Origin: Pseudoroseomonas ludipueritiae
GTDB lineage: Bacteria > Pseudomonadota > Alphaproteobacteria > Acetobacterales > Acetobacteraceae
Assembly (NCBI RefSeq): GCF_014490445.1
Contig: NZ_JACTUZ010000018.1
Span: 1 to 48,796, forward strand
Direction of reading: 5' to 3'
Length of the DNA stretch: 48,796 bases
Of the stretch, positions 1-48,796 are shown piece after piece. The translations under genes were made by a program, and so were the position numbers. The notes below the pieces were generated by a model. It did no database searches. It was not told the origin of the DNA and worked only from the letters and a program-made list of their open reading frames with translations. Within the stretch, counting starts at the first letter, position 1. Every line of letters starts with the position of its first letter.

Positions 1-131
1 CCCAGGGCGCCCACGCCCGCGCCGGTCGCGGCACCGGCGGCGGCGCCACCCTGCACGCGGTCGCGCTCGTTCGTGCCGCAGGCAGCCAGGGTCAGGGCCA
101 GGGCCGCCGCGCCAATCAGCTGAAGCTTCAT
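1..131 (-). CDS. Small glycine-rich lipoprotein, 3' end outside window
   Basis: The minus strand opens with ATG at 129-131 and reads about 43 residues before running off the left edge. The start is a classical lipoprotein signal peptide, with a hydrophobic core followed by the lipobox LAAC, so Cys18 should be acylated after cleavage and the protein anchored in the envelope. The mature part begins with a short polar stretch (NERDRVQ) followed by a Gly/Ala-rich run resembling the glycine-zipper segments of small outer-membrane lipoproteins such as YMGG or osmotically inducible families. A purine-rich GGGAGAACCGAG precedes the start. The C-terminus is not visible, so the family cannot be fixed. 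Confidence 0.6.
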   Translation of the reverse strand, partial: MKLQLIGAAALALTLAACGTNERDRVQGGAAAGAATGAGVGAL

Positions 132-300
132 CTCGGTTCTCCCTTGATCATCGGCCCGCATAACCGCTTCCATCCGCTGGAAGCTTGGCCAGGGCCGCCT
201 TCATCTGGCTGCGTAACGGTGCTGCCCGGTCGCCGGTTGCCTGTTCTTGTGAGCTTTCCCGCCCTGCCAGGGCTTGGCGGGGGCTGGCCCTCCGCGCCAT

Positions 301-1017
301 ATGCGGCCCATGAAGCGCTTCTGGGACAATGCCACCGCCGCCCCGCACGAAAAGGGTGGCTTCACCGTCTTGCTCGATGGCCGGCCGATGCGCCTGCCCG
401 GCGGCGGTCCGCTCCATCTGCCCAACCTGCCGCTGGCCCAGGCCCTCGCCCAGGAATGGCAGGAGGCCGGCGGTGCCAAGGAAGGCGAGATGACCATGGA
501 CATGGTGCCGCTGACCCGCCTGGCCGCCACCGCCATCGACCGTGTGACGCCGGACCCCGCGCCCAGCATCGAGGCCATCGCCCAGTATGGCGAGACTGAC
601 CTGCTCTGCTACCGCGGCGACGACCCGCGCCTGGCCGCCATCCAGGCCGCCGAATGGCAACCGCTGCTGGACTGGGCGGCGCAGAGGCTGGATGCGCCGC
701 TGCTGGTCACCACCGGCATCCTGCATGTGAAGCAGCCGCCTGGGTCGCTGGCGGCGCTGAAGCGCGCCGTGGCCGCCCAGCCGCCGCTGGAGCTGACGGC
801 CCTGGGGCTGGCGGTGCCGCTGCTGGGCAGCCTGGTGCTGGGGCTGGCCCTGGCCCATGGCCGCCTGGATGCGGCGGAGGCCACGCGCCTCGCCCTTGTC
901 GAAGAAAGCTGGCAGCAGGATTTCTGGGGCGAGGATGCCGAGGCGGTGGCGCGCCGCCGGGCCATTGCCAAGGATGTGCTGCTGGCGGAAAGCTTGATGC
1001 GGCTGGCGCGCGCCTGA
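301..1017 (+). CDS. atp12: ATP12 family F1-ATPase assembly chaperone
   Basis: A protein of about 238 residues matching the ATP12 chaperone family (PF07542), which in mitochondria binds the F1 alpha subunit during ATP synthase assembly and is widespread in alphaproteobacteria. Visible hallmarks are the N-terminal KRFWD start, the GGFTVLLDGRPMRLP block (about residues 20-35), the conserved ETDLLCYR motif near residue 100 and the WQPLLDWA segment after it. I chose ATG 301 because it gives the usual family N-terminus. An in-frame TTG at 274 would add nine unlikely residues, and ATG 310 is also possible. No clear ribosome binding site is visible. It lies 34 bp upstream of the acylphosphatase gene on the same strand. 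Confidence 0.88.
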   Translation: MRPMKRFWDNATAAPHEKGGFTVLLDGRPMRLPGGGPLHLPNLPLAQALAQEWQEAGGAKEGEMTMDMVPLTRLAATAIDRVTPDPAPSIEAIAQYGETDLLCYRGDDPRLAAIQAAEWQPLLDWAAQRLDAPLLVTTGILHVKQPPGSLAALKRAVAAQPPLELTALGLAVPLLGSLVLGLALAHGRLDAAEATRLALVEESWQQDFWGEDAEAVARRRAIAKDVLLAESLMRLARA

Positions 1018-1051
1018 AGGCGCCGGCCCGGACGGGGCCTAAGGAGGAGCC

Positions 1052-1327
1052 ATGGATGCCAAGCTGGTACGCATCCGCGGAAGGGTGCATGGGGTCGGCT
1101 ACCGCGACTGGATGGTGCGGGAAGCGACGCGGCTGGGCGTGCAGGGCTGGGTGCGCAACCGCAGCGATGGCAGCGTGGAGGCCCTGGTCTCCGGCGACCC
1201 CGCCGCCGTCGGCGCGCTGCTGACCGCCTGCCGCGCCGGCCCCGGGCTGGCGCGGGTGGAAGCCATCCTTGAGGATTTCGCCGAGCCGCCGGAAGAACCC
1301 GGCTTCCGCCGGATGCCGACGCTTTGA
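1052..1327 (+). CDS. acyP: Acylphosphatase
   Basis: This 91-residue protein has the full length of the acylphosphatase family (PF00708), small cytosolic enzymes that hydrolyse carboxyl-phosphate bonds. The signature GRVHGVGYR (residues 10-18) supplies the catalytic Arg18, and WVRN (33-36) supplies the catalytic Asn36, followed by the usual DGSVEA strand. A strong AAGGAGG lies just before the ATG. The stop codon overlaps the putative TTG start of the next gene, so the two are probably translationally coupled. The physiological substrate in bacteria is not established. Confidence 0.93.
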   Translation: MDAKLVRIRGRVHGVGYRDWMVREATRLGVQGWVRNRSDGSVEALVSGDPAAVGALLTACRAGPGLARVEAILEDFAEPPEEPGFRRMPTL

Positions 1328-2262
1328 ACCCAGCCTACCGGGTGCGCGCACCCATCATCCTGTTTTCCTTCAACCGGCCGCATTACCTGGAGAAGGTCTG
1401 CGCCGGGCTGGCGGCGCAGCGTGGCGTGGAGATCGATCCCCGCCGCGTCTGGCTGCTGCAGGATGGTGCCGTCTCCCCCCTCACCGGCCGCCGCTTCGCG
1501 CAGGATGCGGATATCGCGGAGAGCATCGCGGTCTTCCGCCGCCACTTCCCGCAGGGGCGGGTGATGGCCAGCCCTGACAACCTGGGCGTGGCCCGCAATA
1601 TCCTGCGCGGGGAGCGGCTGGTCTTCGAGGGGCTGGAACAGGATCTCGGTTATTTCTTCGAGGACGACCTCGAACCCGGCCCCTGGTATGTCTGGGCGCT
1701 GGAGCGGCTGCGGGAACTGACGGAACCCTTCCCCCGCGTGGCCTATTTCGGCGCCTATGGCGACCACCGCCGCAACTATCCCGGCCCCTTGGTGAAATAC
1801 ATCCCGCTGGAGCACCATTGGGGCTTCGCGCTGCGCCGCCACGCCTGGATCCAGATGATGGAGTGGCTGAAGCCCTTCTATGCCCTGCTGGAAGGCCGCG
1901 ATTACCGGGACCGCGACCATGCCCGCATCTTCCGCCTCTACGAGCCCCTGGTGGTGGGAACCGAGGCTTCCTCCCAGGACGCCGCCAAGAGCCTGGCCTG
2001 CATGGAGCTGAACCTGACTCGGGTGATGAGCAATGTCTCCTTCGGCCGCTACATCGGCGAGGAAGGGCATTCCTTCTCCCACGACAGCTTCCGGGCCATG
2101 GGCTACGACCGCCACACCATCGCGGCGGGCGAGCATTTCGAATTCGCCCCCATGACGCTCTCCAGCCTGCTCTGGGTGGATGGCTACCACCGCCGGCATT
2201 ACGAGCGGCTGAAGCGGGAACGCTTCCAGCCCGTGCTGGACGCGCACCCGCTGCGGGACTAG
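1324..2262 (+). CDS. GT-A-like glycosyltransferase
   Basis: A 312-residue soluble protein whose N-terminus (PIILFSFNRPHYLEKV) is the first strand and helix of a GT-A nucleotide-sugar fold, like family-2 or GNT-I-like glycosyltransferases. An acidic FFEDDLEPG at about residues 118-126 looks like the DxD-type metal/nucleotide-sugar site. No membrane segment or signal peptide is seen, so it should act in the cytoplasm on an unknown acceptor. The start is uncertain: TTG 1324 overlaps the acylphosphatase stop, while GTG 1342 would remove six residues; neither has a good ribosome binding site. It ends 4 bp from the convergent amino-acid binding protein gene. Confidence 0.7.
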   Translation: MNPAYRVRAPIILFSFNRPHYLEKVCAGLAAQRGVEIDPRRVWLLQDGAVSPLTGRRFAQDADIAESIAVFRRHFPQGRVMASPDNLGVARNILRGERLVFEGLEQDLGYFFEDDLEPGPWYVWALERLRELTEPFPRVAYFGAYGDHRRNYPGPLVKYIPLEHHWGFALRRHAWIQMMEWLKPFYALLEGRDYRDRDHARIFRLYEPLVVGTEASSQDAAKSLACMELNLTRVMSNVSFGRYIGEEGHSFSHDSFRAMGYDRHTIAAGEHFEFAPMTLSSLLWVDGYHRRHYERLKRERFQPVLDAHPLRD

Positions 2263-2266
2263 CGCC

Positions 2267-3328
2267 TCAACGCATCGGCGGCGCGTATTGCAGCCCGCCC
2301 TTGGTCCAGAGGTTGTTGATGCCGCGCTGGATGCCCAGCGGCGTGATGTTGCGGTCCCAGACCTCGCCGTAATTGCCGACCTGCTTCACCACCTGCACCG
2401 CCCAGTCCGCCTGCAGCCCCATCATCTTGCCCAGGTCGCCGGACTTGCCGACGAAGCGCTGCACATCCGGGTTGTTGCTGTCGGTGAAGCTGTCCACGTT
2501 CTTGCTGGCGATGCCCATCTCCTCCGCCGTCAGTTGCGCGAAATGCACCCAGCGGACGATGTCGAAGAACTTGAAGTCGCCCTTGCGCACCACGGCGCCC
2601 AGCGGCTCCTTGGAGATGATCTCGGGCAGCAGCAGGTAGTTGCCGGCGTTCGCGCCCTGCGTCGCGCGGAAGGAGGCGAGCGACGAAGCATCGGTCGTAT
2701 AGGCATCGCAGCGGCCGGCCATGAAGGCCTTCTGCACTTCCTCCACCGTCTCGATCACCACCGGGGTGAACTGGATATTCTGGGTGCGGAAGTAATCCGC
2801 CATGTTCAGCTCGGTGGTGGTGCCAGGCTGCACGCAGATGCTGGCACCGCCAAGGTCCTTGGCCGACGTCACGCCGGAGGCCGTCTTCACCAGGAAGCCC
2901 TGGCCGTCGTACATATTGATGCTGGCGAATTCGAGGCCCAGCGAAGCCTCGCGCGAGAGCGTCCAGGTGGTGTTGCGCACCAGCATGTCGATCTCGCCGG
3001 ACTGCAGCGCCGTGAAGCGGTTCTGCGGCGTGGTGGCGACGAAGCGGACCTTCCTGGCATCGCCGAAGACCGCCGCCGCGACGGCGCGGCAGGTATCGGC
3101 ATCGATGCCGCGCATCTCGCCGCGGCTATCGGGTGCCGCGAAGCCGGGCACCTGCCCCGCCACGCCGCAGACCAGTTCGCCACGGTTGCGGATGGCGCCC
3201 ACCGTATCGGTGCTGGCCTGGGCCTGTGCCGGGGCGGTGACGCCCAGCGAGGCCGCGAGGGTCATGCCGCCCAGCAGCGCGAGGCCGGAGGCGGAGAGGA
3301 GGGGTGCGGACAGGACAGAACGAGTCAC
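2267..3328 (-). CDS. aapJ: AapJ-like general amino-acid ABC transporter binding protein
   Basis: This 353-residue periplasmic solute-binding protein belongs to PF00497, closest in layout to the general L-amino-acid binding protein AapJ. A long Sec signal peptide ends near PAQAQA (about residue 38). The mature protein begins with TVGAIRNRGELVCGV, followed by family blocks GIDADTCRAVAAAVFGD, RFTALQSGEIDMLVRNTTW and GRCDAYTTDASSLA, all typical of AapJ. The start is GTG at 3328, with GGAGAG upstream. The usual permease and ATPase genes (aapQMP) are absent nearby, so it is either an orphan receptor or works with a transporter encoded elsewhere. The substrate is inferred from family only. Confidence 0.88.
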   Translation of the reverse strand: MTRSVLSAPLLSASGLALLGGMTLAASLGVTAPAQAQASTDTVGAIRNRGELVCGVAGQVPGFAAPDSRGEMRGIDADTCRAVAAAVFGDARKVRFVATTPQNRFTALQSGEIDMLVRNTTWTLSREASLGLEFASINMYDGQGFLVKTASGVTSAKDLGGASICVQPGTTTELNMADYFRTQNIQFTPVVIETVEEVQKAFMAGRCDAYTTDASSLASFRATQGANAGNYLLLPEIISKEPLGAVVRKGDFKFFDIVRWVHFAQLTAEEMGIASKNVDSFTDSNNPDVQRFVGKSGDLGKMMGLQADWAVQVVKQVGNYGEVWDRNITPLGIQRGINNLWTKGGLQYAPPMR

Positions 3329-3681
3329 TCGGCTCTCCGTTCATTGCATAACAGACCAGAGTTTTTCGCTGGTCTTGGATAGTCTCGATCCCGAGATGTC
3401 CACACACAAGCACCCTTCCGACTCCAATTCAGGCAATCGCCGGACGAATGTCTATTTCGTAGGCTTAAACCTCGCTGATCTGCATAAATCGCAGTCTTTC
3501 CCGCCGACACGTCTGCAGGCGGCGCTCCACCGCCCCGCGCCAACTGCCCGCAGCGCCGGGCGAAGCTTTGCGTTAGGCTGCCGCCTCCCTCCGCCAGCGC
3601 CCTGTCCTGGCTGGCCACGCCCTTCCCTTCCATGCGCTTCCCCCGCTCACGCCGCGCCCCGCCGCCTTCCGGATTCCTGTC
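3329..3681. other. Divergent intergenic region
   Basis: About 350 bp separate the minus-strand binding-protein gene from the plus-strand exporter. It is less GC-rich than its surroundings, as expected where two divergent promoters lie, but I see no convincing -35/-10 pair, operator or RNA gene. Confidence 0.4.
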
Positions 3682-4893
3682 ATGCCGCCTTCATCCGCCC
3701 CGACCACCTCGCCCCTGCCCGGCGGCCTGCCGGGCTGGCTGCCGCTGCTGCTCGGCTTCCTCACCGCCGTCGGGCCGCTCTCCACCGATATGTACCTGCC
3801 TTCCTTCACCGCCATCGAGGCGGAGTTCCGGGCGGCACCGGGCTCGGCCGAGATCACCCTGGCCGCTTGGTTCCTCGGGCTGGCGGTGGGGCAGATGGCG
3901 CAGGGCACGCTGGCCGATCGCTATGGCCGGCGCCGCCCCCTGCTGGCGGGGCTGGCGGTCTTCACCCTGGGCTCGGTCGGCTGCGCGCTGGCATCGGATA
4001 TCGGCACGCTGGCGGTCTGCCGCTTCATCGCGGCCTTCGGCGGCTCGGCCAGCACCGTGCTGCCGCGGGCCGTGGTGCGCGATATCGCGGAAGGCTTCAC
4101 CGCCGCCAAGCTGATGTCGCGCCTGACCCTGGTGATGGGCGCGGCCCCCATCCTGGCACCCAGCCTGGGCGGGTTGCTGCTGCAGGTGGGGAGCTGGCGC
4201 GACATCTTCTGGTTCGGCGTCGGCTATGCCCTGCTCTCCGCCGCGCTGGTCTGGCGGCTGCTGCCGGAAACCCTGCCGGAGGAGCGCCGCCTGCGCCTGG
4301 GCTTCTCGGCGCAACTGATGCGCTACGCGCAGATCCTGCGCGAAAGCTCCTTCCGGGCTCATGCCGCGCTGGGCTGCGCCACCATGTTCCTGCTCTTCAC
4401 CTATGTCGGCGGCTCGCCGGCGGTGTTTGTGGGAGTCTTCGGGCTGACGCCGGGGCAGTTCGCCATCCTCTTCGGCGTCGTCGCGGCCGGCTTCATCCTG
4501 TCTTCGCAGCTCAACCCGCCCCTGCTGCTGCGCTTCGGCGCCATGAAGGTGGTGCGCGGCGTTTCCCTGGTAATGCTGGCGGCGACAGTGGTGCTGGTGG
4601 CGGTGGTGCTGAGCGGCACGCAATCCATGCTGGCGGTGCTGCTGCCGGTGATGGTGGCCAATGCCTGCACGGCCATCATCCTGCCCAATGCCACGGTTGG
4701 CGCGCTGGCGCGGCATTCGGCGCATGCGGGATCGGCCTCGGCGCTGCAGGGCACGCTGCAATTCGGCGTCGCCGGAACCAGCGGGCTGCTGCTGGGCTGG
4801 TTCTCCAACGGCACTGCCCTGCCCTTCGCCCTTCTCATGCTGGGTGCCGCCCTGGCCACGGTGGCGGCCGAGCGCCTACGGCCCCGAAGCTGA
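3682..4893 (+). CDS. Bcr/CflA family MFS drug exporter
   Basis: A 403-residue inner-membrane protein with about 12 hydrophobic segments. The first loop carries STDMYLPSF (about residues 33-41), the hallmark of the Bcr/CflA subfamily of drug:proton antiporters, and the loop between segments 2 and 3 carries the MFS motif GTLADRYGRRRPLL. LPRAVVRDI after segment 4 also fits this subfamily. Such pumps export antibiotics such as bicyclomycin or sulfonamides, but the substrate here is unknown. The stop codon touches the first of two TetR-type palindromes (4892-4903), so the pump lies beside a regulated promoter, though that promoter points to the next gene. Confidence 0.9.
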   Translation: MPPSSAPTTSPLPGGLPGWLPLLLGFLTAVGPLSTDMYLPSFTAIEAEFRAAPGSAEITLAAWFLGLAVGQMAQGTLADRYGRRRPLLAGLAVFTLGSVGCALASDIGTLAVCRFIAAFGGSASTVLPRAVVRDIAEGFTAAKLMSRLTLVMGAAPILAPSLGGLLLQVGSWRDIFWFGVGYALLSAALVWRLLPETLPEERRLRLGFSAQLMRYAQILRESSFRAHAALGCATMFLLFTYVGGSPAVFVGVFGLTPGQFAILFGVVAAGFILSSQLNPPLLLRFGAMKVVRGVSLVMLAATVVLVAVVLSGTQSMLAVLLPVMVANACTAIILPNATVGALARHSAHAGSASALQGTLQFGVAGTSGLLLGWFSNGTALPFALLMLGAALATVAAERLRPRS

Positions 4894-4942
4894 CCGTCCG
4901 GTCGTTCAAGCGTTGACGGACCGTCCGGTCAGTCCCTAGGAT
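4892..4942 (+). promoter_or_regulatory. Sigma70-like promoter with twin TetR-type operators
   Basis: GACCGTCCGGTC occurs twice, at 4892-4903 and 4919-4930, 27 bp apart. Each copy is a near-perfect dyad (GACCG-TC-CGGTC), a form common for TetR/AcrR operators. The second copy lies inside the spacer of a good promoter: TTGACG at 4913-4918, 18 bp, then TAGGAT at 4937-4942. A bound dimer there would block RNA polymerase. The promoter drives the Bug receptor and SDR genes. No TetR gene lies in this window, so the regulator is encoded elsewhere. Confidence 0.6.
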
Positions 4943-5004
4943 TGGCCGCGCCGGACGCATACGGCTTGAGCCAGGGGAACGAGATCCTGGCAGGGGAGAG
5001 AAGA

Positions 5005-6012
5005 ATGCAGGAAAGGCCCTCGCCCGGCATCGCCGGGCCGCGGATGAAGCGTCGCGCGCTGCTGCTGGGCTCGGCCCTCGGACTGGCGGCGCAGCCCAAG
5101 GCCTGGGCGCAATCCTATCCTGACCGGCCGATCACCATCGTCGTCGCCTTCTCGGCGGGCGGTGAGCCGGACATCCTGGCCCGGGCCATGGCCCCCACCA
5201 TGCAGCGCCTGCTGGGCCAGCCCGTGGTGATCGAGAACCGGCCGGGCGCCACCACCATCATCGGCACCGAATACGCCTCCCGCAGCAGGCCGGACGGCTA
5301 CACGCTGCTGCTGACCTCTTCCACCACCTTCGCTGTGGTGCCGCATCTCTTCAAGAAGCTGCCCTTCACGCCGGAGCAGTTCAAGCCGATCACGCTGCTG
5401 ATGCGGGGGCAGCTCGCGCTCTACTGCAACCCTAAGCTGCCTTTCCGCTCGGTCGCCGATGTGGTGGAGGAAGCGAAACGGCGGAAGCAGGAGCCGCTGA
5501 CCTATACCATCACCAACCGCGGCGCCGTGGCCCACCTCTCTGGCGAGCGCATGCAGCAGGCGCTGGGCATCCAGTTGCAGGAGGTGCCCTATCGCGGCAG
5601 CACTCAGGCGCAACAGGGGCTGATGCGCGGCGATGTGGATATCGGCTTCGACGGCCTGCCCGCCTATGTGGAACTGGTGAAGACCGGCAGCATCCGCGCC
5701 CTGGCCGTGACCGGCCCGAAGCGGATCAGCGCCCTGCCGGATGTGCCGACCTTCGACGAGGCTGGCTTCCCCGGCATCGCCCAGCCTTACTGGCACGGCC
5801 TCTTCGCGCCCGCCGGCATTCCGGATGCGGTCACCGCGCGCATTCTGGAAGTCTGCCGCATCGCCCTGGAGGAAGCCTCGCTGGGGGACCAGATGCGCGC
5901 TGTCGGCGCACAGCTGGAGACCAATACCCCGGAGGCCTTCGCCGCCCTGATCGAGCAGGAACGCGATAGCTGGGGCCAGTTGATCCGCAGCATCGGCCTG
6001 ACGTTGGACTGA
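5005..6012 (+). CDS. Bug family tripartite tricarboxylate transporter receptor
   Basis: A periplasmic binding protein of the Bug/TctC family (PF03401), 335 residues from ATG 5005. I prefer this start because GGGGAGAG lies 5-12 bases upstream and the promoter at 4913-4942 would exclude the longer reading; ATG 5044 is the alternative. The signal region MKRRALLLGSALGLAAQ ends near AWAQS. The mature part shows YPDRPITIVVAFSAGGEPDI, the conserved first strand and ligand loop, then NRPGATTIIGTEYAS. Such receptors bind small carboxylates and many are orphans with no nearby TctAB membrane genes, as here. It is followed 17 bp later by an SDR, which suggests joint uptake and oxidation of one substrate. 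Confidence 0.88.
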   Translation: MQERPSPGIAGPRMKRRALLLGSALGLAAQPKAWAQSYPDRPITIVVAFSAGGEPDILARAMAPTMQRLLGQPVVIENRPGATTIIGTEYASRSRPDGYTLLLTSSTTFAVVPHLFKKLPFTPEQFKPITLLMRGQLALYCNPKLPFRSVADVVEEAKRRKQEPLTYTITNRGAVAHLSGERMQQALGIQLQEVPYRGSTQAQQGLMRGDVDIGFDGLPAYVELVKTGSIRALAVTGPKRISALPDVPTFDEAGFPGIAQPYWHGLFAPAGIPDAVTARILEVCRIALEEASLGDQMRAVGAQLETNTPEAFAALIEQERDSWGQLIRSIGLTLD

Positions 6013-6029
6013 GCGGGGAAGAACGGAAG

Positions 6030-6815
6030 ATGTCGCGATCCCTGGAAGGCCGCCGCGCCATTGTGACGGGCGCGGGCAATGGCATCGGCCGCGCCTCGGC
6101 CCTGCTCTTCGCGCGCGAAGGCGCGCGGGTGCTCTGCACCGACCGCAGCGTGGAGGATGCGGAGGAGGTGGCGCGGCTGATCGCGACCGAGGGCGGCACC
6201 GCCCTGGCCATGGGCGCCGATGCGGGGGACGAGGCGGCGGTGCGCGGCTTCACGGAGCGCTGCGTGGCGGAATGGGGCGGCGTCGATATCGTCTTCGCCA
6301 ATGCCGGCATCTCCGGCGGCCGCCCGCCCATCGTCGAGCAGACCGTGGATTACTGGAACGAGATCCTGCGGGTGAACCTCGTCGGCCCCTTCCTGGCGAT
6401 CCGGGAAGCGGCGCCGCACATGATCCGCCAGGGCGGCGGCTCCATCGTGCTGACGGCCTCGGTGGCGGGGCTCCGCGCCGGCGCGGGGCACAGCGCCTAT
6501 GCCGCCTCCAAGGCCGGTGTGATCAGCTTGGCGCAGACGGCGGCCAATGACCTCGCCGGCACCAATGTGCGCGTGAACGCCATCTGCCCCGGCCGCACCC
6601 AGACCGCCATGACCAAGTTCATCTTTGACAAGGCGCGGGAGAATGGCACGGAGGACAAGCTCGGCCACCTGACGCCGCTGCGCCGCGTCGGCATGCCGGA
6701 GGAGATCGCCGAGATGGCGCTCTTCCTGGCCTCCGACCGCTCTTCCTTCATCAATGGCCAGGCCTATGCGGTGGATGGCGGGCTGACCTCCACCCACCCC
6801 TTCGCCATGGGCTGA
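6030..6815 (+). CDS. SDR family oxidoreductase
   Basis: A 261-residue classical short-chain dehydrogenase. The Rossmann motif TGAGNGIG is at residues 13-20, NAG follows strand 4 (FANAG), the catalytic Tyr-x3-Lys is in SAYAASKAG near residue 156, and INGQAYAVDGG closes the fold. An acidic CTDR after strand 2 favours NAD(H). It starts 17 bp after the Bug receptor gene and is probably cotranscribed under the twin-operator promoter. Substrate unknown; homologues oxidise sugars, alcohols or acyl carriers. Confidence 0.88.
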   Translation: MSRSLEGRRAIVTGAGNGIGRASALLFAREGARVLCTDRSVEDAEEVARLIATEGGTALAMGADAGDEAAVRGFTERCVAEWGGVDIVFANAGISGGRPPIVEQTVDYWNEILRVNLVGPFLAIREAAPHMIRQGGGSIVLTASVAGLRAGAGHSAYAASKAGVISLAQTAANDLAGTNVRVNAICPGRTQTAMTKFIFDKARENGTEDKLGHLTPLRRVGMPEEIAEMALFLASDRSSFINGQAYAVDGGLTSTHPFAMG

Positions 6816-6827
6816 GAAGGCGCGGCG

Positions 6828-7037
6828 TCAGGTCTTCTTCAGCTCGCCCGGCTTGTGGGCGGCCCTGGCGCCGGTCTTGTCGCTCTTCACCAGGTATTCC
6901 GGGTTCTCCGGAGAGGCCTTGGCGACATGGCCCTTGATGCGGGTAGGGCTGGTCAGCTTCTTCTCGACCTTGCCCCGGGTCTCGCCCTGCGAGGTATTCC
7001 AGGCGACATGGTCGCCCGCCTTCAGCTTCGAGGCCAT
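6828..7037 (-). CDS. DUF2945 (Tudor-like) small protein
   Basis: A 69-residue basic protein from ATG 7037, chosen because AAGGAG sits just upstream. KAGDHVAWNTSQGETRGKV and the later PEYLVKSDKTG match the DUF2945 / hypervirulence-associated Tudor domain family (PF11160). Members are small soluble proteins of unknown biochemical role, probably with an SH3/Tudor barrel. It is convergent with the preceding SDR and downstream of the UdgX gene, separated by 66 bp. Confidence 0.8.
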   Translation of the reverse strand: MASKLKAGDHVAWNTSQGETRGKVEKKLTSPTRIKGHVAKASPENPEYLVKSDKTGARAAHKPGELKKT

Positions 7038-7103
7038 TCCGCCGCTCCTTCGCTTGCCGGCGGATAACGCGGCGGGGCGTGGCATGGTGGCAGCGGCGCG
7101 CGG

Positions 7104-8531
7104 TCACGCCGTCGCGCTGGCTTCCAGTTCCTCGGCCATGGCGCGGATGGCGCGCAGGTCGGCCACGAAATCCTCATAGGCCCGCGCCTTGGCAGCCTCG
7201 TCCGGCAGGCGCAGCAGGTAGGAGGGATGCGGCATGATATAGCCCGGCTGCCCACCCTCGAAGCGCGCGCGGCCGCGATGGCGCATCACGGGCACCACCT
7301 CGCCCGTCAGGGCCAGGGCCGCGCTGCCGCCCAGCGCGACCACCAGCTTCGGCTTCACGAAATCCAGTTCCTGCTTCAGCCACCAGCGGTAATGCTTCAC
7401 CTCGCCAGTGGTGGGGGATTGGTGGATACGCCGCTTGCCCTGCTGGACGAATTTGAAGTGCTTCACCGCATTGGTCAGGTAGGACCGCGCGCGGTCGATG
7501 CCCGCTTCCTGCATGGCACGGTCCAGCAACTGCCCGGCGGGGCCGACGAAGCAGCGGCCTTGCAGATCCTCCTGATCGCCCGGCTGCTCGCCCACGAAGG
7601 CGACCGTGGCGCCCTCCGGCCCCTCCCCCAGCACGGCTCGGGTGGCGCCGGGCACCAGCGGGTCCGCGGCGGTGATCAGCGCATTCAGCGCGGCCAGCGT
7701 CGGCGGCGCCTGCCGCGCCATGTTCTCCACCGCGCGCAGCGGGTCCCGCCGCTTCGGCAGGGCGGCCTGCTTGCTGATCATCTCCCGCGTGCGGGCCGGC
7801 GCCTCGCGGATCAGCTCCGGGATCAGCGCGGCCTCCGGCATGTTGTGCCAGTATTTCTTCGGCATCTCCGCCCGCATGGCGGTGGGGTTCACGCGGGCGG
7901 GGTTGAAGACACTGGCGTAGTAGCCGCGCCAGCCTTCCTCGAAGGCATCGCTTTCCGGCACATCGGCGCGGGTGCCGGGTGGGCCGATCGTCAGCGCCTC
8001 CCTGTCCCAGTGCAGGGAACCGACGGGCGTGACGATGCTCCAGCGCAGCGCGCGGAAGCGTTCCACAAAGAAGCCCGCCGTGGCTTCCAGAATGAAGTGC
8101 TCGGGCTCGAACCAGGCGGTGAAGCGTTCCTCGGCGGGGTCGCCCACCTGCCGGAAGCGCACAAAGGCGTGCATCTTGTGCAGGTCGCGGCGGATGGCCT
8201 TCCGCATCCGCTCCAGCCGGTGCACCAGCGGGTCGCTGGACACCTCGGCCAGGGCGCGTTCTCCGTGCAGGCTGCGCCAGATCAGGCTGTAGAGCAGGCC
8301 ATAGCGCTCCGGGTCCCGGTGGCAGACCACGGGCTGGATGAACTCGGCCACGGCGCGCGGCAGGGCGAGCGGCGGCGCATCGGCCGGTGCATCGGCGGCG
8401 AAGAGGCCTGGCGCAGCCTCGGTGCCCCAGGTCACGGCCTCCGGCGGCACGCCTTCGGCCACCAGCCCGCGCGCGGCCTGGCGGAAGCCGTCGAGATCCG
8501 CGCCCTCGCGCAGCGCGATATGCCGCGCCAT
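7104..8531 (-). CDS. udgX: DUF4130 domain fused to UdgX uracil-DNA glycosylase
   Basis: A 475-residue fusion. Residues 1-250 match the DUF4130 domain (TIGR03915) that accompanies radical-SAM repair proteins. Residues from about 275 onward are a family-4-like uracil-DNA glycosylase. GEQPGDQED (314-322) is the uracil-site motif and GKRRIH (365-370) is the UdgX-specific loop. Its histidine (His370 here) forms a covalent bond to the abasic site in characterised UdgX enzymes. HPSYLLR near the C-terminus is the third motif. UdgX lacks turnover and traps itself on uracil-containing DNA. The start codon shares one base with the stop of the radical-SAM gene, so both are translated from one SOS-type message. 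Confidence 0.9.
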   Translation of the reverse strand: MARHIALREGADLDGFRQAARGLVAEGVPPEAVTWGTEAAPGLFAADAPADAPPLALPRAVAEFIQPVVCHRDPERYGLLYSLIWRSLHGERALAEVSSDPLVHRLERMRKAIRRDLHKMHAFVRFRQVGDPAEERFTAWFEPEHFILEATAGFFVERFRALRWSIVTPVGSLHWDREALTIGPPGTRADVPESDAFEEGWRGYYASVFNPARVNPTAMRAEMPKKYWHNMPEAALIPELIREAPARTREMISKQAALPKRRDPLRAVENMARQAPPTLAALNALITAADPLVPGATRAVLGEGPEGATVAFVGEQPGDQEDLQGRCFVGPAGQLLDRAMQEAGIDRARSYLTNAVKHFKFVQQGKRRIHQSPTTGEVKHYRWWLKQELDFVKPKLVVALGGSAALALTGEVVPVMRHRGRARFEGGQPGYIMPHPSYLLRLPDEAAKARAYEDFVADLRAIRAMAEELEASATA

Positions 8532-9742
8532 CAGAAGAGCGAAAGCTGCTTCGCGGGCGCCACCAGCCGGGCGCGCAGGTCGGCGCGGTCGGTCAGCCCA
8601 TGCGGGCTGTGGTCATCGGCGATGATAAAGGGGCGCGCGCGCTTCAGCGTCGGCGTCAGCCGCGCCAGATCCTCCAGCCCCAGCCGGGTGTGGCGGCGGG
8701 CGGCGATCATCTTGTCCACCGCGCGCTTGCCGAAGCCGGGCACGCGCAGCAGCATCTCGCGCTCCGCCGTGTTCACGTCCACGGGGAAGCGGTGGCGGTT
8801 CTTCAGCGCCCAGGCCAGCTTGGGGTCGATCTCCAGGTCCAGCATGCCGCCCTCGCCGCCCTCGGCGATCTCGTCCACGCTGAAGCCGTAGTGCCGCAGC
8901 AGCCAATCCGCCTGATAAAGCCGGTTCTCCCGCTGCAAGGGCGGCGGCTTCAGCGGCAGGATGACCGAGGGCTCCGGGATGGGGCTGAAGGCGGAGTAAT
9001 AGACGCGGCTGAGGTCGTAGCGCCGGTACATGGTGTCGCTGGCGCGCAGCACGCCTTCGTCGGTCGTGTCGTCGGCGCCGACGATCACCTGCGTGCTTTG
9101 CCCGGCGGGCGAGAAACGGCGGCGCTCGGCCTTGGCCTCGACAATGCGTTCCTTCACCTGGCCCATGGTGGATTGGATACCGTCCACGTCCTTTTCCGGC
9201 GCGAGGCGCTGCAGGCTCTGCTGGGACGGCAGTTCCAGGTTCACCGAGAGGCGGTCGGCCCAGAGCCCGGCCTGTTCCACCAGCCAGGGGCTGGCTTCGG
9301 GAATGGCCTTGAGGTGGATGTAGCCCGCAAAACCGTGCTTCTGCCGCAGCGTCTTCGCCACCAGCATCATCTGCTCCATCGTGTAGTCGGGAGACTTGAT
9401 GACGCCGGAGGAGAGGAAGAGCCCCTCGATATAGTTGCGTTTGTAGAAGTTGACCGTCAGCGCGACCACTTCCTCTACCGTGAAGCGCGCGCGCTCCACA
9501 TTCGAGGAGCGCCGGTTGATGCAATAGGCGCAGTCGAAGAGGCAGTAATTGGTCAGCAGGATCTTCAGCAGGGAGACGCAGCGGCCATCCGGCGTATAGG
9601 CATGGCAGATGCCGCTGCCGGTGGTGGAACCCAGGCCATCGAGGCCCGCCGCCCGTTTCGGTGCATTGGAGGAAGAGCAGGAAGCATCATACTTCGCGGC
9701 ATCCGCCAGGATGCGCAGCTTCTTGACGAGCGTCTGGTCCAA
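8531..9742 (-). CDS. Radical-SAM putative DNA modification/repair protein
   Basis: A 403-residue protein of the family linked to UdgX (TIGR03916). The radical-SAM cluster ligands are C67, C71 and C74 in NYCLFDCAYC (C-x3-C-x2-C). A C-terminal helix-hairpin-helix, LLRVPGFGKRAVDKMIAAR, suggests DNA binding. The precise reaction is not known; the constant pairing with UdgX implies a role in base damage repair. The start is a TTG at 9742, with GGGAAGAGG about 7 bases upstream and an N-terminus (KLRILADAAKYDASC) typical of the family. A LexA-box promoter lies immediately upstream. Confidence 0.88.
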   Translation of the reverse strand: MDQTLVKKLRILADAAKYDASCSSSNAPKRAAGLDGLGSTTGSGICHAYTPDGRCVSLLKILLTNYCLFDCAYCINRRSSNVERARFTVEEVVALTVNFYKRNYIEGLFLSSGVIKSPDYTMEQMMLVAKTLRQKHGFAGYIHLKAIPEASPWLVEQAGLWADRLSVNLELPSQQSLQRLAPEKDVDGIQSTMGQVKERIVEAKAERRRFSPAGQSTQVIVGADDTTDEGVLRASDTMYRRYDLSRVYYSAFSPIPEPSVILPLKPPPLQRENRLYQADWLLRHYGFSVDEIAEGGEGGMLDLEIDPKLAWALKNRHRFPVDVNTAEREMLLRVPGFGKRAVDKMIAARRHTRLGLEDLARLTPTLKRARPFIIADDHSPHGLTDRADLRARLVAPAKQLSLF

Positions 9743-9762
9743 ACCGGCACCTCTTCCCTGGG

Positions 9763-9797
9763 TTCACTATATGTTCACGAACCCAAGAATTTTCAAG
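9763..9797 (-). promoter_or_regulatory. SOS promoter with perfect LexA box
   Basis: Plus-strand 9763-9777 is GTTC-ACTATAT-GTTC, i.e. GAAC-N7-GAAC on the transcribed minus strand, the alphaproteobacterial LexA site. It overlaps a -10 element (minus-strand CATATA, 9769-9774) that is 17 bp from a -35 TTGAAA (9792-9797). Repressor binding would occlude RNA polymerase, so the radical-SAM/UdgX operon should be induced by DNA damage. Confidence 0.8.
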
Positions 9798-9804
9798 CCG
9801 CCGC

Positions 9805-10251
9805 TCAGCCCGTTCCGAGGGAGAGGATCTTGGCGCCGATGCGCGGCTCCACCTCCCGCTCCAGCCGCCGCTCATGGCAGATGATGGTGACTTCCAGCGA
9901 GCCGGTGCCGACTTCCAGCCCCAGCAGATGCCCGCCCACCGTGGCGAAGCCCGCATCCCCCGCCACGCCATGCGCATGGACGGAGGGCTTGCCCTCCTTC
10001 CAGGCCAGGGTGCCGGTCATGTTCGCCAGCTCCAGTTGCTCGAAGGTCCGCGGCCGGTATTCCCGCCGCTCGAAGTCATAGAAGCCGAAGGTGGCGCGGC
10101 GCAGGAAGCCGAAGCCCATGAAGCTGGCGGAGGGCACGGCCTCCCGCACAGCCAGCGCCTCAAGCTGGGCGAAAACGCCGTCGCCTTCCCGCAGCACCAT
10201 CAGGAAGCCGGTGGGCGTGGAGATCCAGCGGGGTGGCGGCGACGTCGGCAT
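9805..10251 (-). CDS. DUF296 (PPC domain) protein
   Basis: A 148-residue protein filling one DUF296/PPC domain (PF03479). The typical core is visible: SASFMGFGFLRRATFGFYD, then HAHGVAGDAGFATVGGHL, with the histidines conserved in bacterial members that bind metal or ligand, and a final strand with EV and TII. There is no AT-hook, unlike plant PPC proteins. It starts 11 bp after the SDR stop and is probably the third gene of an AKR-SDR-DUF296 operon. Function unknown. Confidence 0.8.
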   Translation of the reverse strand: MPTSPPPRWISTPTGFLMVLREGDGVFAQLEALAVREAVPSASFMGFGFLRRATFGFYDFERREYRPRTFEQLELANMTGTLAWKEGKPSVHAHGVAGDAGFATVGGHLLGLEVGTGSLEVTIICHERRLEREVEPRIGAKILSLGTG

Positions 10252-10262
10252 GGGGTGGGGCC

Positions 10263-11042
10263 TCAGGCGATGGTGGGGGTGATGCCGCCATCCACCCGCA
10301 GCGCCGCGCCATTGGTGGCGGCGGAAAGCGGGCTGGCGACATAGGCGACCAGATTGGCCACTTCCTCCGGCTCGATCATCCGTTGGATCAGCGAGGTCGG
10401 GCGTTCCCGGGCAAAGAACTCGGTCTCGATATCCTCCATCGGCGCGTCCGCATCGCTGGCCACGCTGCGCAGGAAATCCTCGATGCCGGCGGAGCGCGTG
10501 GTGCCGGGCAGCACGGAATTCACCGTCACGCGGGTGCCCCTGGTCAGTCCGGCCAGGCCGCGGGAGATGGCGAGCTGCGCCGTCTTGGTCATGCCGTAAT
10601 GAATCATGTCCGGCGGGATCACGAGGGCGGAATCGCTGGCGATGAAGATCACCCGCCCCCAGTCCCGTTGCAGCATGCCGGGGAAGTATTGCCGGGCCAG
10701 CCGCGCGCCGCTCAGCACATTGGTCTCGAAGAAGCGGCGCCAGTCCTCGTCCGTGATCTCGGCGAAGGGCTTGGATTCATAGATGCCGAGGTTGTTGACC
10801 AGGATATCCACCGCCGGCAGCGCCCGCAGCAGCGCCGCCGCTCCTTCGGCCGAGGCCGGGTCCGCCACCACGCCCCGCGCGCCCTGGCCGATCTCCGCCA
10901 CGGCGGCATCCAGCTTTCCCTGGTCGCGGCCACAGATGACCACCGCCGCGCCTTCCGCCGCCAAGCGCCGCGCGATGGCAAGGCCGATGCCGGCGGTGGC
11001 GCCGGTCACCAGCGCCGTCTTGCCGTTCAATTGCAGGTCCAT
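10263..11042 (-). CDS. SDR family oxidoreductase
   Basis: A 259-residue classical SDR. TGATAGIG is the nucleotide motif (about residues 14-21), followed by NNLGIYES in place of the usual NNAG, and the catalytic Tyr-x3-Lys in HYGMTKTA. CGRDQGK after strand 2 has a basic residue that may favour NADP(H). It lies 15 bp downstream of the aldo/keto reductase, hence likely cotranscribed and controlled by the divergent LysR. Substrate unknown. Confidence 0.87.
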   Translation of the reverse strand: MDLQLNGKTALVTGATAGIGLAIARRLAAEGAAVVICGRDQGKLDAAVAEIGQGARGVVADPASAEGAAALLRALPAVDILVNNLGIYESKPFAEITDEDWRRFFETNVLSGARLARQYFPGMLQRDWGRVIFIASDSALVIPPDMIHYGMTKTAQLAISRGLAGLTRGTRVTVNSVLPGTTRSAGIEDFLRSVASDADAPMEDIETEFFARERPTSLIQRMIEPEEVANLVAYVASPLSAATNGAALRVDGGITPTIA

Positions 11043-11057
11043 GGCTTGGCTCCCTCC

Positions 11058-11882
11058 TCAGTCCCAGGCCGGCGCCAGGCCGGCCGGGCTGACCAGCCGG
11101 CCATCGGCACGCGACAGGGCGGCGATGGCGGCCATCTCCTCGGCCGAAAGAACGAAGTCGAAGATGGCGGCGTTGCTGGCGGCACGCTCCTCGCTGACAG
11201 TCTTGGACAGGGCAATCACCCCCTGCTGCTGCACCAGCCAGCGCAGCACCACCTGCGCCACGCTCCTGCCATGGCGTGCCGCGATCTCCCGCAGCACCGC
11301 ATCGCCGAAGACCTTGCCATCGGCCATGGCGTAATAGGCGGTGAGGCTGATCCCCGCCTCGCGCGCCGCCGCCAGCACGGCGGACTGGTCGAGGTAGGGG
11401 TGATACTCGACCTGGTTGGTGACAATGGGCGCGTCGCTCAGCGCCACCGCCTGCGCCATCAAGGCCGTGGAGAAATTGCTGACGCCGATATGGCGCGCCT
11501 TGCCGGTGGCGCGGACCTCGTTCAGCGTGCCGATCTGCTCGGCCAGCGGCACGGCCTCATGCGGCCAGTGAAGCAGCAGCAGGTCCACATAATCGGTACG
11601 CAGCTTGCGCAGGCTCTCATCCACCGAGCGCAGGAAGGCCTCGCGCCGGTAGTTCTCCACCCAGACCTTGGTGGTCAGGAAGACCTCGCCCCGCGCGATG
11701 CCGGAGGCGGCGATACCCTCCCCCACCTCGGCTTCGTTGCCGTAGATCTGCGCGGTGTCGATATGGCGGTAGCCCTGGCGCAGCACGGCCGGGACCATGC
11801 GCAGCACATCCGGCCCAGACATGCGGAAGGTGCCAAAACCCAGGGCGGGAATGGTCGCGCCATGGGCGCTGACGGAATGCAT
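11058..11882 (-). CDS. Aldo/keto reductase
   Basis: A 274-residue TIM-barrel aldo/keto reductase from ATG 11882; 28 further in-frame residues upstream look untranslated because they cover the divergent promoter. The catalytic tetrad is readable: Asp and Tyr in HIDTAQIYGNE, Lys in FLTTKVWVENY, His in LLLLHWPHE. NADPH-binding residues appear near the C-terminus (ALSKTVSEERAASN). It is divergent from a LysR-type regulator only 113 bp away, the usual arrangement for a regulated target gene. Resembles 2,5-diketo-gluconate reductase-like enzymes; the substrate is unknown. Confidence 0.88.
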   Translation of the reverse strand: MHSVSAHGATIPALGFGTFRMSGPDVLRMVPAVLRQGYRHIDTAQIYGNEAEVGEGIAASGIARGEVFLTTKVWVENYRREAFLRSVDESLRKLRTDYVDLLLLHWPHEAVPLAEQIGTLNEVRATGKARHIGVSNFSTALMAQAVALSDAPIVTNQVEYHPYLDQSAVLAAAREAGISLTAYYAMADGKVFGDAVLREIAARHGRSVAQVVLRWLVQQQGVIALSKTVSEERAASNAAIFDFVLSAEEMAAIAALSRADGRLVSPAGLAPAWD

Positions 11883-11968
11883 CGGAAAACTCGCTCCCAG
11901 TGAACTGCTGGGCCTGGAGATGCGTATGGCAGCCGGCTGGCGGAATGCCGGCCGCAGTCCTATCACCT

Positions 11969-11983
11969 TGTCATCCAGTGACA
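11969..11983. promoter_or_regulatory. Dyad in LysR/AKR intergenic region
   Basis: TGTCA-TCCAG-TGACA, a perfect 5-bp inverted repeat with 5-bp spacer, ends 12 bases before the lysR start codon. A site of this form between a LysR regulator and its divergent neighbour is likely its binding site, used for autorepression and activation of the aldo/keto reductase operon. The spacing is not the textbook T-N11-A, so this is an inference from position. Confidence 0.4.
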
Positions 11984-11995
11984 GGATAGGGGCCG

Positions 11996-12901
11996 ATGAG
12001 CGACGCGCGTGCCTGGGAAATGCGGGTCTTCCTGCAGGTGGCCAAGGATGGCAGCTTCAGCGCCGCCGGCCGCGCCACGGGCATGACGCCCTCCTCCACC
12101 GCCAAGCTGATCAGCCGCATCGAGGCCCGCCTCGGCGTGCGGCTGGTGGAGCGCTCCACCCGCCGCCTGCGCCTGACCACCGAGGGCGAGCTGTACCGGG
12201 ACCGCGCCGAGGCCATCCTGGGTGACCTCGATGCGCTGGAGGCCGAGGTTTCCGGCGGTGCCCGCGCGCCCACCGGCCTGATCCGGGTGAATGCCTCCGT
12301 GCCCTTCGCCCGCCACGCCCTGCTGCAACAATTGCCGGAGTTCACGCGCGCCTTCCCCGGCATCCGTCTGGACCTGAGCGTGACGGATGATGTGGTGGAC
12401 CTCTACGCCAGCCAGGCGGATGTGGCCTTCCGCATCGGAAAGCTGGCGGATTCCAGCCTGCTGGCCGTGGCGCTGGGAGAGACGCGGCGGCGCATCGTCG
12501 CCGCCCCAGCCTACCTGGCCGAGCACGGCATGCCACGTTCCGCCGCCGATCTGGAGCAGCACAACTGCCTGGGCTTCACCTTCCGCCGTGCCGCCGCCGT
12601 CTGGCCGCTCCAGAGCGGCGGCAAGCTGGTGGACCGGGAGGTGCATGGCACACTCCGCGCCAATAACGGCGAGACGGTGCGGCACATGGCGCTGCTGGGC
12701 CTGGGGCTGGCGCGGCTGGGGGAATTCCATGTGCGCGCCGATCTGGAAGCCGGCAGGCTGGTCTCCGTGCTGGACGATGCCATCACGGATACCGAGGCGG
12801 TGCATGCCCTCTACCTGGGCCGGGAGCGGATGCCCCGCAGGGTGCGGGCCTTCCTGGACTTCATGACGCCACGCCTGCGCGCGGCGCTGGCCCCGGCCTA
12901 A
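11996..12901 (+). CDS. LysR family transcriptional regulator
   Basis: A 301-residue LysR-type regulator. The N-terminal winged helix-turn-helix is clear: FLQVAKDGSFSAAGRATGM, then SRIEARLGVRLVERSTRRL (about residues 12-60). The remainder is the PBP-like effector domain, starting at TGLIRVNASVPFARH, as in the CrgA/DsdC-like group. Divergent from the aldo/keto reductase-SDR-DUF296 operon, which it probably controls. Its 3' end overlaps the convergent DUF1993 gene by 4 bases. Confidence 0.9.
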   Translation: MSDARAWEMRVFLQVAKDGSFSAAGRATGMTPSSTAKLISRIEARLGVRLVERSTRRLRLTTEGELYRDRAEAILGDLDALEAEVSGGARAPTGLIRVNASVPFARHALLQQLPEFTRAFPGIRLDLSVTDDVVDLYASQADVAFRIGKLADSSLLAVALGETRRRIVAAPAYLAEHGMPRSAADLEQHNCLGFTFRRAAAVWPLQSGGKLVDREVHGTLRANNGETVRHMALLGLGLARLGEFHVRADLEAGRLVSVLDDAITDTEAVHALYLGRERMPRRVRAFLDFMTPRLRAALAPA

Positions 12902-13422
12902 AGCGGCCCGAGGTAATCCCGCTTGCCGATCGGCACGCCCTGCTGGCGCAGCAGGGCATAGGCGGTGGTGACGTGGAAATAGAAATTGGGCAGCACGAAG
13001 TTCAGCACATAGTCGCGGCCGGTGAAGGTCAGGCTGGCGCCGCCCGCCTTCAGCACCACCTCGGCCTCTTCCTTGCCCTCCAGCGCGGCGGGGTCCACCG
13101 CCTTCAGGAAGGCGACCGTCTTTTCGATGCGCGCCCGCATCTCGGCGAAGGTCTTCTCCGTGTCGGGAAAGCTGGGATTGTCCAGCCCGCCCAGCCGCAC
13201 CACGGCGCCCTTGGCGGTATCGCTGGCGCGCTGGATCTGCGCGGTCAGCGGCGCCATGTCGGCGATCAGCCGCGCCTCCGTCAGGCTCTCCGGCGCCCGC
13301 CCCTCGGCCGCCGCGAAGGCTTCGCCCTTCTCCAGGATGGCCGAGAGATTGGCGAAGGCCCGCAGAAAGGCCGAGACGGTCAGGTCGTAGAGGGAGACGG
13401 GCAAGCGCTTATTCCCACTCAA
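12898..13422 (-). CDS. DUF1993 (DinB-like) protein
   Basis: A protein of up to 174 residues matching DUF1993 (PF09351), a four-helix-bundle family related to DinB. Typical blocks are SLYDLTVSAFLRAFANL, the DMAPLTAQIQRASDTAKGA helix and the C-terminal LPNFYFHVTTAYALLRQQG with the conserved His. Biochemical role unknown. The start is not certain: TTG 13422 gives the longest form, TTG 13404 removes six residues; neither has a strong ribosome binding site. It is the last backbone gene before the island. Confidence 0.8.
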   Translation of the reverse strand: MSGNKRLPVSLYDLTVSAFLRAFANLSAILEKGEAFAAAEGRAPESLTEARLIADMAPLTAQIQRASDTAKGAVVRLGGLDNPSFPDTEKTFAEMRARIEKTVAFLKAVDPAALEGKEEAEVVLKAGGASLTFTGRDYVLNFVLPNFYFHVTTAYALLRQQGVPIGKRDYLGPL

Positions 13423-13698
13423 TTGTTCAAAACCAAGTTAATGCATTGATCTATATAGGCTTTTCTTTGGGAGGCGAGTGGAAAGCCGACTCGCGGGCCG
13501 TCAAAAAGCTACGACGTTGATTTTTCAGGTAAATTTGATCGAAAAATTTTTTGCGTGATTTCGGCATCTATCGAGATCAGCCGCGCGAATTTTCAGTTTC
13601 GATCGCCCAAGCACTCAAATCACGCAGCACCGAAAAGTACCGTCGGTAACCTTATCAGACACACGTCACCATTGCCATGTCCACCCAGAGTCTCGACG
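13423..13698. other. AT-rich junction between chromosome and island
   Basis: This 276-bp stretch has no gene and is far more AT-rich than the DNA to its left, with runs such as AAAAATTTTTT near 13,543. A hairpin GCGAGT-N9-ACTCGC lies near 13,475-13,495. From here rightward codon use and GC drop and defence genes begin, so this is the likely island boundary. No tRNA or recognisable attachment core is seen. Confidence 0.5.
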
Positions 13699-14730
13699 TC
13701 ACGTATCGAGAAAATCCCATTCGCTGCCCATCACCCACCGCAAAGCGCTTAGCTTACCGTTCAGCATGCCCCACTCAAAATCGCTCCAGGGTCCAAGGTT
13801 TTCCAAGCCGACCTCGTCCTCCGTTCGCTTTGCAGCAGCCAACGCCTTTTCCCAGACGGTATCGACGGTCGTCCGCTGATGGCGTTCGGGGTGCTTTTTC
13901 CATTCCGCTTCGCTGACGACCTTGTGCTTACCGCTTTCAATCGCCGATCTAAGATTCCAATGACGATTGTACCACACCTGACGAAACAGCAGGCTTTCGG
14001 CTTCCATGATCTCGCTCAGCAGGCGAGGTTCCTCACGGTATTCGAACTCCCATTTCACCTCTTCCATGAAGTCCGGCGCATACGCGTTCAGCACTTCACC
14101 GATGGCCAAGGAGTAGCTGGACTGTCCCGTTGTAAACAGGGCGGCAAGATCTGGATGCGGCTCACGCTCGTCGTGCGCCATGTCAGAAAAGTCGTGCTTG
14201 TTATGCGTTACGAACGCGTATCTCGAGCTTTTGTCAGCTCCAGACAGAGTTTCGCGATAAACCTCGATAAGAATAGCATCGCCGATGCTATTCTTATCTT
14301 TGTGAAAGGGTGCACGTTTTTCAACCGCACGCTCTGCAGCTCGAAGCTTTACCGCGTCACTCGTCTCGATAACTTCTGCCTGGCCAAAGATTTTCTCGAT
14401 CCTCTGGACGCTCTCGTGAACGGCCTCGCCAAGTATGGTGATGCGGTGGTCGACATCATCCAAGCTGGCCAGGGCCTCCTCGCGGCCTTCTTCTTTGCCG
14501 AATTGCCGCACGGCCTCCTTGACCCGTTTGAAGGTGCTACTGAGACTCTTCCCGCTCTCCCGGATGATACGGTCTTTGTTACGAGCAAACTCATCAACTG
14601 ATTGCTTCGGCAAGATCAGGTCAACCTCGCCGGCTTCGATCATCTGCTCCAAAGCGGCGAGCGTCGGCTGGTGGCGATAATCCTTGGCCATATCGAGCCA
14701 CACGCAAGTATCAACTAAGAGATGCAGCAC
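13699..14730 (-). CDS. PIN-domain (DUF4935-like) nuclease linked to Qat
   Basis: A 343-residue protein from GTG 14730, preferred because AAGAAGG lies 7 bases upstream and the product then opens with LLVDTCVWLDMAKDY, a standard PIN-domain first strand. GTG 14769, overlapping the qatD stop, is the alternative. PIN acidic residues are visible: Asp7, Glu47 in SVDEFARN, the Asp in NSIGDAILIE and the final Asp in FVTHNKHDF. This layout fits DUF4935-type PIN proteins (PF16289), metal-dependent RNases. The C-terminal third (about residues 210-343) has no recognised domain. It is the fifth and last gene of the qat operon. A PIN gene is not part of the standard four-gene Qat set, so it may be an added effector or a separate module. 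Confidence 0.75.
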   Translation of the reverse strand: MLHLLVDTCVWLDMAKDYRHQPTLAALEQMIEAGEVDLILPKQSVDEFARNKDRIIRESGKSLSSTFKRVKEAVRQFGKEEGREEALASLDDVDHRITILGEAVHESVQRIEKIFGQAEVIETSDAVKLRAAERAVEKRAPFHKDKNSIGDAILIEVYRETLSGADKSSRYAFVTHNKHDFSDMAHDEREPHPDLAALFTTGQSSYSLAIGEVLNAYAPDFMEEVKWEFEYREEPRLLSEIMEAESLLFRQVWYNRHWNLRSAIESGKHKVVSEAEWKKHPERHQRTTVDTVWEKALAAAKRTEDEVGLENLGPWSDFEWGMLNGKLSALRWVMGSEWDFLDT

Positions 14731-14765
14731 GAGTTCGCCTTCTTTGTTTGGTTTGCCTTGCACGT

Positions 14766-15533
14766 TCACGCGCTCACCAGATGTCTTAGGTTCTGGAGAA
14801 CCGCGTCTTCCATGGCCTTCGCCGAAACGTTCCGAGCTTCCGCCAGTTCGGCGACCGTGTGGCCGACATCGCGTGGCCTGAGTGGCTGCCCATCCCTCTC
14901 CACAAACGGCCCGTCGGTTTCAGTCAGCAAACGGTCGAGCGGAAGACTCCCAACCAGTTGTCGGTGCTTGGGTGAGCGCAGCATCTCTCCGTTGATCGAG
15001 AAATAGCAGCCGAGCGCGACCGCCCGACGGGCTTCGGCCGACGTGCCGGTGAACCAATGCATGACAACGCGTCCCCGGTCCTGCGGCAGGGAGCTTTCAA
15101 TATGATTCAGCACTTTACCGACTGCGCGGACGCTATGGACGGTTAGTATCTTCCCGCCCTGTTCAGCGCAGGCGCGGAGGATGCGCTCGAACACCCGCTC
15201 CTGTGCCGGAAAACTCCGATAGAAGCGAGGGCCGGCGTCCAGGCCAATCTCGCCTACATAGCGTGCATCCGAGAGGTAGCGCTCGAAGATCGGCAACTCA
15301 TTCTCGCGTTCGGCGACGAGCTGCGGATGTAGCCCCAAGGCGATCCGGACATGCGCCGACTTCGCCGCAAGCTCCCGGTTTCGCGGCCAAGCCTTCGGCG
15401 TGGTCGTGACCGCAAGCGTCGCCACGCGTTCTCGATCGCATTCGGCAATAAGAGCCGAATGGTCTTTGTAGAGATCGACGTGGCAGTGGAAATCGACCCA
15501 GCGCGCGGCCGATTGATTGGATGTCTCTATCAT
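14766..15533 (-). CDS. qatD: QatD, TatD-like DNase of Qat defence system
   Basis: A 255-residue TatD-family metal-dependent hydrolase. Ligands visible: His16 and His18 in VDFHCHVD, Glu95 in YVGEIGLDAG, a His in ILTVHS, a His in VVMHWFTGT, and the terminal Asp in LLTETDGPF. QatD is the TatD-like component of the four-gene Qat antiphage system (QatA ATPase, QatB, QatC QueC-like, QatD). It overlaps qatC by 4 bases (ATGA), which indicates translational coupling. Confidence 0.9.
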   Translation of the reverse strand: MIETSNQSAARWVDFHCHVDLYKDHSALIAECDRERVATLAVTTTPKAWPRNRELAAKSAHVRIALGLHPQLVAERENELPIFERYLSDARYVGEIGLDAGPRFYRSFPAQERVFERILRACAEQGGKILTVHSVRAVGKVLNHIESSLPQDRGRVVMHWFTGTSAEARRAVALGCYFSINGEMLRSPKHRQLVGSLPLDRLLTETDGPFVERDGQPLRPRDVGHTVAELAEARNVSAKAMEDAVLQNLRHLVSA

Positions 15534-16903
15534 AGCGGACGGGCCTGGACGCCGTGCAATAGTCTGCCGACCTCCTGCAGGCCGGCGACGTAGACGGCCT
15601 CATAATCGGAGAGCTTGCCAGGATGATCGATCAATGGCCCCGGTCGATGAATATCGAAACGGGCTCGCCCAGGCTTTCGTGCGAGGCGCGATAGCGCAAG
15701 CTGGAAGGAGCGCACATGCTCGCCCTCCGCCTTGTTTGTATCGAGGACCTGCGCTCGAAGATCGGGAATGCGGTACGACGTATCGTCGGTGCCCCAACCC
15801 TCGAGGATCGCAGCGCGCCGGATGAGACACGGCACACAACGTCCGCAATGTTTGGGGGTCCTCTCATTCGGGTCCGGATCGTAGCGGCGACTTCCAGGCG
15901 ACGAGCACGACATCGTGTGCTTCGCTTCTTTCCGGAGGAACGGGATGTCGGCGCATTCTTTCGCCATTTGGCCCTTCGTCATGAAGGCGTAGGGATTTTC
16001 CAGTCGGACGCTCAGGCCGAGGCCTTTGAGTAGATCCTCGAAACGCGCCATGTAGAACGGATGTGTGGTGCGAGTGCTAAGTGCTCCGAGGCGGAGCGGA
16101 TCCAGGGGCACGTTGAGCGAGATCAGGCCATTCTCCGGCACATGCACGACCATGTCGCCGCCGATCGCGTCGGCCGCCATGACCGCCAGCGAGAAGAACA
16201 GAAATGAACGCCCCCTCAGCGTGTCCTCGACCGCAGAATGCTCCACCGTGTCGGTCGGAAATCCCACTCTTGCCCGAATGTGATGAAGCGTTGTTCCGCC
16301 GAAGCGACGCTTCATCACCTCGGCGCAATAGGCTTGGTGCGTGCTGGTGATGCCGTCCCAATAGTGGCTCACCAACATCGGCGCCTCACCGCGCGCGAGC
16401 AGATCGATCGCACCAATGAAACTGTCCAGCCCGCCCGAAAACAGGCAGACCGTTGTCGGGTTAGCTGTGCGCAGCTTCGTCGGTCTGGGCGCCAGATCGC
16501 GAGCGCCGGCGGCGCGAGAACGAAAATAGACGCCCCAGCGGTCGCCGGTCAGGAAGTTAAGCGTTGTCGCGATCAATGGCGCCAGCCCTTGCCAGCGAGC
16601 GGCATCATATACCGGCAAGTGGAGGTCGATCTCGCGGGTCCAGGCGTCCTGTGCGTCAGCGGCACGCGAGATACGCGTATCGGCGGCAGTGATCGCCGCG
16701 GCCAAAAGCGCCAGATCGACCGCTGTTTCGGAGGGGCGAAGGCCAAGCTCACAGAGTTGATCCAACGCCTGGCCCAGCCCATAGCCCAAACGGAACTCGC
16801 CATCGACGAAGTTGATCTCCGTCTCTTGTGTATCCACACGGCTCGGAGAAATGCTTGTGCCGTCTCCCGGACCAAGCCGCGCAATGATCGTATGATGCCT
16901 CAT
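15530..16903 (-). CDS. qatC: QatC, QueC-like enzyme of Qat defence system
   Basis: A 457-residue protein with an N-terminal extension of about 145 residues before a QueC-like adenine-nucleotide alpha-hydrolase domain. The PP-loop is VCLFSGGLDS (residues 152-161). Cysteines characteristic of the QueC zinc site appear late in the protein, CSSPGSRR then KHCGRCVPCLIRRAAI. QueC makes 7-cyano-7-deazaguanine; in Qat and related systems QueC-like proteins are thought to modify a target protein or nucleic acid. Required for Qat defence in the literature. It overlaps both qatB and qatD by 4 bases. Confidence 0.9.
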   Translation of the reverse strand: MRHHTIIARLGPGDGTSISPSRVDTQETEINFVDGEFRLGYGLGQALDQLCELGLRPSETAVDLALLAAAITAADTRISRAADAQDAWTREIDLHLPVYDAARWQGLAPLIATTLNFLTGDRWGVYFRSRAAGARDLAPRPTKLRTANPTTVCLFSGGLDSFIGAIDLLARGEAPMLVSHYWDGITSTHQAYCAEVMKRRFGGTTLHHIRARVGFPTDTVEHSAVEDTLRGRSFLFFSLAVMAADAIGGDMVVHVPENGLISLNVPLDPLRLGALSTRTTHPFYMARFEDLLKGLGLSVRLENPYAFMTKGQMAKECADIPFLRKEAKHTMSCSSPGSRRYDPDPNERTPKHCGRCVPCLIRRAAILEGWGTDDTSYRIPDLRAQVLDTNKAEGEHVRSFQLALSRLARKPGRARFDIHRPGPLIDHPGKLSDYEAVYVAGLQEVGRLLHGVQARPL

Positions 16904-17799
16904 GCTGCGGCCTCCCCGGCGACGGCAACCAGCTCGAAAGCCGTCTCGTAAATCTGGTTGACGACATTCTCGATATCGCGGTCAGACAGACGCTCCAGGC
17001 TTTCGAGCCTTCCGGCGAGCTGACCGCGCGTTGCGCCCTCGACAAAATCATGAAGCTGCGCCTGGGCGCTTTCCACGGCAGCGATGTCATCAGGGAAGGT
17101 AATGCCCCGCCCGCCGAGGTCTGCCATCACCCGCCCTTCGATCGAACGCGAGATAAAGTCCAGGAAGACGTCCTGGAGCTGCTCCGGCGTAAGTGTATCG
17201 AAGCTGCCCAGCCCCGCTTCGGCAAGATCGCCGATCGTCTCCAGCATCGCCTGCCGCGCGATCGCGTCGTCGACCGCGCCGCCTGGTGGACAGATAAATT
17301 CCAGAATCGCTACGAAGACATCTGCCGCCGGCTGCGTTGCCAATCCGGCCAAGTTGAGTTGACGAAGCGTTTCGGTTGGTCCGAGACGTTGGAAGTCACG
17401 AACAACGCCCAACAATCCGCTGGCTGTGGCGCGGGATGAGCCCATGCGTCGCGCGGCCCGTCGGGCGCCGCCGGTGCTGCCGCGTACATAGCCCGACAGC
17501 GCACTTCCGAGCGCACTACGGCTGCCGGTCCTTGCGAAACGCGTGAAATTACCGCGAGCGCCACCAAGGCTACCGGTGCCCTTCGTATCCGGACGCGACG
17601 GCGTGCTCGGAACGCCCGGAATAGCAGGCGCTGCCGGCTGTCCCGGTTGCGGGAATGACGGTCCGCCGGGCGCGCCCGGTGCATTCGGACTCACCGGCGC
17701 TGTTGCCGGAGGTCGAGGCTGGGTCGGCGGCGTCGGGTCGTCCACGAAGGATGGAACGAGGCCGATTGAGGGTCCGCCGTAGCTTTTTGACGTGCCCAT
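16900..17799 (-). CDS. qatB: QatB of Qat defence system
   Basis: A 299-residue protein from ATG 17799, 4 bp after the qatA stop; the open frame continues upstream but only as an overlap of qatA. It begins MGTSKSYGGPSIGLVP, the short N-terminal signature seen in QatB proteins, followed by a Pro/Gly-rich low-complexity stretch (about residues 20-65) and then a helical domain with RRAARRMGSSRATASGLLGV. In related QueC-containing systems a small N-terminally flexible protein is the substrate of the QueC-like enzyme, so this exposed N-terminus may be a modification target; that is inference. Confidence 0.85.
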   Translation of the reverse strand: MGTSKSYGGPSIGLVPSFVDDPTPPTQPRPPATAPVSPNAPGAPGGPSFPQPGQPAAPAIPGVPSTPSRPDTKGTGSLGGARGNFTRFARTGSRSALGSALSGYVRGSTGGARRAARRMGSSRATASGLLGVVRDFQRLGPTETLRQLNLAGLATQPAADVFVAILEFICPPGGAVDDAIARQAMLETIGDLAEAGLGSFDTLTPEQLQDVFLDFISRSIEGRVMADLGGRGITFPDDIAAVESAQAQLHDFVEGATRGQLAGRLESLERLSDRDIENVVNQIYETAFELVAVAGEAAA

Positions 17800-17803
17800 C
17801 CGA

Positions 17804-19759
17804 TCAACCCCGCTGCAGTTTGCTGATGCCCTGCGCGGCCTTTTGCAGAATCGAGTTTTCCGTCTGCTCGGCCCATGATCGCAGCGTCGTCTGGTATTCC
17901 GCCGCGATGCCCGTGTCCGTGAAGCACGCCCCCCAGCTCGACGCCGCCCAGCTCCCGACCTTGGCCACCGGCAACTCACGGATGAACTCCAAAAGCCGGC
18001 GTTGCAGCGCCGGATGCGCCTCGACCAGACGGACGAGGCCGTCCGCCCCCTTCGGCTTGGCCGCGAAGTTGTCGTCCTGAAGAATCCGGCCACGGATTGC
18101 CTCGAAAACCTCCTCGGGCTCTGGCCCTGTGAGTTTCGCGATCTCGCCGACGGCGCCCCGGACCATCATCGTCGGCCCCATCAGCTTCTCGACGAGGCCC
18201 TCAAGATGGCTTGCGGCGGCCAGCCCGCCCAACGAGCTACGCTTGTCACGCGTTACGAACACATAAGGACGCAGGTCTACGCCCGTTAGCGGTGGGTCGA
18301 TTGCCGCCCAGCCCTTCGCCCACTCGTTCTTTTCCCATTCCATGGCTTCGGCCGGGAGAGGTGCAGGTGCCGAGCGCGCAGCCTTACGCCCGCCCTTCGC
18401 GGCAGGCTTCTCGTCGTCGTCCTCCTCCGGCGCGGGCGCCCGGACGTGCTCCTCGAAACGCCGCAGCGCCTCGGGTTGGCCATCAGGGTGATTAGCCGCG
18501 AGGCGTGCAATCTGTTCGTAGAAATCCGGATAGAACCGCTCGGCGAGCATGATCTTGGCCAACACCGGGCGCTGAATGTCGGCACCGAAACCGCGCTCCT
18601 CGGCAATGGCGTGTCGCAACATCATGGAATTGAGGAAGCGTTTTATCTGGCGTGGATTGCCGCGCGTGCCCTCGCTTAGGATCTTCGTCACGTGGGCGCT
18701 GATCACGAGTGCCTGATCTACGTCGGGCGGCATCTTGCCTGCCATGGCCTGTTCCACGGTCCTTCGATCGAGGCCACGGCTCTTCCACGGCCGTCGCATA
18801 TCTTCCCGCGCCGATGCGAGCAGATTGAGGAACCGCGGGTCCTTCGAGCCGAGCGCGTTCTCCGCCAGCAGAAGGGTCACGTACACGCGCGTCTCGGCGA
18901 CACCCAGCGCGGGAATTCGGAATGGAACCTGGATCAACTTTTCTAGGTAATTGCGCGCGTAGCTTACCGGGCCGGAGCTGGGCGGCAGGTCGGGGAAGTG
19001 CTCGCGCACTGCATACTCGATCATCAGTTCATCAGCGCCGATGACAAAGGCGGTGCGTTCGACAAACAGGAAAAGGCGGATCGCTTCGAGCGTCGCGATC
19101 GCCGTCTTCGGCAAGCACCGGTCGAGATCGTCGATGATGACGACGAGCTGGTCGATGTCGGCGGCGTCGAGAAGCTCCTTGAACTCCTCGCGGAAGGCAT
19201 GAATGTGCTCGGGAAGATTATCGCTCTCGTCCGGCGCTTCCTTGAGGAACTCGCCCGCCTTTTCGGCGACCCCCTTCAGATCTTCGATCGAGACATGGTC
19301 CTGGGGTTTGGCCAGGAACGAGGTGGCAACATCATAGAGGCCCTTGACCTGATCGAAGGTCGGGATGCCGGTCGTCGCCGTAAACGCAAAGCCGCCAGCC
19401 TTGCGAGCAAGCTTCAGCCAGTCCACCCGCTTCAGGACCTTCTTCGCGGCGTCGGCCACCTTCGTCGACGTCGGACGGGCGCGACGAAGCTCGTCGACAA
19501 TGGTCTCGATGACGACCGTTTTTGCGTCCTCGAAGCCCTCGAACGTCCAACCGTTGAACCAGAGGCAGAGGACACGATCGTCCTCCGCGAAGGCGCCCTC
19601 CAGCATTTTGAGAACGCTTGACTTGCCTGCGCCCCAATCACCGTGGACGCCGATCGTCACCGGCGCGTCGGGCGTCTTGCGGATCAGAGTGACGACCGTC
19701 TTTGCGATGGCCTCATAGTAGAGGAGATCGGTCGCCGTCTCCTGATCGTTCAAGAACAT
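17804..19759 (-). CDS. qatA: QatA, KAP-family P-loop ATPase of Qat defence system
   Basis: A 651-residue KAP-family P-loop NTPase (PF07693). Walker A is GDWGAGKSS (40-48) and Walker B is LVVIIDDLDRC (205-215). An insertion between them (about 115-160) is moderately hydrophobic, as in KAP proteins, where it often carries membrane segments. GNPRQIKRFLN in the second half is the sensor-like KAP motif. A Lys/Glu/Ala-rich linker (EEDDDEKPAAKGGRK) lies near residue 440. First gene of the qat operon, which runs right to left through qatB, qatC, qatD and a PIN gene with overlaps or 4-bp gaps. The start is the first ATG, 120 bp from the neighbouring helicase gene. Confidence 0.92.
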   Translation of the reverse strand: MFLNDQETATDLLYYEAIAKTVVTLIRKTPDAPVTIGVHGDWGAGKSSVLKMLEGAFAEDDRVLCLWFNGWTFEGFEDAKTVVIETIVDELRRARPTSTKVADAAKKVLKRVDWLKLARKAGGFAFTATTGIPTFDQVKGLYDVATSFLAKPQDHVSIEDLKGVAEKAGEFLKEAPDESDNLPEHIHAFREEFKELLDAADIDQLVVIIDDLDRCLPKTAIATLEAIRLFLFVERTAFVIGADELMIEYAVREHFPDLPPSSGPVSYARNYLEKLIQVPFRIPALGVAETRVYVTLLLAENALGSKDPRFLNLLASAREDMRRPWKSRGLDRRTVEQAMAGKMPPDVDQALVISAHVTKILSEGTRGNPRQIKRFLNSMMLRHAIAEERGFGADIQRPVLAKIMLAERFYPDFYEQIARLAANHPDGQPEALRRFEEHVRAPAPEEDDDEKPAAKGGRKAARSAPAPLPAEAMEWEKNEWAKGWAAIDPPLTGVDLRPYVFVTRDKRSSLGGLAAASHLEGLVEKLMGPTMMVRGAVGEIAKLTGPEPEEVFEAIRGRILQDDNFAAKPKGADGLVRLVEAHPALQRRLLEFIRELPVAKVGSWAASSWGACFTDTGIAAEYQTTLRSWAEQTENSILQKAAQGISKLQRG

Positions 19760-19879
19760 AGTTCCCCCCTTCGCCTACATTACGCGGGCCACAGCCTCAG
19801 CCGTTTTTTCTTTTAATATACTTGATTAAGCCAACCAAATTCACCGACGCCTCCAATCCGCTGGTCTACACTGGCCCGC
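19760..19879 (-). promoter_or_regulatory. Probable qat promoter region
   Basis: This 120-bp gap between the helicase stop and qatA is AT-rich. On the minus strand TATATT near 19,817-19,822 could serve as -10, but no good -35 sits 16-18 bp upstream. A run of T at 19,804-19,816 on the plus strand lies in the leader. Only the position and base composition support a promoter. Confidence 0.35.
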
Positions 19880-21859
19880 TCATTGCCCAAGCTCCGCGGC
19901 CTGCGCGACCAAATCGACGAGTTTCCATCCCTGGTCTGTGGCGGGCCCGATCAAGGCCATTGCTTCGGATTTGCGCAGCGCAAGCCCGAGCAGCTCGCGG
20001 GGCCTGGTGACGCCAACGAAGACGTTTGTCGCGGCGGTGAGCCCCACCCCGGTGAATGGCGCATTGGTAACGCCGAACGCACGCGGAAGCACCGTGGTCA
20101 GGTCGATGCACTGCTCGTCCGCGCTATTGCCTTTCCAAATCTCGCTCTCAAGGACGAGAATGCCATCGACGCTCTTACCCTTAACCGAGTGGATCGACCC
20201 CAGCCGCAACGTGAGATCGTCGAATTGAACCTGTTTCGTGGAGCGGCGCTCGGGGTCGGCAAGATCGGCCTTCTGTTCGACGACAAAGGTGCAAAAGTCC
20301 GCGATCTCGCCCTCGGAGCCCTGGGGAGCCGGACTGAACAGTGGTAGCAACGCTTCCATAAATGCCAGCCATGCTGCCTCTTCCCACACCGCAGCGCCGG
20401 TAAGCACATGGTCCCGCAACAATCGACGCACAGTGCGGGGCAACCCGAGGTCGCGATGCGCCATCGCCGCCCAGACATTGTGCGCGGTGATCGGACGATC
20501 ATTCGCCGCTTTCCAACCATGAGCCCGCGCCAGCCCCGACACCCCCGCGGCGAGCATCTCACTGACCTCTGCGGGCGGTCGCGCCGCGGCGTAGTGCACG
20601 GCAGCCTTCTGAAGCTGCCGGCAAAAGAGATTCGCTTTTGATCGAGACCCGCCCTCACTGCGATATGCGGGATGATAGTCGACGAGACTTTTAGGCCGCC
20701 ATGCCCCTTTCTTGCCGGCCAGATTGTGGCGCGACGCGACCGCCCAAACGTCGCGCGTGCTGCAATCGCCACCCCACAGCGCGCGTGCTTCTTCGGCGAA
20801 GGCTCCAAGAACCCTACCGATCGAAGCTTCATCGAACAGGAACATCACCCGCGACGCCGGCCGTGGGCCCAGCCCGACAATGGTCTGAGCCTGGCGCGCG
20901 GTCAGCCGGCTTGCAAAACTGGCGATCTCCCCGCCGAACCGGCGGCTCGTATCGAGAGGGATGCAGTCGGCGCCCGGCGTCCAATATGCCGGTGCAGCTC
21001 CATCGTCCTCGTATAGCGTCTGATTGCTGTCCCCGAGACGCTGGAACGCCGCCCCGCCTTGCTTGAACACGTGCTCCAGCAGCCGGAGCTGGTCGCCATG
21101 CGTGTCCTGCGCCTCATCAAGAATGACGAGCGGAAACCGATCGCGAAGCCGCTCGGCCAGACCCGGGTTTTCACGGAGCGCACGCCACGCGAGCGCAGTC
21201 ATGTCGGCATAGCGATAGATCCCACTCTTGACCATCGCGGCCTTGAGCTTTGATAGCGCCTTGCCGCAATCTGTATCAGCACCATGCTGACCCTTTTGCC
21301 GCTGCACTATCAGGCTTTCGGGTTCGTGCCTTACGTCATCGAAGGCTGGATCGAGCGTGAGATTACCAACCCATTTGGCGACAGTTGCGCTGGCCCTCTC
21401 GGCTTGCTTTTTCAGTGCCCAGAACGACGGATAGCGCCGCAACGCCTCGGCCGCGAAAGCATCGTCGTCAATCTGGCGCACGTGCCAGCCCAGGCCTCGA
21501 AGATAGGGCAAGGCGAGATACTGGTTGATGAATGCCGTGACCGTGCCGGTGAAATGAGGATAGGCCATCAGCCGCGCCGCAGTCGGATGGCTGGCGATCA
21601 AATCTTCGACCTCGGTCCGCGCCGCGTTGGTGTGCGAGATGACGCATACGCCGCGCCTGCGGGTCGTCCAATTGCGCGACAGCAGCGCGAGCTTCGCCGC
21701 CAACAGTGTCGTCTTGCCGTTGCCCGGTGCCGCCTGCACGTCACAGGGAGCGGCCTTGGCCAAGAAGTCGATCTGGCTAGGATCGGTGAAATCGCAGCCG
21801 CCCAACTCGTCACCAAGTTCAGCAAGCAGTTCAGGCGTGAGCGGCAGGATCTCGAACAT
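19880..21859 (-). CDS. gajB: GajB-like UvrD/Rep-family helicase
   Basis: A 659-residue superfamily-1 helicase from ATG 21859; the longer open frame overlaps gajA. Motif I is QAAPGNGKTTLL (about 42-53), Ia is VCVISHTNAA, II is LVILDEAQDTHGDQ, III is FQRLGDSNQTLY, V is SIHSVKGKSVDGILVLE and VI is FVGVTRPRELLGLAL. It follows the OLD-family nuclease by 4 bp, the arrangement of Gabija (GajA/GajB) and of class 2 OLD systems. It is larger than the best known GajB proteins (about 500 residues), with extra sequence between motifs III and V, so it is a variant. Confidence 0.85.
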   Translation of the reverse strand: MFEILPLTPELLAELGDELGGCDFTDPSQIDFLAKAAPCDVQAAPGNGKTTLLAAKLALLSRNWTTRRRGVCVISHTNAARTEVEDLIASHPTAARLMAYPHFTGTVTAFINQYLALPYLRGLGWHVRQIDDDAFAAEALRRYPSFWALKKQAERASATVAKWVGNLTLDPAFDDVRHEPESLIVQRQKGQHGADTDCGKALSKLKAAMVKSGIYRYADMTALAWRALRENPGLAERLRDRFPLVILDEAQDTHGDQLRLLEHVFKQGGAAFQRLGDSNQTLYEDDGAAPAYWTPGADCIPLDTSRRFGGEIASFASRLTARQAQTIVGLGPRPASRVMFLFDEASIGRVLGAFAEEARALWGGDCSTRDVWAVASRHNLAGKKGAWRPKSLVDYHPAYRSEGGSRSKANLFCRQLQKAAVHYAAARPPAEVSEMLAAGVSGLARAHGWKAANDRPITAHNVWAAMAHRDLGLPRTVRRLLRDHVLTGAAVWEEAAWLAFMEALLPLFSPAPQGSEGEIADFCTFVVEQKADLADPERRSTKQVQFDDLTLRLGSIHSVKGKSVDGILVLESEIWKGNSADEQCIDLTTVLPRAFGVTNAPFTGVGLTAATNVFVGVTRPRELLGLALRKSEAMALIGPATDQGWKLVDLVAQAAELGQ

Positions 21860-21863
21860 TGCG

Positions 21864-23816
21864 CTATGCCCCCGGCGCGGCGGCGCCGTCCATACCAGCG
21901 ACGCCAACCTCTTCGTCTTCCGGATCGGCAGCGATCGCCGGTGCCCCGGGGACATAGCCACCGGTCACGTAGTCGATCGCGCGCACCAGATAGGGCGGGA
22001 GTCGATCGCGCATCTGCTCCGGCGTATCGCTACGTTTGCGCAGTATTGCGGCGAGTTGCTCGGCGACTTCGGCCTTGGAGGCCTCCTTGTCATGGACGGG
22101 CTGGTAGATCTTGACGGCAATCTCGGTCGCAGAGAGGCTCGCCTCTTTCCAACCCGCGTAGGTCTCGCTGGCCTTCTCCACAATCTTCGCAAGCCGCTCG
22201 GGCTTGCGACTGCTGGTCTTTGCGAGTTGGACTGCCTGGTGAACGCTCTCGGCAAGCTCGGGCCGGAGCGCGAGATCGAACTCAAGAGTCCAGCTATCAG
22301 CGATGAAAGCGTCGACAGGGTCTCCGACGTCGCGCCGCAGCGTCTTCAGCCGCGCTGCGATGCCGTCCTGGGTCAACTCGTTCTCGGTCTTGCGGTCGCC
22401 GACAAGGTCTTTCGCTTCGGGCGGCGGGATGTCCCTGTCGGGGATCAGCGCCACGGGCACCGGGATAGCGTTCTCGGCCTTACGCTGCAGAATCCGGCTG
22501 TAGCGAAACAGACCACGGTGGCCGACATTGACGATCGACACGCCGTGACGGCTGAGCGGACGGTCGAGCTTCTCAGCGATTGCCGGCAGCAACAGGTGCT
22601 CACCGTCGCCCTCGACGACAATCAGCGCGCGGGCGAAGAACAGGTTGGCCTTCGTCGCGTCGAGGAACCGACGAAGGAACTCATAATCGTCCACTTCGAG
22701 CCGGGTATGGGTCGCGCCCAGCGGAAAGGCGCGGTGGCCGACGATCATCGTCATGGTCTCAAGCTCGGCGCCGGCCGCGAGCTGAGGACTATGGGTGGTG
22801 AGTAGCACCTGGACCTGCTGATGGGTCTCGCCCTTGTCGGGGTCCGGCTTGGCAGCACGGGCCGCGAGCACTTCCATGAAGAGCGTCTGGTGTTGCGGAT
22901 GTAGATGCGCCTCGGGCTCCTCGATCAGCAGAAATGGCACCTGATCGGGATGGGACTGGAGCAACAACAGCTCGGCCGCCATGAATAGCAGGTTGTTGTA
23001 GCCCAGGCCGCGCTGGATGCGCTCGGTGCCCGCCTTGGCATTCAGGTAGAGTTCGAACCGCTCAAGAATTTGATCGAACGAACCGCCAGCGCCGAGGTCC
23101 AGCGTCGCGACGAGGCGATCGTCCACGAATGAAAGCTTGTCGAGGAAATCCGTGTTGACGCTGCTGGCGACGCCGCCAACCGCGGCGTTGTTTCGGACAG
23201 CCACATCAGCCGCCGTGAGCGTGTCATGGAGCGTTGCATCGCCGCCCTGCGCGGCGGGTTTGCTTTGCGGCCCCATCGTGGGCATCGCGCCGAGGATTCG
23301 CGACAGGCGCGACCGGCGCCCTGCTCGCATCTCGCGCTCGGCGTCTCGCAGAGGTTTGAGATAGGTGGCCTTCAGATACTCGCGCAGTTCCCCGTCGAGC
23401 GGCAGGCCATCGCCCTCGGCGCCAGCGCGGTGCTGGCTAGAGATGATGCTGCCACCGCCAGGAGAAACGCGCCGAGCGCCCCGCATACAGACGTGGAGAC
23501 GGAGCTTCCCCTTTTCGTTGGTGCACCATTCGAGGAACCGAGCCTCTTCATCAGCGCTGAGATCGTCGAAGGTGCAGCGAACGACGAAGTCGCAACCCCG
23601 TGCGCCATCGGCGTCGACATGGAAATCGTGCTCGTCCGGGCGGATATAGTCGTCGCCACGCGTCCACAATACGTAGCGAGCAGCGTCGATAATGGCACTC
23701 TTTCCGGCGTCATTCGGTCCCACGAGAATGTTGAGACTAGGCGAGAGCTTAAGCTGCAACGGAGCGGTCGGATTGAAGCACCGGAAGCCGCTCGCATAGA
23801 TTTCGGAAATGTACAC
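21864..23816 (-). CDS. gajA: GajA-like OLD-family ATPase/TOPRIM nuclease
   Basis: A 650-residue OLD-family protein. The ABC-type ATPase half has Walker A GPNDAGKS (33-40), a signature-like GLGYNNLL near 270, Walker B FLLIEEPEAHLHPQ (295-308) and an H-loop TTHSPQ (340-345). The TOPRIM half has the catalytic Glu in ALIVVEGDGE (Glu402) and the DxD-type LIPDRD (458-462). Such proteins are the nicking endonuclease of Gabija and of class 2 OLD systems, which pair with a UvrD-like helicase, as here. It starts 24 bp after the AbiEii toxin gene, and no separate promoter fits in that gap. Confidence 0.88.
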   Translation of the reverse strand: MYISEIYASGFRCFNPTAPLQLKLSPSLNILVGPNDAGKSAIIDAARYVLWTRGDDYIRPDEHDFHVDADGARGCDFVVRCTFDDLSADEEARFLEWCTNEKGKLRLHVCMRGARRVSPGGGSIISSQHRAGAEGDGLPLDGELREYLKATYLKPLRDAEREMRAGRRSRLSRILGAMPTMGPQSKPAAQGGDATLHDTLTAADVAVRNNAAVGGVASSVNTDFLDKLSFVDDRLVATLDLGAGGSFDQILERFELYLNAKAGTERIQRGLGYNNLLFMAAELLLLQSHPDQVPFLLIEEPEAHLHPQHQTLFMEVLAARAAKPDPDKGETHQQVQVLLTTHSPQLAAGAELETMTMIVGHRAFPLGATHTRLEVDDYEFLRRFLDATKANLFFARALIVVEGDGEHLLLPAIAEKLDRPLSRHGVSIVNVGHRGLFRYSRILQRKAENAIPVPVALIPDRDIPPPEAKDLVGDRKTENELTQDGIAARLKTLRRDVGDPVDAFIADSWTLEFDLALRPELAESVHQAVQLAKTSSRKPERLAKIVEKASETYAGWKEASLSATEIAVKIYQPVHDKEASKAEVAEQLAAILRKRSDTPEQMRDRLPPYLVRAIDYVTGGYVPGAPAIAADPEDEEVGVAGMDGAAAPGA

Positions 23817-23840
23817 CGCCGCCTCCCAGCCCCGTTTTTC

Positions 23841-24857
23841 TTATGCTGCCGCGCTGTTCGCTCGCGCGGTGATGTCTGCGCAGCGCTCCATGAGCGTCTC
23901 AAAAGGCTCGGCTTCCTCAAGGAGGAGCCCATCGTCGACCATCTGCGCGTAATCTTCTGCGAGAGCATAGGCGCCGTCGCCGGTTGGGACGAGCCGCAAG
24001 CCGCCGTTCACGGCTGCGGCGTAGTCAATCTGAGAGCGGTCTGCGGCTTTCTCGGCAAAGAACATCGTCTTATGACGGGCTACGGCGTTGGCCAGGTCAC
24101 GATCTGCGAAGGCAGCGGCCGCGAAGCCGGCTTCATCGAGACGCACAACGTCATGCCAGTGCCGCGCGAAACGATCACCACGGAGTCGTTCCTGCAGGCA
24201 GAAGACGTGGATCGCGGTCGCCTTCTCCCAGAAGGTCCGTTCGGCATGCATGACCTTTGGCCGAGCGGTTGGAAAGACCACGCCATCCACCAGCCCGGCA
24301 GCATCGCAGACGACATCGCGCAGGCTCGCTGGCTCGCCCGTCGAGCGCGCGCCGAATTCGAGCATGACGCTCGGCGACACATAGCCCGAACCCGCCGTTG
24401 TCGCCTCGTAGTCGATGAAGAGCTTCTCGCCATCGACTCGGATTGCCGCTGACAGTGGGCCGCCCGCCAGCGCTTCGGCGATGACCGACTTAACCGTCCC
24501 CGCCACCCAATCCGGCAGGCGCTCCCGCACGGCGCTCGTCCAGCGCTTTTCCTCGCTTCGGGTTTTCGGCAGCGCTTCACCATTGTCGCCGACAAGGTCG
24601 GGGGCGAGCGCGCGAATGTCGTAGGTCAAATCGACATCCTCGGAGAACCGCCGGATGACGCCATAGGCCTTCGACAGCGAAGTGCCGCCCTTGAAGACTA
24701 GATGTTCGCCGAGCGGCGAACCGTAGAGCGTCGCCAACGCCCACACCACCCACGCATCCTTCTCAAGCAGGTGCGCGGGTCGGCCCGAGCGGTCGGCGGC
24801 AACGCTCAATGCTTCAAGGCGATCCTCGGCCGGAAGGAGGAGGAAGGGGTCAGCCAT
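23841..24857 (-). CDS. abiEii: AbiEii-type nucleotidyltransferase toxin
   Basis: A 338-residue member of the AbiEii/AbiGii family (PF08843). The nucleotidyltransferase core is LVFKGGTSLSKAYG (about residues 54-67), with the GGTSLS pocket, followed by RRFSEDVDLTYD with the metal-binding DVD. AKVMHAERTFWEKATAIHVF-like sequence in the middle is the conserved family block (here RPKVMHAERTFWEKATAI). AbiEii toxins transfer nucleotides to RNA (tRNA in the MenT branch) and arrest growth on infection. It overlaps the antitoxin gene by 8 bases and leads directly into gajA. Confidence 0.9.
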   Translation of the reverse strand: MADPFLLLPAEDRLEALSVAADRSGRPAHLLEKDAWVVWALATLYGSPLGEHLVFKGGTSLSKAYGVIRRFSEDVDLTYDIRALAPDLVGDNGEALPKTRSEEKRWTSAVRERLPDWVAGTVKSVIAEALAGGPLSAAIRVDGEKLFIDYEATTAGSGYVSPSVMLEFGARSTGEPASLRDVVCDAAGLVDGVVFPTARPKVMHAERTFWEKATAIHVFCLQERLRGDRFARHWHDVVRLDEAGFAAAAFADRDLANAVARHKTMFFAEKAADRSQIDYAAAVNGGLRLVPTGDGAYALAEDYAQMVDDGLLLEEAEPFETLMERCADITARANSAAA

Positions 24858-25443
24858 GCGCGACCTTACCCACGCTGCGCGCGAGCCAGGTCGGAAGCTG
24901 AGGCGCCGCCGCCACCAGCTCGCTGAAAGCGGCAGGCGGAAGCTTGCGCTTCAGGGTCTGGAGCGCCGACTCAGCCCTCTCCGGTCCGAGCCAAGCAAGC
25001 GCCCGCACCGCCTGTCCCGCCGGCCGATGCGCCATGGCAAGTTGCCAGCGCGGAGCGTGGCGAAGCTCGACGGTCTGCCTGCCTAGGCTCATCTTCCGGG
25101 TGCGTCCCGAGGTCAGATAGACCGACCGGACCGGCACCTGCGTCGTAAGGCCGAGGCTGTTGGCGGCCGCCGCACCGCTTGAGACGATGACCTCGCCGCG
25201 CTGGGCTGCAAGCGCCTCAACCGCCTGCTCCACCGATGGCGCCCGGGTGCCGAACCGGCTCGTGACCGGCAGCAGATAAACACCTCGCCCGGCCCGAAGC
25301 AGTTGGCCCCGCTCGGCCAGACGCGACAAGGCCTGGTCCACCGCGGCGCGATTGCCAAGGTGGAGCAAGCTCTTAGCCGCGACCGGCGTACCTTCCGGCA
25401 GCCGCCTCGCGTGCTCAAGAATCTGTTCGGTCAGACGCTGCAT
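24850..25443 (-). CDS. abiEi: AbiEi-type antitoxin and autorepressor
   Basis: A 197-residue AbiEi-family protein. The N-terminal winged helix (about 1-60; ALSRLAERGQLLRAGRGVYLL) binds DNA, and the rest is the AbiEi antitoxin domain with VIVSSGAAAANSLGLTTQVP and VYLTSGRTRKM. Such proteins neutralise AbiEii and repress their own promoter. The gene is preceded by a strong promoter overlaid with a 10-bp palindrome (25,454-25,483), consistent with autoregulation. GGAG lies 8 bases before the ATG. First gene of a probable abiEi-abiEii-gajA-gajB message. Confidence 0.87.
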   Translation of the reverse strand: MQRLTEQILEHARRLPEGTPVAAKSLLHLGNRAAVDQALSRLAERGQLLRAGRGVYLLPVTSRFGTRAPSVEQAVEALAAQRGEVIVSSGAAAANSLGLTTQVPVRSVYLTSGRTRKMSLGRQTVELRHAPRWQLAMAHRPAGQAVRALAWLGPERAESALQTLKRKLPPAAFSELVAAAPQLPTWLARSVGKVAHG

Positions 25444-25453
25444 GACGGTTCTC

Positions 25454-25490
25454 CTGTCAGAAATATACGCAGTTTTCTGACAGTTTTCAA
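25454..25490 (-). promoter_or_regulatory. abiE promoter with palindromic operator
   Basis: On the minus strand TTGAAA (25,485-25,490) is followed after exactly 17 bp by TATATT (25,462-25,467), a near-consensus sigma70 promoter. Overlaid is a perfect inverted repeat, CTGTCAGAAA at 25,454-25,463 and TTTCTGACAG at 25,474-25,483, with 10-bp spacer, covering the -10 and most of the spacer. It is the expected binding site of the AbiEi antitoxin. Confidence 0.8.
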
Positions 25491-25509
25491 CCTTGGCATA
25501 GCTTGTCGG

Positions 25510-26847
25510 CTAGAGGAGCGGCGCGCCCTTATCGAGAAGGCCGTCGAGAAAGTCTTCGCGCGAAGAGATAGGGCCGGCCTGGGTGGCGAGGATCAGCGCT
25601 TCCACCACCTCTCGAGCCAGCGATCGAGCCATCACCCGTTCCTTGGTCGAAATGGCTGCCATCGCGCGGCCGTGCAGGAAGGCGCTGCGCAGGTCGAAGA
25701 GCTGCTCATACTGATCGGCGTAGCGACGGCCGCCCAGCAGTCCGGCGACACGGCCTCGCATCTTTTTCGTAGGACTCATTCCCTTGTGGCGATCGGGTGC
25801 CACCCGGAAGTGCTTCTGATAGTCGGCGCGTAGGCCCAGCGCCGCTTCGATCGTCGTGACATGCGCCAGAAACTCGTCAACGCCCTCCGCCAGGAACGCG
25901 CGGACCAGGAAGTGAACGATTGGCGTTTCGAACAGAACCGATTGCTTCGCCTGTTCGACAATCGCCCAGCGGCGCTGGTCCCAGACCGGCAACTCAGTTG
26001 CGGCGGCGTCTTCGAGGCGTAGCTCGACCGGCCGCTCCTCCTCATATGTCCCACCATAGCCGTCGTCGTAGATACGATCCTCCCAGCTCAGCGTGTCGGG
26101 GGATGGCGGCGTGTTGAGGCGGGCGAAGATGTCGCCATCGACAGTATAGACCCAAGGGACGCGGAAGCCGCGCCAATCGACCTCCGCCATCGTCGACCAG
26201 CTTTCCCACGGCGCCAGCAGCAAGAAGAAAAGCGCCTCCTCGACCGCGCCGGGAAACCGCCCTTTATGCGGTTCGATCTGCCCCAGGTCCTGACTCAGGT
26301 CCATGAACAGCACCGGGACGGCACGCGCCTCGGGCTCCTGGTCGAGCGCCACCGCTTCCTCGACAACCAGCCAGTGGAATTCGGAAAAGCGCTCGGCGTC
26401 GAAATCCTGGCGCGGATAAAGCCGCTTCAGCCTCGTCCCATCGACAAGGATCCGCAACTCGTCTGCGGTCAGCCGGCCTAGCTTCGCCGGGCCGAATGCG
26501 ATCGATGGCAGATCGGCGGCCAGATCGAGCGGTACGAGATGGATGCGTTTGGCGCGTGTCGCACGCAGTGCCGCATCAAGGCCCTTTGCCGCCTCTTCTA
26601 TCGACAAGGCCAGATGGCCAGTCTCCTTTTGCAAGCAACAGGGAAGGCCGAGAGCCCGCAAAGCGGTTGAAAGCGCGAAGGCCGGCCCCTTCTTGCCGGC
26701 GTTCGAATAACCGTCACGACACGCTTCGCGCAGCCGTTCGAAGGCCGGATGAGCTAGGATGTTGTCGGGCCCCGGTGGGCGCAGCCGCCACAGGTCCGAT
26801 ATCGCGGAGATCATCGCACTGCTGGGACCGGTCGCCGCCTCGTTCAT
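25510..26847 (-). CDS. HEPN-domain protein (Apea-like), putative RNase effector
   Basis: A 445-residue protein whose C-terminus carries the HEPN catalytic motif R-x4-H: DLRSAFLHGRAM, with Arg387 and His392, in the context seen in Apea-like HEPN domains (PF18739). The stretch before it (ERVDEF-like FLAHVTTIEAALGL) also fits that family. The N-terminal 250 residues have no recognised domain. HEPN proteins of this type are RNases in many defence systems. The start codon shares one base with the stop of the upstream PD-(D/E)XK gene (TGATG), so the pair is a tight two-gene unit. It ends 20 bp before the abiE promoter. Confidence 0.7.
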   Translation of the reverse strand: MNEAATGPSSAMISAISDLWRLRPPGPDNILAHPAFERLREACRDGYSNAGKKGPAFALSTALRALGLPCCLQKETGHLALSIEEAAKGLDAALRATRAKRIHLVPLDLAADLPSIAFGPAKLGRLTADELRILVDGTRLKRLYPRQDFDAERFSEFHWLVVEEAVALDQEPEARAVPVLFMDLSQDLGQIEPHKGRFPGAVEEALFFLLLAPWESWSTMAEVDWRGFRVPWVYTVDGDIFARLNTPPSPDTLSWEDRIYDDGYGGTYEEERPVELRLEDAAATELPVWDQRRWAIVEQAKQSVLFETPIVHFLVRAFLAEGVDEFLAHVTTIEAALGLRADYQKHFRVAPDRHKGMSPTKKMRGRVAGLLGGRRYADQYEQLFDLRSAFLHGRAMAAISTKERVMARSLAREVVEALILATQAGPISSREDFLDGLLDKGAPLL

Positions 26848-27479
26848 CAGGCGATCCTTTCGGCCGCCAGTTCGACCCTCGCCGCCGGCTTCACGTCCAT
26901 GACCTCGCCGCGGCCGCCAACAAGGGCGATCTCGATGCCGGCCAATGCGCAGCGGGGCGCGAGCCGCTCGGCCAAGCGCAAGGTGCTATCGGTCAGCGGC
27001 ACCACGGCGATCTGACGGCCCTGCGACGGCGTCGCCATCAGCAGCCCAACCGTCTCGCACAGACCACGATAAAGCCGCGAGACCTGGCCGGGATGTCGCG
27101 TGTTGATGATGCCGCCCTTGCACTCGGCCGAAATGACATGATCGCCGACATGGGCGACGACGTCGCCGAGCCCCGACTTGGGATGGACGGTGATCGTCTG
27201 ACCAGCGGGGTTTCGATAAACCCCGCCATAGGCGGTGCTGCCGAGGCTGGAGGTCTTCGCGAACCCACGCCGCCCGAGCCAGGCTGCGAAGTCGAACTGC
27301 TTTCCGTGTTCGCCATCGGGATGGATGCGGACGTCCCGCGCGCCTTGCGTGCGGAGCAAATGCACCGCGTAGGCGAGCATGACCGCACCTTCGTAGAGAT
27401 GATGTTCGTCGGGACCGTCCGATTTTCCGACCCGGTTCGGCGGTGGCGCCAGGGCCGTCACGAGATCTTCGAAGTCCAA
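26847..27479 (-). CDS. PD-(D/E)XK-like nuclease
   Basis: A 210-residue protein with a restriction-endonuclease-like core: GLGDVV (Asp106), one strand, then ISAECKGG (Glu119-x-Lys121), the D...ExK pattern of PD-(D/E)XK enzymes. An earlier Glu30 in HHLYEGAV could be the helix-1 acidic residue. Start is TTG 27479, with GGGGAGG a few bases upstream. Paired with a HEPN protein and transcribed from a promoter that overlaps the divergent one of the next operon. Family name unknown to me; nuclease activity is inferred from the motif alone. Confidence 0.65.
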   Translation of the reverse strand: MDFEDLVTALAPPPNRVGKSDGPDEHHLYEGAVMLAYAVHLLRTQGARDVRIHPDGEHGKQFDFAAWLGRRGFAKTSSLGSTAYGGVYRNPAGQTITVHPKSGLGDVVAHVGDHVISAECKGGIINTRHPGQVSRLYRGLCETVGLLMATPSQGRQIAVVPLTDSTLRLAERLAPRCALAGIEIALVGGRGEVMDVKPAARVELAAERIA

Positions 27480-27522
27480 CCCAGCCTCCCCGGAGGAATC
27501 AGCGGACGCTCGTCGCCCGCCA

Positions 27523-27561
27523 TTGACATGAGCTTATAACCGGCCATATTTGCCCGGTAAA
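27523..27561. promoter_or_regulatory. Overlapping divergent promoters
   Basis: Plus strand: TTGACA 27,523-27,528, 16 bp, CATATT 27,545-27,550. Minus strand: TTTACC (plus 27,556-27,561), 17 bp, TATAAG (plus 27,533-27,538). The two promoters interleave within 39 bp, so polymerase cannot occupy both at once. They feed the nuclease/HEPN pair leftward and the five-gene operon rightward. Confidence 0.6.
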
Positions 27562-27573
27562 GGAGGGACGCTC

Positions 27574-28128
27574 ATGTTGACCTACCGCCCCGAAAAATTT
27601 GCCTCGCTCTACGACTCCGAATTGGGCCAGCGCATCTGGACGTTCCTCACGCGCGACGACAACATCGCCCGCCTCGAAACCGCGTCGGAGCTGGGCAAGC
27701 CCGCCGTCGAAGGCATCGAAGAGCAGCTCCTCGCCGAATTCCGCGAGGACGTCCTTGCCGACCGCGTCAAGCAGATGGTCGGCCATATGGTGCGGCAGAT
27801 CCTGGAACAGCGCGACTGGATGCTCGACCAGACCGACGTGAAGGTCCAGTCCGTGCCCTTCAGCAAGGCGGCGCGCTATCGCCGGCCCGACTGGTTCACC
27901 TTCCACGCCTTCCGCAACAGCAGCGATCCGCGCGACGTCGTCATTACCGACCGGCGGCAAAACCCAACGCTTCCCGCCGGCTCGCGCTGGACCTTCTATG
28001 CGACCTTCGCCAGCCCGCTGAAGGCAGCCGTCGCTTTCGGCGTCAACGACATCAAGCAGCTCCGCCAGCAGGTCCACTCCCACGGCTATCACCGGGTGAA
28101 GGTCCAGCGGATGCTACGGCGGACGTGA
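27574..28128 (+). CDS. Unknown protein, first gene of five-gene operon
   Basis: A 184-residue protein I do not recognise. The start is ATG 27574, with AGGAGGG 7 bases upstream. It is soluble and rich in charged residues; the middle has VKQMVGHMVRQILEQRDW, probably a helix, and the end is basic (HGYHRVKVQRMLRR), which could bind nucleic acid. A central segment with RYRRPDWFTFHAFRN followed by SRWTFYATF may form a beta-rich core. It opens an operon of five plus-strand genes spaced 12-43 bp apart, next to several defence genes, so a defence role is plausible but not shown. Confidence 0.6.
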   Translation: MLTYRPEKFASLYDSELGQRIWTFLTRDDNIARLETASELGKPAVEGIEEQLLAEFREDVLADRVKQMVGHMVRQILEQRDWMLDQTDVKVQSVPFSKAARYRRPDWFTFHAFRNSSDPRDVVITDRRQNPTLPAGSRWTFYATFASPLKAAVAFGVNDIKQLRQQVHSHGYHRVKVQRMLRRT

Positions 28129-28140
28129 GGTGAGCCGACG

Positions 28141-29067
28141 ATGAGCGACCTTTTCGACGTCGATGGCGCCAATCTCGATCGCGGGTTCGAAAACCTGAAA
28201 GCCGCCGAGCTTCCAATCGAGCAGCAGCTCCATGCCATGCTGCAAGAGATGTGGGAGCGTTACGAGCCCTATGCCGACCCAGACTTCCGGCAAGGCTTCG
28301 CTCGCGATGTCGATGGCCGCTTCTGGGAGATGTATCTGGGGTGCACGTTGCTTGAGGAGGGCCGCACTCTGCTTCCCGTGGTCGAGCGCCAGCGCGAAGG
28401 CGGCCAGCCGGATCTGTGCGTGCTCGACGATGGGCGTCGCATTTGGATCGAAGCCATTACCCCGAACGAGGGCGACGCCGGCCCCGATCAGATCGTTCGG
28501 CCCGTGCCGATCAACGAGGGCGGTGGCCTCTTCGCCGTGCCCATGCGGCAGGCGCAGCTTCGCACCTCCAGCGCGTTCTGGACGAAGGCGCAGAAGATCG
28601 GCCGCTACATCGAACAGGGTGTCATCGCGCCAGAGGACACCCGCATCATCGCGATCAGCGCCAGCCGCTTCGGCGTCTACGTCGCAGAGCAGCCCTTGCC
28701 GCTCATCATGACGACGCTGTTTCCGATCGGCGACGCCTTCATCACCATCGACCGGGAAACCGGCAATGTCCTTGAAGAAGGGTTCCACCCAGCGCCCTTC
28801 ATCGAGCGTGAACGCAATCCGATCCCGCGCACCGCCTTCCTCGACGAACGCTTCGCCGACATCTCGGGCGTGATCTGGTCGCGGATATCTCTTGGCAATC
28901 TCTCGCGCCGACTGCGGCCGATCACCTATGTTCACAATCCGCTGGCCCAGACTCCGCTGCCCTCGAACTGGGGCATTTGGGATCGTGAGTTCGTGACGAC
29001 TCCGCAAGGCGACCAATGGGAAGCCAACGACATCCTGGCCCAGGCACCCGCGGCGGAGGCGTCATGA
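28141..29067 (+). CDS. PD-(D/E)XK-like protein A (PD...WIEAIT)
   Basis: A 308-residue protein of no named family. It carries a nuclease-like pattern: Glu63 in RFWEMYLGCTL, Pro90-Asp91 in GQPDLCVL and Glu104 in RIWIEAITP. This is the E...PD...E order of restriction-endonuclease folds, with Thr where Lys usually stands. The next gene repeats the same pattern with the same WIEA(I/V)T core, and both proteins end with an HNPLA-x2-P-x-P segment, so the two are paralogues of different length. Start ATG follows GAGGTGAG by a few bases, 12 bp after the preceding stop. Activity untested; it could be a nuclease or an inactive partner. Confidence 0.65.
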   Translation: MSDLFDVDGANLDRGFENLKAAELPIEQQLHAMLQEMWERYEPYADPDFRQGFARDVDGRFWEMYLGCTLLEEGRTLLPVVERQREGGQPDLCVLDDGRRIWIEAITPNEGDAGPDQIVRPVPINEGGGLFAVPMRQAQLRTSSAFWTKAQKIGRYIEQGVIAPEDTRIIAISASRFGVYVAEQPLPLIMTTLFPIGDAFITIDRETGNVLEEGFHPAPFIERERNPIPRTAFLDERFADISGVIWSRISLGNLSRRLRPITYVHNPLAQTPLPSNWGIWDREFVTTPQGDQWEANDILAQAPAAEAS

Positions 29068-29097
29068 CGATCCAGCCACGTGCGTATAAGGGCGGCC

Positions 29098-30513
29098 ATG
29101 GTCGACGACGATAAGCAGCGGCTGATCAAGCCGATCAGCCAGCGGCAGTTCGAGCTCTACGCACTGTCACTCGACCGCGGTCCTAACTTCGAGCCCGCAC
29201 ACATCTTCAGCGCCTATCAGGCCGGACGACGCAGCGTGAGCGGCTGCATTCTGTTTGATCCAGACCGAGGGACCTTCTCCAGCCTCGCCTTGCGCCGGCG
29301 CATCGATCATCGCTGGATCAAGGTCGATGAAAGCGGCCCCTATTCCACCCCCGAGGCCGCGTTCGACCGTCTCAGCATCGCGATGCGCGCCGGCGATCCG
29401 CCGGAACCCTTGCCGCCGGGCGCCAGGCGCCGCCCGCTCTTGCTGAAAACCGGGCCACGCGGGACATCCCCCGAATTCGATCTCCTGACAAAGACGATCA
29501 GCCATTGGCCGGCGCTCATGGCGATCGGCGAAAGTTATCTCGCCCTTCCCAATCCGGACGCCAATTTCGTCCCCGACTTTCAGACCAGCAACTTCGCCTC
29601 CCGGCTGTTCGAACTCTACCTGCTTGCCTGCTTTCGCGAGCAGGGCCTGAGCGTTCGGCAAGATCATGTCTCGCCCGACTTCCTGATCGAGAAGGAGGGC
29701 GATACGTGCTGGATCGAGGCGGTGACTGCGAACTCGGAGACGCCACGCTCCGGCGGGATCGGTGACTGGGTGCTTGCGCCGGAGGACCGCAACGAACGCC
29801 TGACGGGAGGTCCGGCCGAGCGCTTCGCCAAGACGCTGCGGGGCAAGCTCCAGCGAAACTACCATGAGCTGGACCATGTGAAGGGTCAGTCCTTCGCCCT
29901 CGCGCTGGCAGATTTCCACGAGTCCGGTTCAATGGTCTGGAGCCGCGAGGCGCTGCCCACCTACCTCTACGGGCTGCGCGCCGATATCGAAGGAGAAGGC
30001 GCGGGGCGCCGCGCGGTCGGGACGCCGATTAGCAACCTGACCGGCAAGCACGGCATCCCGGCGGGGCTCTTCCGCGATCCGGACTTCGCCCATCTGTCGG
30101 CCGTCATCTTCAGCAATGCGGCGACCCTCGCCAAGTTCAATCGGATGGGTTTCCTGGCCGGCTGGCGCCCGCCCGGTCTGACGATGATCCGGCGCGGCAT
30201 CCTTTTCGACCGAACCCCGGGAGCACTGGAGCCGATCGACTTCGAGCTGTCCGTCGCCAGCGACGAATACGAAGCGCTCTGGCCCTGGGGCGAAGCGTGG
30301 TGTCAGGAGCTAGAGGTGTTCCACAATCCGCTGGCCGCCCACCCCATCCCGTTCGATCTCATCCCGGGCGCGACCCATTGGTTCGAGCGCGACGGCGACA
30401 TCGAGTGCAGCACCATCTGGGCGAACTCGGTGCTGTCGTCGGTCACCCGTTTGCACATGGATGGTGAAGCCGGGACGACCAGCGATACGCCTAGCGAAAG
30501 CACGCCGTCATGA
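29098..30513 (+). CDS. PD-(D/E)XK-like protein B (PD...WIEAVT)
   Basis: A 471-residue protein from ATG 29098 (AAGGG upstream). The first 120 residues are a domain absent from its neighbour. The remainder mirrors protein A: Glu172 in RLFELYLLACF, Pro193-Asp194 in VSPDFLIEKEG and Glu207 in CWIEAVTAN, then FAHLSAVIFSN and HNPLAAHPIP near the end. It is thus a longer paralogue, probably with the same nuclease-like fold. It lies 30 bp after protein A and 43 bp before the peptidase gene in one operon. No named family is known to me. Confidence 0.65.
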   Translation: MVDDDKQRLIKPISQRQFELYALSLDRGPNFEPAHIFSAYQAGRRSVSGCILFDPDRGTFSSLALRRRIDHRWIKVDESGPYSTPEAAFDRLSIAMRAGDPPEPLPPGARRRPLLLKTGPRGTSPEFDLLTKTISHWPALMAIGESYLALPNPDANFVPDFQTSNFASRLFELYLLACFREQGLSVRQDHVSPDFLIEKEGDTCWIEAVTANSETPRSGGIGDWVLAPEDRNERLTGGPAERFAKTLRGKLQRNYHELDHVKGQSFALALADFHESGSMVWSREALPTYLYGLRADIEGEGAGRRAVGTPISNLTGKHGIPAGLFRDPDFAHLSAVIFSNAATLAKFNRMGFLAGWRPPGLTMIRRGILFDRTPGALEPIDFELSVASDEYEALWPWGEAWCQELEVFHNPLAAHPIPFDLIPGATHWFERDGDIECSTIWANSVLSSVTRLHMDGEAGTTSDTPSESTPS

Positions 30514-30556
30514 TCGCGCCGCCTACTCTATTCCTCGACACAGAGAACCCACGCGC

Positions 30557-31480
30557 ATGACCACCGAGCCGTCCGACCGGACGATTATTCTCCATCTCCT
30601 GCGCGGTGCGGTGCCCGAGCGCGCCGACGAAATCAGTGGCCTCTGGAGCCAGTACGGCCATGCTGTCGACGTCGCGCCGAGCGCCAAGGGCGTGACGATG
30701 AACGCCGATGCAAAGCGCATCCAGTTCGACACCAAGACAATCGACTTCTTCTGGTTGCTCGGCTTCAGCGCCTGGCGCGCAATGGAGGTGTATATGCCGG
30801 CGTTGCTCCTAGCGACTTCACGCGGGATCCCGCTCGACCAGGCGCTCAATGTCGACGCAGAACGGGGACAGTATGAGTTCGACTACAAGCAACGCATCGC
30901 CAGCGCCCAATCCCTCATCGCCGCCGAGCAGACCGCCGACATCACCTGGCCGGCGGACGTCCCGGAACCGACTTCTGATCGTGAAAGCCTGGGCGACGTC
31001 CAGCATATGGCGGCGTTCGATCTCGTTGCTTTCGCTCTGGCCTTCGCACTGCTGCATGAGTTCCAGCACGTGATGTTCTGCGCCGACAAGAGCGCGCCCT
31101 CGACGCTGCCTGAAGAAGAAATCGCCTGCGATACCTATGCCCGCGACTTCATGACAAGCGGTCTGGCCGCTTACGCCAAGGCGCACGGGCATGACTTCGC
31201 CGAAGTCCAGCAGAAGCGCGCCACGGGGATAGCGCTCGCGTCCGTGATCATCCATGCGATGACGCCGACCCACGCCCATTGGGGCAATCGGCAATATCCG
31301 CCGATCGCCGAGCGGCTGACCGCGATGATCGCCGGCTACAGCCTGCCCGCCGACTCGCGCTTCTGGCTGTTCACGGCCTGTCTCCTGATCGCACTCATGC
31401 GACAGGAAAATCGGCCGCTCGACATCGTCGCGAACTCAAACAAGGAGATGGTCGAGATCCTACTCGATCGTCTCCGGTAA
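30557..31480 (+). CDS. Lit-like (U49) HExxH metallopeptidase
   Basis: A 307-residue protein with a zinc-peptidase site: ALLHEFQHVMF gives His167, Glu168 and His171, and an acidic PEEEIACDTYARDFM about 15 residues later gives a third ligand. This spacing and the surrounding sequence resemble peptidase family U49 (PF10463), named for the phage-exclusion protease Lit, which cleaves EF-Tu during T4 infection. The start is ATG 30557; the frame upstream only overlaps the preceding gene. Fourth gene of the operon. Its target cannot be read from sequence. Confidence 0.7.
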   Translation: MTTEPSDRTIILHLLRGAVPERADEISGLWSQYGHAVDVAPSAKGVTMNADAKRIQFDTKTIDFFWLLGFSAWRAMEVYMPALLLATSRGIPLDQALNVDAERGQYEFDYKQRIASAQSLIAAEQTADITWPADVPEPTSDRESLGDVQHMAAFDLVAFALAFALLHEFQHVMFCADKSAPSTLPEEEIACDTYARDFMTSGLAAYAKAHGHDFAEVQQKRATGIALASVIIHAMTPTHAHWGNRQYPPIAERLTAMIAGYSLPADSRFWLFTACLLIALMRQENRPLDIVANSNKEMVEILLDRLR

Positions 31481-31498
31481 CGCCGCAAGGAGCGCGAC

Positions 31499-32008
31499 GT
31501 GCCGGTCTATTTCATTGGCGAAGATGAAAATGGATGCTCCCCGATCAAGATCGGCGTGGCGAAGAACATCGATGCGCGCAAGCGCAACCTCCAGACCGGC
31601 AATCCTCTGGAACTGCGCCTGCTCGGGTGGATCGATACGACCGATCCGTTCCAGCTCGAGCGACACCTGCACCAGCGCTTCGGAGCGTCTCAGGTCCGCG
31701 GTGAGTGGTTCGCCATCGAACCGGCTGACATTCTACCCATTCTCCAGCGCGCGGGCCGTGACGGGTTCGTCGCCAAGAACGCCGACGCCTTCCAGATCGT
31801 CGGATATGACCGCGACGCCATCCCCGAATATCTCGGCGTATGGGAATGGGCCGATCTGGAAATCGACGAGTGCTGCCCCTTTTGCGGATGCCTGTGCGGC
31901 ATGCACTTCCAGGAAGCTTCGCAGATGTACCATTGCATCCGATGCGACACGCTGACCGACTTTTCTGAACTCGATCCGCATGACGAGCCTCCGGAAGATT
32001 GGGCCTGA
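31499..32008 (+). CDS. T5orf172/GIY-YIG-like protein with zinc ribbon
   Basis: A 169-residue protein from GTG 31499, with AAGGAG 7 bases upstream. VYFIGEDENGCSPIKIGVA then NIDARKRNLQTGNP and LERHLHQRF, RGEWF are the blocks of the T5orf172/MUG113 branch of the GIY-YIG superfamily. The C-terminal part has four or more cysteines, CCPFCGCLCG then YHCIRCDT, probably a zinc ribbon. Last gene of the operon, followed by a hairpin. Could be a DNA-binding or nicking subunit; catalytic competence is uncertain because the classical second YIG is degenerate. Confidence 0.72.
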   Translation: MPVYFIGEDENGCSPIKIGVAKNIDARKRNLQTGNPLELRLLGWIDTTDPFQLERHLHQRFGASQVRGEWFAIEPADILPILQRAGRDGFVAKNADAFQIVGYDRDAIPEYLGVWEWADLEIDECCPFCGCLCGMHFQEASQMYHCIRCDTLTDFSELDPHDEPPEDWA

Positions 32009-32050
32009 AAGCCGGAACGTCGCCGATCCTGACATCCTGATTTCCGGCTT
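32009..32050 (+). terminator. Hairpin after five-gene operon
   Basis: AAGCCGGAA at 32,009-32,017 and TTCCGGCTT at 32,042-32,050 form a perfect 9-bp stem directly after the stop codon, followed by CACGCTTTT. The 24-base loop is long for an intrinsic terminator, so this may instead be a processing or protection hairpin. Confidence 0.45.
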
Positions 32051-32123
32051 CACGCTTTTGGGGAAGGCCTTCTCCTGCGGTCGAGCCTTGCGTCTCGGCC
32101 GACCCCTTCTGCGGGGAGACCCC

Positions 32124-32141
32124 CAGGCTGTGCAGAAACTC
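32124..32141 (+). repeat. Left inverted repeat of IS1182 element
   Basis: CAGGCTGTGCAGAAACTC. It matches the reverse complement of 39,149-39,166 without mismatch. Beyond the 18 bp the inner sequences remain loosely similar (GAC, then TTCAGTG against TTCAATG). Confidence 0.8.
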
Positions 32142-32192
32142 GCAGACGATTCAGTGCGGGCGCGATGAGGCGAACTGAATCGAGCGGGGCTC

Positions 32193-33614
32193 TCAGCCTC
32201 GCGACATCAGCGCTCCGGTCCCGAAGGCGTTCGAAGCGCGGATGATGTTGAATGCCAGGACCGAGAGGGCAGCTTCGGCTTTCACCCGCCGCAAACCGCG
32301 GGTCAGGAAGCGGCCTCCGCCAGACATTCGCTTGATGGTGCCGAAGGGATGCTCGACCGTGCAGCGACGGATCACCATGAGATCGGGATTCTCGTGGACC
32401 CGACGCTCCATCCGATCGAGCGCACCCTGATCCACGAGCCTGTGGATCGTGCGTTGATATCCCGGCGTACACTGCGGTTTGATCTGGCAGGTCTGGCACG
32501 CGGGCGTTCTGTATCGGATCGCCCGATTTCGGGTATGTTTGCCCTTGGGATGCATGGTTTCACCAGCCGGGCAGCGGATCGTGTCGGTTTGTTCGTCATG
32601 GATGAACTGCACAGGGCGGAAGAATTCTGCGCTCATGGCGCCACGCTTGATCGGTGCCGCCACGCGAACACCATCTTGCTCGCAGCGCGCGACCTCCTGC
32701 GCATTCGAATAGCCTCCGTCCGCCAGCACTTCGAGCTGGTCGACGTCGAGCACTTGCTTTGCCGCAATCGCCATTGGATGCAGCAACTGGCTGTCGTTGG
32801 CTTCGTTGGCGACATCGTTGTGAATGATCAGGCCACTTTCGATATCGACGACACTCTGGAGATTATAGGCTGGAAACTTCGGCGCCCGGCCATATCCCAT
32901 TGGTCGTGAATCCGGTTCCCCGAAGACCACGACGTTTGTATCGTGCTCTGCAAGTTCGGCCTGCCGTTTCTCCAACCTCCGCTTTCGGCGCTCCAGCGAT
33001 GCGATGGCGCCGGCAAAAGCCGCGCGATTGACTGTCTGATCGCGCACGTCCGCCGGGTGTTGATCCGCTATGTTGAGACGGTCGAGATAGTAGGCGATTT
33101 CCGTTTCAGTATGAGCGATGTCGCGCGCCAGGCGATCTGCTCCAGCGATGTTCTTCGCGCTGGCAACCGCCCGCATCTTGGTCCCGTCCAGTGCCACCTT
33201 GCCGGGAGTAACAAGGCCGTTCTCGCGACAGAAGCTGATGAACGCGGCGCCTGTGCGAATGATCGCTTCGGGATTATCGTGCCGGAACGCTGCGATGGTC
33301 CGATAGTCCGGGGTCATGCGCCGCATCAGCCAGATGGCCTCCAGGTCGCGCTGGCAGGCTCGCTCCAACTGGCGCGAGGAGCGCAACTGGTTCAGGTAAC
33401 CCCAGATATACAGTCGCAGCATATCGCCGGGGTGATAACCGGGTCGCCCTGTTGCGGCCGAGACAGTGCGCTCGAAGCCGAGCGCCGTGAGATCGAGGGT
33501 TTCGACGAAGCCATCAACGACGCGGACCAGAGATTCCTGCGGAACGTAGTCATCGACGCAGGCAGGTAAAAGAAGCGGCTGGCTTCGATCATTTCCCTCA
33601 ATAAAGCGTCCCAT
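32193..33614 (-). CDS. IS1182 family transposase
   Basis: A full-length 473-residue DDE transposase from ATG 33614. The N-terminus (GNDRSQPLLLPACVDDYV, then SLVRVVDGFVETLDL) is the typical IS1182/transposase-InsH-like start. Catalytic acidic residues are likely Asp in KVALDGTKMRA, Asp in VLADGGYSNA and Glu in CTVEHPFGTIKRM. A cysteine cluster, ACQTCQIKPQC, is the zinc-binding knuckle of this family. No frameshift or stop is present, so the enzyme may be active. Its 3' end lies 51 bp inside the left inverted repeat. Confidence 0.92.
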   Translation of the reverse strand: MGRFIEGNDRSQPLLLPACVDDYVPQESLVRVVDGFVETLDLTALGFERTVSAATGRPGYHPGDMLRLYIWGYLNQLRSSRQLERACQRDLEAIWLMRRMTPDYRTIAAFRHDNPEAIIRTGAAFISFCRENGLVTPGKVALDGTKMRAVASAKNIAGADRLARDIAHTETEIAYYLDRLNIADQHPADVRDQTVNRAAFAGAIASLERRKRRLEKRQAELAEHDTNVVVFGEPDSRPMGYGRAPKFPAYNLQSVVDIESGLIIHNDVANEANDSQLLHPMAIAAKQVLDVDQLEVLADGGYSNAQEVARCEQDGVRVAAPIKRGAMSAEFFRPVQFIHDEQTDTIRCPAGETMHPKGKHTRNRAIRYRTPACQTCQIKPQCTPGYQRTIHRLVDQGALDRMERRVHENPDLMVIRRCTVEHPFGTIKRMSGGGRFLTRGLRRVKAEAALSVLAFNIIRASNAFGTGALMSRG

Positions 33615-33814
33615 TTTGCCCCCGCGTCGCAAGTAATCAAGTGTAGCATCGGCAGCCGAATAATCCCAGTAAATGCTTGGCAATACGAACAATATCTACT
33701 GTGGCGCCATCAGAACATGTTGCTCGCACCAGACTGGTGATAGACAATGAAGCTTCGGGGAACGCGCGCGCTGCCGCACGCTCGGGATGCCGACCATGAT
33801 GAGGTTCTGGCAAG
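33615..33814. other. Gene-free segment between transposase and permease
   Basis: Two hundred bases with no gene. An ordinary IS1182 would end here, but the terminal-repeat sequence is absent. It probably holds the transposase promoter (reading left) and perhaps that of the permease. Confidence 0.4.
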
Positions 33815-34561
33815 GTGGAATTGGATGGACTCTGGCTCGCGGTGGCCTTCTTCCTCATCGCACTAATCTATGCGTCGGTCGGCCAGGCTGGGGCATCTGG
33901 CTACATCGCGATCATGGCGCTGGTCGGCTTTGCGCCGTTGGCCATGAAGACGACCGCGCTCGCCCTCAATCTGCTGGTCGCAGCAATCGGGACAGCCATG
34001 TTCCTGAAGGCGGGAAGGTTGTCGTGGCGAAGTGTCTGGCCTTTTGCGATCCTGGGCTTCCCGTTCTCTCTGCTCGGAGGATCTGTTCAGCTACCGGCGG
34101 ATATCTATTATCCGGTCGTCGGGGCGGTCCTCGTCCTGTCGGCCGTCCAGATGGCGCGGACGGCCCTTCGTAGATCTGGATCATCTGCGGACCTGCCGAC
34201 CGATCCGCCCTTCATCCCGGCGCTGGCCACGGGTGCGATCATCGGCTTCATATCCGGCACGACCGGGACCGGAGGCGGAGTATTCCTCGCACCGGTGATC
34301 CTCGCGATGAACTGGGGGACAGCGCGCCAGACTGCCGCGACAACCGCCGTCTACAATCTGATGAATTCGGCTGCTGCACTGCTTGGAGCCTATGCCTGGT
34401 GGGATCAGATCCCTAGTGCGCTACCCGGGTGGCTGATCGCCGTCGCTGTTGGCGGCTCGCTCGGGGCCTTCATCGGCAGCCGTTACCTCCCCGAACTATG
34501 GCTGCGCATCATTCTGGCGGCAATCCTTCTCGCCTCGGGTCTGAGGCTGCTGTTTGGGTGA
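33815..34561 (+). CDS. TSUP (TauE/SafE) family permease
   Basis: A 248-residue membrane protein with about eight hydrophobic segments in two similar halves. The family repeats are visible as ASVGQAGASGYIAIMALVG near the start and GFISGTTGTGGGVFLAPVIL in the second half. TSUP proteins export or import sulfite, sulfonates or related anions. Its place in front of an arsenic operon suggests an anion linked to oxyanion stress, but the substrate is unknown. Start is GTG 33815. Confidence 0.83.
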   Translation: MELDGLWLAVAFFLIALIYASVGQAGASGYIAIMALVGFAPLAMKTTALALNLLVAAIGTAMFLKAGRLSWRSVWPFAILGFPFSLLGGSVQLPADIYYPVVGAVLVLSAVQMARTALRRSGSSADLPTDPPFIPALATGAIIGFISGTTGTGGGVFLAPVILAMNWGTARQTAATTAVYNLMNSAAALLGAYAWWDQIPSALPGWLIAVAVGGSLGAFIGSRYLPELWLRIILAAILLASGLRLLFG

Positions 34562-34643
34562 CGGCCAGCTTTCCTATCACAAGCGAGTTTCAGCGGTCTC
34601 CCGACGAGGCGGAAACTATGTGCCGTCCCGGTCTAGACTCCAG

Positions 34644-34673
34644 TCCATATGTCGATTAGTCTCGACATATGGA
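34644..34673 (+). promoter_or_regulatory. ArsR operator spanning the arsR start codon
   Basis: TCCATATGTCGA (34,644-34,655) and TCGACATATGGA (34,662-34,673) form a perfect 12-bp inverted repeat with 6-bp spacer. The arsR ATG (34,669) lies inside the right arm, and there is no ribosome binding site, so the message may be leaderless. A weak promoter (TAGACT 34,634, 17 bp, TAGTCT 34,657) would place the start of transcription about at the ATG. Confidence 0.7.
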
Positions 34674-35040
34674 ATCAGAAAACGCCATCCTCGCTTTCGC
34701 CGCGCTCGCGCAACCGACCCGCCTCGACGTGTTCCGCCTGCTGATGGAGCACGAGCCGGACGGATTGCCCGCGGGCGAAGTCGCCCGCCGGTTGGATGTC
34801 CCGCACAACACCATGTCCACGCATCTGGCGACGCTGACGCGCGCCGGTCTGATTGATGCTGAGCGGCATAGCCGCTCGATCATCTATCGGGCGCGGCTCG
34901 ACGCTGTGCGGGAGCTCGCGGGCTTTCTCGTCAAGGATTGCTGCGGTGGCCACCCGGAAATCTGCGCGCCCCTGATCGCCGATTTTTCCCCTTGCTGCTC
35001 ACCGCAAACCCTCGCCGCCAAGGAGGCCACCCATGACTGA
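34669..35040 (+). CDS. arsR: ArsR family arsenic-responsive repressor
   Basis: A 123-residue winged-helix repressor of the ArsR/SmtB family. LAQPTRLDVFRLLMEHEP then GEVARRLDVPHNTMSTHLATLT is the HTH (about 14-60). The arsenite ligands are likely in the C-terminal cysteine cluster VKDCCGGHPEIC with a further CC near the end, the type found in proteobacterial ArsR proteins with C-terminal cysteine sites rather than in the DNA-binding helix. It binds the palindrome overlapping its own start. It overlaps arsC by 8 bases. Confidence 0.92.
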   Translation: MESENAILAFAALAQPTRLDVFRLLMEHEPDGLPAGEVARRLDVPHNTMSTHLATLTRAGLIDAERHSRSIIYRARLDAVRELAGFLVKDCCGGHPEICAPLIADFSPCCSPQTLAAKEATHD

Positions 35041-35560
35041 CCGCATCTACAATGTTCTGTTCCTTTGCACCGGCAATGCCGCGCGCTCGATCCTCGCCGA
35101 GAGCATTCTGAAGAAGGACGGCGATGGTCGCTTTCGCTCCTTCTCTGCCGGGTCGCAGCCGAAGGGAGCGGTCAATCCCTTTGCGCTGAAGGTGTTGCGG
35201 AGCTTCGACTACCCCGCCGAGGGCTTCCGCTCGAAAGGTTGGGAGGAGTTTGCCGGAGCCGACGCGCCTGTCATGGATTTCGTCTTTACCGTCTGCGACA
35301 GTGCCGCCGGTGAAGCCTGCCCGGTCTGGCCCGGCCAGCCCATGACCGCCCATTGGGGGATCGAAGACCCTGCCGCCGTCGATGGGCCGGACATCCAGAA
35401 GGAAGCCGCCTTCGTCGCCGCTTTCCGCTATATGAAGAACCGCATCTCGGCCTTTACGTCCCTACCAGTCGCCAGTCTCGACAAGGCGTCGCTCCGCACG
35501 AAGCTGACTGAGATCGGCCAGTCCGAAGGTGCGTCGTCTCCACGCAACAGCGCGGCGTGA
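35033..35560 (+). CDS. arsC: Arsenate reductase, LMW-phosphatase type
   Basis: A 175-residue low-molecular-weight phosphatase-like arsenate reductase. The P-loop is LFLCTGNAARSILAE with the catalytic Cys12 and Arg18, and the acid motif is WGIEDPAAVDG. C-terminal residues (about 160-175) are disordered. It reduces arsenate to arsenite, using thioredoxin or mycothiol-type partners in related branches. It overlaps arsR at its start and leads directly to a second, unrelated arsenate reductase. Confidence 0.9.
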   Translation: MTDRIYNVLFLCTGNAARSILAESILKKDGDGRFRSFSAGSQPKGAVNPFALKVLRSFDYPAEGFRSKGWEEFAGADAPVMDFVFTVCDSAAGEACPVWPGQPMTAHWGIEDPAAVDGPDIQKEAAFVAAFRYMKNRISAFTSLPVASLDKASLRTKLTEIGQSEGASSPRNSAA

Positions 35561-35568
35561 GGCAGGCT

Positions 35569-35994
35569 ATGGACGTCATCATCTACCACAACCCGGATTG
35601 CGGAACCTCGCGCAACACCCTGGCGATGATCCGCAATGCAGGCGTCGAGCCACATGTCATCGAATATCTCAAGACACCGCCGTCTCGGGACATGCTCACC
35701 CAGCTCATCGCGCGCATGGGTATCCCCGTCCGCGCCCTGCTGCGCGAGAAGGGCATGCCCTATGCAGAGCTTGGCCTGGGCAACCCGGCACTGAGCGACG
35801 AGGAGTTGCTTGATGCGATGATGGCGCATCCCATCCTGATCAACCGGCCCATCGTCGTCAGCCCGAAGGGCGTTCGGCTTTGCCGACCGTCCGAGGACGT
35901 CCTCGACCTGCTGCCGCCGCAGCACGGCGCGTTCGTCAAGGAAGACGGCGAGCGGGTGATCGACGAACACGGCCGGCGCGTGCCCACGGCCTGA
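35569..35994 (+). CDS. arsC: Arsenate reductase, glutaredoxin-dependent type
   Basis: A 141-residue ArsC of the E. coli plasmid R773 type from ATG 35569; a GTG at 35557 overlapping the previous stop is the alternative. The active site is YHNPDCGTSRNTL with the catalytic cysteine at about residue 11, and arsenate-binding arginines appear in the family blocks ALLREKG and NRPIVV. It uses glutathione and glutaredoxin. Having both ArsC folds in one operon is redundant at the level of reaction but draws on different reductants. Confidence 0.92.
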   Translation: MDVIIYHNPDCGTSRNTLAMIRNAGVEPHVIEYLKTPPSRDMLTQLIARMGIPVRALLREKGMPYAELGLGNPALSDEELLDAMMAHPILINRPIVVSPKGVRLCRPSEDVLDLLPPQHGAFVKEDGERVIDEHGRRVPTA

Positions 35995-36003
35995 AGGAAT
36001 TCC

Positions 36004-37059
36004 ATGTCTACTTTTGAACGCTACCTCACCCTCTGGGTCGCATTGTGCATTGTCGTCGGCATCGCGCTCGGCCATTTTCTGCCGGGCGAATTTCATGCCA
36101 TCGGCGCGATGGAAATTGCCAAGGTCAACCTGCCGGTAGCCGTGCTGATCTGGCTGATGGTCATCCCCATGCTGCTCAAGATCGACTTCGCCGCATTGGG
36201 CGAGGTCGGCCGCCACTGGCGCGGCATCGGCGTGACGCTGTTCATCAACTGGGCGGTAAAGCCGTTCTCGATGGCTCTATTGGGCTGGCTGTTCATCGGC
36301 TGGCTGTTCCGGCCCTATCTGCCGGCAGATCAGATCGACAGCTATATTGCCGGTCTCATCATCCTCGCGGCCGCGCCTTGCACGGCCATGGTGTTCGTCT
36401 GGTCGAACCTGACCAAGGGCGAGCCACATTTTACGTTGAGCCAGGTCGCGCTCAATGACGCCATCATGGTCGTTGCCTTTGCGCCCATCGTTGGCCTGTT
36501 GCTGGGCCTGTCGGCCATCACCGTGCCATGGGGCACGCTGGTCCTGTCCGTGGTACTCTACATCGTCATTCCCGTCATCATCGCGCAGATCGTCCGTCGT
36601 CGACTTCTGGCGAGCGGCGGGCAGGTCGCACTCGATCGGCTGCTTTCAAAGCTTGGACCGGCATCACTTGTGGCGCTGCTCGCGACGCTGGTGCTGTTGT
36701 TCGGCTTTCAGGGCGAGCAGATCATCGCGCAGCCGGCAATCATCGGCCTGCTTGCTGTGCCTATCCTGATTCAGGTCTATTTCAACTCTGGCCTTGCCTA
36801 TCTGCTCAACCGGATGGCCGGCGAACAGCATTGCGTGGCGGGTCCCTCGGCGCTGATCGGCGCGTCGAATTTCTTCGAACTGGCGGTCGCCGCCGCCATC
36901 AGCCTGTTCGGCTTTCACTCGGGCGCGGCGCTCGCCACGGTGGTCGGCGTGCTGATCGAGGTCCCGGTTATGCTCTCGGTCGTCTGGATCGTGAACCGCT
37001 CCAAAGGCTGGTATGAACGCGGCGGCAAAGTCTCCAGACTGGCGGAGGCGCAGCGCTGA
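36004..37059 (+). CDS. acr3: Acr3 arsenite efflux permease
   Basis: A 351-residue membrane protein of the ACR3 family with ten hydrophobic segments. The family's conserved cysteine is in [18 protein letters not shown] in the fourth segment region, and [19 protein letters not shown] follows. It expels arsenite (and often antimonite) using proton-motive force. It stands 9 bp after arsC and shares a base with the arsH start (TGATG). Confidence 0.94.
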
Positions 37060-37775
37060 TGCCGGACGAGCTTCCCAACCTTGATGCCGGTTGCGCTGAT
37101 GTTCCCAGTTTGGACCGTCTGCGCGCAGCGACGCCGTCTACCCATCCGCCGCGTATCCTGCTGCTTTACGGCTCGCTCCGCGAGCGATCCTACAGTCGCT
37201 TCCTGACATTCGAAGCCGAGCGTCTGCTCAAGCATTTCGGCGCGGAAACTCGTATCTTCGATCCGTCCGGCCTGCCGCTGCCGGACGGGGCTGAGGTCAA
37301 TCATCCCAAGGTGCAGGAATTACGTGAACTTTCGCGCTGGTCGGAAGGTCAGGTCTGGACCAGCCCGGAGCGTCACGGTGCGATGAGCGCGGTGATGAAG
37401 GCGCAGATCGACTGGATTCCCCTTTCGGACGGCGCGGTAAGGCCAACGCAGGGTCGGACACTCGCCGTCATGCAGGTCTCCGGCGGCTCGCAGAGCTTCA
37501 ACGCCGTCAACCAGATGCGTGTGCTCGGCCGCTGGATGCGGATGGTGACGATCCCCAACCAGTCCTCCGTCGCCAAAGCCTTTCAGGAGTTCGACGAGGC
37601 GGGCCGGATGAAACCGTCTTCCTATTATGATCGAGTGGTCGACGTGATGGAGGAACTGATGAAGTTCACACTGCTGACGCGCGACGTCTCTACCTACCTC
37701 ACCCACCGCTATTCCGAACGCAAGGAGAGCGGCGAGGCTCTGATGCGGCGGGTCAACCTGACGACTGCAACCTGA
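37059..37775 (+). CDS. arsH: ArsH NADPH-dependent FMN flavoprotein
   Basis: A 238-residue ArsH. The flavodoxin-like FMN site is [16 protein letters not shown] (about residues 30-45), and [19 protein letters not shown] and [13 protein letters not shown] are family blocks. ArsH oxidises trivalent organoarsenicals and reduces other electron acceptors; it gives resistance to methylarsenite. It is the last gene of the ars operon before chrA. Confidence 0.94.
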
Positions 37776-37841
37776 GAATCTATCTCGCGCCGATCGCACG
37801 TCATCGTTTGCAAGAATGCCCCAACCAACGAGGTCTCCTGA

Positions 37842-39041
37842 ATGGATCATAGCCCGCAACAGTCGCAAGGAAGCGTCTCCGAGGTATTCCGCGCATTCCT
37901 GAAGCTGGGGCTCACCTCCTTCGGCGGACCGATCGCGCATCTGGGCTATTTCCGGGACGAACTGGTGACGCGGCGAAAATGGCTGAGCGAAAGCGCATAT
38001 GCCGATCTGGTGGCGCTATGCCAGTTCCTGCCCGGTCCGGCCTCCAGCCAGGTCGGCTTTGCTCTTGGTCTGACGCGGGCGGGATGGCTCGGCGCGTTTG
38101 CAGCTTTCCTCGCCTTCACCCTGCCATCGGCCATGATCCTTCTCGCGCTTGCCATGACGGCTACGCGGCTGGAAGGTCCACTTGCGCTTGGCGTCCTGCA
38201 TGGTCTCAAGATCGTCGCCGTCGCCATCGTGGCGCAAGCCGTGTGGGGCATGGCAAAAAACCTCTGCCCCGATAAGGAGCGCGCCACGATCGCGGTCGTG
38301 GCCGTGCTTCTGCTTGCCTGGGCGCCGGGAGTGATCGGGATGATGGCGGCCATACTGCTGGGCGCACTCGCCGGGCTGGCTCTTGGCAAAGGACAGGTCA
38401 CGATTGGCGAGCATCTGCCTGTGCCGGTTTCACGCAAAGCCGGGCTGACGGCCTTTGCGCTGTTCGCCGTCTTGCTGATTGGTCTCCCGATCCTTGCGGG
38501 GCAGGCTCAGGGGTGGGCGCTTGCGGACAGCTTCTATCGTGCTGGCTCGCTGGTCTTTGGTGGCGGACATGTCGTGTTGCCACTGTTACAGGCCGAAACG
38601 GTCGCGCCGGGATGGGTGTCCGATGATGCCTTCCTCGCGGGCTATGGCGTAGCACAGGCGGTCCCCGGACCGCTCTTCACCTTTGCCGCCTGGCTCGGAG
38701 CGGTCATGGGACCGGCGCCGAACGGCGTGGCCGGCGCGATGATCGCTCTTGTCGCAGTTTTCCTGCCGGGCTTCCTGATCCTGATCGGGGCGCTGCCCTT
38801 CTGGGATCAGTTGCGCCGCACGACATGGGCGCAGTCGGCCATGCAGGGCGCCAATGCCGCCGTCGTCGGCATTCTCGGCGCTGCGCTTTATTCGCCTGTC
38901 TTCACCAGCGCGATCGGCGGCATGCCGGATTTCGCACTGGCCTTGATTTGTTTCGTGGCGCTGATGGCCTGGAAAGCTCCGCCATGGGTCGTCGTGTTGC
39001 TGGCGGCCGTGGGCGGAGCTGCGCTTAGCCTGATGATGTAA
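37842..39041 (+). CDS. chrA: ChrA chromate efflux transporter
   Basis: A 399-residue two-domain CHR-family protein. The first half carries GLTSFGGPIAHLGYFRDELV and LCQFLPGPASSQVGFALG; the second repeats the pattern as SLVFGGGHVVLPLLQAE and GVAQAVPGPLFTFAAWLG, the hallmark of the duplicated long-chain ChrA. It expels chromate, entering cells through sulfate pathways. It starts 66 bp after arsH with GAGGTCTCC upstream, so it may be part of the same message. Confidence 0.94.
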   Translation: MDHSPQQSQGSVSEVFRAFLKLGLTSFGGPIAHLGYFRDELVTRRKWLSESAYADLVALCQFLPGPASSQVGFALGLTRAGWLGAFAAFLAFTLPSAMILLALAMTATRLEGPLALGVLHGLKIVAVAIVAQAVWGMAKNLCPDKERATIAVVAVLLLAWAPGVIGMMAAILLGALAGLALGKGQVTIGEHLPVPVSRKAGLTAFALFAVLLIGLPILAGQAQGWALADSFYRAGSLVFGGGHVVLPLLQAETVAPGWVSDDAFLAGYGVAQAVPGPLFTFAAWLGAVMGPAPNGVAGAMIALVAVFLPGFLILIGALPFWDQLRRTTWAQSAMQGANAAVVGILGAALYSPVFTSAIGGMPDFALALICFVALMAWKAPPWVVVLLAAVGGAALSLMM

Positions 39042-39148
39042 AACGTTTCGACAACCTTCGGGCGTTCACTCTGTCAGACCGAGCACATTGATCGAAGCAA
39101 GCTGATGCACGGCTTGCAGGATATATCCAAGCCCATTGAAGTCCGGAT

Positions 39149-39166
39149 GAGTTTCTGCACAGCCTG
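39149..39166 (-). repeat. Right inverted repeat of IS1182 element
   Basis: GAGTTTCTGCACAGCCTG, exact reverse complement of 32,124-32,141. It lies 107 bp after chrA and is followed by CCCC, the same four bases that precede the left repeat. Confidence 0.8.
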
Positions 39167-39182
39167 CCCCGCAACGCCCCCG

Positions 39183-39263
39183 AGAGTGAGAGTGCGGACG
39201 GGTTTTCCGTGACGGGTTCAGGGTTGGAGGAGAGGCCTCCGGCGCCCGTCGTGGAGAATAGCC
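39183..39263 (+). promoter_or_regulatory. Conserved leader element, copy 1 (before DUF932 gene)
   Basis: An 81-base leader starting AGAGTGAGAG and ending at the ATG. It shares ordered blocks with the leader of the parB-like gene (40,551-40,632): AGAGTGAGAG, GCGG, CGTGACG, GTT, GAGAGGC, CGGC, CGTCG and GGAG, at nearly the same spacing. A hairpin GGAGG-AGAGG-CCTCC lies in the middle. The GGAG block is probably the ribosome binding site. Could be a structured RNA or a conserved promoter region. Confidence 0.6.
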
Positions 39264-40460
39264 ATGACGCATGTGGAGATTCTGGACGCCGCTCGCGACC
39301 GCGCTGGCGGATACAAGGTCGATGTGAGCCGCGGCGAGCGGATCGGCCGCGTATCGTCGGAATGGTTCTCGCGGCCGGCCGACGAGCGCTACCTATCCCT
39401 GTCGGACCTCTATGCCGCTGTCCGTAGCCGGACTGAGCGGAGCCGTACCCAAACCGTCGCGAGCGCAGCGATCCGGGTCGCGGCGAGCCACGATAATGCC
39501 GAACGCCTAGCACTGATGCTGCCCGGCTCCGACACGCCGATCGCGCCCACGCATTGGAGCTTCGGCCAACTCGCAAGTCTGGTCGGCGCGCCGGCGGCCT
39601 ATCTGCGCCAGCTTCCCGGGCCGCTGGCCGGCATCAACCTGCAATACGGGCTGACCTCCCATCGCGCCGAGCAGGTAAAGACGCTCGAGATCGAAAACGG
39701 ACGCGTCGAGCTGCGCGCCGTTACCGGGCCCGACTATGGCCGCATTTTCGACCACGAGCTGGTCGCGGCCGTGCAGCGCATCGCCGGCAACGGCACGGGC
39801 GACACCCGCTGGAAGGTGCCGGGCGTGCTAGACTGGTCGACGGGGGTCTACAATCCGCGCGTCGACATCACCCAGGACACCACCACCCTTTATGCCTCGG
39901 ACCGGGATGTCTTCCTCTTCCTGGTCGACGATCTGAATCCGATCGAGGCCGGCCGGCTGCCCGATGGCTCGCCAGACCTCTATTTCCGCGGCTTCTACTG
40001 CTGGAATTCCGAGGTGGGCGCGAAGACGCTTGGCATGGCGAGCTTCTATCTCCGTGCCGTTTGCCAGAACCGGAATTTGTGGGGGGTCGAGGATTTCGAG
40101 GAGATCACCATCCGCCACTCGAAATATGCCGCCTCGCGCTTCGCGCATGAGGCGGCGCCAGCGCTGACCCGCTTTGCCAACTCCTCGCCACTCCCCTTCG
40201 TCAACGGCATCAAGGCGGCGCGCGAGAAGATCGTGGCGCGTAGCGACGAGGATCGTAGCGACTTCCTGCGCAAGCGCGGGTTCTCGAAGACCGAGACGGC
40301 AAAGATCATTGAGACAGTGCTGGCCGAAGAAGGCCGTAAGCCCCAAAGCGTGTTCGATTTCGTGCAGGGCATCACTGCGGTCGCCCGCGGCAAGACCCAG
40401 CAGGACGCGCGGCTCGATCTCGAGGCGCGCGCGAAGAAGCTTCTCGATCGGGCGGCCTGA
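39264..40460 (+). CDS. DUF932 domain protein
   Basis: A 398-residue member of DUF932 (PF06067), a family found on plasmids, conjugative elements and phages and related to the LGT domain group. Recognisable blocks are LYFRGFYCWNSEVGAKTLG and FYLRAVCQNRNLWGVEDFEEITIRHSK-type sequence (positions about 235-290). Biochemical role unknown; such genes travel with partition and replication genes. Preceded by a conserved leader and followed by a hairpin terminator. Confidence 0.83.
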   Translation: MTHVEILDAARDRAGGYKVDVSRGERIGRVSSEWFSRPADERYLSLSDLYAAVRSRTERSRTQTVASAAIRVAASHDNAERLALMLPGSDTPIAPTHWSFGQLASLVGAPAAYLRQLPGPLAGINLQYGLTSHRAEQVKTLEIENGRVELRAVTGPDYGRIFDHELVAAVQRIAGNGTGDTRWKVPGVLDWSTGVYNPRVDITQDTTTLYASDRDVFLFLVDDLNPIEAGRLPDGSPDLYFRGFYCWNSEVGAKTLGMASFYLRAVCQNRNLWGVEDFEEITIRHSKYAASRFAHEAAPALTRFANSSPLPFVNGIKAAREKIVARSDEDRSDFLRKRGFSKTETAKIIETVLAEEGRKPQSVFDFVQGITAVARGKTQQDARLDLEARAKKLLDRAA

Positions 40461-40469
40461 CCCCCAGAA

Positions 40470-40519
40470 AGCCGGAGACACGGCTTTACGAGTCTCCGGC
40501 TCCGTGCCGTTCCCTCTTT
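40470..40519 (+). terminator. Hairpin terminator after DUF932 gene
   Basis: AGCCGGAGAC (40,470-40,479) and GTCTCCGGCT (40,492-40,501) form a perfect 10-bp stem with a 12-base loop, 10 bases after the stop codon, followed by a pyrimidine-rich TTCCCTCTTTCC. Confidence 0.65.
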
Positions 40520-40550
40520 CCTGATCGTCGGTCCCGCGGCGCTGCCCTCC

Positions 40551-40632
40551 AGAGTGAGAGGGCGGCGCTGCGCTTCGTGACGAGTTGATGCCGAGAGAGA
40601 GGCTTTCGGCTCTCGTCGCGGAGTACATCCCG
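40551..40632 (+). promoter_or_regulatory. Conserved leader element, copy 2 (before parB-like gene)
   Basis: The 82 bases from AGAGTGAGAG to the parB ATG repeat the blocks and order of 39,183-39,263. The central hairpin is kept with different bases (GAGAG...CTCTC here, GGAGG...CCTCC in copy 1). Upstream, CCCGC--CGC is also shared, so the homologous unit may begin near 40,530. Confidence 0.6.
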
Positions 40633-42741
40633 ATGGCTACCACTGTTCAGAAGATCACCCTCTCGCCCTCGCGCGACATTCCCTTCAACAAGCTCTTGCT
40701 CTCCCAGTCGAACGTCCGGCGGGTGAAGGCCGGCGTCTCGATCGAGGAGCTGGCCGACGACATCGCCCGCCGCGGCCTGTTGCAGGGCCTCAGCGTGCGC
40801 GCGGTCGTCGATCAGGCCGGCGTCGAGACCGGCATGTTCGAGATTCCGGCTGGTGGCCGGCGCTACCGGGCGCTGGAGCTACTCGTGAAGCAGAAGCGTC
40901 TCGCCAAGACCGCGCCGGTGCCGTGCATCGTCCGCGACAGCGGCATCGCCGAGGAGGACTCGCTCGCCGAGAATGTCCAGCGCGCGCCGTTGCACCCTCT
41001 CGACCAGTTCCGGGCCTTCCTCGCGCTACGCGAGAAGGGGCAGTCCGAAGAAGAGATCGCTGCCGCGTTCTTCGTCTCAGTCAACGTGGTGAAGCAGCGC
41101 CTGAAGCTGGCGTCGGTCTCGCCGGCGCTGCTCGACGTCTATGCCGAGGACGGCATGACGCTCGACCAGCTCATGGCCTTCACCGTCTCCGGCGACCACG
41201 AGCGCCAAGAGCAGGTCTTCGAGCGCCTGAAGGCTTCCTACGACAAGCAGCCCTACGTCATCCGCCGGATGCTGACTGAGGGCGCGGTCCGCGCCTCCGA
41301 CAAGCGGGCGCAGTTCATCGGCGTGGATGCCTACGTCGCGGCCGGTGGCACGGTCCTGCGCGACCTGTTCCAAGGCGACGATGGCGGCTGGCTGCAGGAT
41401 GTTCCGCTCGTGGACCAGATGACCGCCGACAAGCTGAAGGCGGACGCCGAGGTGGTCGCCGCCGAAGGCTGGAAGTGGATCGAAGTCGCGCCGGACTTCG
41501 CCTACGGCCATGCCTTCGGTATGCGCCAGCTTCGTGGCGAGACCGTCGCGCTGACCACCGAGGAGGAAGCAAGCCGCAACGCGCTTCAGTCCGAGTTGGA
41601 CCGCCTGTCGGACGAATATCAGGACGCCGACGAACTGCCCGACGAGGTCGACGAGCGCCTGTCGGAGCTAGAGACGCTGATCGAGGGCTTCGGCGACCGG
41701 CCCGTCGTGTTCGACGCCACCGAGATCGCGCGTGCCGGCGCCTTCATCAGCATCGGCGCTGATGGCCAGCTTCGCATCGAGCGGGGCTATGTCCGACCGG
41801 AAGACGAATTGGCGGCCCAGCCTACGTCCGAGCCGGACGCGGACGGCGACGATGAACGCGCGATGGCCGCCGGCTATGAGGGCGACGAGGCCGTCATGAC
41901 GGCGGAGCCAGACGCCGAGCCGGAGGAGGACGAGGGTCTCTCCCCCATGTCCGACCGCCTGATGACCGAGCTGACCTCGCATCGGACGCTTGGCCTCCGC
42001 AACGCGCTCGGCGAGCGACCGGACGTCGCCTTCGTCGCGGCCCTGCACGTTCTGACGCTGAAGACCTTCTACCACTACGGCTCGGATAGCTGCCTCGAGC
42101 TGGACCTGAAGAGCGTCAGCTTCGGGACGCAGGCGCCGGGGCTCAACGACAGCGTGTCGGCCGAGGCGATCCGCGTGCGGCACGAAAGCTGGTCGAAGGC
42201 GCTTCCCAAGGAATCGGCCGATCTCTGGGATGCGCTGCAGGAATGGGACGGCGACAGTCAAGCGGGCCTATTCGCCCACATCGTCAGCCTTTCGGTCAAC
42301 GCGGTGTACGAGCCCTGGAACCGGCGACCCCGTGCGGCCGCCCATGCCGACCGGCTGGCGCAGGCGGTCGACCTCGACATGGCGGCAGCGGGGTGGAAGC
42401 CGACCGTGGACAACTTCCTCAGCCGGGTGACGAAGGCCCGCATCCTTCAGGCGGTTTCCCAGGCGAAGGGCCAACGCGCCGCCGATCGGATCGAGCATCT
42501 GAAGAAGGGCGACATGGCAGCGGAAGCACAGACGCTGCTCGACGATACCGGCTGGTTGCCTGAACCGCTTCGCACCGTCGATCGGAGCGCGTCGAATGTC
42601 GAACCCACCGTGATCGGCGAATCTATTGAGGCGGTCGCACAATCGACGGCAATCGAGGGCGAAACGGCCATGGCCGAAGACGAGCCCTTCGCGGAAGATG
42701 AGATGGCCGACGACGCTCCCCACGCGGTCGCGGCCGAATAA
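40633..42741 (+). CDS. parB: Large ParB/RepB-like partition protein
   Basis: A 702-residue protein from ATG 40633. The N-terminal ParB/Sulfiredoxin-like domain is clear: LLLSQSNVRRVKAGVSIEEL, GLLQGLSVRAVV, AGGRRYRALELL (the CTPase loop region) and EEDSLAENVQRAPLHPLDQF, followed by an HTH (AAFFVSVNVVKQRLKL). The rest, about 450 residues, has an acidic, low-complexity middle (EPDADGDDERAM) and a C-terminal domain of unknown role. This long form is typical of integrative and conjugative elements of alphaproteobacteria, where it may regulate or segregate the element. No ParA gene is adjacent. Confidence 0.85.
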   Translation: MATTVQKITLSPSRDIPFNKLLLSQSNVRRVKAGVSIEELADDIARRGLLQGLSVRAVVDQAGVETGMFEIPAGGRRYRALELLVKQKRLAKTAPVPCIVRDSGIAEEDSLAENVQRAPLHPLDQFRAFLALREKGQSEEEIAAAFFVSVNVVKQRLKLASVSPALLDVYAEDGMTLDQLMAFTVSGDHERQEQVFERLKASYDKQPYVIRRMLTEGAVRASDKRAQFIGVDAYVAAGGTVLRDLFQGDDGGWLQDVPLVDQMTADKLKADAEVVAAEGWKWIEVAPDFAYGHAFGMRQLRGETVALTTEEEASRNALQSELDRLSDEYQDADELPDEVDERLSELETLIEGFGDRPVVFDATEIARAGAFISIGADGQLRIERGYVRPEDELAAQPTSEPDADGDDERAMAAGYEGDEAVMTAEPDAEPEEDEGLSPMSDRLMTELTSHRTLGLRNALGERPDVAFVAALHVLTLKTFYHYGSDSCLELDLKSVSFGTQAPGLNDSVSAEAIRVRHESWSKALPKESADLWDALQEWDGDSQAGLFAHIVSLSVNAVYEPWNRRPRAAAHADRLAQAVDLDMAAAGWKPTVDNFLSRVTKARILQAVSQAKGQRAADRIEHLKKGDMAAEAQTLLDDTGWLPEPLRTVDRSASNVEPTVIGESIEAVAQSTAIEGETAMAEDEPFAEDEMADDAPHAVAAE

Positions 42742-42763
42742 CCGTCAACGACTTGCGAGACTG

Positions 42764-42788
42764 GTCCGCCGGCGACGGCGGGCCTTTT
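42764..42788 (+). terminator. Intrinsic terminator after parB-like gene
   Basis: CCGCC-GGCGAC-GGCGG with flanking GG/CC pairs, followed by CCTTTT, 23 bases after the stop codon and just before the next gene. Confidence 0.6.
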
Positions 42789-42804
42789 CGCATGGGAAAC
42801 GACC

Positions 42805-43839
42805 ATGGCGCAAAATCCGCATGATCTTGCACGCCGTCTCGCCGATCGTGCCGAGGCGGTGTGCCGGCACTATCTCTCCAGCGGTCGCCGCGAAGGCGGC
42901 TACTGGCTGGTGGGCGACGTCCGCAACACTCCGGGCCGCTCGATGTACATCCGGCTGAAGGACTCGCCGAAGGGTCCAGCCGGCAAATGGGCCGACGCGG
43001 CGACCGGCGAGCACGGCGATCTCCTCGACGTCATCCGCGAAAGCTGCGGCCTTATTGACTTCAAGGACGTCGCCGACGAGGCGCGGACGTTCCTCAGCAT
43101 GCCGCCACCGGAGCCAGAACCTCGTCAGCACCAGCGGCAGAGCCCGTCGCCGCATGGCTCGCCCGAAGCGGCGCGCCGATTGGTTCGCATGTCGCAGCCG
43201 ATCTGTGGCACGCTCGTACAGGCGTATTTACGGGAACGCGGCATTACGGATTTACGCGGAACCGGAAGCCTGCATTTCCACCCGCGCTGCTATTATCGGC
43301 CCGACGAGCATTCGCCGACCGAGGCCTGGCCGGCAATGATCGCTGAAGTCACCGACCTCGACGGCAAGATCACCGGGGCGCATCGCACCTGGCTCGATCC
43401 TCGCCGCCGCGACAAGGCGTCGATAGACACGCCGAGGCGGGCGATGGGCAATCTCCTCGGCAACGCTGTGCGCTTCGGCATGGGTGGCGAGGTGATGGCG
43501 GCCGGCGAAGGCATCGAGACCGTCCTGTCGCTCCGGCAGGTTCTTCCCGGCATGCTGATGCTGGCGGCGCTCTCCGCTGCGCATCTCGCTGCCATCCTGT
43601 TCCCCGACACGCTGCGGCGTCTCTACATCGTCCGCGACAACGATCCGGCCGGTGACGGGGCGCGCGATACCCTGATCGAACGGGCGAACGTGGCCGGAAT
43701 CGAGGCGATCGTCATCTCGCCTGAGCTGGGCGACTTCAACGAAGATCTGCTCACCCTCGGCTTGGACGCACTGCGCATGGAAGCCCGGTTGCAGGTCGCA
43801 CCGCAGGACGTCGCCCGCTTCATGGCGTTGGCGGCATAG
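42805..43839 (+). CDS. Toprim primase-like protein (DUF7146/Toprim_3)
   Basis: A 344-residue plasmid-type primase/helicase-like protein. The N-terminal half has no zinc-finger cysteines but shows GGYWLVGDVRNTPGRSMYI and GKWADAATGEHGDLLDVI, a primase-associated module. The central DUF7146 region holds YLRERGITDLRGTGSLHFHP. The C-terminal Toprim_3 domain (PF13362) has the catalytic Glu in MAAGEGIETVLSL and acidic LYIVRDNDPAGDGA. Such proteins accompany DUF932/ParB on integrative elements and may handle element DNA during transfer. Confidence 0.83.
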   Translation: MAQNPHDLARRLADRAEAVCRHYLSSGRREGGYWLVGDVRNTPGRSMYIRLKDSPKGPAGKWADAATGEHGDLLDVIRESCGLIDFKDVADEARTFLSMPPPEPEPRQHQRQSPSPHGSPEAARRLVRMSQPICGTLVQAYLRERGITDLRGTGSLHFHPRCYYRPDEHSPTEAWPAMIAEVTDLDGKITGAHRTWLDPRRRDKASIDTPRRAMGNLLGNAVRFGMGGEVMAAGEGIETVLSLRQVLPGMLMLAALSAAHLAAILFPDTLRRLYIVRDNDPAGDGARDTLIERANVAGIEAIVISPELGDFNEDLLTLGLDALRMEARLQVAPQDVARFMALAA

Positions 43840-43970
43840 CCGGCAGGAGAACAGGCCTGCGGTTCGCTCCGTGCTCGGCGGATGCGTCAATCCGTCGGAG
43901 GGGCACCGCGCCTCGGCCTTCGAGACGGCGATCGGCCCACAAGCCGGCCAGCCGGGCAATGGCGGCGGCC
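43840..43970. other. Gene-free leader segment
   Basis: A GC-rich stretch before RNA-like element copy A. It holds a hairpin GCAGG-AGAACAGG-CCTGC right after the Toprim gene stop. No gene is supported; a longer open frame entering from here into the DUF2493 gene lacks a plausible start. Confidence 0.4.
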
Positions 43971-44040
43971 GACTATTTTCCGGCGCGGCCAGAAGGCCGC
44001 TTTCCATCGCGAGACAAAATAGCCGGCCTTAGCCATCAAG
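43971..44040 (+). ncRNA. Structured RNA-like element, copy A
   Basis: An outer stem CTATTTT (43,973-43,979) with AAAATAG (44,016-44,022) encloses an inner hairpin GCGGCC-AGAA-GGCCGC (43,985-44,000) and the single strand TTTCCATCGCGAGAC. Downstream come CCTTAGC-N2-TCA-N-GCCC. Copy B at 48,671-48,743 repeats the layout with compensating changes in the outer stem. It ends about 95 bases before the DUF2493 start codon. Strand is assumed from the following gene. I cannot match it to a named RNA family. Confidence 0.5.
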
Positions 44041-44135
44041 CCCTCCGCTCGCGCTCCGGATGCCCAGCCGTCCGGCCCGTGGGCTTCGTCGCCATGAAGG
44101 CCGCGACGGTCGCGGTCCAACCGACGGAGCATCCC

Positions 44136-45059
44136 ATGCGCGATCACGACGACTACGAACCGCACCACGAATCCTCACCCACCGACCATGTCCTGAACGA
44201 ACTCCAGCTCCACGGCTACCGACCCTTCGCCGACGAGCCCGACCAGCGGCTTCTGCCAGACGGCAACCAGGTCGCGGGCGCCGTCGCCGACATCTTCGAC
44301 GCGCTGATCGGCACTCTGGAGGACACACGCCTCGAACCCGACCTCGACGATCTCCTATGGTCGACCACCAACGTCTTCCACCGCGCCACCGACCGGATCG
44401 GCCGGGACCTGGACGACAACGAGCAGGCACAGAAGCGGGCGCAGCGGGAACAGGACGGCAGCGAGGTGAAATCCGTCGAACTGGAGCGCCTGATCGCCGA
44501 GGGCATCACGCTGATCGAGCGACAGAACGCCTTCGAGCTGATGCGCGACCAGGCCGCCGAACACTACGAGCGCCATGTCGGCAAGCCTTGGCTCCCGCGC
44601 AGCGGATCGAAGGTCAACCATCGCAATCTGACCTCGGCGATGATCGACAGCCGCGATTTCTTGATGGCGAAGAAGCGCGCCGACCAGGAGGTGCTCCTGC
44701 CGCCGGGCCCGAAGATCGTCGTCACCGGCGGACTCGACTATGACGACCATCGGCTGATCTGGGCCAAGCTCGACCAGGTCCACGAGAAGCATCCCGACAT
44801 GGTGCTGATCCACGGCAAGTCGCCGAAGGGCGCCGAGAAGATCGCCTCGCTCTGGGCGAAGAATCGCAATGTCCCGCAGATCGGCTTCGCGCCCGACTGG
44901 ACGAAGCACGGCCGGGCAGCGCCGTTCAAGCGCAACGACGAGATCCTGCAGATCGTGCCCAAGGGCGTGATGCACTTCCCGGGCACCGGCATCCACGACA
45001 ACCTTGCCGACAAGGCCAAGAAGCTCGGCATCCCGGTCTGGAAGTTTGGCGGCGCGTGA
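44136..45059 (+). CDS. DUF2493 (SLOG-like) protein
   Basis: A 307-residue protein from ATG 44136 (GGAG 6 bases upstream). The C-terminal 120 residues are DUF2493: KIVVTGGLDYDDHRLIWAKL, VLIHGKSPKGAEKIASLWA and GIPVWKFGGA. The fold is of the SLOG/YspA type, which binds nucleotides or nucleotide-derived ligands. The N-terminal 170 residues are charged and helical. The last 109 bases of the gene, with 7 bases beyond, recur 1.57 kb downstream (46,522-46,637), flanking a defence-type gene, so its 3' end seems to be an insertion target. Confidence 0.85.
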   Translation: MRDHDDYEPHHESSPTDHVLNELQLHGYRPFADEPDQRLLPDGNQVAGAVADIFDALIGTLEDTRLEPDLDDLLWSTTNVFHRATDRIGRDLDDNEQAQKRAQREQDGSEVKSVELERLIAEGITLIERQNAFELMRDQAAEHYERHVGKPWLPRSGSKVNHRNLTSAMIDSRDFLMAKKRADQEVLLPPGPKIVVTGGLDYDDHRLIWAKLDQVHEKHPDMVLIHGKSPKGAEKIASLWAKNRNVPQIGFAPDWTKHGRAAPFKRNDEILQIVPKGVMHFPGTGIHDNLADKAKKLGIPVWKFGGA

Positions 45060-45066
45060 GCGCCGC
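44951..45066 (+). repeat. Direct repeat, DUF2493 3' end, copy 1
   Basis: 116 bp covering the end of the DUF2493 gene and seven bases beyond. Copy 2 (46,522-46,637) has the same length and 7 mismatches by my alignment. The right end coincides with a perfect hairpin around the stop codon, GGCGGCGC-GTGA-GCGCCGCC. Confidence 0.85.
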
Positions 45067-45193
45067 CCACCCACGTTGCGTTATCGCTCTCCCACTCGCA
45101 GGGACGTCGATATAAAACCGTACACTAAGTCTGAACGGTAAACGGGGAGCCCGATAGCAGTGGCTTCCAGACAAAGAAGGTGTGAATAGAGGC

Positions 45194-46480
45194 ATGGGCA
45201 CCTCAATCGAACTAAAAGTAAGCGGCGTATCTTTAGATTACGCAAAAAATAACAGCGGCAATGATTACGGCCATCTCTTCCAAGAGTCCGATCTCGCCCG
45301 CCGACCGAGCGATGGCATCGACTACGACTATTACCGCGACCATCCGGAGCAGATAGACGATCTCGCTGAAAGTGAGCTTGCCTTCGTTCGCCCATTGGCT
45401 CGCGTCATCCCGAGACTTCGCGTTCTCGGTGACACGCTGGATGGCGCCCGGGCGGAGTACGAGGCCGTTGTCGCCGACGCGCTCTCGTCGCTCTCCACGG
45501 ACGAGGAACCGGCACAGTTCCTCGATTTCGACGAGTTTTGCGCGCTCGCGAGCCTGTTCCCACTGGCCAGCCTCGCCGACGAATATATCGACTACGACAC
45601 CGAGGAGCGGGCCAGTGTCGCCCAAGGCCGCTTCGCGCCGCATGCCGCGCTGTTTGCCCGTATTCCTTGGACCGAAAACTCCGATTCCTACTGGTCCGAA
45701 GCCAGCTTTCTCTCAGCCAAGCTTTGCATCCTAAGCCCATCCTCGATGCTGCAGATCTTTTTTCTCAATCCCGACAATGCGGACGCCGAAGTGATCTGGC
45801 AGTTCGGCAATATCGTCCATGCGGGTTGGGTTGATCGTAGCTTCTTTGCCGCCGGAGTACAGCGAAACCAATCGATTCTGGTCGCGACCGAAGGAGCGTC
45901 GGACGCCCGCATTCTGCGCCGCGCGCTCGATCTCCTGCGCCCCGACGTTGCCGACTTCTTCCGGTTTATCAACGGCGAAGAACGGCATCATTTCTGGGGC
46001 ACCGGGAACCTTGTTCGATTTGCTGAAGGTCTCGTGCGGATCGACATTCAGAACCAGGTACTGTTCCTGCTCGACAATGATGCAGAGGGAATAGAAGCAT
46101 ACGGCAAGCTTCAGGAATTGAAGATGCCCGGCAATCTGCGCTCGATGGTCTTGCCGGACAGCGAGGACCTACGCCGCTTCCCGGCGCTCGGCCCCGAGGG
46201 TCTCAATGAATGCGACATCAACGGGCGAGCTGCCGCCATCGAATGTTACCTCGATCTCAATCTGCCCAGTTACCCGCCGGCACGCGTAATTTGGAGCAAT
46301 TACAAGCGCGACATCGACGCCTGGCACGGCGCGCTCGAGCACAAGGAATCCTACGACCGGCACTTCATGAAGCAGGACGCTGACTCGTTGACGTCGGGAT
46401 CATACGACACATCCAAGCTGACCCAAGTGCTCGACGCCTTGATCGCCGAGGTTTCGCACTTTGGCGGACGCGCTGACTGA
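45194..46480 (+). CDS. HEPN/Toprim-associated defence-type protein
   Basis: A 428-residue protein from ATG 45194 (GTG 45182 is the alternative). It opens with MGTSIELKVSGVSLDYAKNN and HLFQESD, the N-terminal signature of the HEPN/Toprim-associated domain (PF18871). The C-terminal half has Toprim features: SILVATEGASDARIL (Glu233) and VLFLLDNDAEG (Asp294, Asp296). Proteins of this kind are thought to be nuclease-type defence effectors, but I know of no characterised member. Base composition is lower in GC than the genes around it, and it lies between two copies of the DUF2493 3' end, both signs of insertion. Confidence 0.78.
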   Translation: MGTSIELKVSGVSLDYAKNNSGNDYGHLFQESDLARRPSDGIDYDYYRDHPEQIDDLAESELAFVRPLARVIPRLRVLGDTLDGARAEYEAVVADALSSLSTDEEPAQFLDFDEFCALASLFPLASLADEYIDYDTEERASVAQGRFAPHAALFARIPWTENSDSYWSEASFLSAKLCILSPSSMLQIFFLNPDNADAEVIWQFGNIVHAGWVDRSFFAAGVQRNQSILVATEGASDARILRRALDLLRPDVADFFRFINGEERHHFWGTGNLVRFAEGLVRIDIQNQVLFLLDNDAEGIEAYGKLQELKMPGNLRSMVLPDSEDLRRFPALGPEGLNECDINGRAAAIECYLDLNLPSYPPARVIWSNYKRDIDAWHGALEHKESYDRHFMKQDADSLTSGSYDTSKLTQVLDALIAEVSHFGGRAD

Positions 46481-46521
46481 CAACTCGCCACACCGGAGGC
46501 GAAACGCCAACTCACGGTGGT

Positions 46522-46637
46522 GATCGTGCCCAAGGGCGTGATGCACTTCCCGGGCACAGGCATCCATGACTATCTCGCCGACAAGGCCAAGAAGCTCGGC
46601 ATCCCGGTCTGGAATTTCGGCGGCGCGTGAGCGCCGC
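46522..46637 (+). repeat. Direct repeat, DUF2493 3' end, copy 2 (gene remnant)
   Basis: Reads in frame as the last 35 residues of a DUF2493 protein (IVPKGVMHFPGTGIHDYLAD through VWNFGGA and a TGA at 46,628-46,630) with no start or upstream gene. Several of the seven differences from copy 1 are silent, so the two ends come from related but distinct DUF2493 genes rather than from a recent tandem duplication. Confidence 0.85.
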
Positions 46638-47298
46638 ACGACTTCAAACGACTGACCGCGATCTGGTATTGTCGGAAGAAACACTAAGTTCTCGCCGACA
46701 GGAGGCGCATCTGGACCTTGATCACATTCAACTCGCCGCGCGTGACGCGCCGCTGATCATCGCATGGCCATCGCCCGGGCTCCCCGGCGGAATGATCCAG
46801 TTCAACGAGCCCGCCGAATGGCGACGGTTCATCGTCGGCCTCGGCATCGACGCGCGCATACCCGACATCGTCCAGCTCAAATTTCGGCGCGCGCAGGCGC
46901 TCTATCTTCTCGGCTGGATCGATCTCGACGTGCTGAAGGCCGGCGAGCTCGCCGCGCTCATCGCCCTGGAGCTGACGGTGATGGACCGGTATGGCGACCG
47001 GATTCCGAAGAAGAACCGCTCCTTCGCCGCGCTGCTGAAGCATATGGTCGATGTCGACGGCCTCGACGACGCGCACATCCCGATGATCGTCCGCACCGGC
47101 GGCACCGCCATCGGCTTCGTCACCGGCGCGTCGGGGCCGAGCCTGAGCCAGCGGCGCAACGGCATGGCCCATGGCGATCCGTTCGACGGCTTGCCTGTCA
47201 GCGGTCTGCTCGAACTGGTCCGCGACCTCATCAACTACGCCTACAGGGATTTCATCGCCAACACTCCGGTTGGGCACCGTTCGGCTTTCCTTGGCTGA
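46627..47298 (+). CDS. Unknown protein with HEPN-like RN-x3-AH motif
   Basis: Up to 223 residues; family not recognised. QRRNGMAHGDPFDGLP near residues 175-190 has Arg177-x4-His182, the HEPN catalytic spacing, after a helical core (LAALIALELTVMDRYGD, then SFAALLKHMVD). Start is uncertain: GTG 46627 overlaps the remnant stop, while a CTG at 46711 has AGGAGG 6 bases upstream and gives MDLDHIQLAARDAPLI. It follows the second DUF2493 repeat, so it probably belongs to the original element rather than the inserted cargo. Confidence 0.6.
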   Translation: MSAARLQTTDRDLVLSEETLSSRRQEAHLDLDHIQLAARDAPLIIAWPSPGLPGGMIQFNEPAEWRRFIVGLGIDARIPDIVQLKFRRAQALYLLGWIDLDVLKAGELAALIALELTVMDRYGDRIPKKNRSFAALLKHMVDVDGLDDAHIPMIVRTGGTAIGFVTGASGPSLSQRRNGMAHGDPFDGLPVSGLLELVRDLINYAYRDFIANTPVGHRSAFLG

Positions 47299-47518
47299 TC
47301 GGGAACGCGAACGGCTCTCGTCGCCGAGCACCACCCCCGCTTTTCTGCGCTGATCCTTGGTCAGACTGATCGCTTGACGCCATCAACCCGTAAAGGGTCG
47401 GCTATGCGAGCATGCCGCCGCTGCGGCTTCGCCTGCGCGGTGATTGCAGCGCTCAGCCCGACACATCGGGCGCCTGTAAGCGGGGGGATGGCCCTCCGCT
47501 CGAACAGGAGCCGGATCG

Positions 47519-47686
47519 ATGTCCCTCAACGACGCCCACGCCTTCGCCTCCAGCCTCGCCACCACGCTGATGGCCGCCATCATCATCTTCCAGGCCGGCG
47601 ACGGCACGCTGTCGGTCACGCCCACCAGCGAATATGACGGCGACACTGCCGCCATCGTCCATGAGATCGACCCCTTCGCTCCCTAA
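47519..47686 (+). CDS. Small 55-residue protein
   Basis: A short open frame, ATG 47519 to TAA 47686, with AGGAG 8 bases upstream. The product starts MSLNDAHAFASSLATTLMAA with a helical, mildly hydrophobic first half (residues 7-25), followed by an acidic tail (TSEYDGDTAAIVHEIDPF). No known family. Good ribosome binding site and codon use support translation. Confidence 0.5.
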   Translation: MSLNDAHAFASSLATTLMAAIIIFQAGDGTLSVTPTSEYDGDTAAIVHEIDPFAP

Positions 47687-47708
47687 CCGGGGCGACCCGG
47701 TCGCAGGT

Positions 47709-47732
47709 GCGGAAATCGCCGCCGATTTCCGC
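47709..47732 (+). terminator. Strong hairpin after small protein gene
   Basis: GCGGAAATCG-CCGC-CGATTTCCGC, a perfect 10-bp stem with a 4-base loop, 22 bases after the stop codon. No T-run follows, so it may act as a Rho-type barrier or mRNA end. A -10-like TATACT lies about 25 bases downstream and could start the next gene. Confidence 0.5.
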
Positions 47733-47827
47733 TGCCGGCATGCGCGCTCTTGCGCTATACTTCAGCCGCGCCGTGGTGGTGGTGGAAGGCGTGACCCTCG
47801 GACCTTGTCCATACGGAGGCCACCACC

Positions 47828-48271
47828 ATGATCATCCTCGCAATACTTGCATCCCTCGCAGCGATCGGCCTGCTTTGCTGGTTGCTGTTCACGCTGGCCG
47901 TCTTCGCGCTGCCGGCGTTTGTCGGCGTGACCGCTGGCGCCTGGGCGTATAGCACGGGCGCCGGCATTCCGGGCGCCATTCTGGCCGGCGCCGTCGCGGC
48001 GGCGATCACGCTTGCCGCCGGCCATCTGCTCATCACCTTCGTCCGGCCCATGTGGCTGAAGCTGATCGTGGCGGCTGCCTTCGTCGCGCCGGCGGCGATC
48101 GCCGGCTTCCATGCCACCCATGGCATCGTGAAGCACCTCATGCCGTCCGACGCGTGGCAGATCACGTTCTCCGTCATCGGTGCGGTCGCGGTCGGCATCA
48201 CCGCCTTTGTGCGGGTCGCTGGAATGGGGGCGGCTCCGGTCCCGTCCGGCCGGGACCTTGCACGGGCCTGA
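47828..48271 (+). CDS. Small integral membrane protein
   Basis: A 147-residue protein with about four hydrophobic segments (roughly 2-26, 28-45, 50-72 and 78-98, then a further one at 110-130). No signal peptide cleavage site and no recognised family; the composition is Ala/Gly/Ile-rich. ATG 47828 has GGAGG 8 bases upstream. The last 25 residues (PVPSGRDLARA) are polar and cytoplasmic. Similar small membrane proteins are common in conjugative-element cores, but the role is unknown. Confidence 0.6.
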   Translation: MIILAILASLAAIGLLCWLLFTLAVFALPAFVGVTAGAWAYSTGAGIPGAILAGAVAAAITLAAGHLLITFVRPMWLKLIVAAAFVAPAAIAGFHATHGIVKHLMPSDAWQITFSVIGAVAVGITAFVRVAGMGAAPVPSGRDLARA

Positions 48272-48670
48272 TCTTAGTCATCGCCGTCAGGAGGATCAGG
48301 GCAGCCGTGGCCTTGGCCGCTCCGTCGTCTGATGTCGGAACGATGGGCGTGTGCGACGCGGACCGACGCTGGTCCGGAAAGGCGGGTCCTCGTTGGAGCG
48401 CTGCGGGAGCAGAGCCGTGTATTGGCGGGCACCGGACATCGGGCGCGGCGATCTCCGGGGTGGCGGTGGGAAGCCCGGATGCAGCAGCGTCAGCCTGGCC
48501 GGAGGAAACTAAGCCGGTGAGCATGCCGTGGCGCCGGTTTGCCGTTGCGGGAGGGCCGCCATCTTTTCCGTTATCTGACCGTGCCTCGACCGCTCCAAAC
48601 GGCCTCTTCAATGGCCTGATCTGGCCGAAGGCCGGCTGCGCCTCGATCGCCTATGACGCAACAGCTGCGT
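48272..48670. other. Gene-free, hairpin-rich segment
   Basis: About 400 bp without a supported gene. CCTGATC (48,267-48,273) pairs with GATCAGG (48,294-48,300) around the preceding stop codon, terminator-like. Further on come short self-complementary runs and GGAGGAAACTAAGCCGG near 48,500, which suggest a structured RNA, but no family could be assigned. Open frames through it lack ribosome binding sites and conserved domains. Confidence 0.35.
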
Positions 48671-48743
48671 CAGACTTTCTTCCCCTGCCGGCTGCGCCGC
48701 CATTCCTCGCGAGACAAGAAAGTCCTCCTTAGCTGTCAGGCCC
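48671..48743 (+). ncRNA. Structured RNA-like element, copy B
   Basis: The outer stem is GACTTTCTT (48,673-48,681) with AAGAAAGTC (48,716-48,724), perfect over 9 bp. An inner CGGC-TGC-GCCG hairpin and ATTCCTCGCGAGAC follow, then CCTTAGC-N2-TCA-N-GCCC as in copy A. Two stem pairs differ from copy A with both partners changed. It lies 50 bases from the right edge; the gene it precedes is outside the window. Confidence 0.5.
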
Positions 48744-48796
48744 CTTCGGGGTGCGCCGTCGATCGCCTCCGGCCTGCCGATCGCCATCGAGACCGC

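Follow-up and report, generated by a model that had tools for sequence, protein, structure and literature searches.

Within the 48,796-nt stretch of Pseudoroseomonas ludipueritiae DNA analyzed here (the window) lies a unit of 7,043 bp (32124–39166). It is bounded by perfect 18-bp ends and a duplicated CCCC, and it encodes one IS1182-family transposase together with seven cargo genes. The unit and its flanks contain the following features.

32041–32123, + strand: upstream part of the target, a multi-stem element ending in GCGGGGAGACCCC (sequence; the match to model R1 covers 32041–32138, reaching slightly into the inserted element)
32120–32123, + strand: CCCC, left copy of the target-site duplication (sequence; duplication in 35/35 elements)
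32124–32141, + strand: left terminal inverted repeat (IR), transposase-side end (18/18 with 39149–39166)
32193–33692, − strand: IS1182-family transposase, 499 aa, TTG start (NCBIfam NF033551 above cut-off; Pfam DDE_Tnp_1_6, DUF772, DDE_Tnp_1)
33815–34561, + strand: TauE/SafE-type exporter (Pfam PF01925; present in 7/14 arsenic elements)
34669–35040, + strand: ArsR/SmtB-type regulator (NF033788 above cut-off)
35033–35560, + strand: LMWP-type arsenate reductase-like protein (Pfam LMWPc above cut-off; TIGR02691 below its cut-off)
35557–35994, + strand: glutaredoxin-type arsenate reductase ArsC (TIGR00014 above cut-off)
36004–37059, + strand: ACR3 arsenite efflux transporter (TIGR00832 above cut-off)
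37059–37775, + strand: ArsH (TIGR02690 above cut-off)
37842–39041, + strand: chromate efflux transporter (TIGR00937 and Pfam PF02417 above cut-off)
39149–39166, + strand: right terminal IR, cargo-side end (18/18 with the left end)
39167–39180, + strand: right CCCC and remaining target core, CCCCGCAACGCCCC (sequence; uninterrupted at other loci)
39207–39254, + strand: second hairpin of the leader, located between the target and the first gene (assigned by similarity: L105, L084 and L036 were folded, and the window has a matching sequence pattern)
39264–40460, + strand: first post-target gene, DUF932-type by its relatives (relatives behind the same target are annotated DUF932)
40585–42741, + strand: ParB-N protein, in an operon-like run shared with the 39264–40460 gene (Pfam ParB_N; relatives near target)

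The terminal IRs are complementary at 18/18 positions with a spacing of 7,007 nt; by a rough estimate assuming equal bases, the chance of one perfect 18-nt inverted pair in 7.7 kb is ~4e-4. Copies of CCCC flank the unit at 32120–32123 and 39167–39170. The transposase is encoded by a single ORF and scores 343.6 bits against the IS1182 equivalog model NF033551 (cut-off 270), which places it within this curated family, and the end of the unit, CAGGCTGTGCAGAAACTC, is of the IS1182 type when set against the CAGACCGTGTAAAAACG-like IRs of six relatives. Pfam and NCBIfam assignments identify the cargo as an arsenic/chromate set: TauE/SafE, an ArsR-type regulator, an LMWP-type (thioredoxin-type-like) ArsC, a glutaredoxin-type ArsC, ACR3, ArsH and a ChrA-type transporter. 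The repeats, the intact transposase, the seven genes between the repeats and the CCCC at both outer edges had all been noted in a first-pass annotation of the sequence and are borne out here; its observation of an IS1182 unit with cargo between its own IRs is confirmed. For the gene at 39264–40460, Pfam and NCBIfam searches at 1e-3 gave no match, and its DUF932 label is used because annotated plasmid relatives carry it.

Compact IS1182 members measure ~1.3–1.95 kb and contain the transposase alone. At 7,043 bp (2,580–9,593 bp across the 35 elements described below), the unit therefore has an IS1182-family transposase but is no plain IS. Nor does it look like a composite transposon, as the cargo-side end consists of the 18-bp IR only and the transposase region is single-copy in the genome. 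It does combine the features that characterize a transporter IS (tIS): one transposase and passengers unrelated to transposition, enclosed by one IR pair.

Joining the flanks of the unit via one CCCC yields the hairpin GCGGGG-AGA-CCCCGC, as the first-pass annotation had noted. Across the junction, the joined flanks match undisrupted versions of the site in a genome of the same family (L080, G025; 90.9% over 1,564 bp, 1 gap opening) and in one of the same genus (L084, G006; 88.0% over 1,566 bp), with only ~63 bp of each alignment on the upstream side and the remainder on the gene side. Joined flanks of 28/35 elements likewise match an uninterrupted site through the junction, the best at 94.0% over 2,745 bp; alignments had to extend at least 30 bp to one side of the junction and at least 60 to the other, so several of them reach just 61–67 bp on one side. 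The same 7-kb unit, which had been expected at other loci, is present at another locus in Endobacter, differing at 10/7,043 positions, and outside the unit blastn matches between the two are limited to 46–47 bp per junction, 18 bp of them IR. At L044 and L059, different elements (arsenic/chromate and chaperonin, respectively) interrupt a shared backbone at one and the same nucleotide and point in opposite directions; the backbones agree at 835/835 bp towards the gene and at 1,248/1,249 bp on the opposite flank. The Endobacter near-copy at a different locus, together with relatives that occupy this target in either orientation, supports the earlier claim of one mobile unit.

A transposase scan of genome contigs returned 45 loci, all in Alphaproteobacteria. 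Both ends could be placed at 34 of these, giving 35 bounded elements when the window is added; the other 11 (L045, L049, L057, L060, L065, L069, L070, L072, L074, L077 and L078) were unbounded and are excluded from the 35. In two of the excluded loci, L065 and L074, the transposase-side end lies away from the target, and a longer look over ~13.8 kb at L049 (L140, G009, from the window's genus) found no second end. Left ends were located by the IR alone in 33 elements and with help of the target in L056 and L075; in L062 two left IRs were candidates, with 4 mismatches apiece, and the one chosen agrees with that of its near-twin, L063.

None of the 35 elements is bare. They span 2.6–9.6 kb and carry 11 kinds of cargo (arsenic-type, n = 14). 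In a finding beyond the first-pass annotation, the window unit represents one of the 11 cargo types associated with a single transposase lineage. The architecture is uniform, with the transposase at one end, its stop codon 40–57 bp from the IR in 33/35 elements, and the other IR past the cargo module; a second IS copy or alternative boundary was seen in 0/35. Two observations had been named in advance as speaking against a cargo-bearing unit: a second end next to the transposase, and arsenic/chromate genes at the site without the repeats. Neither was made in this sample; a second end adjoins the transposase in 0/35 bounded elements, and the joined flanks of 28/35 fit an uninterrupted site. A mercury unit of 7,112 bp recurs at five loci (3–8 differences relative to L050), in contexts partly unlike each other outside the target. 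Carriers come from six alphaproteobacterial orders, with at least 14 families represented.

In a phylogenetic tree, 42 lineage rows split from 11 relatives with an SH-aLRT of 100; long branches at this split were flagged by the program. Plasmid relatives at ~40% identity were bare 1.6-kb insertion sequences in 6/6 cases (ends sought up to 900 bp upstream and up to 400 bp downstream). Bare members of the lineage were found neither in the contig scan nor in a 385-genome sample of the class, which besides the window's own genome held six relatives at 39–41% identity. One caveat here is that the scan favors relatives above ~66% identity, and hence bare members at 42%–66% may go undetected. A plasmid DNA search matched the region in 260 records, none reaching 80% coverage, and a plasmid protein search placed 3/2,531 records within 60–80% identity, with Phenylobacterium zucineum among the matches listed. 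On the P. zucineum plasmid, a transposase without its start lies beside an IS21 pair, and its end adjoins a target-like GGGG-CCCC hairpin. A phage search with the transposase end gave no match.

In all 35 elements the target reads GCGGGG-loop-CCCC^GCAACGCCCC, and the duplicated 4 bp are always that CCCC, which forms the 3' arm of the TGCGGGG-loop-CCCCGCA hairpin. Elements lie in either orientation (20 vs 15). The first-pass annotation had invoked insertion at palindromes; the hairpin target stands, but insertion at any palindrome does not, since one conserved element is used and the same arm is always duplicated. The stem is preserved in most targets, and the hairpin is one part of a conserved multi-stem structure, the middle helix of which covaries. 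Fold z-scores are modest (gene strand, −2.6, −2.6 and −2.8; opposite strand, −0.8 and −2.1), and an Rfam search with the target element gave no convincing match. ArdC/DUF932 genes follow ~100 bp after the target in 24/35 cases, and the carriers of occupied targets are transferable plasmids and related elements. The strict pattern GCGGGGAGACCCCGC finds 9 sites in 8/193 genomes; it is too strict because the loop varies, and a gapped pattern plus model R1 was used for the target search instead.

Judged by these sequence comparisons, the window element is very probably a member of an IS1182-family transposon lineage that carries cargo, as all 35 bounded elements do, and sits at one specific target. 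Other readings need to be weighed against this one. The second IR could be a chance match or a leftover, or the whole a composite transposon minus one IS copy, next to unrelated resistance genes. The single transposase between the ends is what a decayed composite might show, but a near-identical 7,043-bp unit, complete with its two ends and its duplication, exists in another genus, and the other arsenic-type elements, and other cargo too, come with the same ends at the same target; this reading is barely credible. If transposition dated only from the remote past, later spread by homologous recombination among similar plasmid backbones would fit the conserved target and leader and the relatedness of several backbones. 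The opposite orientations of L044 and L059 on near-identical backbones argue against it, as do the mercury units, some of whose five contexts are dissimilar outside the target, and we consider it very improbable.

An ordinary hairpin-seeking IS1182 element would recognize any stem-loop by structure, this hairpin being merely common on these plasmids. Hairpin targets are published for the family (PMC4923244, PMC5678879), and the retained stem agrees with such a preference. However, if a pure hairpin sufficed, either arm could be used and many further hairpins would be available, whereas one sequence and one arm are used throughout. Targeting of the IS1272/TnSha1 type (any hairpin, stem partly or wholly deleted, no duplication) is thus not what the 35 elements display: TnSha1 and IS1272 are described as deleting the hairpin partly or wholly, without duplication, and here 4 bp are duplicated. 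We regard this reading as improbable, if less so than the previous two.

For the favored reading, a cargo-carrying lineage with one specific target, the DDE transposase would pair both IRs and move the entire unit. It may recognize the hairpin together with GCAACGCCCC and then make a 4-nt staggered cut at CCCC. The target would be a site on conjugative DNA where insertion is tolerated, and this DNA could carry metal, NO and heat-stress genes between alphaproteobacterial orders. The transposase may have picked up cargo by using an IR-like end past a neighboring gene, as published for TnSha1.

Transposition might also be coupled to conjugation, a proposal we advance tentatively and think rather unlikely. 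The transposase would read the target in folded form, as single-stranded DNA (or a cruciform), and the target would itself be a single-strand promoter or priming signal at plasmid entry; transposition would occur mainly during transfer. Consistent with this are the covarying middle helix and the position of the target, mostly just upstream of ArdC/DUF932 genes; ArdC of R388 is reported to be required in the recipient (PMC7213743), folded single-strand promoters can drive leading-region genes (PMC11541004), and IS1272 has been proposed to act on stem-loops (PMC5678879). Pointing the other way are a relaxase-type gene ~24–25 kb from the target in two plasmids, the occurrence of both orientations and the modest z-scores. 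In addition, DDE transposases usually join to duplex DNA. With the same reserve, the lineage could be pictured as a specialist for folded leaders on conjugative DNA: the transposase would read the single-strand fold (or the cruciform), transposition would be tied to entry of the plasmid, and interchangeable resistance modules would travel between plasmids via one berth.

Cargo-bearing IS1182 elements and hairpin targeting in the family are already published (PMC4923244, PMC5678879, PMC12056078); we found no published description of a fixed target and fixed arm combined with lineage-wide cargo. ISPse1 shares the transposase family, a related IR sequence and a reported 4-bp duplication (PMC3281130), but is bare at 1,653 bp, unlike the loaded 2.6–9.6-kb elements with one fixed target. 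TnSha1 (IS1272 plus fabI), also of the IS1182 family, holds its passenger between the IR and an alternative IR, and has hairpin targets and both orientations at one site (PMC4923244); it is described as having no primary sequence preference, partial hairpin deletion and no duplication, whereas the present lineage has one sequence, one arm and a 4-bp duplication. The tIS likewise carry passengers unrelated to transposition (PMC3129680, PMC7986276), but are described as members of several families and not as a lineage loaded in every bounded element with 11 cargo kinds. In the TnCO-1 megatransposon, one IS1182-like transposase mobilizes cargo (PMC12056078), although as an 85.8-kb circle in one adapted isolate, with the expected IRs not detected at one junction and no mention of a shared target. 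IS1202-family elements at dif have a fixed plasmid target (PMC10132070), but belong to a different family, measure 1.5 kb and lie in one orientation next to dif; the opening of the abstract does not mention cargo. PMC7371123 concerns Tn3-family transposons.

Cargo-bearing IS are usually treated as exceptions. This IS1182 lineage, loaded in every bounded case, resembles a separate transposon family whose target is a single conserved element found on plasmids and related islands. Such a family would explain how arsenic, chromate, mercury, metal-efflux, NO and heat-stress genes spread with neither integrons nor Tn3/Tn7 machinery. The covarying target before anti-restriction-type genes is a candidate single-strand signal, and an IR adjoining GCAACGCCCC provides a simple search handle for further members.

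Perfect 18-bp inverted repeats (IRs; 32124–32141 and 39149–39166, separated by 7,007 nt) enclose seven cargo genes together with a single transposase ORF of 499 aa, and CCCC flanks the unit on each outer side, as the first-pass annotation had described. Its assignment of the transposase to IS1182 likewise holds (343.6 bits on the NCBIfam model; cut-off 270). NCBIfam cut-offs are exceeded in the cargo for ACR3, ArsH, glutaredoxin-type ArsC, an ArsR/SmtB subfamily and a chromate efflux subfamily; the LMWP-type ArsC-like protein is above Pfam LMWPc only, being under the NCBIfam ArsC cut-offs, and the TauE/SafE protein has a Pfam match only. The transposase region is single-copy in its own genome. 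We searched for the 7-kb unit at other loci with the same ends, and found it with 10 mismatches over 7,043 bp in G017, a genome of another genus in the same family. Outside the unit, blastn matches between G017 and the window are just 47 bp and 46 bp, at the two junctions, with the IR making up 18 bp of each. A unit 90% identical to that of the window, in the opposite orientation and without the TauE gene, lies upstream of a DUF932-type gene in genome G039. Judged by sequence comparison, near-identical units are present in different hosts and places. The mobile metal-resistance unit originally proposed is borne out, as one example of a wider IS1182-family lineage of site-specific cargo transposons.

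One scan of genome contigs with the window transposase as query gave 45 loci, every one assigned to Alphaproteobacteria. Both ends could be placed in 34, which with the window makes 35 bounded elements of 2,580–9,593 bp, all containing ORFs beyond the transposase. The transposase stop codon lies 40–57 bp from its own IR in 33/35; the exceptions are L051, where an IS66-type set intervenes, and L067, whose called transposase ORF stops early.

The interrupted sequence in all 35 elements is GCGGGG-loop-CCCC^GCAACGCCCC, with variation of the first arm in some copies. The duplicated bases are invariably the CCCC adjoining GCAACG (35/35), and no element duplicates the GGGG in the opposite arm; orientation of the element at this target is 20 versus 15. 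The left end was set by the IR alone in 33/35, assisted by the target half-site for L056 and L075. Joined flanks match one of 35 fetched target-bearing loci across the junction for 28/35 (minimum lengths 30 bp on one side and 60 bp on the other, several having just 61–67 bp on one side), the best match being 94.0% over 2,745 bp; those of L034, L050, L051, L055, L058, L067 and L071 gave no qualifying match to these loci. In the clearest case, L044, with arsenic/chromate cargo in Paracoccus, and L059, with chaperonin cargo in Aureimonas, are differing elements inserted at the same nucleotide in opposite orientation. Their backbones are identical at 835/835 gene-side positions and at 1,248/1,249 positions across the junction. 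Because L059 and L061 represent a single insertion found in two strains, there are 34 distinct insertions. Comparison of these sequences establishes the ends, duplication, target, orientation and loaded state.

Among the 11 unbounded loci, the transposase-side end is at the target in L049, L057, L060 and L070, and the other end is at the target in L069 and L072; L077 is degenerate, L045 is truncated by the contig end, and no end could be placed in L078. In L065 and L074, the transposase-side end lies at other sequences, reflecting either decay or insertion elsewhere. For L049/L140 (genome G009, the window's genus), a second end was not found in about 13.8 kb; this lineage member is either decayed or a very long element.

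Cargo kinds of the 35 bounded elements (11 kinds; Pfam scan of representatives, remaining elements assigned via clustering)
Arsenic, n = 14: window, L034–L044, L066, L068; chromate transporter in 13/14 (L036 without)
Mercury, n = 5: MerR-type, HMA, MerA, MerB
NorB, n = 4: with DUF1971 and Rrf2
GroEL, n = 3: L067 with GroES, Hsp20, MarC; L059/L061 with transglutaminase-type protein
Cation-diffusion efflux, n = 2
MauE/glutaredoxin and DUF305, n = 2
P-type metal ATPase, signal peptidase II and MerR, n = 1: presumably lead-type, by analogy
Glycosyltransferase, UbiA and phage-type integrase, n = 1
ArsR and AHSA1, n = 1
Alpha/beta hydrolase and AraC, n = 1
Alpha/beta hydrolase and histidine kinase, n = 1

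At five loci the mercury unit measures 7,112 bp, with 3–8 differences relative to L050, whose MerA is above the NCBIfam cut-off. Further transposase genes lie inside L051 and L066. Adjoining a near-identical copy of the window unit in Endobacter (L032, 46–3037) are a 591-aa ORF, by eye a putative serine recombinase, and a small gene pair that resembles, also by eye, a GNAT toxin–antitoxin system.

Plasmid relatives at about 40% identity, whose ends were sought up to 900 bp upstream and up to 400 bp downstream, are bare in 6/6 cases (1,573–1,669 bp), with related IRs. One of them, ISPse1, is 1,661 bp as bounded here; its published length is 1,653 bp, with the repeat given as 4 bp (PMC3281130), and our length would then include the repeats. 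A quick maximum-likelihood tree splits 42 rows of the lineage, of which 35 are bounded, 6 unbounded and 1 a fragment, from 11 relatives with an SH-aLRT of 100, with a program warning of long branches.

The kind of element is already known, and the present lineage is a variant of it. Cargo on IS1182-type elements, as seen here, is in print for TnSha1 (PMC4923244) and TnCO-1 (PMC12056078), and the transporter IS concept is set out in PMC3129680 and PMC7986276. IS1272 is reported to target hairpins without duplication (PMC5678879), whereas here CCCC is duplicated throughout. Our literature search, which covered mostly result listings and abstract openings, turned up no description of the lineage or target, and four end/target strings were absent from a text collection of 5.39 million papers whose coverage excludes most subscription papers, all bioRxiv preprints and the content of figures. 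At CCCC the DDE transposase would introduce cuts staggered by 4 nt, and it probably requires more than the hairpin for target choice, because a pure hairpin would present both arms. Cargo may have been gained when an IR-like sequence on the far side of a gene came to serve as the end of the element, as has been published for TnSha1 (PMC4923244).

Two additional stems lie upstream of the target hairpin. In 28 intact target copies (30 found, minus 2 near-duplicates), the middle stem covaries: paired cells reach 84.7% versus 66.9% in shuffles, and doubly changed cells number 36 versus 14.8, with 0/500 shuffles as high in either case. Its score is 0.480, and slid versions reach at most 0.169. For this stem, neither pairs with a double change (6 versus 4.8; equalled or exceeded in 105/500 shuffles) nor further pair types (11 versus 13.0) rose above the shuffles. 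Invariance of the hairpin core provides no evidence, since the core belonged to the search pattern. Fold z values in three leaders are −2.6, −2.6 and −2.8 for gene-strand DNA (the third for the gene-side half only) and −0.8 and −2.1 for the opposite strand. Rfam gave only weak matches to the target, far under gathering scores. Most ArdC/DUF932 leaders have a second long hairpin between target and start codon (e.g. L105, 5995–6125), which is absent from some intact targets.

A 33-nt target query matched 27 plasmid records, 25 of them with at least 80% query coverage. The gapped target pattern occurs at 17 places in 16/385 class genomes (reversed control, 0), and R1, a model of the target element, matches in 25/193 related genomes, including the interrupted copies of G000, G017, G039 and G009. 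A 25-bp, 96% query match lies outside Alphaproteobacteria, on Granulicella tundricola plasmid NC_015058.1 (129392–129416). Considering the best three matches per locus, an ArdC- or DUF932-type match starts 98–131 bp past the junction in 24/35 insertions, and an ArdC, ParB or toprim relative is at most 2.4 kb away in 7 more. The flank past the junction is only 128–244 bp long in 3 insertions, and in L050 there was no match within 4 kb. Of nine annotated plasmid contexts, one record is unannotated there, and in some the target is followed by other genes. Conjugation genes of the trb type are present on two plasmids, where a relaxase-type gene lies about 24–25 kb from the target; we take DUF3363 to be part of the relaxase.

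Upstream of the target, the window contains a defence island (15530–24857 and 29080–30513) with PADLOC matches to GajA and GajB (Gabija), QatA and QatC, AbiEii and a PD-T7-1-like protein. None of the PADLOC models matched the HEPN/Toprim N-terminal domain protein encoded downstream in the gene run (45182–46480). In L109 and L110, too, the target has GajA relatives on its upstream side.
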